42,428 bases of DNA from a virus: the IMG/VR virus record IMGVR_UViG_3300046028_002388, positions 1-42,428 of that record; one strand, given 5' to 3'. Below the pieces are notes generated by a model, which was not told the origin of the DNA, ran no database searches, and saw only the letters and a list, made by a program, of their open reading frames with translations. Below, piece by piece: positions 1 to 42,428 of this stretch. Made by a program: the position numbers and the translations under genes. The stretch's first letter is position 1. Each line of letters begins with the position of its first letter.

Positions 1-474
1 TTCAAACTTGGTGAGACTGCAATCAGCGGTTACTCCTTCCAAGGTTATCGTGGTTTCGCATTCGGTATCGACCAACAGCCCCTTCGCGCTACCGCGAATG
101 TCGCTGGTGTTCTTACCCTTGTTAACCCAATCGTTAGCACTGCCGTAACGAATGGTTTCGCTCAACGCCGTAACCCAGCATGGGTTGCCGCAACGTACGA
201 AGTTATGTTCGTTATCGCTGGCAATGCGTTCAAGCGTCTCGTCCCCGAAAGCTATGTTGGAGAAGGAACATTCCGTTTCGCTCCCCAACTCGCTATGGGT
301 GAACTGGAGTGGACATACTTCCGCGACAACGATTGTAACTTGTATGGTGACTTCGGTCAGCACATCTATCAAATCCAACGCGCTATTCAACCAATTCGTC
401 CACAGAATGTTGTGGCAATTGTCTACAAGCGTTGCCAAGATGATGTGAATCCAGCACCTTGCGTAGCGGTTTAA
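1..474 (+). CDS. Major capsid-like virion protein, C-terminal part (5' end cut off)
   Basis: The open frame runs in from the window edge and ends at a TAA at 472-474; about 157 residues are visible. Internal ATGs (for example at 205) are not the true start, because the frame is open and protein-like back to base 1. The visible part is rich in aromatic and hydrophobic residues (GYRGFAFGIDQQPLRA, NPAWVAATYEV, FRFAPQLAMGELEW, YQIQRAIQPIRP). This suits a beta-rich shell protein and resembles the C-termini of capsid proteins in metagenomic podoviruses. A capsid role also fits its position just before small virion genes and the hairpin that follows it. It could be another abundant virion protein. 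No catalytic motif is visible. Confidence 0.55.
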   Translation, partial: FKLGETAISGYSFQGYRGFAFGIDQQPLRATANVAGVLTLVNPIVSTAVTNGFAQRRNPAWVAATYEVMFVIAGNAFKRLVPESYVGEGTFRFAPQLAMGELEWTYFRDNDCNLYGDFGQHIYQIQRAIQPIRPQNVVAIVYKRCQDDVNPAPCVAV

Positions 475-488
475 GTTAAATTGATATC

Positions 489-520
489 GGTGGCAGAGTT
501 AATAACTTGACTCTGCCACC
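489..520 (+). terminator. Perfect hairpin after the capsid-like gene
   Basis: An 11-bp perfect inverted repeat (GGTGGCAGAGT at 489-499, ACTCTGCCACC at 510-520) encloses a 10-nt loop. It begins 15 nt after the stop of the capsid-like gene. No T-run follows, so it is more likely a leaky attenuator, an RNA-processing site or a 3'-end stabiliser than a strong intrinsic terminator. Position and strength fit lowering expression of downstream genes relative to the capsid gene (inference). Confidence 0.6.
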
Positions 521-544
521 TCATCAGTTTAACATTCACACACT

Positions 545-808
545 ATGGACGATATCCCTTCAATTCTCGACACCGCAAAATTCCGTCACCTTGCTCTAGA
601 TGGGATTTCAAACATTGCATACTCTGTTCAAGGATTTCAAATCCCAGAATTCGATTCACTCGCATTGACTTACTATGGTTCTACTAACAATATCGCAACG
701 GTAGCTTACAGTAAAGCGTCTGTTGTTGTCGCAACACTGACATTGACATATTCCGTGCAACCTCCCACTGCAAATGACGCAAATTTAGTAATGGTTAGCA
801 TTGCTTAA
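545..808 (+). CDS. Small virion-associated protein, function unknown
   Basis: An 87-residue protein starting at the first ATG after the hairpin. It is mostly beta-prone, with many Ser/Thr/Val residues (VAYSKASVVVATLTLTYSV), no transmembrane segment and no catalytic motif. It is followed by a 58-residue ORF whose ATG (810) lies just past its stop. The small size and position directly after the capsid-like gene suggest a decoration or minor virion protein, but I do not recognise the family. Confidence 0.6.
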   Translation: MDDIPSILDTAKFRHLALDGISNIAYSVQGFQIPEFDSLALTYYGSTNNIATVAYSKASVVVATLTLTYSVQPPTANDANLVMVSIA

Positions 809-809
809 T

Positions 810-986
810 ATGGCAGTTAGATTCAATCCATTTACTGGAAAACTAGACTTTAGTCCTAGTTCCTCTCTCACAATTAGCGAGGACGGAACGCTGTCTAATG
901 GGAATGAAGTGGCTCAAATCCAAAGTGGAGAACTTACAAATGTAGCTGAAATTGACGCTGGAGAATATAGTCCAACACCAGTCTAA
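810..986 (+). CDS. 58-residue protein with an [10 protein letters not shown] head motif
   Basis: ATG at 810, one nucleotide after the preceding stop; a TTG at 801 would add three residues but is less likely. Residues 4-13 read [11 protein letters not shown]-like, and nearly the same string opens the 857-residue collagen-like fibre at 4924 ([11 protein letters not shown]). The rest is short, acidic and low in aromatics, with no domain I recognise. Since the shared string is the extreme N-terminus of a large fibre, it is plausibly a virion-attachment peptide. This small ORF could then be a free anchor, or a remnant head from a lost fibre gene. Confidence 0.6.
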   Translation: MAVRFNPFTGKLDFSPSSSLTISEDGTLSNGNEVAQIQSGELTNVAEIDAGEYSPTPV

Positions 987-1010
987 AACTTTCTGAATAA
1001 ACAGAAAAAC

Positions 1011-1040
1011 CAAAAAACAAAACAAAACAAAACAAAAAAC
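1011..1040 (+). repeat. A-rich (AAAAC) leader before a fibre gene
   Basis: A run of AAAAC-type units without any Shine-Dalgarno sequence ends at the ATG at 1042. A weak 6-bp hairpin (TTTCTG at 990-995, CAGAAA at 1002-1007) precedes it. A-rich unstructured leaders can support initiation without Shine-Dalgarno pairing. The short tandem unit could also change length by slippage. Confidence 0.5.
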
Positions 1041-1041
1041 T

Positions 1042-1713
1042 ATGGCAAATCCAATCATTCGTATCAAACGCGGCTCTTCCGCTCCAGCAAGTCTTTCTTC
1101 TGGAGAGTTGGCAATCGACCTAACCAATAAAAACCTCTTCGTCGGTAAAGCTGACGGATCAGTACTCATCGTCGGCGGCGAAGGCACATTCGCTACCAAA
1201 TCGTATGCTGATGCCGCTGTTTCTGCCGCGAACTCGACTCTTACTGCTGCTATCGCCGCAGAAGAAGCCGCTCGTATCAGTGCTGATAGCACTCTCACCA
1301 GCAATCTTTCTGCTGAAGAGTCTGCTCGTATTGCTGCTGACAGCACATTGACATCGGCAGTTTCAGCAGAGGTTTCCCGCGCTACCGCCGCTGAAGGTGT
1401 AATCGCTGGTAATCTCTCCACTGAGACGAGCAACCGCACCAGTGCTGATTCAACCCTCGACGGCAAAATCACAACTGAGAAAAACCGCATCGACGCAATC
1501 CTTTCTGCCGCAAGCGCAGACAGTGACACGTTTGCTGAAATCGTTTCCCTTATCAACTCTGTTGATACGGCAAATGACTCGGCTTTCGCTGGTTATGTAA
1601 CGAGCAACAACGCTGCTTTGGCTTCCGAAGTTTCGGCTCGTACATCGGCTGATTCGGCTCTTGACACTCGCGTAACTGCTCTCGAAACCACCATTGATGG
1701 TGGAACTTACTAG
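1042..1713 (+). CDS. Coiled-coil tail-fibre protein with MANPII head
   Basis: A 223-residue fibre-type protein. The head (residues 1-50: MANPIIRIKRGSSAPASLSSG, GELAIDLTNKNLFVG) resembles the N-terminal domain seen in phage receptor-binding proteins such as Mtd-like adhesins. It is followed by imperfect repeats of about 17 residues built on the pattern AEEAARISADSTLTS (roughly residues 70-160), which are heptad-like and alanine/serine-rich, as in trimeric coiled-coil fibre shafts. The gene at 1772 starts with the same MANPII string. No enzymatic motif is present. It is likely a short fibre or fibre-base component. Confidence 0.75.
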   Translation: MANPIIRIKRGSSAPASLSSGELAIDLTNKNLFVGKADGSVLIVGGEGTFATKSYADAAVSAANSTLTAAIAAEEAARISADSTLTSNLSAEESARIAADSTLTSAVSAEVSRATAAEGVIAGNLSTETSNRTSADSTLDGKITTEKNRIDAILSAASADSDTFAEIVSLINSVDTANDSAFAGYVTSNNAALASEVSARTSADSALDTRVTALETTIDGGTY

Positions 1714-1729
1714 TCCCTAAACCCAAAGC

Positions 1730-1756
1730 CCTTCAGAGGTTCGACCCCTCTGAAGG
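1730..1756 (+). terminator. Intergenic hairpin, loop TTCGACC
   Basis: A perfect 10-bp inverted repeat (CCTTCAGAGG at 1730-1739, CCTCTGAAGG at 1747-1756) with a 7-nt loop TTCGACC lies between two fibre genes. No T-tract follows. The hairpin at 39547-39569 has the same loop plan (TTCCACC closed by G-C pairs). A role in attenuation or transcript processing is likely. Confidence 0.5.
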
Positions 1757-1771
1757 CAACCCCATTCTATA

Positions 1772-2749
1772 ATGGCTAATCCAATCATAGTCCCTAAAAA
1801 AAGCACAATTGCTGCGCGGGTTCCTGCAAACGGAGACCTTGCATCTGGTGAGATTTGCATAAATCACGCAGATAAAAAACTCTATGCCAAGCATCCTAGT
1901 ACTGGCACGATACAGGAAATTGGTGGTATGTCTGTGCATTCGCACGACGAAATTTATTCCCCTGATAGCAGTCAATTATTAGAACTGCAAAACAACGGAA
2001 ACCTCACAATAACAGCAGGAGGTACTACAAAAACTTTCACGCTTCCTAGTGCCTCTGGTACGATTGCTACGCTTTCCGACATTAGTGGAGGCGTATCTGG
2101 AGTAACATCAGTTAATACACGCACAGGAGCGGTGACACTTGATAAAACAGATGTTGGACTTAGCAATATTGACAACACATCTGATTCAAATAAACCGATT
2201 TCTACGGCTACTCAAACGGCTCTTGACGGAAAGGCCAGCACATCTCATCCTAATCTTACAGGAGCCTCTGGCACGAAAACTTTTGCTATTTTTGCTCCCC
2301 GCGATAATAACCCGCCGTCAACTTTGTTTGCAACGCTAGACACACGAAATTCCATAACTGTCCTCGATTTTGATGCCGCTACCATTGAGAGTGCGGTCTT
2401 CCCGTCGATCATACCCGAAGCTGCTGATTTAACAAGCGGCCTGAGCGTCCGTGTCACATGGATGGCAACCACATCCACCACCGGGAGTGTGCGCTGGAGA
2501 GTAGCATTAGAGCGTGGCAACACCGATATAGACGCCGACAGCTTCGACACCGCCACCGAGGCAAACGGAGCCGCAAACGGAACGAGCGGCATCCCCACCA
2601 CGACCAGCATCACTCTGACCACCATCGACAACGTTACAGTCGGTGAACCTTACCGGATCAGAATTTCTCGCGTTGGCAGCGATGCCGTCAACGACACAAT
2701 GACGGGCGATGCCGAGTTGATCTCTGTCGAAGTAAGGAGCGCGGCTTGA
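1772..2749 (+). CDS. Tail-fibre protein with phage-fibre repeat and MANPII head
   Basis: A 325-residue protein. Residues 1-55 repeat the MANPII head of the neighbouring fibre and contain a GDLASGEICINHADKKLYAK segment, as in fibre N-terminal domains. Residues about 110-150 (SVNTRTGAVTLDKTDVGLSN then IDNTSD) match the repeat found in many phage tail fibres. The C-terminal third is a beta-type domain. Base composition shifts within the gene: about 2395-2740 is clearly richer in G and C than the A/T-rich stretch before it, which suggests a grafted C-terminal receptor-binding domain. The next gene starts one nucleotide after its stop. Confidence 0.75.
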   Translation: MANPIIVPKKSTIAARVPANGDLASGEICINHADKKLYAKHPSTGTIQEIGGMSVHSHDEIYSPDSSQLLELQNNGNLTITAGGTTKTFTLPSASGTIATLSDISGGVSGVTSVNTRTGAVTLDKTDVGLSNIDNTSDSNKPISTATQTALDGKASTSHPNLTGASGTKTFAIFAPRDNNPPSTLFATLDTRNSITVLDFDAATIESAVFPSIIPEAADLTSGLSVRVTWMATTSTTGSVRWRVALERGNTDIDADSFDTATEANGAANGTSGIPTTTSITLTTIDNVTVGEPYRIRISRVGSDAVNDTMTGDAELISVEVRSAA

Positions 2750-2750
2750 T

Positions 2751-3389
2751 ATGGCTCGGGCATTTGCAACCAACCAGCAGATCAGCGGGAGCTATACGGT
2801 TCACAAGAACCAGCAAAAGCTTACTATGTCATGTTGGATTCGTAGGCCAACGAGCGGAACTATACAGAATGTTGGTTTTACTGATGTCGTAAACAATGGA
2901 TTTGTTATAACACATTATTCGGACAACTTTTTGTATCCCGTGGTTGCAAATAATTCTAGTTCATACGGTTATGTAGCTCAAAATATTACTGGATGGAATC
3001 ATTTTGCTCTTGTGTTCAATGGATCGCTCACAGGTAACTCAAACAGAATGAAATTATACAGCAACGGAAGTCTGCTTACGCTAGGCTTTAATCTAACAAT
3101 ACCCAGCACAACATCAAATAACGCGGGAATTAATAATCTTAGGTTTGGTCGTTCCGAAACTGGCAACTACTGGTCATCGGGTGATTTTGCGGAATATGGT
3201 CTTTGGCAGGAAGCATTGTCAGGTGCTGATGTCGCCGCGATTGCCAAAGGAATGACACCCTACAAGGTGCGTCCAGATAAACTTGTTTCATACATTCCGC
3301 TTGTCAGAGACACCCAAGATGTCATGTCTGGAACCGCACTCACAGATACCAGCACAACCGTCTCCAACCATCCTCGCGTTTATGCCTAA
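2751..3389 (+). CDS. LamG/concanavalin-like lectin-fold fibre protein
   Basis: A 212-residue protein with the hallmarks of a LamG-like jelly roll: MSCWIRRP early, GWNHFALVFNG in the middle (the W-x-H-hydrophobic strand), MKLYSNGSLL (the typical Y-x-N-G turn), and near the end FAEYGLWQEALSGADVAAIA, matching the closing strand-plus-helix of this fold. Such domains bind glycans or proteins and are common at phage tail tips. Its start follows the preceding stop at once, and its last 8 nt overlap the next gene, so the genes are probably translated together. A surface-glycan adhesin role is inferred. Confidence 0.65.
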   Translation: MARAFATNQQISGSYTVHKNQQKLTMSCWIRRPTSGTIQNVGFTDVVNNGFVITHYSDNFLYPVVANNSSSYGYVAQNITGWNHFALVFNGSLTGNSNRMKLYSNGSLLTLGFNLTIPSTTSNNAGINNLRFGRSETGNYWSSGDFAEYGLWQEALSGADVAAIAKGMTPYKVRPDKLVSYIPLVRDTQDVMSGTALTDTSTTVSNHPRVYA

Positions 3390-3813
3390 TTACTATAACC
3401 TCACCACCAACGAACTCGTCACCCTCGCGCCAGAAACACTCGCCGCATGGGCCGCAAACGGCAACCCCAAGGCCAACGACTACGCCCTGCTGCCAGACAA
3501 ACCTAGCGACAACTGCACATGGGGAAACGGAGAATGGATCACCCCTTCCGCTCCCACATACACGGCTGAAGAATGGTTAGAAAACCAAGCCTATACCCCG
3601 TTACGCCTCCTAACTTGCCTTGACCTTGAAGGCAAACTGCGTTCCAAAGGTGGAACATCCCCGAAGCTCACGGCTATCCGACAATGGCTTGATGAAATTA
3701 CGCTTGCCGCAGCATTCAATCCAAATGCAGTCACTTCTACATGGCCTGCCGCGCCATTTGTATTTGACGTTGTTGTGCAAGAGGCAATCACTCAACTTAT
3801 AATCGTTGCATGA
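3382..3813 (+). CDS. Fibre-associated protein, function unknown
   Basis: I place the start at the ATG at 3382, overlapping the previous gene by 8 nt, because the N-terminus MPNYYNLTTNELVTL looks natural and the upstream in-frame extension lies within the other gene. This gives 143 residues. It is acidic, alanine-rich and Trp-containing (LAAWAANGNPK, CTWGNGEWI, YTAEEWLENQ), and its first half is noticeably G/C-rich compared with neighbours. Size and placement after an adhesin would suit a fibre chaperone or assembly protein, but no family is recognised. Confidence 0.55.
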   Translation: MPNYYNLTTNELVTLAPETLAAWAANGNPKANDYALLPDKPSDNCTWGNGEWITPSAPTYTAEEWLENQAYTPLRLLTCLDLEGKLRSKGGTSPKLTAIRQWLDEITLAAAFNPNAVTSTWPAAPFVFDVVVQEAITQLIIVA

Positions 3814-4679
3814 TTTTAACTAATTCCACCGCAGCAGAAGTTGGCACAAGCGATGTAAAAGCAATTTTATCATCAACATCATTGTTTCGTCAGTTTATGT
3901 GCTACATGGCAATAACACTCTCGCAAGCGATTTCTGGAACAGTTGGAGTAATAAAAAACGGGATTGGTGGACTGACTCTTTCGGGAATTTGCAACTATAC
4001 TGGGCCAACGCAAATCAACGCTGGCTCTCTTGCTATTACGAATGCTTCCACACTTAATGGAGTTATTAGTGGAGCGGGATCGTTGACGAAAAGCGGTTCA
4101 TTTGCTGTAACGATTGGAGGCAACAATACTTATACTGGAGGAACTTTCTTCTCTCTTGGAACAATAACTTTTACATCTGGGAATGCTTTTGGAACTGGCT
4201 TATTTATGGCTCAGACAGCAACGCAAATCATTACGTCAAACACTGTAACTCTGCCAAATAATTTCCAGATAAATGCTGGTGCTACAATGCAATTTCGCAC
4301 CGCTGGATTAAATACAATAACAGTTACGGGAAATATCTATGACAGCGGAAACCTAAACAAAACAGCAGGTGGAAGACTACACCTAGATGGAACATTAACC
4401 TATACAGGATCGACAACATTAACCGCTGGATATATTCGAGCGATAAAAACTGTCGGTGCTTCAACGGCAACAGCAACATTTGGCAACGTAGGTGGAATTC
4501 TAAGCCTATCAGTTTCGTTCAATGTATCACCTCCATCTGGAACAACAAACTTTCGGTTTTTCCAAGGAACGACAACGCAAACTTTTTCACCCGCAGTTAT
4601 ATCTTTATCTGGTGTGCCAGTTGGAACAACAGCAACCTACAATTCAGCAACATCAACACTTTCAGTTATAGTACCATGA
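3810..4679 (+). CDS. Fibre-region protein built of autotransporter-type PATR repeats
   Basis: A 289-residue protein whose ATG overlaps the previous stop (ATGA). It carries about three copies of the passenger-associated transport repeat pattern G-x-L-T-L-S-G-x-x-x-Y-T-G-x-T-x-x-x-A-G-x-L: residues about 46-76 (GGLTLSGICNYTGPTQINAG), 86-117 (GGNNTYTGGTFF) and 178-211 (LHLDGTLTYTGSTTLTAG). These repeats form the beta-helix of bacterial autotransporters and large adhesins. No signal peptide or beta-barrel is present, and the gene sits among phage fibre genes, so it is probably a beta-solenoid fibre shaft or receptor-binding element acquired from bacteria. Confidence 0.6.
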   Translation: MILTNSTAAEVGTSDVKAILSSTSLFRQFMCYMAITLSQAISGTVGVIKNGIGGLTLSGICNYTGPTQINAGSLAITNASTLNGVISGAGSLTKSGSFAVTIGGNNTYTGGTFFSLGTITFTSGNAFGTGLFMAQTATQIITSNTVTLPNNFQINAGATMQFRTAGLNTITVTGNIYDSGNLNKTAGGRLHLDGTLTYTGSTTLTAGYIRAIKTVGASTATATFGNVGGILSLSVSFNVSPPSGTTNFRFFQGTTTQTFSPAVISLSGVPVGTTATYNSATSTLSVIVP

Positions 4680-4891
4680 TAATTCCTCCAAACGAAAATG
4701 GTTGGTCATACGATGACTCTACAGGCAACTGGAAATTGGTCTATGTGGATAAGTTAATTGTTATTTACGAGCAAACAGATGTTTCAATCGCAACTGGAAG
4801 CACATTGTTTGTAGGAACGCACGAAGAGTGCGAAGAACAGATAGCCAAAGAAGGATTATCTTGGCCTGTTGATGTTGAGATAACCACTTGA
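4676..4891 (+). CDS. Small protein downstream of the PATR protein, function unknown
   Basis: 71 residues, starting in an ATGA overlap with the PATR gene, which suggests coupled translation. The sequence is acidic and contains NGWSYDDSTGNWKLVYVDKL, a Trp-rich beta-hairpin-like segment, and a short EECEEQIAKEG helix. No domain is recognised. The TGA stop lies inside a TTGACA hexamer that may be the -35 element for the next gene. It could be a fibre chaperone or a tip protein. Confidence 0.5.
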   Translation: MIIPPNENGWSYDDSTGNWKLVYVDKLIVIYEQTDVSIATGSTLFVGTHEECEEQIAKEGLSWPVDVEITT

Positions 4892-4917
4892 CAAAAACGC
4901 AATTCAACGATTAATAA
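4888..4917 (+). promoter_or_regulatory. Candidate sigma70-like promoter before the 857-residue fibre
   Basis: A perfect -35 hexamer TTGACA (4888-4893) overlaps the stop of the preceding gene. A TAATAA-type -10 lies at 4912-4917 with an 18-nt spacer (TTAATA gives 17). The fibre ATG follows at 4924, so a transcript from this -10 would have almost no leader. The motif is exact at -35 but moderate at -10. Confidence 0.35.
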
Positions 4918-4923
4918 TAAACT

Positions 4924-7497
4924 ATGGCACTCGTATTTAATCCTTTTACTGGCAAGTTAGATTTTGTTGCAAGCCGAGAGCCTGCCAGTCAATCCACATA
5001 TTATAAAAGTGGGAACCAGAATCTAAGTGATCCAGTAACCGACATTACCTTTGACCAATTGGCAACTTGGAGTAATGGGAATAACTATATCACCCACACA
5101 CCGGGTTCCAAAGATTTCACTGTAGTAAAGAGTGGTTTATATCAATTGGAATGGAATGCATCTATTGCAGCAAATGGAGCTACATGGAATGCCGCAAATA
5201 ACAAAATAATTTCCATTGATATTACCCGTTTTCCAACCGCAGAACAAATTGTAATAGGTCAAAGTGCTGTTCAAGCGTCAGGTCAAACCTATACTCAGAG
5301 TGTAAATTCAACTTTTAATCTTGTTGCTGGAGATATAATTAATCTTCGTGTTCAATGTACTTGGGCAACTGCACAACCATTTGTTCAAGGAGTTCAAAAC
5401 GCAATTGATCTTAATACTTGGTTCACATGGAGATTTGTATCATTCGATGGGAATGGTGCAGTTGGAGCAGATGGAGCGACTGGAGCCACAGGCCCATCTG
5501 GAGGCCCAACAGGAGCAACAGGTGTAAGCGGAGCAACAGGTTCTACAGGATTAACTGGTTTGACAGGCCCACAAGGGACAACTGGAGCTACTGGATTGGT
5601 TGGTTCCACTGGATCAACTGGCGTTGGAACACAAGGTTCCACTGGAAGCACTGGAGCTACTGGAGTTCAAGGAATTATTGGGCCACAGGGAGCTACTGGT
5701 ATTGTTGGCCTAGATGGGGCCACAGGAGCCACAGGTGTAGCTGGAACAGGTGGAGCAACGGGTTCCACTGGTGCTACAGGCGTTGCTGGGTTGGATGGTT
5801 CTACAGGAGCCACAGGCGTAACTGGAACAAACGGAGCAACGGGGTCTACTGGAGCGACAGGCATTCAAGGGGATGTCGGATCAACAGGAGCCACAGGAGT
5901 CCAAGGAGATGCTGGAGCTACAGGATCAACTGGAGTCCAAGGTGACACAGGCGCAACGGGAGCTACAGGCATGACTGGGGTTAGAGGAGCAACAGGAAGC
6001 ACAGGTGACACTGGTTCTACTGGCATTGATGGGGCAACTGGAGCAACTGGCCCAACCGCTGATCTTTCAGCGTATGTGTTGAAGTCTGGTGATACGATGA
6101 CTGGAAAATTAAATTTACCATCATCAACAACTGCATTTGCTCCTTTAAATTTGGGATCAGGAGCAATTCCTACAACTACTATTGCTGGAGATGTATTTGC
6201 AAGTGGAAATAATATTTTTTTCAAGGGAACAACTGGAGGGCCGTATATTTTTGCTTATAAAAATGATACAAATACATTTCTTGTTCCACAGATAATTAGC
6301 ACAGTATCACCAACTGGAGATTCCGCTCCAGCACTTAGAATTACGCAAGCTGGAGGAGGAGAAGCATTGCGAGTAGAGGATCAGGCAACACCAGATTCAA
6401 CCCCATTTGTAGTGTCTACTGCAGGTAAAGTTGGAATTGGAACTGCTCCAGATGCAACTGTTGGATTAAAATTAGATTCCACTGGAGTTAAATTTAACGA
6501 TGGAACAATACAAACTACTGCCGCTATAGCAGGAGCTACAGGAGCTACAGGGATAGGCGCAAGCGGCGCAACTGGATCGACTGGCATCCAAGGCGCAACA
6601 GGCGTTTCTGGTGACATTGGCGCGACTGGCGCAACAGGCTTGCAAGGGGATGTTGGAGCGACTGGACTTGAAGGAGCAACTGGGATTATTGGTGCTACTG
6701 GAGCCACGGGAACCGCTGGAGTTGATGGAGCTACTGGCGCAACTGGTATTGGGGCGACTGGCGCAACGGGACTTCAAGGCCCACAAGGATTTAGTTCTGG
6801 TGCTGTATATTATTTTAACCCTTCCGATTCCTCAAGTATCCTTGGATATTATGAAATGAATCGTGATTTGGTAATTGGAGTCGGAACAACACTTACTGCT
6901 TCTGGTGCAGGAGCGCAATTAGTTGGATCATTTGCAACAATTTCAAGTGATCCTAATGTTACTACAATTACAGCAGGAAATTGGAATTTTGAAAATTTTG
7001 TTTCGATGAGTTCCAATGGAGGAACACCAAAAATTTATGGTGAGATTTATTATCGAAATCTTGCTGGAACAGAAACGCTAATTGCAACAAATGTTGTTAA
7101 TCCGCATCCAATCACAGATGGAACTGTCAACGAATTGTATTTGTGGAGCATTCCAGTTCCTGCAACAAATGTTTTAGCTACAGATAGGATTGTTGTTAAG
7201 TTTTATGCCATTGATCTTGGAGGAAAAACAATGACAATGCATTTTGAGGATAGTCATATTGCTCAAGTTGTTAGTTCTCTATCGCCAGCAACTCAAGGAG
7301 CCACGGGAGCGACAGGTGCTACAGGGATCGGAGCCACAGGAGCCACAGGGGTTACACCAGCAAACATTGTTCTCTCGGATATTACTGGTCTTACAGGGGC
7401 AACGCAACTGACAAATCTAGTGGAAATCACCCAAACTGGCTACAATTTAATAGTGATTCCAGACCCCAACACGTTGTATGTAATTGTTGGCCCATAA
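4924..7497 (+). CDS. Collagen-like tail fibre with C1q/TNF-like and beta domains
   Basis: An 857-residue modular fibre. Residues 4-13 are the [10 protein letters not shown] head shared with the ORF at 810. Residues about 20-175 look like a beta jelly roll of the C1q/TNF type ([30 protein letters not shown]). Residues about 179-378 are Gly-X-Y repeats rich in GAT and GST triplets, a collagen-like triple helix. Residues about 380-535 are a globular fibre region ([27 protein letters not shown]), as in phage fibre repeats. A second collagen stretch covers about 536-622, a beta domain about 625-790 and a third short collagen block about 792-810, followed by the tip. Threonine-rich collagen repeats can be glycosylated. 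No processing motif was recognised. Confidence 0.85.
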
Positions 7498-7502
7498 TTA
7501 AA

Positions 7503-7676
7503 ATGAACGACAACGCAACCAGTCACGGAATTTTAGGTACGATTGTATCGACCACAGGATTTATAATTTCAATGTTACCAGAAATAGAAACTTCAATTAG
7601 GGTTGGTGGTGGAATAATCAGTATTATCGCGGGTATTTTAACTTGCATTTACATGGTAAAACAGATATTAAAATGA
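7503..7676 (+). CDS. Small holin-like membrane protein
   Basis: 57 residues with two hydrophobic stretches (about residues 10-24, GILGTIVSTTGFIIS, and 34-52, GGGIISIIAGILTCIYMV) separated by a short charged turn with PEIETS. This matches a class II holin topology. It opens the lysis block directly before a lipoprotein gene, with which it overlaps by 4 nt. Start chosen at ATG 7503, 5 nt after the fibre stop. A holin function is inferred from size, topology and context. Confidence 0.6.
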   Translation: MNDNATSHGILGTIVSTTGFIISMLPEIETSIRVGGGIISIIAGILTCIYMVKQILK

Positions 7677-7840
7677 AACCAAAAAAAATAGTAGTAGCAA
7701 TGATAGTAACATCGTTCATAATGCTAGGAATGGCATTCTTAACTGGATGTTCTGTACTTGGGCAACCAAACGTGTGTATCGAAACGCAATACGGCAAGTT
7801 CTGTTATGAACTGCCAGAAATTAAAGGACTAAAAAAATGA
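7673..7840 (+). CDS. Small lipoprotein, candidate outer-membrane spanin subunit
   Basis: 55 residues. A basic N-terminus (MKPKK) is followed by a hydrophobic signal segment and a lipobox LTGC, with the lipidated Cys at about residue 24. The short mature part contains a further Cys pair (NVCIETQYGKFCYEL). Start chosen at ATG 7673, overlapping the upstream stop as ATGA; a longer in-frame start at 7643 lies inside the holin-like gene. Short lipoproteins in lysis blocks often act as o-spanins that bridge to an inner-membrane partner in Gram-negative hosts. No clear long-helix i-spanin is seen next to it, so it could instead be a unimolecular or atypical spanin. Confidence 0.6.
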   Translation: MKPKKIVVAMIVTSFIMLGMAFLTGCSVLGQPNVCIETQYGKFCYELPEIKGLKK

Positions 7841-8007
7841 AAACAAATTGGAAAACTACACTACTTGGAGTATTTACTATTCTTGCGGCAGTTTCTGAAG
7901 CAGGAAAAGAGTTTTTGAGCAACGGAAACCTTGGTGATATTGGCTTGCTCTTTGCTGCAATCACTGCTGGAGTTGGGCTTATTCTTGCCAAAGATTCTAA
8001 TAAATAA
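7837..8007 (+). CDS. Small membrane protein, holin or antiholin-like
   Basis: 56 residues overlapping the lipoprotein gene (ATGA) and the next gene (TAATG). It has an N-terminal hydrophobic segment (TTLLGVFTILAAVSEAG) and a C-terminal one (IGLLFAAITAGVGLILAKDS), ending in a charged tail. Small phage proteins of the pattern KTTLLG...GLILAKD commonly sit next to lysins. It could be the second component of a holin pair with the protein at 7503. Confidence 0.6.
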   Translation: MKTNWKTTLLGVFTILAAVSEAGKEFLSNGNLGDIGLLFAAITAGVGLILAKDSNK

Positions 8008-8546
8008 TGGTTCCAAATTCTCGACCGCAGCAAGCGAAGGAGAAGACCCTCGCTATGGTCATTAAATCGGGAATCGTTGATCGTGTTGCGCTCGTCGGAA
8101 TCCGTGGATACTACTCCGAAACATTCGCTCCATCAGGCAACCAAAGGGGTATCTATGATGATGCGATTATACTTTTATCTCCAAGCGTCCATGCTACTTT
8201 CAATGCTAATACTGATCCGTCAGTTCACAGGAAGGGTATTGCGGTGCTTAAAACGGGCATTCATAGGTTTCGTAAGGGCAATCATGGTCTTAGTAAACCC
8301 GGAGGTGGTTACCCTGCGCTTCGACCTGCTAACCCAAAAGAAGAGTTGCCAGTCACACGGGATGGGGTTGGAGACGATATGGGAATCGCTATTAACGTCC
8401 ACAAGGGAGGATACAATACGACCTCCTCGCTGGGTTGCCAAACGATCTACCCACCGCAATGGGAAGGATTCATCAATCTCGTCTACTCAGAAATGACTAG
8501 ATACGAACAAAAAACCATACCATACTTACTAGTAGATAATACATAA
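8007..8546 (+). CDS. Putative cell-wall enzyme with HxG...SxGCQT motif (lysin candidate)
   Basis: 179 residues. The C-terminal half carries His132 and the stretch NTTSSLGCQT (residues 137-146, Cys144). The arrangement H-x-G followed by S-x-G-C recalls the catalytic His and Cys of YkuD-type L,D-transpeptidases and related peptidoglycan enzymes. Earlier residues include GIHRFRKGNHGLSKPGG, with further histidines. It has no signal peptide, which is normal for a holin-dependent lysin, and it sits directly behind two membrane proteins and a lipoprotein. It is probably the endolysin or a peptidoglycan-modifying enzyme. The fold is inferred from the short motif only. Confidence 0.5.
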   Translation: MVPNSRPQQAKEKTLAMVIKSGIVDRVALVGIRGYYSETFAPSGNQRGIYDDAIILLSPSVHATFNANTDPSVHRKGIAVLKTGIHRFRKGNHGLSKPGGGYPALRPANPKEELPVTRDGVGDDMGIAINVHKGGYNTTSSLGCQTIYPPQWEGFINLVYSEMTRYEQKTIPYLLVDNT

Positions 8547-9311
8547 ATGGCAAATATCACCCACAAGTGGAAAAAAGTCCTAGCAGTTAGTTGTTCACAT
8601 GCGAAATATTGTTGCCCAGATGCTTGGAAAGCTATAATGACGTTTAAATCGCGTTTTTCACCTGATACAATCCTGCATCTTGGAGACTTTATTGATTTAT
8701 CAGCCCTAATGGGCAATGGAATAGGTTCTGGAAGTGATGGAGATGAAGTAACTCCAGACATTGACACAGGTTTAATGCATCTTCGTGAATTAATGGCTGG
8801 ATGCAAGAATCCTTATGTTCTTTGTGGAAACCATGAAGATCGTGCATGGAAACTAACTCACAGCAAAAATTCCGTCACTTCATATTGCGCTCATAAGATT
8901 GTATCTGCAATTGAAGACACAACTAAAAAGTTAAAAGCTAGATTAATTCCTTATTCTGGAATTGAACAGATCGTTGACATAGCAGATATTGGGTTTACTC
9001 ATGGAACTTGCTATGGTGAATCTGCGGCTAGGGACATGGCAGAACAATACTGCAACGGGACTAGACGTAAAATAGTAATGGGACATACTCATCGTGTTGC
9101 TATACAGAATGCCAGAACATATCATGGTGGCACTTGCTACAATATTGGAACATTAACGTCTAGGGGAGCGTTAGAGTACGCTAAAAACCGAAGAAGCACT
9201 TTCAGTTGGTGTCAAGCATGGTGTTGGGGTGAATATTGTGAATCGCTTAATCAATCTTCACTTCAAATAACGCAAAGAGGAAGAGGAGAAGCATGGAGAA
9301 TGCCAATTTAA
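8547..9311 (+). CDS. Calcineurin-like metallophosphoesterase
   Basis: 254 residues with four motifs of the metallophosphoesterase superfamily: LGDFID (residues 45-50), CGNHEDR (93-99), THG (151-153) and MGHTHR (178-183). These ligate a dinuclear metal centre that hydrolyses phosphomono- or diesters. The first motif, normally D-x-H, reads C-S-H (16-18), so the expected Asp is Cys; this could alter metal binding. The protein is Cys- and Trp-rich at the C-terminus. It starts right after the lysin-like gene. The substrate cannot be told; phage relatives act on nucleotides, RNA or proteins. Confidence 0.8.
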   Translation: MANITHKWKKVLAVSCSHAKYCCPDAWKAIMTFKSRFSPDTILHLGDFIDLSALMGNGIGSGSDGDEVTPDIDTGLMHLRELMAGCKNPYVLCGNHEDRAWKLTHSKNSVTSYCAHKIVSAIEDTTKKLKARLIPYSGIEQIVDIADIGFTHGTCYGESAARDMAEQYCNGTRRKIVMGHTHRVAIQNARTYHGGTCYNIGTLTSRGALEYAKNRRSTFSWCQAWCWGEYCESLNQSSLQITQRGRGEAWRMPI

Positions 9312-9312
9312 C

Positions 9313-9573
9313 ATGACCCCAAACGATTTTCTTAAAATTCTACTAGAGGCAAGCAATAAATGCACAGATCCAGCACCAAAGGGATGGTATTCTAAAAACG
9401 AACTTTGTAAAATGTGGAATGTCAAAAAAACTACCTGTAAAGAAAGAATTACATCAGGAATAAAGTTAGGTTTGATTGAGAGAAAAGACTTCTATGTTCC
9501 AAACGTCAATGGAACGCTATTTCCTGTCCCTCATTATTTTTTCAAAGATTCAAATAAAAGAAAAACACGTTGA
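9313..9573 (+). CDS. Small winged-helix-like DNA-binding protein
   Basis: 86 residues following the phosphoesterase with one nucleotide between stop and ATG. The pattern WYSKNELCKMWNVKKTTCKE then GIKLGLIERKDF looks like a helix-turn-helix followed by a wing, as in small phage regulators, and the C-terminus is basic (DSNKRKTR). Its TGA is embedded in a TTGACA element upstream of the next fibre gene, so it could regulate that promoter. No family is identified with confidence. Confidence 0.5.
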   Translation: MTPNDFLKILLEASNKCTDPAPKGWYSKNELCKMWNVKKTTCKERITSGIKLGLIERKDFYVPNVNGTLFPVPHYFFKDSNKRKTR

Positions 9574-9596
9574 CAATATAGTTGTTTTAATGTAAT
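9570..9596 (+). promoter_or_regulatory. Candidate promoter before the second collagen-like fibre
   Basis: TTGACA at 9570-9575 overlaps the stop of the preceding gene, and TGTAAT at 9591-9596 is a 5/6 match to the -10 consensus. The spacer of 15 nt is shorter than the usual 17, which lowers confidence. A pyrimidine-rich leader without a Shine-Dalgarno sequence leads to ATG 9614. Confidence 0.35.
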
Positions 9597-9613
9597 TAAT
9601 TCAATTCTTCTCT

Positions 9614-11518
9614 ATGGCTCAATATAACTGGATTCCAAGCCCACAAAGCTCTACAAATTGCGGTTGCGCTCCATTAAATTCAATGGACTGCAATTGGCCT
9701 TATGTGGGATCCACTGGTGCTACAGGTGCTACGGGAATCGGTTCTAGTGGAGCCACTGGGCCACAAGGTGCTACTGGTATTGGTATACAGGGTGGTACTG
9801 GAGCAACGGGTTTGATGGGAGCAACAGGCATTGGATCTCAAGGATTGACGGGTTCTACTGGCGCAACGGGTTCTGGAGCCACTGGAGCAAGCGGAGTTCA
9901 GGGTTCTACTGGAGTGCAAGGCTCGACAGGATCTACAGGATCTGGATCTACTGGCGCAACTGGAATATCTCCAGTAATCACTCGACAAAGTTTTACATCT
10001 CATCCAATTCAAGTTGGAATCAGAACATTTAACTATGCTTCCGCTGATATTGGGTGGACATATGGATCTAGGTTGCGAGCAGTTGCAAATTCAGCGTATC
10101 CTTACGACTGGGTTGAAGGAACGGCAATAAATGTCGCTTCTAATTTTGTAACTATTAATGTCGATAAAACTCAAGGTTCTGGAACATTTTCAGACTGGCA
10201 AATTGCGTTATCTGGAGATGGTGGACTGGGAGCCACTGGAGTTCAAGGAGCAACTGGGCCATCTGGAGGCCCAACAGGAGCCACGGGTGCAACAGGGGCG
10301 GGAACTCAAGGCAGTACAGGCGCAACTGGCGTTGCTGGCTCAAATGGTTCGACAGGATTAACAGGATCGACTGGTGCTACGGGAACAGGCTCGACAGGCT
10401 CCACGGGCGCAACAGGAATTACTGGGACTCAAGGAGGCACGGGCGCAACTGGTTCTGGATCAACTGGGGCAACTGGACTGCGAGGAAGCACGGGCGCAAC
10501 TGGTGTACAAGGTGTGCAAGGCTCCACAGGAACTGCTGGCGCAAATGGCGCAAATGGCGCAACTGGCAGCACTGGAGCCACAGGAGTTTCTGGAGTTAAT
10601 GGCAGCACTGGCGCAACTGGCGTTGCTGGATCAAATGGTTCAACGGGAAGCACTGGAGCCACAGGATTAACTGGTGGTCAAGGCTCCACAGGTGCGACTG
10701 GAACTGCTGGATCAAATGGCTCAACTGGAAGCACAGGTGCGACTGGAATCCAAGGCACAACTGGCAGCACGGGCGCAACAGGCACTGCTGGAGATAAATA
10801 TACAACATCTTCTTCCACTCCATTAACAATTGCATTAGGGACACAATCTTTAACAGTTGGCACTGGACTTGCGTTGAGTATTGGTCAATCTGTTATTATA
10901 GCTAATAGTTCTTCCAATAAAATGGAAGGGACAGTTACTAGTTATAATAGTTTGACTGGCGCATTGGTTGTAAATGTTACTTCAATTACTGGTTCTGGTT
11001 CATTCTCAAGCTGGAGCGTATCACTTTCTGGCGCACCCGGCCCAGCAGGAGCAACTGGCAGCACGGGTGCAACAGGTATCCAAGGCATTCAAGGATCGAC
11101 AGGAAGCACAGGAAGCACAGGAGCCACTGGTGTTTCTGGAGGCCAAGGTTCCACGGGCAGTACTGGGGCAACAGGCGTTTCTGGGGTTAATGGCAGCACA
11201 GGCTCAACAGGTGCGACTGGCGTAGGTACGCAGGGAAGCACAGGGTCTACTGGCATTCAAGGAAATCAAGGTAGCACAGGCGCAACGGGTGCGACTGGCG
11301 CGACTGGAGTAGGTGCAACTGGCGCGACTGGGGCAAGTGGATCACCGGGTGGTGCAACTGGCGCAGGAACAGACGCTATCTTCTTTCTTAACGATCTAAC
11401 AGTAAATACATCTTACAGCATTCCAGTATCTAAAAACGCAGGAACATTTGGCCCAGTAACAGTAGCTAGTGGAGTTACAGTAACAGTGCCTTCTGGAAGC
11501 GTGTGGACAGTGGTATGA
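9614..11518 (+). CDS. Collagen-like tail fibre with two related beta inserts
   Basis: 634 residues. The head is Cys-rich ([14 protein letters not shown], residues about 16-29). Collagen-like Gly-X-Y blocks (GATGATG, GSTGSTG) occupy about 32-119, 206-394 and 478-584. Between them lie two similar beta domains, about 120-205 and 395-480, each ending in a GSG(T/S)FS.W...LSG pattern ([14 protein letters not shown] and [14 protein letters not shown]); this looks like an internal duplication. The C-terminal tip ([15 protein letters not shown]) resembles that of the protein at 11580. It is likely a trimeric fibre or fibril. The repetitive DNA is prone to unequal recombination. Confidence 0.8.
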
Positions 11519-11579
11519 TTAACAAAAATAATGCTTGCATTAAATAATAATTACATTTAATTTCAAAAAACAATAACCC

Positions 11580-12143
11580 ATGTCTTGCTCTAACACATCT
11601 TCATCTACTTGTTGCCCAGATGTTCCATACCCTTCTGTTTCACCAGAGTCTGCCCCTTCGTTAATTGGGAATCTTGTTTTTGCTTTATATGGTATAATTA
11701 ATAAAACAATTTTAAACGGACGTGTTGTTTGGGATATTCCGTGTGACCCTGTAACCTCACCAGCAACGATTGCTGGAATTCCACGGGAAGAGGGGGAAGG
11801 ATTGCTTTGTTACATCATTCGCGTTGGAAATACTGGAGGGTTTATTGGTGCTACTGGGCCTGTTGGAGCGACTGGGCCTATTGGTTCTACTGGCCCCATT
11901 GGGCCTTCAGGTGGGCCTACAGGAGCCACAGGAGCCACGGGAGTTACTGGGCCTGTTGGAGCGACTGGGATTGGTATGCCAGTCGGAGGAGGCGCAAATA
12001 AATTGTTTTACGAAAACGACATTGTAATGACGGACAATTACACAATCACATCTGGCAAAAACGCCATGTCCGCAGGGCCAATCACAGTAAACCCCGGAGT
12101 CACATTAACAGTACCATCAGGTAGCACATATACAATCGTATGA
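11580..12143 (+). CDS. Short collagen-like fibre sharing its C-terminal tip with the 634-residue fibre
   Basis: 187 residues. A Cys/Ser-rich head ([20 protein letters not shown]) is followed by a globular segment (residues about 25-88), a short collagen block (about 89-131, [13 protein letters not shown]) and a 45-residue tip ending [15 protein letters not shown]. The tip aligns with that of the fibre at 9614 (KNA...GP.TV..GVT.TVPSGS..T.V). Upstream, a TTGCAT at 11535 and a TAATTT at 11558 (17 nt apart) form only a weak promoter candidate. The next gene starts in an ATGA overlap. It is probably a second fibre isoform using the same trimerisation or receptor-binding tip. Confidence 0.75.
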
Positions 12144-13867
12144 GTCTCATAAAAGCAAACGCAGTCCAGATCGGACAATCAGGAACAGCAACGCAGAACT
12201 TCACGCTGGCAGTGCCATCGTCACCAGACGGCACGATTAAGCTGGCACGGGGCAATGCTAACGCAACTACGCAGGATGTGTTGAGTGTAGATGCAAGCGG
12301 AAATATTAATGGTCTTGTTAAATCAACAGGCAGCACGACTGCTCGTTCACTTGTTAACCGCTTCGCTGATGTGGTGAATGTGAAGGATTTTGGTGCAGTT
12401 GGTGATGGAGTAGCTGATGATACTGCCGCAATTCAAGCATTTTTTAACTATGTAACTTCTAATGGAGCATTTGGTATTATCACGAAAGGCATATATAAAG
12501 TTTCATCTAACCTTACTATAACCATTAATGGTTATGGTTTTAGTATTTTAGGAGCTGGAAATGGATCAGTTTTTTTCAAGGCATCAAATGCGTTTCCAGC
12601 AACTCCAGTAATTAATATTTTAGGAACATCTGGATCAAATGTTGGATTTGTAATTGGTGGATTTACTATTACAACTGAATCTGGATATACTGGAAATGCC
12701 ACTTGTGGACTTCAAATTGGCAACCCATCTCAACCAACATATATCAATGGTTATCAATTTTCCACAATTCAAGACTTAAATGTTATTGGATTTCCAATAC
12801 AATATAATATTGTTCACGCCAGAATGATTAAATTTAATAACTGCTCTGGTTGGAATCCAGCCAGTGATACAAATAATATATGTTTAAATATTTATCAAAA
12901 TGGTTATTTTACTGGCGATCTTGTATTTGATACTTGTCAATTTGTTTCGCTTAATCAATCTGGAAAAATAGCAGTCAATTTTTCATCTGACATTGGCCCA
13001 TATAATGGATTATCTGGAAACTATAGTATTTCTGGAATCAACTTTATTAACTGTGATTTTTATGCTGGAGAAAATTGCGTTAAAGCCACAGTTAGTAATG
13101 GAGCATATTTGTCTGATATATGGTTTACAAATGTTCAAATAGATCAAGAAACAACAAATTGTTTTAATTTTGCAGCTTCTGGCGATGGCTCTGTAATTAC
13201 AAATATACATATTGCAGATTGTTACATGCAAAAAGCAACCTATTGTCAAATTTTGTTTAATGTAACAAACCTTGCTTCAGTAGGAGCAATATTCATTCAC
13301 GATAATTATATTAATCAAACAGATAATATGGGAATTAATTTTTATTCCAATAATGCAACTATTCGTGGAGTTAATGTTAATAATAATATTTTTACTGATC
13401 CATTTACAGGTACTGCACTTATTATTTTTAATAATATAAAAAGGTTTTCTTGCACAAATAATACCGCAGTTGAAGTATTTAATCCAGCAGCATTTGCAGA
13501 GCATATTGTTCAGATAGAGAATGGTTGCGATAAATTTCTTGTATCAGGAAACAATGGAGCTAATTTCACTGCATTAAGTGTAATTAATGATTTAAGTGGT
13601 AATGTTGAAAAAACCATTACTAACAATCCCGGATATAATCCAATTGGATTACAAACAATTACTGTTGGAGCATCTCCATTTTCTTACGTAAACAACTCTG
13701 GAACAACACAAATTGTAACAGTTGCCAATGGAACTGTTACTGCATTAAATAATTCTGGAATAACTATGGGAGTTCTTTCTGGAGGAAATTATATTGTTGT
13801 AGCTTCTGGAAAAACTTTAATTGTTACATATTCTTCTACTCCCAATATGTATTCCCAAGGATTGTAA
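12140..13867 (+). CDS. Tailspike with pectate-lyase-type beta-helix (copy 1)
   Basis: 575 residues. An N-terminal head (1-60) is followed by [19 protein letters not shown] (62-80) and the signature KDFGAVGDG...DDTAAIQ (82-99), typical of pectate-lyase-superfamily tailspikes. The long middle is rich in N, G, I and V, with regularly spaced strands ([36 protein letters not shown]), consistent with a right-handed parallel beta-helix. The C-terminal about 90 residues form a separate beta tip ([19 protein letters not shown]). Such spikes bind or cleave surface polysaccharide. Residues 62-100 are nearly repeated in the next spike. Confidence 0.85.
12326..12441 (+). repeat. Homologous tailspike head segment (partner at 14131-14246)
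   Basis: About 115 nt encoding the TTAR(S/T)L.NRFADVVN and KDFGAVGDG region are closely similar in the two tailspike genes, while sequences on either side diverge. Together with the mini-ORF repeats (13903 and 15662) this outlines a duplicated unit of about 1.76-1.81 kb. Confidence 0.75.
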
Positions 13868-13902
13868 TTAATAGTATTATGAGCGAAAACTAAATAAAAC
13901 TA

Positions 13903-13982
13903 ATGAACCTCTACGATTACACAAAAGACAAACCAGACTACGAAGTTGAGCAACAACGCTGGGAAAAAGAAGGATACGATAT
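13903..13982 (+). repeat. Direct repeat, about 80 bp (partner at 15662-15741)
   Basis: The mini-ORF DNA is repeated almost exactly 1759 nt downstream in the same orientation, bracketing the second tailspike. Recombination between the copies would delete or exchange the spike while leaving one mini-ORF. Confidence 0.85.
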
Positions 13983-13986
13983 TTAA
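13903..13986 (+). CDS. 27-residue mini-ORF following tailspike 1
   Basis: A short ORF (start MNLYDYTKDKPDYEVEQQRW, end EKEGYDI) between the two tailspikes. Its sequence is nearly identical to the mini-ORF at 15662, which follows the second spike; only a few bases differ in 81 nt, mostly at third positions and at the last codon. Conservation of an intact frame in both copies argues that it is translated, or that the copies arose recently. The peptide is highly charged and aromatic. It could be a spike chaperone or tip peptide; the function is unknown. Confidence 0.55.
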   Translation: MNLYDYTKDKPDYEVEQQRWEKEGYDI

Positions 13987-13989
13987 ACT

Positions 13990-15660
13990 ATGAGCGCAAA
14001 CATTAAAGCATCAGTAGACGGAACACAGGCAATCATCGGGGTAGGAGGCGTAGACCAGATGACTGTCAGCAACGCTGGCGTAGTCATGGCAAATAGCTTT
14101 GTAGGGTCAGCATCGAGTGCTACGGCTCTTGCAACTGGATCGACTACGGCAAGGACATTGGCAAACCGCTTTGCTGATGTGGTCAATGTGAAAGACTTCG
14201 GTGCTGTTGGGGACGGAGTTACAAATGATACTGCTGCAATTCAAGCTGCAATTGCAAGCGTATTTAGCAATAGAAAATCGTTATATTTTCCTACTGGAAC
14301 ATATTTATACGATGGTGGAGGTAATCTTGGAAATGGAAATGTCATGTATGGGGATGGAAGAGATTCTACTACAATTCTTTCTCGTCTTGCCAGTCCTACA
14401 TCTGGTTATTTGATAAAAGCTGCTGGGTATGGTTGCGGATTTAAAGGATTAAAATTTGCTGCTCAAGTTGCACAAACATCAGGATCATATGTATGGCTTA
14501 GTGGGCCAGAAACATTTATTAATGATTTTCATATGACTGGAGATTTCAATGGAATTTTAATGACTGGAAATGTTTCTCGCATTCGTCATGGCCGTTTTCA
14601 AGATGGAGCTACAAATGCAATTAGAATCCGTTCAGAGGGTGGAGATAACAGTCAGTTAATTGATGATGTTTTGATGGGCGCACAAACGCCGCAAATTTCA
14701 AGTGCTGGAATTAGAGTTAGAAATTCATCTGCACTAATAATTAGTAATACTTCAGTTATTCAACAAGGTGTTGGACTTCTTATAGACCCAACAACAGCAA
14801 CTCAAAGCGCAAATACAGCAGATGGAAATGTATTTAGTTTATATGTAAATAATTGTTTTTTTGATAACAGTTCTGATTCTGGGATAAAAATAAACCCAAC
14901 AGGAACAGGTTCTGTTGTTAGAAGTAGATTTGCTAATTGCTGGACTGGCTCAAGTGCATCTGATGGAATAAAAATTGTAAACGCTGGATCAGGAATCGTT
15001 AATGGAATATATTTTGATTCCTGTCACTCAGTCAATAATGTAAGTTCATCAGGAATTACAACAGGTGGAACAATTAGTGATGTATCAATAAATGGAGGAG
15101 TATTTTCAAATAATTTAAATGGAATTTTTCTTAATGCTGGAACATCTAATTCCAAGATTTGCAATGCAACAATCGGAATAGGCGGTGGATTTACAGGAAA
15201 TACTGGAAATGGAATAGTTTTAGCTTCTGGAGTTACAGATACAACCATAACTGGAAACATTATTCGTAATAATACTTTAAATGGAATTTCATTAAATTCT
15301 GGTTCTGATGGGTTTGTAATAACAAATAATATTATTTTTGGAAATTCTTCAAATAATATAAACATAGCATCAAGCTCGTCTAATAGGAGTATTAAAAATA
15401 ATATAGGCATAAATTCTCCAGATATTGCATTTGGCAATGGAATAATGACTACAGGAACGAACTCAGTAATATTGAATCATAATTTAGGGATAGTTCCGTC
15501 TTCTGATTTGATTATTATTTGGCCGACAAGCGGTTGGGGTTCAGATGTTTTATATGTTGATACAACATCCATTACATCTACACAGTTTACAGTTAGAAGA
15601 GCATCAAACGCTCCAAGCAATCTTACTTTTGGATGGAGAGTTCAAATAAACAAAATATAA
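13990..15660 (+). CDS. Tailspike with pectate-lyase-type beta-helix (copy 2)
   Basis: 556 residues. The head (1-50) differs from spike 1, but residues 50-86 ([16 protein letters not shown] then KDFGAVGDG...NDTAAIQ) match it closely. The body carries beta-helix turns with N-ladders (TGNIIRNNTLNGISLN, FVITNNIIFGNSSNNINI). The last about 75 residues (LNHNLGIVPSSDLIII, FTVRRASNAPSNLTFGW) resemble a separate C-terminal domain found on many spikes. ATG 13990 follows the mini-ORF stop by 3 nt. It is likely a second depolymerase or receptor-binding specificity for surface glycan. No catalytic acid pair can be assigned from sequence alone. Confidence 0.85.
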   Translation: MSANIKASVDGTQAIIGVGGVDQMTVSNAGVVMANSFVGSASSATALATGSTTARTLANRFADVVNVKDFGAVGDGVTNDTAAIQAAIASVFSNRKSLYFPTGTYLYDGGGNLGNGNVMYGDGRDSTTILSRLASPTSGYLIKAAGYGCGFKGLKFAAQVAQTSGSYVWLSGPETFINDFHMTGDFNGILMTGNVSRIRHGRFQDGATNAIRIRSEGGDNSQLIDDVLMGAQTPQISSAGIRVRNSSALIISNTSVIQQGVGLLIDPTTATQSANTADGNVFSLYVNNCFFDNSSDSGIKINPTGTGSVVRSRFANCWTGSSASDGIKIVNAGSGIVNGIYFDSCHSVNNVSSSGITTGGTISDVSINGGVFSNNLNGIFLNAGTSNSKICNATIGIGGGFTGNTGNGIVLASGVTDTTITGNIIRNNTLNGISLNSGSDGFVITNNIIFGNSSNNINIASSSSNRSIKNNIGINSPDIAFGNGIMTTGTNSVILNHNLGIVPSSDLIIIWPTSGWGSDVLYVDTTSITSTQFTVRRASNAPSNLTFGWRVQINKI

Positions 15661-15661
15661 T

Positions 15662-15745
15662 ATGAACATCTACGATTACACCAAAGACAAACCAGACTAC
15701 GAAGTTGAGCAACAACGCTGGGAAAAAGAAGGATACGATGTATGA
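15662..15745 (+). CDS. 27-residue mini-ORF following tailspike 2
   Basis: Starts one nucleotide after the TAA of the second tailspike (taatATG) and ends in an ATGA overlap with the next ORF, so the spacing is that of a translated gene. It is nearly identical in DNA and peptide to the mini-ORF at 13903 (first residues MNIYDYTKDKPDYEVEQQRW, end EKEGYDV). The repeated association with tailspikes is the strongest clue to its role. Confidence 0.6.
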   Translation: MNIYDYTKDKPDYEVEQQRWEKEGYDV

Positions 15746-15837
15746 ATAAAGTTACATACGAAAGTCCAGATAAAGGCAAAACAATCTACGCAAGAGAGAA
15801 TGGCACTTTGAATAGAGTGCTAATCAAAAAGCCTTGA
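15742..15837 (+). CDS. 31-residue small protein, function unknown
   Basis: Overlaps the stop of the mini-ORF (ATGA) and encodes a short basic peptide (MNKVTYESPDKGKTIYAREN, ending VLIKKP). The string VTYESPDKGKTIYARE looks like a folded beta-hairpin, and small proteins with the pattern YESPDGGKT.Y.R occur in other phages. It sits 21 nt before the lipase gene. No function can be assigned. Confidence 0.5.
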   Translation: MNKVTYESPDKGKTIYARENGTLNRVLIKKP

Positions 15838-15858
15838 AAAACTATATCAACATTTCTC

Positions 15859-16602
15859 ATGGATGAAGAGAAATTATTAGAGTTTATGAAAATAAACTAT
15901 GCGACGAGAAAAGATTTGTCGCAGTCCGTTAAATTATTTCAAGAAATTGGTTATAATGTAATAAAGTATTTTGATGTTGATGGAGCGCAAGGTTATCTAA
16001 CTAAGAAAGATGATGATATTGTGCTGTCCTTTAGAGGCACACAAGTATCATTTACTGGCATAAATAAAACGGAAAAGTCAGATATTTTAGCTGATTTAAA
16101 TGTCCGTAAAGAAAAAGAAATCGGTGGTAAGGTTCATGCTGGATTTCAAAAAGAAGCAAATAAATTATGGGAAGCGGTAGTTGTTGAAATCGCTCAACAT
16201 ATTTCTGGCAACAAATTGTTTATAACTGGTCATAGTTTGGGAGCGGGAATCGCTACAATTGTTGCATCTAGGCTGCAAGATAAAGTCGATACTCTTATTA
16301 CATTTGGTTCGCCCAGAGTAGGGGATGGTGATTTTGTAAAGAATTTAAAAGTCAAACACTTTAGAGTTCAAAATACAAATGACTATGCTTGTTTTCTACC
16401 GCCACTCTGGATGGGGTTTAGGCATCATGGCACAAACCTGTACATTGACCGCATTGGTAATGTGCAAGAAATCGGTTTAATTAAAAAATCGAAAGATATG
16501 GCACTATCATTAATCAAGGATTTCAAGAATGGTAATTATATTTCTGCTTTTGTTGATCATAAGCCGATTAATTACATTAATAAACTAAACTTCTTAAAAT
16601 AA
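15859..16602 (+). CDS. Class 3 lipase (alpha/beta hydrolase)
   Basis: 247 residues with a full set of class 3 lipase landmarks: SFRGT (57-61, oxyanion-side loop), VHAGFQ (92-97), TGHSLGAG (123-130, nucleophile Ser126), TFGSPRVGD (148-156), VQNTNDYACFLPP (170-182, catalytic Asp175) and DHKPINYI (233-240, catalytic His234). The enzyme should hydrolyse ester bonds of acylglycerols or related lipids. No signal peptide is seen, so it is either a virion protein or released at lysis. It lies directly after the tailspike cassette, which suggests an adsorption or envelope-degrading role; a lysis aid is the alternative. Confidence 0.85.
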   Translation: MDEEKLLEFMKINYATRKDLSQSVKLFQEIGYNVIKYFDVDGAQGYLTKKDDDIVLSFRGTQVSFTGINKTEKSDILADLNVRKEKEIGGKVHAGFQKEANKLWEAVVVEIAQHISGNKLFITGHSLGAGIATIVASRLQDKVDTLITFGSPRVGDGDFVKNLKVKHFRVQNTNDYACFLPPLWMGFRHHGTNLYIDRIGNVQEIGLIKKSKDMALSLIKDFKNGNYISAFVDHKPINYINKLNFLK

Positions 16603-16614
16603 TTGATTGCAGAC

Positions 16615-16642
16615 TTGACAATTCCTTTGCTACTAGTAATAA
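16615..16642 (+). promoter_or_regulatory. Candidate promoter before the neck/tail gene cluster
   Basis: TTGACA at 16615-16620 lies in the gap after the lipase stop. TAATAA at 16637-16642 (16-nt spacer) could be the -10. The ATG of the next gene is at 16664. The -35 is exact, the -10 only moderate. Confidence 0.35.
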
Positions 16643-16663
16643 CAATAGCAATAACCTTACACT

Positions 16664-17080
16664 ATGCCATACGCTAAAGAAAAATATGAACTCCCATCTG
16701 GATTTACTGATCTAGGTGAGGAGGTAAAGCCAATGTCAATGCCAGAAATGGCAATGCCTAAAAGCGATTACCATTACCCATCCCTCTATTTTGAGAACGC
16801 AGAGGGTCTTAAAAACCTTCCTAAAGAGGGTACTGCTACCATCTACTTCCGAAAGACAATGGAGAAGGATGAGACTACCATGCGTGATGGCAAGACCGAA
16901 AAGCGTCACTGTGTTGAGTTGTGTATTTGTGGCATTAAATCCAATGGATCCTCCGAAATGGACATGGAAGACGAGATGGATGATGAAGAAGCTATCGACT
17001 CTGGACTAGAAGAAGCAGAATCTGCAAAACCAACAACTAAAATCGAGATTGAAATCGGTGGTGATGAAGAGGAAGATTAA
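16664..17080 (+). CDS. Acidic virion-type protein, function unknown
   Basis: 138 residues. The N-terminal half holds a beta-type core (YPSLYFENAEGLKNLPKEGT, then ATIYFRK); the C-terminal half contains CVELCICGIKS and a long acidic tail (about residues 105-138, mostly D and E). The pattern YPSLY...LP.EG.A.I.F+K is familiar from small proteins near phage capsid and neck genes. The acidic tail could bind basic partners or mimic DNA. It is followed after 5 nt by another small acidic protein. The role is not established. Confidence 0.55.
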   Translation: MPYAKEKYELPSGFTDLGEEVKPMSMPEMAMPKSDYHYPSLYFENAEGLKNLPKEGTATIYFRKTMEKDETTMRDGKTEKRHCVELCICGIKSNGSSEMDMEDEMDDEEAIDSGLEEAESAKPTTKIEIEIGGDEEED

Positions 17081-17085
17081 TTTAT

Positions 17086-17403
17086 ATGGCAAAACCAACA
17101 ACTGAGGCAGTAATGCCCGAACCTGCAATGGGAATGGATCTTCCCGAAGATATGAGCGGAATCCCTTCTCCAATGGCAGAAGAGGGTGCGGTCACCATTT
17201 CTGTTACTAAATCTAAGTTCGACGAATTGCATAGTATTGCCATGCAACTCGCTGGTGTGATTGATGCTCTTGCCGCTGACGTTGAGGGTCAAAAAGCCGC
17301 AACTGAATCGCTAGAAGGCAAAGCACCTGCCGCTGAAAATGCAGCAATGGCAAGCGAAGAAGATTTTCTGAATTCTATTGCGTCCGAAGGATCAATGCGC
17401 TAA
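17086..17403 (+). CDS. Small alanine/glutamate-rich virion-type protein
   Basis: 105 residues. The first about 45 are Pro/Met/Glu-rich and probably unstructured (EPAMGMDLPEDM), followed by a helical, possibly coiled segment (SKFDELHSIAMQLAGVIDAL). The end (EEDFLNSIASEGSMR) is charged. It lies directly before the tail adaptor gene. It could be a scaffold-like or head-tail joining helper. No family is recognised. Confidence 0.5.
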   Translation: MAKPTTEAVMPEPAMGMDLPEDMSGIPSPMAEEGAVTISVTKSKFDELHSIAMQLAGVIDALAADVEGQKAATESLEGKAPAAENAAMASEEDFLNSIASEGSMR

Positions 17404-17412
17404 TATCACGTC

Positions 17413-20400
17413 ATGTTTGTCGATCAAATCTTTGAGGAATGTGCGGAGATTTTAGGAACTACTGACGAGAAAAGAGTTTACCGCAAAATCACGCAAGCTG
17501 TCCAGACGCTTATGGAATCTGGGCATTGGATGCAATCTACTGCTGACGTGGATGTTTGCACTGGTTGGGATGGTTGTACTATCGCGCTTCCCCGTGGAAT
17601 AGACGTTCCCCTTGCGGTCAACGTAGATGGATCCCCAGTTTATTTCAGAAATCGTCTATTCCAATACCACGTTAACAAAGGTGGTAAATTCAACACTGTA
17701 GAATGGGCATGGGATGACCGAGGCTATGTAGCGACCCTGATGCAGATCATCCAACCCTCGCAGTTGGTTGCCATTGCCGAAAGCGAAAATGACGTAGGAA
17801 AAATCATTCGCGTTACTGGCACTGACTCCAACAATCGAGATCTTCGTAGCCAACTCAAAGACGGAACTGGTGTTGATGGTTTGCTCATTCCAATCCACTC
17901 GCAATCTGATTTTGCTTACGGAACGATTGCTCCTGACGATGCCACTATTCGCACCCGCGAGGTTGCTATAACCCCGATTAGCAAGTTTGCATCCGCAACC
18001 CCTCACACGCTCGATTCTGGTCAAGGAATGGCTATTACTGCGATTTCTGGCACTATCCCAGTCCCGCTTTCCAATGGTCAGACGTACTACATTGGGGTTC
18101 TGGATGCATTGACCATTCAAATCTACAACGATTCCCTCAACGCACAGGCAGGTAATTACCCACTTTCCCTCCAAAGTATAGTAGGAGCAGGGCCATTGAA
18201 ATTCCTAGACTCTAGGACTTCATTTGTCGTAACTGCTCTTCAATTCGCATCTGCTCCTACTATCGAAATAACAACGGCAAATCCAATCACATTTCCATCT
18301 GGGCAAACTTTGCCTATTGGATTGCGTTCTGGAGTTACATACTTTGGAAATCTGCTAGACGCAACGCACCTGCAAGTTTTTAGCTCGATCTCTGACGCAC
18401 AAGCAAATGTTAATGAAGTTCACACGACTGGATCAACTAACCCAATCAACGTCGATATCCGAAAAGAAATCGTTCCAGAGACAAAGTTGACATTCAGCAT
18501 CGATCATTTGCTTACCCAAGGTGATCAGGTGCAAGTCTTCACTTCTGGTGGAACGCTTCCACAACCTTTGTTGTCAAACCAAAACTACTTTGTTAATATT
18601 GTAGATACAAAAGCGGTTTCGATCCATACGACACAAGCGGACGCACTTGCATCTTCTCCTACTAATTTTGTAAATCCAATTAAGATCACATCGGCTGGAG
18701 TTGGTACGATTTCACTCATTAAGTTAATCCCAGCATCTGCTGTGGCAGGTGAAGCTAGCCAGATTACCGCACCGGGTCTTTCCATTGCGTCACCATCTGG
18801 ATCTGGAGCAAACTTCACTCCTATCGTAGTTGGAAGCGTTACCTCTGTTAATTTGTCTGATCAAGGATCTGGATACACTGCCGATCCTACAGTAACATTT
18901 TCCGCTCCTCCAGCACCTCCCTTGGGAAGCACGATTTCCGTTAGTACTGCGACTGGATATGCTATTCGCAATTCTATTACATACCAGTTGTCATCGATTG
19001 TGATCGATAACCCCGGATTCGGATACACAACCGCACCTTCTGTAACAATTTCCGCTCCTCCTGTATCTCCATTAATTAACATTACATCAATGGTTACAAA
19101 TGGTATTACAGTTACTGTTAATACATCTGGAACTCATAGCTATAGAACGGGTGATTCAGTTACAATATCTGGAGCAGATCAAGCAGCTTACAATGGAGAT
19201 TTCGTTGTAACAGTATTAAGTTCTACATCATTTACATATCAGCTTATTACTGAAATCGGACAAACAGTTTCAGTCACTACTTTAACTAGAGTATCTACAA
19301 CCGCAACTGGAACAACATCTGCGGCACATGGGTTTACTGCTGGTCAGGTTATTGCAATTAGTGGTGCTAATCCTGATGGATACAATGGAAATAAAACGCT
19401 ATTAACCGCATCTGGTTCAACATTCACATACACTGTTTCATCTAGCCTAACAACACCTGCAACGGGAACCATTGAAGCGTTTTCTTCTCCAGCAACTGGA
19501 ACATTAAAGGTTAAACTTAAAACAGGCACTCAAGCGGTTGCAAATGCTACCATTCAAACTTCGTTTGTTATTGGATTCACTCAAATTTCTGGAGGTTCTG
19601 GATATGTAAATGCTCCGCAGGTTGAAATAACTGGTGGTGGTGGTTCTGGAGCAACTGCAACAGCAAACATTGCAGGTGGAGTTGTAACTTCACTTAATGT
19701 TGTAACAAGTGGCACTGGATACACAACTCCACCGACAATATCAATCACACCATCCACTGGAGTGTTCGTTCAGTTTTCTTCGACTGGCACACTTCCATCC
19801 CCATTGCTTTCTGGAACATCTTATAGGGCAGAAACTCCATTAAACTCGTCCACTGGAGTTTTCACTGTTAAGAACGCTGATTTCAGCAAGATTAACATTA
19901 CCTCTTCTGCAACTGGAACATTCTATGTTGTACTATCTCGCGTGTTTGGAGTTTCATTTACTAACAAGTGGCTAGGTGATTTCACTAATTTAACCACCCC
20001 ATCAACCATTTATTGGGGAACGGACTATTTATTGCCAACAACCAGTCCTGCGATTGATAATGGTTCAACTCCCGCATATTTGAATGTATCATCTACATCG
20101 GTTGCTAGGGCATATACTTCATCGGTAGATGCCAGTGCTGGTGGAACAACTGGTCAAATTAATGTGGTGTCATTTGGAACTGGTCAATCATACTACGCAA
20201 AACGATTCTCCGTTTCTCCGCTTCCATACAACAATCTAATCCAGCCATCTTCCGTGCAATTCTTGCAGGAAAATGAGACTGTTAAATTCTCTACAAGCGG
20301 AGTTTTACCATCTCCATTGGTTGCTGGAACGGACTACCAAGTTAGGGTGATTGGTGATAGCGTTAATGTGTATTCTGCATCAGTTCTGGTTCCAATCACA

Positions 20401-21153
20401 ACCCCCGGCACTGGTCAATTGTCCCTAGATATCCAACGCACATTTACGGCATCCCCATCCACCAGCATCATTGCTGACGCTTCGCTTTACACTACGGGTC
20501 AATCTGTTACTGTACGAGCCGATTCAGGTGATGTACTTCCATCTGGTCTTGTGGCAGGAACGACATACTTTGTTCGTCGAATCGACAACGATGAGTTTGA
20601 ATTGTACACTACCAAGTCACAATCTCAGAACCTAACTAGCACAACTGGCAGGATTTCATTTTTGACAAGCGGACTTTCCACGGACAGCAAGTTCTTCGTC
20701 GATGCAATTCAAGATCCAACCTTGGTCAAGAGTGTTGCTAATATTCAAAAACCAATAACGGATGGGTTTGTTAGTTTGTATGCAATGGACTACGGACGCA
20801 GCAACGATTTGACATTGATTGGTCAATACCATCCACAAGAAGTCAATCCGCAGTACCGCAGGATTCGCATTGGAAAACCATGCGCGTGGGTAAGAATTGC
20901 CTATCGCATTAAGCCTCCAGTTATCACTTCAAAGTACGACTTTATCCCGATTGAGCATACACGCGCAATCATCACTGCTGTACACGCTTGTGATCTTGAG
21001 GACAAGGACTTTGCTGAACAGGCATTGCGTTACTGGGGCTTTTCTTTGGCATACCTGAAGAATCAGCAAGAACACCAAGATGGTCACGCTTTTGTTCCAC
21101 CACAAATTAATGATTTGACCTATGGTGATGGAACTGATCCAGTTATGTTCTAG
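17413..21153 (+). CDS. Tail adaptor (gp4/tubular protein A-like) with a very large repetitive insertion
   Basis: 1246 residues. The first about 110 ([20 protein letters not shown]..., [12 protein letters not shown]) and the last about 130 ([38 protein letters not shown]) look like the two parts of a small helical head-tail adaptor of podoviruses, which is usually about 200 residues. Between them lie about 950 residues of beta repeats of three kinds: LPxPL.(S/A)GTxY.V units (near 18062, 18310, 18556, 19792, 20310 and 20539), SGYT..PxVT units (near 18868, 19021, 19600 and 19712) and [12 protein letters not shown]..GYNG units (near 19150 and 19339). It precedes the nozzle gene, as in T7-like tails. 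The insertion probably decorates the tail collar or binds host surface. Confidence 0.7.
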
Positions 21154-21155
21154 CA

Positions 21156-23294
21156 ATGAAAAGTGAAAACATTACATCAGGAAGACTTAAAAAAGTCTCA
21201 ACAGGATGGATTCAAGGAGTAAATTCCGTTCGCAATCCTTGGTCATTGCCTGAGAACCAATTCAAGTGGGGGGTTAATGTAACTGTCCGTGGAGGTATCG
21301 TGCAAACAAGGCCGGGGCATAAAATGCAACTCTCCCTTCCCGCTGGCAACTTCCAAGGTGGTGTTTTGTTTTCCTCTAACAAGCAAAAAGAAGCGGCACT
21401 CACACAAGATCGAGATGGAGTAATTACAACAACTCCAGCTAAAATCTTCGACGTGGATGGAAATGGTGTTGTTGCAAGCGAGTTGTCTTACATGGTTTTT
21501 GCTGTAAACGGAAACGTCTACTTCTCTCCATTTCCTCTAGTGCAGCCAAGCAACTGGGAAGATTATCGTCTGAAAAACATTTCGATGTCACCAGACGTTG
21601 ATCAGTTCGTATTTGCACTTGCCACACGTTCAGCAAACCTATCGACTGGCTCTCAAGAATTCGCTACACCAGCGCATCGAATTGTGATGATCCAAGACGG
21701 CATTTCATACCCTTCGTACTGGGATGGTGCTGATAAGGCAGGTGTTCAACTTTCCACGATTCCCGTGGGATACTGGATGGCATACTCTGGAAACAGAATG
21801 TGGATTTCTGATAAAAATATCGTGCTTGCATCCGATTTAGGTGATCCAACCTCATTCCAAGAACGTACAACTGGCACTTCCCGTGGTGACTTTAGCTTTT
21901 CACGTCCGATTACTGGCATGACAAGTTATGTTGGGCAAGATACATCAACACGTTTAATCGTATTTACTGATCGTTCTACCTTCCAGCTTAAATCGGGTAT
22001 CCTTGATCGAGATCAATGGGTAACAACTGAAAACTTCCAATCTACCTTGTATCCAACTGTTGGTTGCGTTGCAGGAAAATCAATCGCTTTCCAAGCAGGT
22101 CAAATGTGGTGGTATAGCCAAGGTGGTCTGATGACAGGTGATAGTGCAGCGACAGTGTATCTGTCCTCGCAGGTGCTGTATAAAGATGTTGAGATGGCAA
22201 GGGCTAAAAGATTGATGGCATCAGACCCAACCAAGATTTGTGCCACGGGTTTCGAGAACTACTTGCTCTATTCTATCCCTTACTTGCAGACATTAAATTC
22301 AGACACGATGGTAATGGACTATGCTGCCGCTTCCGAATGGGGCAGTGGGGAAAGCAGGTTCCCAGCATGGGCTGGAGTTTGGACAGGAACTCGTCCAGTT
22401 GAATGGACTACAGGTGTTGTTGACGGGCAGTCTCGATGCTTCCATTTTTCTGTGGATTACGCAGCAACAAACGATGGTTCATTCAACCACCTATGGGAAT
22501 CATTCCAACCAGAACGAGTGGATTCTTACCTTCAAATCAATCCAGACAAAACAACAACGACACTTTACAATCGCATTTACTCGCAGTTTGAAACTCCATT
22601 GCTTGGTGATGAGATGGATTTAAAGAAGTTTGTCTATGCTGAGATTGAATCTACGCAGATTGGTGGCACAGTTGACCTAAAAGTGTCATATAGGGGCAGC
22701 AAGGGATCGTACAACTCAATCCTAGAGAAACGCATTCTGGCAGTCACTGCTGACTACCAGTGGGAAAATACACCATACGAATCGGAGATTAAGAATCTAG
22801 GGTTTTTGAATTCGCAATATCGAAGACTTACAACTGAATCCACTCAACGCAATTCGCTTGTTTCAACGTGCGAGTCATATCTGACAGATGATGTCGATAA
22901 AGCATTCTCGCTATTAATCGAGTGGTGCGGTGAATTCGGAGTGGAAATTGTTCGACTCTTCATGGATCCTTGGCAGGAAAAATCAACTGGTGTTCCACAG
23001 GGAGATGAGACGCAATCGTGCGTTGTTGCTCAGACTGGTGAAACCCTGTCGATTGATTTGCTTCCGAACCCATACGAGCAACAATCACCAAACGACAACT
23101 CATATAGCGCGAAGGTTTGGAAGACAGTAACGCTGATCTGTAACGCTGATCCTACAAAATCGATTTCGGCTACGGCATCGGCAACATTCTTGTCTTACAT
23201 CAGTTTTGAACACGCTCAAGAGGAAGCAGGAGTGCTTGCAATGCAATCCGCAACCTCCGCTGCTCAACAATTTAAAGCGCAGAACCCTTGTTAA
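21156..23294 (+). CDS. Tail nozzle protein (beta-propeller, tubular protein B-like)
   Basis: 712 residues. The N-terminal part (GWIQGVNSVRNPWSLPENQF, NVTVRGGIVQTRPG) is the typical opening of podovirus tail-nozzle proteins. The middle has repeated strands with aromatic pairs (YPSYWDG, NRMWISD, LIVFTDRSTFQL, VGCVAGKSIAFQAGQMWWYS), consistent with a propeller. The C-terminal about 150 residues carry several Cys (STCESYLTDD, LIEWCGEF, QSCVVAQ) and an Ala/Gln helix. ATG 21156 follows the adaptor stop by 2 nt. It should form the tail tube tip through which DNA passes. Confidence 0.75.
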   Translation: MKSENITSGRLKKVSTGWIQGVNSVRNPWSLPENQFKWGVNVTVRGGIVQTRPGHKMQLSLPAGNFQGGVLFSSNKQKEAALTQDRDGVITTTPAKIFDVDGNGVVASELSYMVFAVNGNVYFSPFPLVQPSNWEDYRLKNISMSPDVDQFVFALATRSANLSTGSQEFATPAHRIVMIQDGISYPSYWDGADKAGVQLSTIPVGYWMAYSGNRMWISDKNIVLASDLGDPTSFQERTTGTSRGDFSFSRPITGMTSYVGQDTSTRLIVFTDRSTFQLKSGILDRDQWVTTENFQSTLYPTVGCVAGKSIAFQAGQMWWYSQGGLMTGDSAATVYLSSQVLYKDVEMARAKRLMASDPTKICATGFENYLLYSIPYLQTLNSDTMVMDYAAASEWGSGESRFPAWAGVWTGTRPVEWTTGVVDGQSRCFHFSVDYAATNDGSFNHLWESFQPERVDSYLQINPDKTTTTLYNRIYSQFETPLLGDEMDLKKFVYAEIESTQIGGTVDLKVSYRGSKGSYNSILEKRILAVTADYQWENTPYESEIKNLGFLNSQYRRLTTESTQRNSLVSTCESYLTDDVDKAFSLLIEWCGEFGVEIVRLFMDPWQEKSTGVPQGDETQSCVVAQTGETLSIDLLPNPYEQQSPNDNSYSAKVWKTVTLICNADPTKSISATASATFLSYISFEHAQEEAGVLAMQSATSAAQQFKAQNPC

Positions 23295-23295
23295 T

Positions 23296-23550
23296 ATGCC
23301 AAGCATCACCACAGCAACCAAAGAGGTCACTAGCTTCCCAAACAAGTTCATCTCCCCATTCGGTGATGATCCCGTGGTTCCACTTTACTCGTCAATCCCA
23401 TTCACGACTGGTCAAAATAATTGCTTGCCATGCGCGGTGTGCGGTAGTAACTCTACTCGCAACAATATTCTGAAGGCACAAGCTGACAGATTTGCTAACT
23501 ATACACAAACCATAGCCAATCCAGATGACATTCTGGTTGGATTTAATTAA
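23296..23550 (+). CDS. Small Cys-containing protein, function unknown
   Basis: 84 residues. I choose ATG 23296, just after the nozzle stop; a longer frame from 23206 would overlap the nozzle by 90 nt. The centre carries CLPCAVC, two overlapping C-x2-C pairs that could bind metal or form a disulfide. The C-terminal region is helical (NNILKAQADRFANYTQTIAN). It lies between nozzle and ejection-type genes, so it may be a minor tail protein. Confidence 0.5.
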   Translation: MPSITTATKEVTSFPNKFISPFGDDPVVPLYSSIPFTTGQNNCLPCAVCGSNSTRNNILKAQADRFANYTQTIANPDDILVGFN

Positions 23551-23555
23551 TACAT

Positions 23556-23936
23556 ATGAGGCCACAAATTGAATATAAACTTGTTCAAAAAGGAACTAAT
23601 GAATTCTTGGAACTTGTTGATTTTGCTGAAGAATTCGATCATAAGATCATAGAGCATCCTAATATTAATGTTTATGCACATTATCGTGATGGTGTGCTAT
23701 TTGGATATTCTGATCATGTTTTTATGCCAACTGTGTATCCAGCATTTCACCCTAAGTATACAAGACCACAGGATGTTATACAGGTGATGAGCGATTGGAA
23801 AGCGCACTCGCAACTCTCAAACTCACCGGGGTACATTGGTGTACCTTTAATCGATGAACGACCTAACTTTACAAACGAAATAATCCAAAAATTAGGGTTG
23901 ACTCCTCTCAAAAGAGAAGTTTACTCTTTAACTTAA
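23556..23936 (+). CDS. Hypothetical protein, possibly acetyltransferase-like
   Basis: 126 residues, 5 nt after the preceding stop. The sequence mixes helices (FLELVDFAEEFDHKI) and strands (NINVYAHYRDGVLFGYSDHV), ending in LGLTPLKREVYSL, which recalls the last strand and helix of GNAT folds, but the acetyl-CoA-binding R/Q-x-x-G-x-G/A loop is not visible. The assignment is weak. The context is a tail/ejection cluster. Confidence 0.4.
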   Translation: MRPQIEYKLVQKGTNEFLELVDFAEEFDHKIIEHPNINVYAHYRDGVLFGYSDHVFMPTVYPAFHPKYTRPQDVIQVMSDWKAHSQLSNSPGYIGVPLIDERPNFTNEIIQKLGLTPLKREVYSLT

Positions 23937-23944
23937 TTAAACTT

Positions 23945-24757
23945 ATGGGTGGACAAACATACAAACCAGCAATTCAAAAGCCTAGACCTGATCTTAACAT
24001 GATGATGGCATCTGAGGCAAACAAGGGAATGTATGGTGGTCTTGCTTCTCAAGGCAGACTATTTGAAATGGCTACCCAGTTAAAGCCAATTGAGCAAACA
24101 TTTGATCCATCTGCGGTATCTAAACAATCTTTTGAATTAGGCATCGAAAATGCCAATCGCGCACGTCAATTTGAAGAGTCGGTGGATCCAGCAACAGCAA
24201 GGATGCGAGCAGGAATGAGTGAGACTGTTGAGAAGCTAACCTCACCTGAGAGTTGGCAAGATAAGCTGGGGCAGTGGGCAAAGACAAAAGGATTGGCCCA
24301 AATGATGGGTACTGGAATCGACATGGGATCCACCATCGGCAAGTCTGCAATGTTTGATCAATCCACGGCACAGGGTAGACAGATTGCTTTGGAAGACTTG
24401 GCACTGCGTCAAAAGTATCTCGATGCAACTCAAATGCAGGGTGGAATTGACCCCGGCTCATTGGTTGCGGCCCAACAAGCAGCGAAAGGCCAGAACCAAC
24501 AGAGTCTCCAAGAGTGGCAACGTGGTGTCCTCTATGGAGCGCAAGGACTTGGACAAACAGCACAGGACGCAATTAACCGCTCAATGGGTAACATCCAGTC
24601 TGCTCACACCGCCAATGTTGCTGACACTCAGAACTATAATAACATGATGAACCAAGTCATGGCCCAAAACGCGCAAAGCAAAAATGCCGCAATGGGATCT
24701 TGGATTACTGGTGGTGGTGCAGTTGCTGGTGCGGCTACTGCTGCAATTATTATTTGA
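23945..24757 (+). CDS. Ejection-type internal virion protein (MGG family, 1)
   Basis: 270 residues, starting MGGQ, rich in A, Q, G and M, with long amphipathic stretches (RARQFEESVDPATARMRAGM, AALQ-type helices) and a glycine/alanine hydrophobic tail (SWITGGGAVAGAATAAIII) that could insert in a membrane. Such proteins are typical of internal, ejected proteins of podoviruses. Two more genes nearby (25604, 26530) start MGG and share this composition. Its stop overlaps the start of the ATP-pyrophosphatase gene (TGATG). Confidence 0.6.
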   Translation: MGGQTYKPAIQKPRPDLNMMMASEANKGMYGGLASQGRLFEMATQLKPIEQTFDPSAVSKQSFELGIENANRARQFEESVDPATARMRAGMSETVEKLTSPESWQDKLGQWAKTKGLAQMMGTGIDMGSTIGKSAMFDQSTAQGRQIALEDLALRQKYLDATQMQGGIDPGSLVAAQQAAKGQNQQSLQEWQRGVLYGAQGLGQTAQDAINRSMGNIQSAHTANVADTQNYNNMMNQVMAQNAQSKNAAMGSWITGGGAVAGAATAAIII

Positions 24758-25599
24758 TGAAAAACCTAATACATAAAACAATCGATAAAGCAGTTAATTG
24801 GAACAAACAATGGCCGAATTCGGTCATCTTTTGGTCTGGTGGAAAGGATTCAACTGTCCTTTTGCATTTTCTAAAATTCAAATGTGGAATTGATCTTCCC
24901 GTTGTTCAGTTTAGACAACCTAAATTCCGCGAAAGATATGCATATTCAGATAAGCTAATTAAAGATTGGCAATTATCTGTATATGAATACCCAGCATTAA
25001 AATATGGTCTTTCTGATGGGCCTGATGTAGAAACTGGTGAGGTTAGATTTGATTTACTTCATTATTTCCCTTGGGGTAATAATAACATAGTTCTATCTTT
25101 GGGAACTGAACGTCCTAAAGCAAACGAGCCATTTATGTGCGGTGTTGATGACTTTCTAATGCGTCCAACTGGAACATTTAATTTTCCGTGGAATGCAGTG
25201 TGGATCGGAACTAAATATACTGACACAGACTTGATTAAAGGTCATGTTCCATTGGCACAAGACATTCGTCACGTCGATGGAAGTCCAGTGTCACTCTACT
25301 TGCTAAAAGATTGGACTGACGAAGATGTTTACGAGTATCTAGAGACAAACAACGTAAAACCAGATCCAACACGATATGTCAAAGGCAAGCACGGATGGAT
25401 GAATAACCCAGACAAGTCACTCAATGCTGACTTCTATCCTGTCTGCCTTAATTGCGTTGATCGGCATCAAGGCCCACACGTCGATTGTCCAAAGCTAAAG
25501 GCAAAGATCACGAATATTTCACATCTAGCACCTTACGATGATATCGTAATACCAGACTTAGGATTTAAACCAGTAACTTGGAACAACAAAATAGAATAA
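24757..25599 (+). CDS. PAPS reductase-like ATP pyrophosphatase (SGGKDST)
   Basis: 280 residues from ATG 24757; an upstream in-frame start at 24700 would add 19 Trp/Cys-rich residues read out of the previous gene and is rejected. SGGKDST (27-33) is the PP-loop of adenylyl-sulfate/PAPS reductase-type enzymes, and LLKDWTDEDVYEYL (182-195) is the conserved segment of that family. Cys230, Cys233 and Cys244 (CLNC...C) could bind Fe-S or metal. Family members reduce PAPS or activate substrates for sulfur transfer, as in DndC-type DNA phosphorothioation. No other dnd gene is visible here. The location between ejection-type genes is unusual. Confidence 0.8.
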   Translation: MKNLIHKTIDKAVNWNKQWPNSVIFWSGGKDSTVLLHFLKFKCGIDLPVVQFRQPKFRERYAYSDKLIKDWQLSVYEYPALKYGLSDGPDVETGEVRFDLLHYFPWGNNNIVLSLGTERPKANEPFMCGVDDFLMRPTGTFNFPWNAVWIGTKYTDTDLIKGHVPLAQDIRHVDGSPVSLYLLKDWTDEDVYEYLETNNVKPDPTRYVKGKHGWMNNPDKSLNADFYPVCLNCVDRHQGPHVDCPKLKAKITNISHLAPYDDIVIPDLGFKPVTWNNKIE

Positions 25600-25603
25600 C
25601 ATT

Positions 25604-26182
25604 ATGGGTGGATCACAATCAGCAAACGCAACAGGGGCAGCATCAACACCAGTGGCAAACAGTCAATTCGGTGGACTTCTTGGTAGTGCATCGAATGCAA
25701 TTGGTCGATCTGGTGATACAATGCAAAATCTATTTTCTGGCAAGTTAGGAACTGGAGCGCAACCTCGTCCAGACTACAATCCACAAAAGCAACAACAGAA
25801 CCAAATGGGTGATGCTATAAAAGACGCTTTTGGAAAGGTTGGTCAAGCGGCAGCATCCCCGTATGATCGTGCTGCTAAATCGCAGTCTGATTCCGCTTCA
25901 GCGTGGTCTGCCATGCAGCGTGGAAGTGGTGACGGAAGTGGCAGTCTTGGTTTTTCATCGATGGGTGGATACGATGTACCAGAGGCTGGTGATGAAAAAG
26001 TATCGCAAGGATGGGCAGATGCATTTAAGTCCGTTGGAACTGCTGCAATTGGTGCTTTGGGATCTGCTGGTGGTACTGGTGGATTTGGATCACAAGCAGA
26101 AATGCTAAAACATACTGCACCCGGAACAACTGGATCATTTAATGCTGGAATGGGATGGGTTCCCCGTGCTACCCGTGCTTAA
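25604..26182 (+). CDS. Ejection-type internal virion protein (MGG family, 2)
   Basis: 192 residues beginning MGGSQSANATGAAS. Gly, Ser, Ala and Gln dominate, with low-complexity stretches (QKQQQNQMGDAIKDAFGKVG, GSGDGSGSLGFSSMGG). It has no enzyme motif. It follows the PAPS-reductase-like gene after 4 nt and overlaps the next gene by 1 nt. The composition and position suggest a minor internal virion protein. Confidence 0.55.
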   Translation: MGGSQSANATGAASTPVANSQFGGLLGSASNAIGRSGDTMQNLFSGKLGTGAQPRPDYNPQKQQQNQMGDAIKDAFGKVGQAAASPYDRAAKSQSDSASAWSAMQRGSGDGSGSLGFSSMGGYDVPEAGDEKVSQGWADAFKSVGTAAIGALGSAGGTGGFGSQAEMLKHTAPGTTGSFNAGMGWVPRATRA

Positions 26183-26466
26183 TGGACGATGAATACGACT
26201 GCGAAAAGTGCGGTGCTTGTTGTTGCTTCAAATGGTCATGGCCTGTGTTGCGACGAGATCGATCTGATGCGACTGGTATTCCGAAAGAGATGCAAAGGGA
26301 AGACTACCCGTTAATGAAAACGACTGACTCTCGATGCGTTGCCTTGGACGGAAAAGTTGGTGAGAAAGTGTGCTGTATGATCTATGCAGACAGACCGAAT
26401 TCTTGCAGACAATTCCAACCGGGGTCTGATTTGTGCAAAGAAGCGAGAAAGAAATTGACAATTTGA
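26182..26466 (+). CDS. YkgJ-like cysteine-cluster protein
   Basis: 94 residues from ATG 26182, overlapping the preceding stop (TAATGG); an in-frame ATG at 26155 lies inside the neighbour. The motif C7-x2-C10-x2-C13-C14-C15, followed by C52, C64-C65, IYADRPNSCRQF (67-78) and C85, matches the CxxCxxCC family (YkgJ, UPF0153), thought to bind zinc or iron. The end of the gene holds the TTGACA at 26455. It is interleaved with ejection-type genes, which is not a usual place for a metal-binding protein. Confidence 0.75.
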   Translation: MDDEYDCEKCGACCCFKWSWPVLRRDRSDATGIPKEMQREDYPLMKTTDSRCVALDGKVGEKVCCMIYADRPNSCRQFQPGSDLCKEARKKLTI

Positions 26467-26481
26467 AATATTAAATGTATT
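26455..26481 (+). promoter_or_regulatory. Candidate promoter before the third MGG gene
   Basis: TTGACA at 26455-26460 lies in the last codons of the cysteine-cluster gene. TGTATT at 26476-26481 (15-nt spacer) resembles TGTAAT at 9591, which has the same spacing. The AT-rich leader ends in a good ribosome binding site (AAGGAG at 26517-26522). Confidence 0.35.
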
Positions 26482-26529
26482 TCACTAACAACAACCAAAC
26501 AATTAACATTAAAATTAAGGAGTAATATT

Positions 26530-27045
26530 ATGGGAGGAGGAGGAATGCCCAAACCAGCACCAGCACCAGACAACACACCAGTGTTGCTTGAGCAAATGCG
26601 TCAAAATAGAGAAGAGTCCGCTCGCGCTAGACGCGAAACGGATCTTTCTCAACGCAACGCTATGATCGAAGCCCAAAACCAGCAAGCGTCGATGCTTGCG
26701 CGTGAGGGGTCACAACGCGCACAGCAGTCCATTGGTGGCATGAATGCACTAAAGGCAGCAGAGGATGCCGCTGCGCGTCAACGTAGCTTGCTTGCGGCAC
26801 AAGGTGCAGGAGCAGCCGCGACAGGAACTGGCTACGACATCAACACTGCCCGTGCTGGTGCGCTTTCAAATCTCGGAGCGGCATCTGGTGTTTTACCATC
26901 CACTGGTGCTAACGTACCAAACCCAACTATGGTTAATCCTGCAATGACAACGGCAATGGCTAACCAAGGAGCGGGTGGTGGCACTTCGCGTGTAAACCAA
27001 TTCGCAGTTCCTTCCGCATCTGGACTAACATTTGGTGGGGTATAA
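26530..27045 (+). CDS. Ejection-type internal virion protein (MGG family, 3)
   Basis: 171 residues, starting MGGGGMPKPAPAPD, then helix-rich (LLEQMRQNREESARARRETD, AEDAAARQRSLLAAQGAG) and Gly/Ala-rich. It has one of the few clear Shine-Dalgarno sequences in the window: AAGGAG, 7 nt before the ATG. This suggests it is made in larger amounts, or independently. It is followed after 3 nt by a larger structural protein. It is probably an internal virion protein. Confidence 0.6.
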   Translation: MGGGGMPKPAPAPDNTPVLLEQMRQNREESARARRETDLSQRNAMIEAQNQQASMLAREGSQRAQQSIGGMNALKAAEDAAARQRSLLAAQGAGAAATGTGYDINTARAGALSNLGAASGVLPSTGANVPNPTMVNPAMTTAMANQGAGGGTSRVNQFAVPSASGLTFGGV

Positions 27046-27048
27046 CCT

Positions 27049-28791
27049 ATGGCACTACCCACTGGTGGCTATTCGTACACTCCACAGACCGCAAATCTTG
27101 GAGCGAGTCCTCTTTCTGCGTTGAAACCTCTCGACGTTGGAGTAAGCGTATCGTTTACTCCAATGCCCAAGTACGAGGTTCCTTCCGCGCAGCAGGAGTT
27201 AGTCAGCATGGGTGCTGCAAAGGGTTTCCAAGCGTTCGCTGAACCTATCATCAAGACATTTAAGGATAAAGAAGACGAGAAAAAAGCAACAGCATTACTT
27301 AAAGGAAAGTATGAACAAGAAGAAAAGATTGCTGGAATTCGTGCAGCAAAGACTGCAAGAGAGTTACTGATGGAGGATTTAAGATATAAAGATCTTGAAA
27401 ACAGAGTTAATGAAAGAGGTGGAAACAAGGGGGAGGAAACTATTAACTATGGTAGTTTTGAAGATGAAACTCCTATAGGTGATTCAGATTTGCCAACCAA
27501 TCAAGACGCAGATCGTTCAAGTGGATCTAGTTTGTTTAATATAAACGAGGTTGAAAGCTCTGATTTTTTAGGTCAAATTAACCCAACTCAAGAAAAAGTT
27601 GCTGCATTGTGGAACACTCCTTTGGCTGAATTGACAGCAAGTGCTGGAACTGCTGGAGCGCAGCAAGAGCAAGCATTGGCATCGATGGGTGCTGGAACAC
27701 TCACTCCAGCAGGTCAGGTAATGTCTACTGACACTCAAGCCCCAGCCCCAGCACCAGAGGAACCTAGATTTGGATTAATGTCAAAATTCCGTGGTCTTTA
27801 TACTCCAGAAGAAGCAAAAAAGATGAGGGCTGAATTCTCTGGTAAAATGACTGAATTTTCTGGAGATGAAAAAATGGAACCAGTTCCATCTGGAGTAGGA
27901 TACCAATTTGATAAGCCAATGCGAGATGTGGCCCCTGTTCGTGTTGAGAAAGCTATTCCAGTAGGACAGGCATCTCAAGCTACAGAAAAACCAACAAGAA
28001 AAGACATAAGCAGATATGTTCAGGCTTGGGCAGATCCAAGCGTAGCATCATCTGCCGCTGAAAAGGTTGCTGAAATCATGGGCAGTGAATATGCTTATCC
28101 AGAAATTACGCAGTTTAAAAATAAAAATGGAGACGTTGGATATAGGGTAAATATTCCAAAACGATTGAGTGGAAAAGAATTGGCTGAGTTGAAAAAATCC
28201 ACAACATCTGAAGGAAAAACTCTTCTTGAATCTCAAATTAATAAAATAATTGCACTTAATGGTGCAACAGAAGATTTGAATTCTATCGAAAAAAGATTGA
28301 ATAATATACCATCAGAGTGGAGAGGCCCAGTTGCTGGATATTTTGCTAAAAAGAACCCATATGATGCAGATATTCAAGCGTTGACATCTCAAATTATTCA
28401 AATGATCCCCGGTCTAGCTAGGGGTGTGTTTGGTGAAGTTGGTGTATTGACTGAAAAAGATGTTGAAAGATATACTAAAACAATTCCAAGCATTGAAAAA
28501 GACCCCAAAGTTGCTGCACAAATCCTTAATGAATTAAGACAAAAATTGGGAAGAAGCACAAAAAGCACTGTTGGTGCATATGAAAAAGCTGGATTTGATG
28601 TTAAAGGATTTAAAGAAGGATATTTTGATCAGGAAAAACCTTCAGATAAAGAAAATGATAGTAATAAAGCAATTGCTTTAGCTAGGCAATTAGCAGGTCT
28701 TCCAGAGGGTAGTCCAGAAAAAGCTAAGGCAAAACAAGATTTAATGCAATTACGGAAAAAAATAGTAGAAGCTAACAACGCAGGGAAATAA
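27049..28791 (+). CDS. Large helical virion protein, probably ejected
   Basis: 580 residues, largely charged and helical. The region 1-60 is small and polar. There is a coiled segment of about 70-130 (KTFKDKEDEKKATALLKGKY, ELLMEDLRYKDLENRVNERG), then a low-complexity linker. A folded C-terminal region of about 390-545 contains GLARGVFGEVGVLTEKDVERY, a string I associate with conserved phage virion proteins. Size and position between small ejection-type proteins and the giant gene fit an internal core protein. No enzyme motif is visible. Confidence 0.6.
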   Translation: MALPTGGYSYTPQTANLGASPLSALKPLDVGVSVSFTPMPKYEVPSAQQELVSMGAAKGFQAFAEPIIKTFKDKEDEKKATALLKGKYEQEEKIAGIRAAKTARELLMEDLRYKDLENRVNERGGNKGEETINYGSFEDETPIGDSDLPTNQDADRSSGSSLFNINEVESSDFLGQINPTQEKVAALWNTPLAELTASAGTAGAQQEQALASMGAGTLTPAGQVMSTDTQAPAPAPEEPRFGLMSKFRGLYTPEEAKKMRAEFSGKMTEFSGDEKMEPVPSGVGYQFDKPMRDVAPVRVEKAIPVGQASQATEKPTRKDISRYVQAWADPSVASSAAEKVAEIMGSEYAYPEITQFKNKNGDVGYRVNIPKRLSGKELAELKKSTTSEGKTLLESQINKIIALNGATEDLNSIEKRLNNIPSEWRGPVAGYFAKKNPYDADIQALTSQIIQMIPGLARGVFGEVGVLTEKDVERYTKTIPSIEKDPKVAAQILNELRQKLGRSTKSTVGAYEKAGFDVKGFKEGYFDQEKPSDKENDSNKAIALARQLAGLPEGSPEKAKAKQDLMQLRKKIVEANNAGK

Positions 28792-28797
28792 ATACTA

Positions 28798-31700
28798 ATG
28801 AGTGATTACAATGAATTGTTAAAAACAATTGATGATGCTCTAGCGCAAACAGACAAAGCGCAAGAACCAAAGAATCCAACTCAAGCGATACTAGATGAAA
28901 TTGATGCTGCTTTAGGAGAAAAGCCAGAAGCACTACCAGAAACTCCTGCACCAGTTCCATCCGTCACACCTGCACCAGTTCCATCTGTTACTCCAACCCC
29001 TATTGAATCCGTTCCACCCGCTCCAGTTCCGTCTGTAACACCTCAACCCGTTGTTGCCGTTACTCCAGCACCAGTTGCTACTCCCCAACCTTCCCCTACA
29101 CCATCTCCTATAAGTCAACCAGTGGCAGAGTTGCCAAAACCAAGTCCATCACGACTTCCTGAACCAACGCCACCTAAAGAACCTGAAGTTGATTACTCGC
29201 TTCCTAGCAATCAATTTTTGGCAATGGTGAAAGATATTCCTGATGAAAAATGGGGCAAGGATGAGGTTAATTTCTTAAATACTTTAAGTGGAAAAGATTT
29301 AAGTGAAATTAAAAAACAACGTCCAGATGTTATTTTTGATGATATTATAAATCAAAAAATATTTGATTATCAAAGAGAAGCAACTCCATATAAGATTCCA
29401 GAAACTAAAGAAGATTTTTATAATTTAACAAAAGCATCAGTTACTTTTCTTGGTCGAGATGTTCCAGTAATGGCAAGTGAAATTGTTGGTGACGTTTTAG
29501 TTGGTGGAGCAAAAGCAGTAAAACAAGGTGTTCCATTTTTGCTTGGTCAAACATCTGATTACGCAAAAGGGTTAGAAGCTGAACAATTGCTATCTCCAGA
29601 AAAACAGCAAGAAGTTCAAGCATGGAGAAAACGCGCATGGGAAATTGCTAACACCCCACTAAAAGGAGGTGAGCAACCTAATCCTAATGCATACACAGAC
29701 GCTAAATATCTTGAGAAGATAAAAGAGGGTCTTACTGAAGAACAGATACAAGCACTTGATCAAAAGTATGAGCAAAAAAGAATGGAAGCAAAGCAGGTTC
29801 CATTTGAAACACTAGCACCACTTGCTGACTTGCCACCAAGTCTTGCATTCTTGGGAACAAAATTAGCTACTGGTGGATTTCAAACTTGGGACTCAATAAG
29901 TGAGCGATTTGGACTTCTTACTAAAGAACAAGCATATGAAAGGTGGAAAACAAGGGAACTTCTTGATTCAGTAAAAGCAAAGATGGCATATGAAGAACCC
30001 CGTGCATTTGCTAGGGCAATGGACATTTATAAACCGATCTATTCTCCTGAAAGGAAATTGATGGGAATGTATCTTCCAACTCTTTCTTATTTTGCGAGTT
30101 TATCAACTCCATCTGTGGAAGAGATGATGATAGTGGATCCTAAGTTGACCAAGGAGGAAGCTGAGTCAAAACGAAAAGCTACCATTGAGGCCAATGTTCT
30201 TGATTCGATTGAAGAGACTAAGAAATCAATTCCAGAAACAGATCCAGAATTGCAAGCATTCGGTGACGTAGCTATCCCCGGAGGATTTGGCCTTGATACA
30301 TTTGGTTATGCCTTAAATGTTGTTAATGCAGCAAAAAAACTAACTCCAATAGCTAGACTTAAACTCAAAAAATTACGTTATACAGACGATGAAATCAATG
30401 TTCTTGAATCTAAAGCTCAAAGTGTTTTAAAAGAAAAACAACTCAAGGAACTAGAATCTAAAAAAACAGCAGGTCTAGTTGAACGTGCGGCTGGAGCAAC
30501 AGCAAAAGGAATTGAAGCAACTGGTGAATATCTTGAAAGAAGTCCAAAATTCCAGACAATCGCAAGGTACACTCCGTATGTAGCTGGGGCCGCATTGGGA
30601 TATGAAATTAATCCAGAGAATCCATTGCAATCACTTGTTGTTGGTGGAATTACTACTAAGTTGGGATTAAAGGGAGCTAAATTTGGTGCTAAAACATTGT
30701 TGCAAGCTCCCAAAGTTATAAAAGAAATTAGTGCTGCAAGACGCATTTCTGCTGGTGGTGAGATGGGGCCATTAGCAACTCTTGAAAGCATAGCAAAACA
30801 GCAGGATGAAGTTAAGAATCTTACTGCAAAACTAAAAACGCTTTCAGAGGGTACGGAAGAATACATCGACACTAAAAAGTTGCTCGATGATGCAAAGGAT
30901 AAAGCCAAGGGAATCAAAGAAGGTGGAGGAGAGGTTGTCGATTACGAGGGTATTGGCAAGGTAAGCGATACCACTAAAAACATCTTGAGGTTTGCCAGTG
31001 ATGATTTGATTTCCAACATTGGTGAGTATGCCAAAATGGGCATTGAACCAACGATCCTTGGACTTTCAATGGGAATGATCGACTCCTCAGACGAGGAAGA
31101 GTTAAAGGGCATGATTGGATCAGGTCTTGTATTTAGTCTTGGTGGACGTGCAATGCAGCAAGGGTTCCATAAGTTCCTTGGAGAAGATCCAGTCATTGCT
31201 GCTAGAAAGTCTAGACAGGCCAGTATGGACGCATTGAAAGCGTATCGTGATTCTAGTCCAGAAACACAGGGTGAAATCGATAGATTAACTGACTGGACTA
31301 ATGTCTTGCAACGTCAAGAGAACAAGATTGGTCAAGCGCAGAGTGATTTACAGGGTCTTCAATCGGAAGGGGCAAGTCCAGATAAAATCAAGAAAGCGGA
31401 AAAGGTTTTGTCCGCTGAACAAAAGTCATTGTCTTTGTTGAAAACAGCAAATGTCCAGACAAGGAATGAATTTGGTAAGAACTTCCTACAGCAATTAGCT
31501 AGAAACAATATGCTGATTAATGGAAGTTTGAAGGCTGGACAGAATAATGTTGGATTCCACATCCTATCTACACAGCAAATCTTTGATCATTTTAGGAAGA
31601 AGCCTGAGTACAGGGATGTTTCTGACGAGGATTTGATGATGAGTGCAACTCAGCAAGGTTTCTACTCTGGAACGGGCGGTAATGAGTATCGACCCGGCAT

Positions 31701-34700
31701 GGAGGTTTCTGATGCAGCCAAAGGTCTAGTTTTCGATACATCTAAACCATCCATTGTAGTAAATTCTGATGCTCTACAGAATCGCATGATGATCTTTGGA
31801 GAGACTCCAACAGAGGCACTCAATCACGAAACAGGTCACCACTTCGCTCGTATTCCAGAGATTCAGAATGCAATGGGTGACGCTCGAAAGGTTCTTTTCA
31901 CAAACGAAATCAAAGACGCTTCTGGTGCTGTAAAAGAGATATCAAACGGGTTGTATTCTGAAAAGCAACTCAATGAGATGTTCGTTAAGGACTACCTTAA
32001 AAACAGACCAAAGGATCAGGTTGCAGAGATTGCTAAAAATCTTGGTGTTTGGGACTACAACACAAACTCACTAAATGCCAAGGATGTTGGATCGTATATG
32101 CAAGAAGAGATTCTTGCTGAGTTATTCTCTAATACCCTATCGAGAAACCTTGGAAAGAACCTAGATTCCAAGCAACTTCATTTGCTCGATGTCGCTCGAT
32201 TGAAGATGAAAAACAATCTGTTGAAGAATGCCGTGACCAAGGTTCTTGGTCTTGGTGCATCCTCAGATGTTGTTTCAGAGTTGACCAATGCAAAGCTACC
32301 ACCAGAGGCACAATCTGCTGCTAGGAATGCAGTGCGATTAATCCAAAGCATGAATGGTGACTTTTCTACGATGGCATCGATGCCGCAAGCAGCACCAATC
32401 TCAAAGGCAGAAATCAAGAAAAGCAAGATAGCAGCAGAACGCTACGGAATGGATTCTGGTCTGTTTGCAACAAAGGTTGTTGCACAGGTATTCGATGCTG
32501 ATGGCAATCCAGTAGGTGCGGCAGTTGACGTTAATGACCCGTCTGTCTATGAGGGATCGTGGAGGATTAGCAAAGATGGTGAGGAAAGGTTGAGTGGATA
32601 TGGTCAAATCCCAGTTCAATTGCGTCAGTTGCAAGTTCCAGAGGGTGGAACATTGTCAATTGCCAAGCAAGTTGCCACGGAGGTTGATGGTGTAACTCCA
32701 AAGTTATTAAATCCTAAAGACCTTAAAAAACTACAACAAGATAGGGCATCGTTGTTCAAACAGGCAATTGATACCCCAGATTACGGCACACCGGGTCGAT
32801 TTGAAGCGGTTTCTGAAGGTTCTCAAACATATCGAGGATCATTCACTCCAATGCAGATTAAGGCTATTCAAGATTTGCCTGAAGGTATTGTTCCTCTAAA
32901 GATCAAAAAATACCTATTGGATCTCAACGAAGCTATTGTTAAGAAAGATGGAACACGCTTCTATGTCGATTATGCCGCAGTAATGGACGATAAAGGCAAC
33001 TACAAGGCATTCTCTCCTAAAATCTATGATGTAGTGCCAATTGGACTTCACTTGTCAAAAGATGGCAACTTCTTGGTGACAACAATTTCCGCTGGTAGAA
33101 TGATTGAGAAATTAAACCTGTGGAGTGATCGTATGCCAAACAGGTTGAATCCTTGGGGTGGTAGCAAGGAAGCATTTTGGTCTGATTTTTCTAAAAAGTA
33201 TTTAGACAACTGGACAAAGGGAATTGAAGGAAGTGGTTATGACAAGCAAGGGCAACCTATAGGAACAAATCAATTGGATGCAGATGTTCAAGCAGCAGAA
33301 GTTAAGAAATCTATTCTTAATGACTTTTTGAATTTGTTTACCAATGAAACCCAAGCATTGAATTTAGATAGGACAACTATTCCGAAAAGAAAAGGTGATC
33401 CTAAAAACAAGAATCTTGATCGAACAATTATGTCCATGCGAATCGATCACATGGCAGAATTGTTAGATGCAGACGATCTTCCTAAACTTCCAATTGATTA
33501 TGAGAAAGCAAAACTCAACTTCATGCCAGAAGATCCGATTGAGGCAGAAACGGAACGATACCCAACCTCCGAGCGTGGAATGTACTCTGGACTTCAAAAG
33601 ACCATCGACGAAAAGGTTCAGGGTAAATTTGCGTCACCAGATCAACTCAAGGCAATCGTCAACAACCCACAGAACGCAAAGGCCGAGGAACTAAAATGGT
33701 CTGGAGTGCTAGGTGAGATTGATCGTCTCGCAGCGGAGAACCAAGGCAAGGTTCCAAAAGACAAGGTCATGGATTACCTTCGCAACGAGGGTGCTATTAA
33801 ATTTGAAGAGGTGACGCTTGGTGGCAAGGAAGCATTTGATCAGAATAGGTTAAATCAACTTGAGGCTGAATACAGAAACCTCAAAGATCATCCAATTGAT
33901 GACCCATCATTCGGAGAGGATAAGTACGATGAGTTGATCAAATTGATGAATATCAGGGATCAAAGCACTACTGACACTCTATACAGTGAAGCAGAGAGAG
34001 TGATGAAGTTGGCTCAACAAGCTCAAAGACGTGGTGACAAAAAGACCGCAGAAAAGTATTTCAGAGAAAACGAGTTTTTGAATACACGGGCAGAGAAGCT
34101 GGATTTACAAGGACAAGGCTTGGCTAATCCTCCAAGATTTGCAGGGTTACAACTCCCCGGTGGCACAAACTACCGCGAGGTGGTGATGACGATGCCTGTT
34201 AAGCAAAACAAACCTCCATTCAAACAATGGTTTGAAGAAATGAATCTTGGGTCATTTGATGATTTAAATGAAAATCAAAAAAACCGCTTATTTGATCAAT
34301 ACGAAAATGAAATAGATCCGACTATACCCACATACACCTCCTCCCATTTCCCCGAAACACCCAACTATGTAGCGCATATGCGTCTCAACGAGCGCACTGA
34401 CGCTCAGGGTAACAAGGGGGATTTTATTGAGGAGTTGCAGTCTGACAGGCATCAAGCAGGTAGGGAGAAGGGGTACGCTGCATCTCAAGAAGAAATAAAT
34501 GAATCAAGTGCTTTAACAGAAAAAGCAAAACAACTTGGTGGAGTTTCAAATTTATCTGAAGTAGAAAAATCCAGATGGTATGAACTTGCTGATAAAATTA
34601 ATGCAAGTAATGATAAATCTTTAATCCCAGACGCACCATTCCGCAAAGACTGGTCTATCCAACTCTTTAAACGCGCATTGCGCGATGCCGTGGATTCAGA

Positions 34701-37700
34701 CAAGAAATGGATTGGCTGGACTACTGGCATCGAGCAGGTAAAGCGATACGAGGAAGCAATGCGTCAGGCAGTCGATGAAATCACTTGGAATACTCCCAAG
34801 GGTTATCAAAAAGCGTTTGCTGCTATCAAAAACGGAAACACAGTACTAGCAGGTAAAATCAACGATGATGGATCCGTTTACGATTCTGATACTGATGATG
34901 CCAATGGTAAGCAATTGAGCGAGGTGCTAGGAAAAGAAGTGGCATCGAAGATCCTTGCTGAAAACTCTGGAACTGCAACTAATGATGACCTCACAGTGGG
35001 TGGTGAAGGGATGAAGGGATTTTACGATCAAATCCTGCCTAAAGAGATTGGCAAGTATGTTGGTAAGATGGGGGGAAAGGTTGAGAAAAGTGAAATTGGA
35101 CAAGAGATTACTGAAGATGATTTAGACATGGGAGACTTGTCTGATGCGACTCCTCAAGAATTAGCTGAACTTGAAGCAACTGGTAAGGTTGTAGGAAATA
35201 CTGTACCCATCTGGAGAGTAGACATAACTCCCGAAATGGCAGGTAAAGTCCGTGGGGGTCAGTTGCAATTCATGCCAGCGGAGCAACCCACCGAATACGA
35301 GCCGATCTCTGCGCGTATACGCCCCCTACAAGGAATTTCCGCACCAACCAAGGCTGTTGGAGCGAAGGCACTCTCACTGGGTGAAATTGAGCCTCCTGTG
35401 AGGGGCAAAGCTATGTTGCCTGATATGGAGTTGAAACCTGATATCTCAGAAAAAGGCATACAATCTTCTGACATAATCACCAGCGCAAAACCTGCTCCAG
35501 ACGCAGTTATCAAGCCATTCTCAAATGCATTGGTATCCTCCGCAGGGTTGATCAACTTCCTTCCAGCTTGGCACGGAACTCCGCATGAAGTGGATAAGTT
35601 CAAGTTGAAAAACATTGGCACTGGTGAAGGAGCGCAGGCTTATGGCTGGGGGCTTTACTTTGGACAGGCAAGAAGTGTAGGGGAAAAATATAAAGAAAAT
35701 TTATCTGAATATAAAGCAACCCTTGATGGAAGAAAAGTAGCACCAGAAACATTATATGTAACATTTGGCCCAAAATATCCGGGATATTTAGACGGAGTAA
35801 TTAATTCCCAAGGACTTATTGAAAGATGGTTAAGACAACCTAATGCACAAAATCCATATCCAGACGGTTCTCAGAGGTCAAATCTTTGGAACGAAGTATC
35901 GTCACGGGCAAAAAGCGAAGGTAAAGGGGGCAACCTCTACAAAGTCGATCTCGACGTAAAAGACGAAGACTTGCTGGATTGGGATAAGCCTTTAAATAAA
36001 CAGAGTGAAAAAATCCGCGAAAATGTTTTAAGTGAATCTAAACTTCTTGGAGATTTAAATAGAGAATGGAATGGACAAGATTTGTATAAAAATTTGGTTG
36101 ATGAGTATGGTGGAGAAAAGCAAGCTTCAGAATATTTAAATTCTATTGGCATCCCCGGCATTCGTTATCTTGATGGCATGAGCAGAACAAGTGCCTCTGA
36201 CATCAATCGACGAGACGAACTTCTTAAAGAAGGGGCGCAATTACGAAAAACACTTGAAAACAACCCAAAAGATTGGGAAATGCGAAAGCAATTTAAAGAC
36301 TGGCTAACTGCAAGCGAACAAGAACTCGCTGCTCTTGAAAAACAAATTAAAAGTGCGGAGACATCACCAACTAACAACTACGTTATTTTCGACGAGAACC
36401 TAATCACTATCCTCGATAAGAACGATAAGCCAGTTCAGGGTGAGTTGCCTAGAGCAACTGGCTTGCAGTTCATGCCAGCACGTCCAATTGGAAAAACTGA
36501 ACCACTTCCAGACTTTGAAACAACAATCATAAAAGGAGTTACTCCAGCAAAAGGATTTAAATGGGATAAAGCAACGAATGTTGAAATTGATATTGGTGGT
36601 GGAAGAAAAATGTCATTCTCTTACGATCCTGAATACCTTGAAGTTCCAAAGTTCAAAGACTTAATAAAAGAACTAAAAGGACAACCAGTTATCCTTCTTG
36701 AAGCGGATCGTCAAAGGGCTACTGGTGGAGATATGGGTGGCCCATTGCATCCATTCCTTAAATCAAACCAAGTCACAATTACTGGGCCAGATGGCAAGAA
36801 ATACAAGGCAGTCTGGGCAAATATGACATCCACCTTTGTATCTGGGGCTAAAAATAGGTTGGCATCTCATGGAGCGAAATACGCTTTGGTTCACTTGATG
36901 GATCCAATTGCTCATAAATCAAACAAGCGAACCGCAAGGACTCTTGATAGGATGATGCGAAAATCAAAATTGAGCCAAAGGGAAAAGGAAATCATTTCAT
37001 TATCCATGCAAGCAGGAATTATTGCAGGAGAGAAATCAGCAATGAGTTCTGCTATAACCGCTTTAAAACGTCAAATGTCTTCTGCTAAAAAAGATCCAGA
37101 AAAGATTAGAATAATAAATGAAAAAATAAATAAAATTACAAAAGAAAGAGAAGATATTACTCCAAAAGGATTTTATGGTGAAATATTTAAAGCAGTTTCT
37201 AGTATTAAAAAGGCAATTAGTAATGTTAAAACTGGAAACTGGGCAGAAAACAGCATTGAAAAAGCAAATAAAAAATTAGAAAAATATGTTAATATAAAAG
37301 AATACAATGAATTATTAAAAAATAACAAATCATTGTATATTTCTGATAATATTGGGAATACATTCTCTGACAGGGGTTCAGCAATTGGAAGTATATTGTC
37401 ATTTAAGTTTGGCAAATTTGATCCAAGTCTTGTTATGCGTGAATCGTCAGATTTTAGGGAGGGTGAAAACCTTGATATTGTAACTGCGGTTGAACTTTCT
37501 CAAAATCCAGATATTTTTGCTTTGTATTTTGGAAAGGATCCAAAAGAAGAAGCGGCAATGTCTACTGCGGAACGTAAAGCAAGAGACGAAATGAGGGCTA
37601 ATCCTGATTTTGTCGAGCATGAGGCATACGATTGGGTAATGCTTGGGCCAGAAAAAGGAAACAATTTCTTGGTTAAAAACCCAGTAAAACCAGAGCAAAT

Positions 37701-37854
37701 ATTCAAGAAATACAGAGAAACTCATGCTGGTGAAACAGTGGTCGATGGCTCCGCTGAAACTGTTGCTGGAGCAATGCGAAAAAATGCTGGATTTATTTTG
37801 CGTGTTGACGAAGATACTCAAAAGGTATTAGCTTCAAAAAAGAAAAATAAATAA
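28798..37854 (+). CDS. 3018-residue polyvalent virion protein: metalloprotease, LPD-type domains and ADP-ribosyltransferase
   Basis: A single unbroken frame. Residues about 42-125 are a Pro-rich repeat (APVPSVTP units). About 130-900 is helical, with weakly hydrophobic, Gly-rich segments near 590-640 and 750-790. HETGH at 1010-1014 with EEILAELF (1103-1110) fits a zinc metalloprotease (HExxH plus downstream Glu). About 1200-1570 is a beta/alpha domain of unknown type. About 1595-1678 contains EELKWSGVLGEI, and about 1792-2150 contains NYREVVMTMP, RLNERTD.GN..DFIEELQSD and GEGMKGFYDQILP; both are strings typical of large polyvalent proteins of phages. AWHGTPHEVDKFKLK with GAQAYGWGLYF (about 2257-2550), ending IRYLDG...NNYVIFDE, is ADP-ribosyltransferase-like. 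A last domain spans about 2570-3018. F(M/L)P(A/E) recurs at 1575, 2158, 2254 and 2558, at domain joins. It is probably injected with DNA to disarm or modify the host. Confidence 0.8.
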   Translation: MSDYNELLKTIDDALAQTDKAQEPKNPTQAILDEIDAALGEKPEALPETPAPVPSVTPAPVPSVTPTPIESVPPAPVPSVTPQPVVAVTPAPVATPQPSPTPSPISQPVAELPKPSPSRLPEPTPPKEPEVDYSLPSNQFLAMVKDIPDEKWGKDEVNFLNTLSGKDLSEIKKQRPDVIFDDIINQKIFDYQREATPYKIPETKEDFYNLTKASVTFLGRDVPVMASEIVGDVLVGGAKAVKQGVPFLLGQTSDYAKGLEAEQLLSPEKQQEVQAWRKRAWEIANTPLKGGEQPNPNAYTDAKYLEKIKEGLTEEQIQALDQKYEQKRMEAKQVPFETLAPLADLPPSLAFLGTKLATGGFQTWDSISERFGLLTKEQAYERWKTRELLDSVKAKMAYEEPRAFARAMDIYKPIYSPERKLMGMYLPTLSYFASLSTPSVEEMMIVDPKLTKEEAESKRKATIEANVLDSIEETKKSIPETDPELQAFGDVAIPGGFGLDTFGYALNVVNAAKKLTPIARLKLKKLRYTDDEINVLESKAQSVLKEKQLKELESKKTAGLVERAAGATAKGIEATGEYLERSPKFQTIARYTPYVAGAALGYEINPENPLQSLVVGGITTKLGLKGAKFGAKTLLQAPKVIKEISAARRISAGGEMGPLATLESIAKQQDEVKNLTAKLKTLSEGTEEYIDTKKLLDDAKDKAKGIKEGGGEVVDYEGIGKVSDTTKNILRFASDDLISNIGEYAKMGIEPTILGLSMGMIDSSDEEELKGMIGSGLVFSLGGRAMQQGFHKFLGEDPVIAARKSRQASMDALKAYRDSSPETQGEIDRLTDWTNVLQRQENKIGQAQSDLQGLQSEGASPDKIKKAEKVLSAEQKSLSLLKTANVQTRNEFGKNFLQQLARNNMLINGSLKAGQNNVGFHILSTQQIFDHFRKKPEYRDVSDEDLMMSATQQGFYSGTGGNEYRPGMEVSDAAKGLVFDTSKPSIVVNSDALQNRMMIFGETPTEALNHETGHHFARIPEIQNAMGDARKVLFTNEIKDASGAVKEISNGLYSEKQLNEMFVKDYLKNRPKDQVAEIAKNLGVWDYNTNSLNAKDVGSYMQEEILAELFSNTLSRNLGKNLDSKQLHLLDVARLKMKNNLLKNAVTKVLGLGASSDVVSELTNAKLPPEAQSAARNAVRLIQSMNGDFSTMASMPQAAPISKAEIKKSKIAAERYGMDSGLFATKVVAQVFDADGNPVGAAVDVNDPSVYEGSWRISKDGEERLSGYGQIPVQLRQLQVPEGGTLSIAKQVATEVDGVTPKLLNPKDLKKLQQDRASLFKQAIDTPDYGTPGRFEAVSEGSQTYRGSFTPMQIKAIQDLPEGIVPLKIKKYLLDLNEAIVKKDGTRFYVDYAAVMDDKGNYKAFSPKIYDVVPIGLHLSKDGNFLVTTISAGRMIEKLNLWSDRMPNRLNPWGGSKEAFWSDFSKKYLDNWTKGIEGSGYDKQGQPIGTNQLDADVQAAEVKKSILNDFLNLFTNETQALNLDRTTIPKRKGDPKNKNLDRTIMSMRIDHMAELLDADDLPKLPIDYEKAKLNFMPEDPIEAETERYPTSERGMYSGLQKTIDEKVQGKFASPDQLKAIVNNPQNAKAEELKWSGVLGEIDRLAAENQGKVPKDKVMDYLRNEGAIKFEEVTLGGKEAFDQNRLNQLEAEYRNLKDHPIDDPSFGEDKYDELIKLMNIRDQSTTDTLYSEAERVMKLAQQAQRRGDKKTAEKYFRENEFLNTRAEKLDLQGQGLANPPRFAGLQLPGGTNYREVVMTMPVKQNKPPFKQWFEEMNLGSFDDLNENQKNRLFDQYENEIDPTIPTYTSSHFPETPNYVAHMRLNERTDAQGNKGDFIEELQSDRHQAGREKGYAASQEEINESSALTEKAKQLGGVSNLSEVEKSRWYELADKINASNDKSLIPDAPFRKDWSIQLFKRALRDAVDSDKKWIGWTTGIEQVKRYEEAMRQAVDEITWNTPKGYQKAFAAIKNGNTVLAGKINDDGSVYDSDTDDANGKQLSEVLGKEVASKILAENSGTATNDDLTVGGEGMKGFYDQILPKEIGKYVGKMGGKVEKSEIGQEITEDDLDMGDLSDATPQELAELEATGKVVGNTVPIWRVDITPEMAGKVRGGQLQFMPAEQPTEYEPISARIRPLQGISAPTKAVGAKALSLGEIEPPVRGKAMLPDMELKPDISEKGIQSSDIITSAKPAPDAVIKPFSNALVSSAGLINFLPAWHGTPHEVDKFKLKNIGTGEGAQAYGWGLYFGQARSVGEKYKENLSEYKATLDGRKVAPETLYVTFGPKYPGYLDGVINSQGLIERWLRQPNAQNPYPDGSQRSNLWNEVSSRAKSEGKGGNLYKVDLDVKDEDLLDWDKPLNKQSEKIRENVLSESKLLGDLNREWNGQDLYKNLVDEYGGEKQASEYLNSIGIPGIRYLDGMSRTSASDINRRDELLKEGAQLRKTLENNPKDWEMRKQFKDWLTASEQELAALEKQIKSAETSPTNNYVIFDENLITILDKNDKPVQGELPRATGLQFMPARPIGKTEPLPDFETTIIKGVTPAKGFKWDKATNVEIDIGGGRKMSFSYDPEYLEVPKFKDLIKELKGQPVILLEADRQRATGGDMGGPLHPFLKSNQVTITGPDGKKYKAVWANMTSTFVSGAKNRLASHGAKYALVHLMDPIAHKSNKRTARTLDRMMRKSKLSQREKEIISLSMQAGIIAGEKSAMSSAITALKRQMSSAKKDPEKIRIINEKINKITKEREDITPKGFYGEIFKAVSSIKKAISNVKTGNWAENSIEKANKKLEKYVNIKEYNELLKNNKSLYISDNIGNTFSDRGSAIGSILSFKFGKFDPSLVMRESSDFREGENLDIVTAVELSQNPDIFALYFGKDPKEEAAMSTAERKARDEMRANPDFVEHEAYDWVMLGPEKGNNFLVKNPVKPEQIFKKYRETHAGETVVDGSAETVAGAMRKNAGFILRVDEDTQKVLASKKKNK

Positions 37855-37857
37855 ATA

Positions 37858-38076
37858 ATGAGCGAGAATTACTCTATACTTGTAAAAGATGCTGATAAAA
37901 ACACGTCTGATATAAATGACTACAAAAAAATTGGATTTGAAGAATACCAACTCCCAGACAATATGGTTCTGATGGTTGCTGAAGATGCTCCAGAAGACAT
38001 AAAAAATGCTGCGCTTGATGCTGGGAATGGAGACTATGATGCGCTCCAAACAGCACTTGGAATCGAAGAAGAATAA
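37858..38076 (+). CDS. Small acidic protein, function unknown
   Basis: 72 residues, 3 nt after the giant gene. It is strongly acidic (VAEDAPEDIKNAALDAGNGD, ending ALGIEEE), probably compact alpha/beta, with no motif recognised. Close packing suggests co-transcription with the giant protein; an acidic partner or chaperone for it is possible but not shown. Confidence 0.5.
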   Translation: MSENYSILVKDADKNTSDINDYKKIGFEEYQLPDNMVLMVAEDAPEDIKNAALDAGNGDYDALQTALGIEEE

Positions 38077-38079
38077 CCT

Positions 38080-38214
38080 ATGCCACTACGAAAATGTGCC
38101 TCACAGAATTGCTTTGAACGCAATCTAAAAACTGAAATGAAACACGGCAAGCCGCAGAAGCAAGCACTTGCTATTGCCTATGCCGTACAAAAGAAAGCTA
38201 AGGCTAAAAAATAG
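38080..38214 (+). CDS. Small basic phage protein (MKHGKPQKQA type)
   Basis: A 44-residue ORF at ATG 38080, 3 nt after the previous stop. It is very basic. The core TEMKHGKPQKQALAIAYAVQ is a pattern common to short phage proteins of about 40-60 residues found near virion genes, which carry a K/R-rich tail (here KKAKAKK). It may bind nucleic acid. Confidence 0.65.
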   Translation: MPLRKCASQNCFERNLKTEMKHGKPQKQALAIAYAVQKKAKAKK

Positions 38215-38234
38215 CCTTTCACTTATAAATAAAT

Positions 38235-38417
38235 ATGAAAAATACAAAACCCGTCAAAGGGATTGGACGTAACCAGTGCGGAGTCGAGGATCACGATGAT
38301 CCGTGGATTCGCAGACTTTCCATTGTAGTCGATCAAGCCTGTGCGTTCTTCTGGACGCGAACTCCAGAACGCAGGAAAATTCAACGCGAGTTCCTCGCTA
38401 AATTACATGGCTACTAA
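38235..38417 (+). CDS. Small protein, function unknown
   Basis: 60 residues, basic and Trp-containing (DPWIRRLSIVVDQACAFFWT, then TPERRKIQREFLAKLHGY). The last 11 nt overlap the next gene. No family recognised; the spacing is that of a translated gene in a run of short ORFs. Confidence 0.45.
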   Translation: MKNTKPVKGIGRNQCGVEDHDDPWIRRLSIVVDQACAFFWTRTPERRKIQREFLAKLHGY

Positions 38418-38652
38418 GCGAAATAACCACCCTGCATTCCCCGTGCCTCATTTCGGTGGTGATGCAAAGACATCCGCAGTCAAGCCAAACTCTGGCATGG
38501 GAATCCGAGATTACTTTGCAGCGGCATCCCTGCGGGGCTACAGGGCAAGCGAAGAATTCTCTGGTGAATTGCCTGAGATAGTGGCAGAGTTGTCATTCGT
38601 GGACGCAGACGCAATGCTCATCGAGCGTGAGAAGCAAACATTCAACCAATAA
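38407..38652 (+). CDS. Conserved small phage protein (GMxxRDYFAAA type)
   Basis: 81 residues from ATG 38407; the longer frame from 38341 lies inside the previous gene. NHPAFPVPHFGGDAK and GMGIRDYFAAASLRGYRA form a pattern often seen in short phage proteins of unknown role (G-M-x-x-R-D-Y-F-A-A). The remainder is acidic and helical. Confidence 0.6.
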   Translation: MATKRNNHPAFPVPHFGGDAKTSAVKPNSGMGIRDYFAAASLRGYRASEEFSGELPEIVAELSFVDADAMLIEREKQTFNQ

Positions 38653-38657
38653 ATATT

Positions 38658-38894
38658 ATGGATACAACACCAAAACAAGCAGGTGAGGAAGAGACGCAGC
38701 AAGCAATTGATGCAGTCCTTTCTCAAATCGACCTAACCAAAATCACTCAGCATGACGTTTACCATGACATCATGAGGACGCTCCAAGAGACGAGTTTCAA
38801 GTTCGTCCTAGCAGCAAAATTGATGGAGCATATTTTCGTGCGTGACGGGGTATTCCAAACAAAGGAGCAAGAAGATGAGTCACGGAAAGATTGA
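38658..38894 (+). CDS. Small helical protein, function unknown
   Basis: 78 residues, 5 nt after the previous stop, mostly helical and acidic (QAIDAVLSQIDLTKI, IMRTLQETSFKFVLAAKLME). The 3' end overlaps the next gene by 20 nt and carries its Shine-Dalgarno sequence (AAAGGAG). No family is recognised. Confidence 0.45.
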   Translation: MDTTPKQAGEEETQQAIDAVLSQIDLTKITQHDVYHDIMRTLQETSFKFVLAAKLMEHIFVRDGVFQTKEQEDESRKD

Positions 38895-39045
38895 TAACAA
38901 TGAGTGGCATCGAAACGGCAAGGGAGATAAGCCTCGCACCAAAACTTGGGAGCGAAAATATCAGGACAACTACGATGATATCGACTGGGATTCATTCAAG
39001 CGAGTTTCCAAGGAAAGAGACAAAAATGAAGACCACGATTCCTGA
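38875..39045 (+). CDS. Small charged protein, function unknown
   Basis: 56 residues from ATG 38875, preceded by AAAGGAG about 8 nt upstream, which fixes the start. It is rich in K, R, D and W (NEWHRNGKGDKPRTKTWERK, YDDIDWDSFKRV). The product is hydrophilic throughout. It overlaps both neighbours by about 20 nt. The role is unknown. Confidence 0.45.
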   Translation: MSHGKIDNNEWHRNGKGDKPRTKTWERKYQDNYDDIDWDSFKRVSKERDKNEDHDS

Positions 39046-39178
39046 TGTAGTGCGGCAGTTTTTGTCAGAGATTGGACGCAAAGGTGGATGCGTTTCTTCC
39101 GATAAAAAAGTTGAGGCAGCACGAGCCAATGGTGCGAAAGGTGGAAGACCTAGAAAGATGGAAGTCTGCACAGCTTGA
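39026..39178 (+). CDS. Small basic protein with an AT-hook-like tail
   Basis: 50 residues from ATG 39026. QFLSEIGRKGG and EAARANGAKGGRPRKM give two Gly-Arg-rich basic patches; G-R-P-R-K is close to the GRP core of an AT-hook, which binds the minor groove of A/T-rich DNA. Proteins of this pattern often accompany recombination or plasmid functions. A DNA-binding role is inferred. Confidence 0.5.
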   Translation: MKTTIPDVVRQFLSEIGRKGGCVSSDKKVEAARANGAKGGRPRKMEVCTA

Positions 39179-39254
39179 TTCTATCGGCATCTGCGGGTGT
39201 CAACAGAATTAAGTAATTATTTTTATCCTACTGAAAAAAAAGTGAAAATAACTA

Positions 39255-39282
39255 TTGCATAACCCAAGCGGCTTGGTATCTT
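39255..39282 (+). promoter_or_regulatory. Operator-like palindrome within a weak promoter
   Basis: CCAAGC at 39264-39269 and GCTTGG at 39271-39276 form a palindrome around one G. It lies exactly between TTGCAT (39255-39260) and TATCTT (39277-39282), which could be weak -35 and -10 elements 16 nt apart. The gap between genes (39179-39336) is the longest non-coding stretch in this area and separates the structural and recombination modules, where a regulated promoter would be expected. Both hexamers match poorly. Confidence 0.3.
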
Positions 39283-39336
39283 GTTTGTAGTTGATGACAC
39301 AACGTCAGCAACGAAACCAAAAACCAAATCAATCAA

Positions 39337-39537
39337 ATGACAACTCTTAGCAAAAAAACCATCCTAGCAATTTCTAAATACGGAAAAGAATTTTGCATAT
39401 TTGCAGCACAAGAAAACAAAGAAGGCAACGGAGCAAATACCATCTCTTGGAGTTTCCCAAAAGAAAGCGGATTGCAAGGCAGGACACGATCAGCAGATGC
39501 AGCAATAGATGCAGGACGCGAAATTTTAAATAACTAA
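39337..39537 (+). CDS. Small protein, function unknown
   Basis: 66 residues behind the operator-like region, with an A-rich leader and no Shine-Dalgarno sequence. It mixes strands (KEFCIFAAQENKEG, ISWSFPKESG) with a C-terminal helix (SADAAIDAGREILNN). It is the first gene of the right-hand module, so it could be a regulator or an anti-host factor, but no motif supports that. Confidence 0.5.
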   Translation: MTTLSKKTILAISKYGKEFCIFAAQENKEGNGANTISWSFPKESGLQGRTRSADAAIDAGREILNN

Positions 39538-39546
39538 AACCCAAAC

Positions 39547-39569
39547 GGAGCGGGTTCCACCCCCGCTCC
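39547..39569 (+). terminator. GC-rich hairpin, loop TTCCACC
   Basis: A perfect 8-bp stem (GGAGCGGG at 39547-39554, CCCGCTCC at 39562-39569) with loop TTCCACC, starting 9 nt after the stop of the preceding gene. No T-run follows. The loop plan matches the hairpin at 1730-1756. Confidence 0.5.
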
Positions 39570-39624
39570 ACAACCCAACAAACAAAATGAAAAGGACGGC
39601 AGGAATCTTTCCCAAAAAACCTTG

Positions 39625-39651
39625 TTGACATTCCCAAGCAGATTGGATAAT
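39625..39651 (+). promoter_or_regulatory. Candidate promoter of the recombination module
   Basis: TTGACA (39625-39630) and GATAAT (39646-39651, 5/6 of the -10 consensus) are separated by 15 nt, as in the candidates at 9570 and 26455. The start codon of the next gene follows 12 nt later. This is the best -10 match in the window, but the spacing is short for sigma70. Confidence 0.4.
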
Positions 39652-39663
39652 TCTACAACTCTT

Positions 39664-39795
39664 ATGAACATCATCGAAACATTCGCTTCAACTCCTTTGC
39701 TTGTGACGCTCCAGCATTGTCTGGATGCGTTCATGGTAATCGCACCCGTTGTCGGACTAATCGGATTAACCTTAGTACTCACCCAAAACAAATGA
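39664..39795 (+). CDS. 43-residue single-span membrane protein
   Basis: ATG 39664 to TGA 39795. After a short polar head (MNIIETFAST), residues 11-40 are hydrophobic (LLVTLQHCLDAF, MVIAPVVGLIGLTLVL) and end in a short NK tail: one, possibly two, membrane helices. It overlaps the next gene by ATGA. The two could be a small membrane pair acting early in infection; the function is unknown. Confidence 0.45.
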   Translation: MNIIETFASTPLLVTLQHCLDAFMVIAPVVGLIGLTLVLTQNK

Positions 39796-39959
39796 CCACA
39801 TCAATCGCAGTTTCCTACTTCATCCTTTCATTCGCATCCTGCTTCGCTTGCTACAGGCTTGGGCAGGAAAACATCCTCCATCGTTTCAAAAAGTATTGCG
39901 AGAATCGCAGGAAAGACGAGCGCACTTGCGAGCAGTGGGAAGATTTTATCAACCAGTAA
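39792..39959 (+). CDS. 55-residue membrane-anchored protein
   Basis: Starts in an ATGA overlap at 39792; an upstream in-frame start at 39717 lies within the neighbour. Residues 4-24 are hydrophobic (SIAVSYFILSFASCFACYRLG), followed by a positively charged, Cys-containing tail (RFKKYCENRRKDERTCEQWE). An inner-membrane anchor with a cytoplasmic tail is likely. No family recognised. Confidence 0.45.
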   Translation: MTTSIAVSYFILSFASCFACYRLGQENILHRFKKYCENRRKDERTCEQWEDFINQ

Positions 39960-39983
39960 ACAAACAACAAACCAGTAAAACAA

Positions 39984-40613
39984 ATGAAAAACATAGCATC
40001 AGCACTAGTCAAAGCTCAGAAGGCATTCGGCCCAGCACTCAAAACATCAACCAACCCTCACTTCCGCTCGCGGTACGCAGATCTGTCTGCTTGCGTCGAA
40101 GCAGTCATCACGGGTCTTAACGATAACGGAATCGCATTGATCCAGCAGACACACGAATGTGAATCTGGTGTTATTGTCGAAACTCTATTCATCCACGAAT
40201 CTGGTGAGACATTCTCAGCGGGTAAGCTGCACGTTCCAGCCAGCAAGAATGACGCAATGGGATACGGGTCTGCATTGACGTATGCAAGACGTTACTCGCT
40301 TATGGCAGCGTGTGGCATTGCACCTGAAGATGACGATGGTCAGGCAGCATCTCGCGTTGTTCCGCAAGCTAGGACATCAGTGACAAAAATCATAGCACCT
40401 GTAACACCCAAAGAGGATCCAAACTGGTTTGCAAAGGTTGAGTCCGTGATTGGAACCAAAGCTGAATCGGCTACTGGATACTTACTCTCGAAAGGTGAGA
40501 TCAAAGTTGGTCAGTTGTGGCACGATCTTCCCGTTGGCAAGTATCGTGACAACTTGCTCGTATCTCCAGAGAAGTTCTTGGCAGCAGTTGCTAAGTGGGA
40601 GGCATCGAAATGA
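39984..40613 (+). CDS. erf: ERF-family single-strand annealing protein
   Basis: 209 residues. The N-terminal two thirds carry the ERF signature: FGPALKTSTNPHFRSRYADL (15-34), GYGSALTYARRYSLMAACGI (95-114) and an acidic end EDDDGQ (116-121). ERF proteins form rings on single-stranded DNA and anneal complementary strands for recombination and for circularising phage DNA. The C-terminal third is a helical extension that may bind partners. Its stop overlaps the start of a RecB-like nuclease (ATGA), the usual pairing of an annealing protein with a 5' or 3' exonuclease. The start lacks a Shine-Dalgarno sequence. Confidence 0.85.
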   Translation: MKNIASALVKAQKAFGPALKTSTNPHFRSRYADLSACVEAVITGLNDNGIALIQQTHECESGVIVETLFIHESGETFSAGKLHVPASKNDAMGYGSALTYARRYSLMAACGIAPEDDDGQAASRVVPQARTSVTKIIAPVTPKEDPNWFAKVESVIGTKAESATGYLLSKGEIKVGQLWHDLPVGKYRDNLLVSPEKFLAAVAKWEASK

Positions 40614-41653
40614 TCCGTCATTCACTACTACCCAAGCTGGCTGAGTGTGCGTGTTTCGAGTCCAAGGAGGGACAATCTTATGCCGCATCTCGCGGGACTC
40701 ACATGGACGAGGCATTCAGGGAAATGTTCATGGGCAATAATAAGCCCTTCCTCGCACTAAAGTCCAAGGATGCTGATGCGGTCATGTGGGCTATTGAGAT
40801 GACCAAGACAATCGCTGGTGATCACGAGGTGGTAACCGACGAGAATAGCTTGAAGGTTAAAACCCCCGGCATCGATCACACAGGAACCGAGGATTGCCGC
40901 ATCCCAGCACTCCATACAAGCCTAGACTTGAAGTCAGGAATCCTACGTTCGTATCTTGAGCAGCAATGTGCCTATGCCTACGGAAACATGGCAGCGAGTT
41001 ATGACTTTGAGACGGGTGAATATGCCATTCGCGAATGGACTACGCACTTGCTGTTCTGTGATCAGGAGCGTGTAGTCACGCACTCTTGGACAATCGAAGA
41101 AGCCAAGCAGGTTGTTGAGGGTGTTCTCGCAGCATACAACGATCCAGACAAAGTACCGACAGCTTGCGATTATTGCCGCTGGTGCAACAAGGCAGCAACG
41201 TGCGGCCAAATTGCAGTCCCTATTGCTAACACACTAGCGGTTGTGGAAAACGATCTACAGGCCAACCTAGCGCAAATGCAGGCGCATCTCGCGGGTGATA
41301 TCGAGCGGTTATCCATGTTTATAAAACAGAGCCATATTTTCAACAACTACCTAGTCGATTGGGCAAAGGATCTGCTCAAGGAAAAGTTGCAATCAGGAGA
41401 GAAAGTCTACGGCTGGAAACTGCAACGTCAAAAGGGACGGGAGACATATCCTGAAGAGGTCATCGAGCATATCGGAACCTGCACCGAAATGTCACTTTCC
41501 GACAGCATTAAGCTATTCGGAGGTAGCATCTCTGCTACAAAATTGCAGAAGTACTGCGATTCGGTAGGATACGATCTATCCCAGATCCAGCCAGATGTTG
41601 GTGAGGAGATTGTGAAGCTAGTTGAAGATAAACCCAAGAAAGTAAAACTATGA
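40610..41653 (+). CDS. RecB/Cas4-like PD-(D/E)XK nuclease with Fe-S cysteines
   Basis: 347 residues from ATG 40610, overlapping the ERF stop; an in-frame ATG at 40595 adds five residues and lies inside erf. The core matches a RecB-type nuclease: GTHMDEAF (His31), GTED (92-95), LDLKSG (105-110: Asp106, Lys108) and EQQCAYAYG (117-125, the Q-x-x-x-Y motif). Cys14 with Cys189-x2-Cys192-x5-Cys198 resembles the Fe-S cluster of AddB and Cas4 nucleases. It should resect DNA ends to make strands for ERF. The about 100 C-terminal residues form a separate helical region (YGWKLQRQKGRETYPEEVIE). Confidence 0.8.
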   Translation: MIRHSLLPKLAECACFESKEGQSYAASRGTHMDEAFREMFMGNNKPFLALKSKDADAVMWAIEMTKTIAGDHEVVTDENSLKVKTPGIDHTGTEDCRIPALHTSLDLKSGILRSYLEQQCAYAYGNMAASYDFETGEYAIREWTTHLLFCDQERVVTHSWTIEEAKQVVEGVLAAYNDPDKVPTACDYCRWCNKAATCGQIAVPIANTLAVVENDLQANLAQMQAHLAGDIERLSMFIKQSHIFNNYLVDWAKDLLKEKLQSGEKVYGWKLQRQKGRETYPEEVIEHIGTCTEMSLSDSIKLFGGSISATKLQKYCDSVGYDLSQIQPDVGEEIVKLVEDKPKKVKL

Positions 41654-41997
41654 ACGAGCTTAACTTTGACAAACTCACTGGCAATGGATGGAAGCAATTC
41701 AAAGACTTCCTCAATCAGTCCGACATTGCATTCTACCAAACCTTCGCGGGACATGAGGAGTGTCGTTGCAATGAAGGAAAAAAGAAACAGGTCGAGGTTT
41801 ATATTTACGACCATCGAAAATATGGATACCCGAGCATTGGTTACGAAGTTAAATGCACTGGTGAGTTGCCAGATGGTACATGGATTGAACTAAAATCACA
41901 TAGCTTATCTGAAGACTTTGTTGACCGCAAAGCACAGGAACTTTTGGAAATCTGGGATTGGTCTGTAAAAAACAATTTGACGAAATCCAAAAACTAG
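41650..41997 (+). CDS. Protein downstream of the nuclease, function unknown
   Basis: 115 residues in an ATGA overlap with the nuclease, so it belongs to the same operon. It holds a compact alpha/beta core (FYQTFAGHEECRCNEGKKKQ, EVYIYDHRKYGYPSIGYEVK) and an amphipathic C-terminal helix (FVDRKAQELLEIWDWS). The CRC pair might bind metal. A strong terminator follows. A recombination accessory role is inferred from context. Confidence 0.5.
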   Translation: MNELNFDKLTGNGWKQFKDFLNQSDIAFYQTFAGHEECRCNEGKKKQVEVYIYDHRKYGYPSIGYEVKCTGELPDGTWIELKSHSLSEDFVDRKAQELLEIWDWSVKNNLTKSKN

Positions 41998-42061
41998 ATA
42001 TTTTGAGTTAGCTTCAGACGAAGCGCGATGTTTGATACCATCGTTAAAAACCAACCAATTT

Positions 42062-42121
42062 GACCTACCTCATGCCCATAAGATTCCTTGTGGGAGTATC
42101 ACTTGAGGTGGGTCTTTTTTT
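42062..42121 (+). terminator. Intrinsic terminator with nested hairpin
   Basis: The outer stem GACCTACCTCA (42062-42072) pairs with TGAGGTGGGTC (42104-42114, one G-U pair) and is followed by seven Ts (42115-42121). Inside, CCCATAAG and CTTGTGGG form an 8-bp hairpin with one G-U pair. The combination is a strong rho-independent terminator for the recombination operon. A short GCTTC-AGAC-GAAGC hairpin lies upstream, near 42010. The rest of 41998-42061 shows nothing clear. Confidence 0.8.
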
Positions 42122-42126
42122 ATACT

Positions 42127-42428
42127 ATGAAAATTAAACGACCAGCATTTCAGTTCTACCCAGCTGATTATTTGGGATCTCAACGTGTAGCGTTGATGAG
42201 TCTTGAAGAAGAGGGGGCTTATATCCGCTTGCTTTGCTATTGTTGGCAGCACGGAAGTATCCCATCGAATCCAGATCAAATAGCACGATTGATTGGCAAG
42301 GGTGCTTCAACCACCCTTGCAACCACCGTTGCAACCATGTTCAAACCACACCCCAACGACACTTCATGCATGGTGCATGAGAGGTTGGAGCAGGAAATCT
42401 TAAAACAGAATGAATGGGTGCGTAAGAG
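42127..42428 (+). CDS. YdaU/DUF1376-family replication-associated protein, 5' part
   Basis: About 100 residues are visible before the window ends. PAFQFYPADYLGSQRVALMS and EEEGAYIRLLCYCW then HGSIPSN, IARLIG are the hallmark of the DUF1376/YdaU N-terminal domain, which is winged-helix-like and found in phage replication initiators upstream of helicase-loader genes. It starts 6 nt after the terminator T-run, so it needs its own promoter or leak-through. The remainder lies outside the window. Confidence 0.85.
   Translation, partial: MKIKRPAFQFYPADYLGSQRVALMSLEEEGAYIRLLCYCWQHGSIPSNPDQIARLIGKGASTTLATTVATMFKPHPNDTSCMVHERLEQEILKQNEWVRK

Follow-up and report, generated by a model that had tools for sequence, protein, structure and literature searches.

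For the polyvalent proteins of phages, Iyer et al. (2017, PMC5512222) describe zincin-like metallopeptidase (MPTase) domains, ADP-ribosyltransferases (ARTs) and a GNAT family neighboring the ART, and proposed that such proteins are processed by their own metallopeptidases. The ARTs of polyvalent proteins, belonging to the Tox-ART-HYD2 clade, are defined by H, Y, and D residues (H-Y-D), with H located in strand 1, Y in strand 2, and D in strand 5 (PMC5512222). The virion RNA polymerase (vRNAP; gp50) of phage N4 is likewise giant and ejected and contains an HExxH domain; it is described as full length (PMC12633501) and as packaged unprocessed (PMC5512222). The DarA and DdrB proteins of phage P1 are packaged and proteolytically processed (PMC5512222; PMC12810830).

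In this study, we analyzed a giant gene in a viral sequence record with a length of 42,428 bases, referred to as the window, and compared the encoded protein with its relatives. Thereby, we found a short tag which occurs far above chance, is concentrated in proteins with the same core as the window protein, lies at module borders, and is common to unrelated module types. The coordinates of the giant gene, its modules, and the tag copies are listed in Table 1.

The open frame is genuine, since relatives were found at 12 IMG/VR loci and the zinc-ligand pattern is kept at about 30% identity. A 100% identical protein is encoded in one 71-kb IMG/VR contig, perhaps from the same virus, which also encodes a terminase elsewhere (phrog_2, 2.8e-10). 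Upstream of the giant gene, the window contains tail-spike and collagen-like tail-fiber genes, and genes for Erf and an exonuclease are located downstream. Based on the tail spike and fiber genes of the window and on TerL, which the 71-kb contig encodes along with the identical giant protein, the latter is phage-encoded. Two adjacent genes (12140-13867 and 13990-15660) showed tail-spike matches in their N-terminal regions and are located beside the collagen-like tail fibers; two tail-spike-type genes in this position suggest a multi-receptor set. At both ends of the 71-kb contig (loci L235 and L237, the contig behind L003), a near-equal series of gene sizes was found (803, 193, and 620/626 aa). 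Because of this repeated series, and because several other contigs of the group have a size of 62-63 kb, the 71-kb contig may exceed one genome length. In another relative (L012), the giant gene appears to be split into two overlapping frames (7829-13144 and 13111-15540; 1772 and 810 aa), due either to breakage of this copy or to an error in assembly.

Table 1. Features of the giant gene and of the two genes preceding it (window positions; residue numbers refer to the giant protein).
Feature	Position	Strand	Basis
171-aa gene, candidate small ejection protein	26530..27045	+	further upstream frame in relatives
580-aa gene, candidate ejection protein	27049..28791	+	next-upstream frame in relatives
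Giant multi-domain protein, 3018 aa	28798..37854	+	single open frame from ATG to stop codon; 100% identical IMG/VR copy
Pro-rich segment, residues about 45-135	28930..29202	+	sequence; phrog_15511 match at 48-127, E 9.9e-6
Metallopeptidase-like core part, residues 940-1245	31615..32532	+	conserved residues in 35 aligned rows
HETGH, residues 1010-1014	31825..31839	+	HExxH or HExxxH in relatives
EEILAEL, residues 1103-1109, carries E1104, candidate third zinc ligand	32104..32124	+	alignment
Core part B2, residues 1246-1574	32533..33519	+	pLDDT mostly 85-95 from about 1205 to 1574
Junction motif 1, LNFMPE, residue 1575	33520..33531	+	order/disorder edge of model
GNAT-like module, residues 1579-2157	33532..35268	+	alignment; AlphaFold; VIA Z
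Junction motif 2, LQFMPA, residue 2158	35269..35280	+	sequence, AlphaFold model
Linker predicted to be disordered, pLDDT below 50 for residues 2163-2251	35281..35556	+	model
Junction motif 3, INFLPA, residue 2254	35557..35568	+	sequence, model
ADP-ribosyltransferase module; H2259, Y2287, D2532	35569..36468	+	sub-threshold Pfam match, H-Y-D residues, fold match
Junction motif 4, LQFMPA, residue 2558	36469..36480	+	sequence, model
C-terminal module	36481..37851	+	97-99% identical in L008, L009

The original prediction had described a giant protein with a Pro-rich start, a metalloprotease signature, two strings typical of phage polyvalent domains, and an ART-like domain. The Pro-rich start could be located in the translation, and all quoted strings were recovered: besides HETGH and EEILAEL, these are EELKWSG (1630-1636), ERTDAQG (1865-1871), GEGMKGFYDQILP (2069-2081), WHGTPHEVDKF (2258-2268), and GAQAYGWGLYF (2278-2288), and EELQSD is likewise present in the translation. 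The junction motif described below had gone unnoticed in this prediction.

The core of the giant protein comprises residues 940-1574 and consists of two parts. In 35 aligned rows, H1010, E1011, and E1104 were invariant and H1014 was present in at least 90%. HETGH with the downstream Glu thus represents an HExxH...E signature of the zincin type, which most relatives retain, and HExxH or HExxxH was found upstream of B2 in 48 of the 52 listed B2-bearing relatives. Two of the four others are truncated (L051, L229), and two read HExxE (L203 with HEVGE, L233 with HEAGE). In the predicted model, both HExxH and E1104 are helical (model helices 100-113 and 190-215), so that the core part is predicted to combine HExxH with a Glu in a second helix, as in zincin-like metallopeptidases. 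With respect to predicted structure, a zincin fold was not confirmed: VIA gave a Z of only 3.3-3.9 to a metalloprotease, and a Foldseek search with the core model gave no match at E≤0.001. The C-terminal half of B2 showed a weak WYL-domain-like match with VIA Z values of 6.2-6.6 to PafBC, BrxR, and one CapW, and of 5.2 to a second CapW. This Z range of 5.2-6.6 may reflect a common arrangement only. Among 50,697 GenBank phage records, no match to the core was obtained with four queries, including residues 1-1201 and residues 1001-3018, the matches of the latter all lying beyond the core. One pattern scan of bacterial genomes gave no match to the core either, and the carrier core appears to be known from environmental sequence only. 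In Pfam, nothing credible was obtained for one B2 relative and three relatives of the C-terminal module, and NCBIfam gave no credible match for single modules.

The two polyvalent-type strings do not represent two domains, as residues 1581-2159 form one predicted folded region in the AlphaFold model, which contains EELKWSG, ERTD, and GEGMKGFYDQILP, and the fold matches of this region are GNAT-like. Its VIA Z values were 8.5-8.7 to the toxins KacT and AtaT and 8.1-8.3 to NatD, which is modest by the yardstick of VIA. For a model with the GNAT-like and ART modules, Foldseek found nothing at E≤0.001, and Pfam gave no GNAT match for four homologues of the GNAT-like module. Two stretches resembling this module are present in a 2387-aa protein of Dolichospermum phage Dfl-JY45 (L015:1730-8893).

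The ART module is predicted to be folded over residues 2255-2544. The suggested ART-like domain indeed carries the polyvalent-type residues, i.e. H2259, Y2287, and D2532. H2259 and Y2287 are located within predicted strands (696-702 and 727-730 in model numbering), and D2532 follows two residues past the predicted strand 967-971 (model numbering), where the consensus of the ART rows is F-D. By its predicted model, the module thus resembles an H-Y-D ART of polyvalent proteins. In the HMM search, ART-PolyVal (PF18760) gave a score of 18.8 bits, which is below the gathering cut-off of 31.2 bits; two relatives reached 29.8-30.0 bits (E about 1e-6), also below the cut-off. A search of the ART sequence against solved structures gave no meaningful match. 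The C-terminal half of the module (residues 2368-2467; 35899-36198) is matched by phrog_873 (1.4e-9), and the endolysin label of this family probably belongs to another of its domains. With HExxH...E, a GNAT-like module, and an H-Y-D ART, the protein is predicted to combine several disparate enzymatic domains in one polypeptide, as is characteristic of polyvalent proteins.

BLAST comparisons among the relatives revealed that blocks of the giant protein move independently. The C-terminal 460 residues are 98-99% identical in L005, L008, and L009, and despite this near-identical module, L008 and L009 have a core of just 27-29% identity.

A motif of the pattern (I/V)(R/Q/N)[F/Y][M/L]P[A/E] was found at four module borders of the window protein (residues 1575, 2158, 2254, and 2558), and all four copies coincide with edges between folded and disordered regions of the predicted models. 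A related string inside the linker, AMLPD at residue 2206, is outside the motif pattern and was not counted. Four copies compared to 0.75 expected represent a moderate excess for the window protein by itself (P 0.007). Relatives were gathered with peptide patterns free of the motif, two of the resulting lists comprising the best 80 of 574 and the best 80 of 588 matches. The collected 234 loci comprise 230 from IMG/VR, three GenBank phage records, and one stretch of the window. After removal of redundancy, by which the window protein was dropped together with the copy identical to it, 133 frames with a length of 1000 aa or more were obtained. Tripeptides were ranked by their excess of distinct contexts. 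In the 133 listed giants, FMP occurred in 132 distinct contexts compared to 13.8 expected and was second only to WCC, which was seen once. In the 54 listed giants with either core part, FMP had the highest excess (124 distinct contexts, 5.9 expected) among tripeptides with at least 15 contexts, and it was absent from the top 40 tripeptides of the 79 listed giants lacking the core. Also, the wider motif was counted 194 times in 144,283 aa of core giants versus 33 times in 202,532 aa of other giants. From 144 non-redundant contexts, the consensus G-x-(I/V)-(R/Q/N)-(F/Y)-(M/L)-P-(A/E) was obtained.

With a narrower pattern, at least two copies were present in 42 of the 52 listed B2-bearing giants, one copy in six, and none in four. 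Three of these four are explained by a different fourth residue (three copies in L227, one in L198) or by the end of the contig (L182). L094 alone is truly without tag, as it has no [FYW][ML]P copy, yet its HExxH is intact. Regarding position, the 52 proteins contain four copies inside the core or N-terminal to it, 33 not more than 10 residues from the B2 end, and 162 beyond; in 38 of these proteins, [FYW][ML]P is found at a distance of up to about 13 residues from the B2 end. Eight representatives with less than 40% B2 identity contain 25 copies from the B2 end on (2.8 expected) and two copies before it (2.2 expected). A depletion of the motif in the core, as seen in 50 proteins (4 versus 12.2 expected), vanishes in these eight most distinct proteins, and therefore we only claim a lack of enrichment there.

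As the same modules occur with and without this core, it could be determined to which part the motif belongs. Directly before the ART, it was found in 8 of 8 core giants and in 0 of 43 coreless giants (51 of 52 listed proteins, one being without anchor). At the end of the GNAT-like module, it was present in 30 of 34 core and 5 of 33 coreless listed proteins (Fisher P = 9.5e-10), thus being missing in four core proteins. For this count, an HMM-end rule was applied to 67 of 69 proteins, two being dropped as the module end lies within 10 aa of the frame end. A cruder rule, which anchors 43 of the 69 giants, gave 16 of 24 versus 1 of 19. Two of the five coreless positives (L065, L089) start at a contig edge, and their core may therefore lie outside the contig. 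From these comparisons, the motif goes with the carrier and not with the cargo. As a comparable tag of coreless ART giants, [FY]S[IL] before the ART was considered; it was rejected since it did not recur at other borders (14 examined).

Cutting the 52 proteins at the motif yielded 185 segments of at least 70 aa in 80 clusters (52 singletons), some segments being short linkers rather than domains. The cluster with the C-terminal module of the window protein has nine members, which always take the last place. The order of modules, supposed to be possibly new, is not distinctive, as 48 arrangements were counted in the 52 listed relatives, a number inflated by some truncated frames. A Pfam run was performed with 20 hand-picked cassettes of the 185, 13 of which gave no counted match. 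The Pfam cut-off was exceeded by Kinase-PolyVal (3.6e-22), Zeta toxin (9.9e-25), and DUF7178 (3.3e-7), and the matches to ART-PolyVal (9.7e-6 and 1.7e-4), Phage_L5_gp82 (1.1e-5), and GNAT (5.7e-5) were just under it. The tag-bordered Zeta-toxin cassette is located at L226:11526-13295, and the giant protein to which it belongs contains [FYW][ML]P eleven times. The polyvalent-type kinase cassette, also tag-bordered, is located at L203:14915-15787. Thus, the tag helps to parse giant phage proteins, since kinase, Zeta-toxin, GNAT, and ART domains were isolated by cutting there, and some of the 52 singleton segments left may hold new effectors.

As nearly all tag-bearing giants share one core, they are related to one another. 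The protein might be an ordinary polyvalent protein with a linker motif kept by descent in one virus group, its HExxH part being a host-directed effector or inactive. The absence of core matches in GenBank phages (four queries) and bacterial genomes (one pattern scan) and the existence of HExxE variants fit this explanation. Since unrelated families such as kinase, Zeta toxin, GNAT, and ART follow the same tag, and since linker descent would need selection as well, we consider it very improbable.

Next to descent, exchange of modules could account for the tag. Here, short shared DNA would serve as recombination homology and the peptide would be a functionless relic. In line with this, mosaicism is strong (97-99% identity of the C-terminal module versus 27-29% of the core in L008 and L009), and direct repeats of the families D1 and D4 are present at junctions in the window. 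In addition, the F codon of the motif is TTC in 159 of 177 cases (about 80 expected). The share of TTC is 94% in FMP, compared to 80% in the remaining FM pairs of core giants and 54% (49/91) in other frames of the same loci. Because TTC is over-used at this F, the DNA level may also play a role. The Pro codons at the motif, however, follow the background of each gene (100/55/45/33 observed versus 95/60/47/31 expected), the peptide varies conservatively (F/Y, M/L), and module types which are tagless elsewhere carry the tag with this core. On these grounds, a recombination signal as the sole cause was rejected, and the relic explanation as such is improbable. The motif is mostly conserved at the protein level, plus a codon effect at F. 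An internal translation start at the ATG of FMP was also rejected, as the L codons CTT, CTC, and TTA substitute for ATG.

Podoviruses possess small, middle, and large ejection proteins. By a loose rule, which takes the longest stop-to-stop frame close to the border, the giant gene is directly preceded by a frame of 308-759 aa in all 46 testable relatives, and a further upstream frame of 150-250 aa is present in 39 of them. By analogy, the small/middle/large gene set resembles podovirus ejection proteins. The 171-aa gene gave no family match, and a profile comparison of the 580-aa gene with vir555/PH1 neighbors revealed no homology. Just 5′ of these ejection-type genes, the window encodes a PAPS-reductase-like protein (24700-25599; 1.4e-5) and a CxxCxxCC zinc- or iron-chelating protein (26155-26466; 2.4e-8). 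The best structural match of the ART model was chain B of the cyanophage A4 pre-ejectosome (PDB 9k3a; VIA Z 10.3, rmsd 4.4 over 143 residues). A-4L ORF27 matches this chain across all 1717 residues and shows YHGT...GTYF...TLVINP. On the basis of this match and the synteny with the upstream frames, a location of the giant protein in the virion or among the injected proteins is plausible, and by the same analogy we infer that it may be packaged and ejected.

Taken together, we propose, with roughly even confidence, a podovirus-type ejected polyvalent protein composed of a carrier and tag-bordered effector cassettes, with the tag as a probable processing site. The carrier would correspond to the N-terminal half (about 1-1574) with a proposed virion/ejection part, the HExxH metallopeptidase-like part, and B2. 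Effector enzymes, in the window protein the GNAT-like module, the ART, and the C-terminal module, would be plugged in behind it as cassettes, bordered by the tag in or beside a flexible linker. After packaging, the giant protein would be ejected, and its effectors might be set free by processing at the tag in the head or in the host cell. More speculatively, the built-in metallopeptidase might cut there itself; large hydrophobic residues are common at the P1′ position of zincin substrates. For processing of any kind at the tag we assume a probability of about one half, and for processing by the built-in peptidase of about one third. The processing reading is favored by the border position, the lack of enrichment in the core, the independence of cargo type, the disordered setting, and the co-occurrence with the HExxH core. 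It is disfavored by L203 and L233, which keep Y/FLPA tags next to HEVGE and HEAGE, by L094 with HExxH and no tag, and by N4 vRNAP as a full-length, unprocessed protein with HExxH (PMC12633501; PMC5512222). A prohead protease as processor was rejected, as neither Peptidase_S78 nor CLP_protease was found in four related contigs; the sensitivity of this search was limited, since Pfam Terminase_6N was missed in the same four contigs, one of which has a PHROG terminase.

The counter-examples of processing could be accommodated if the tag were a docking motif, by which cassette borders bind a carrier or virion protein for packaging or portal threading, the protein acting uncut. This alternative accounts for the HExxE cases better than processing, as the tag is kept where HExxH is degenerate, and it agrees with the full-length description of N4 vRNAP with its HExxH (PMC12633501). 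Docking would also suit a motif which is short and conserved, contains a Pro and two hydrophobic positions, and is located in or beside disordered linkers. As docking has no known partner and requires neither siting at module borders nor siting at the B2 end (33 copies in the 52 listed proteins), we regard it as possible and rather doubtful.

Returning to processing, the tentative and less than even expectation would be a phage-borne, self-processing effector polyprotein, in which a protease-bearing virion carrier delivers a train of interchangeable enzymes with the FMP tag as standard coupling. If true, a gene would only have to gain FMP tags at both ends in order to be added to the train of anti-host effectors. 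Furthermore, the passages of the 2017 proposal on processing by metallopeptidases (PMC5512222) name no site, and the tag would give exact candidate bonds. Among papers under CC0, CC BY, and CC BY-SA licenses, none was found that describes the motif or processing of this kind.

Compared with known systems, the giant protein shares the presence of several disparate enzyme domains per chain with the polyvalent proteins (PMC5512222). The main text of that study, as far as covered here, names no recurrent junction motif and lacks the word 'linker', whereas a single tag, associated with a single carrier, borders the effectors of the window protein. N4 vRNAP differs in carrying an RNA polymerase, and its description in the relevant sections of PMC12633501 contains no comparable cargo series. 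In phage P1, packaged proteins undergo proteolysis as proposed here (PMC5512222; PMC12810830), but DarA is described there as cut near the N-terminus by the prohead protease Pro and not between cargo cassettes. Chain B of cyanophage A4 (A-4L ORF27, 1717 aa) is a giant protein from the interior of the virion and has an ART-like fold close to its C-terminus, but it contains neither HExxH nor [FYW][ML]P and has no significant match to the four module models. Polyvalent proteins, H-Y-D ARTs, and GNAT-ART neighbors are thus already known, and the tag-bordered cassette layout is new.
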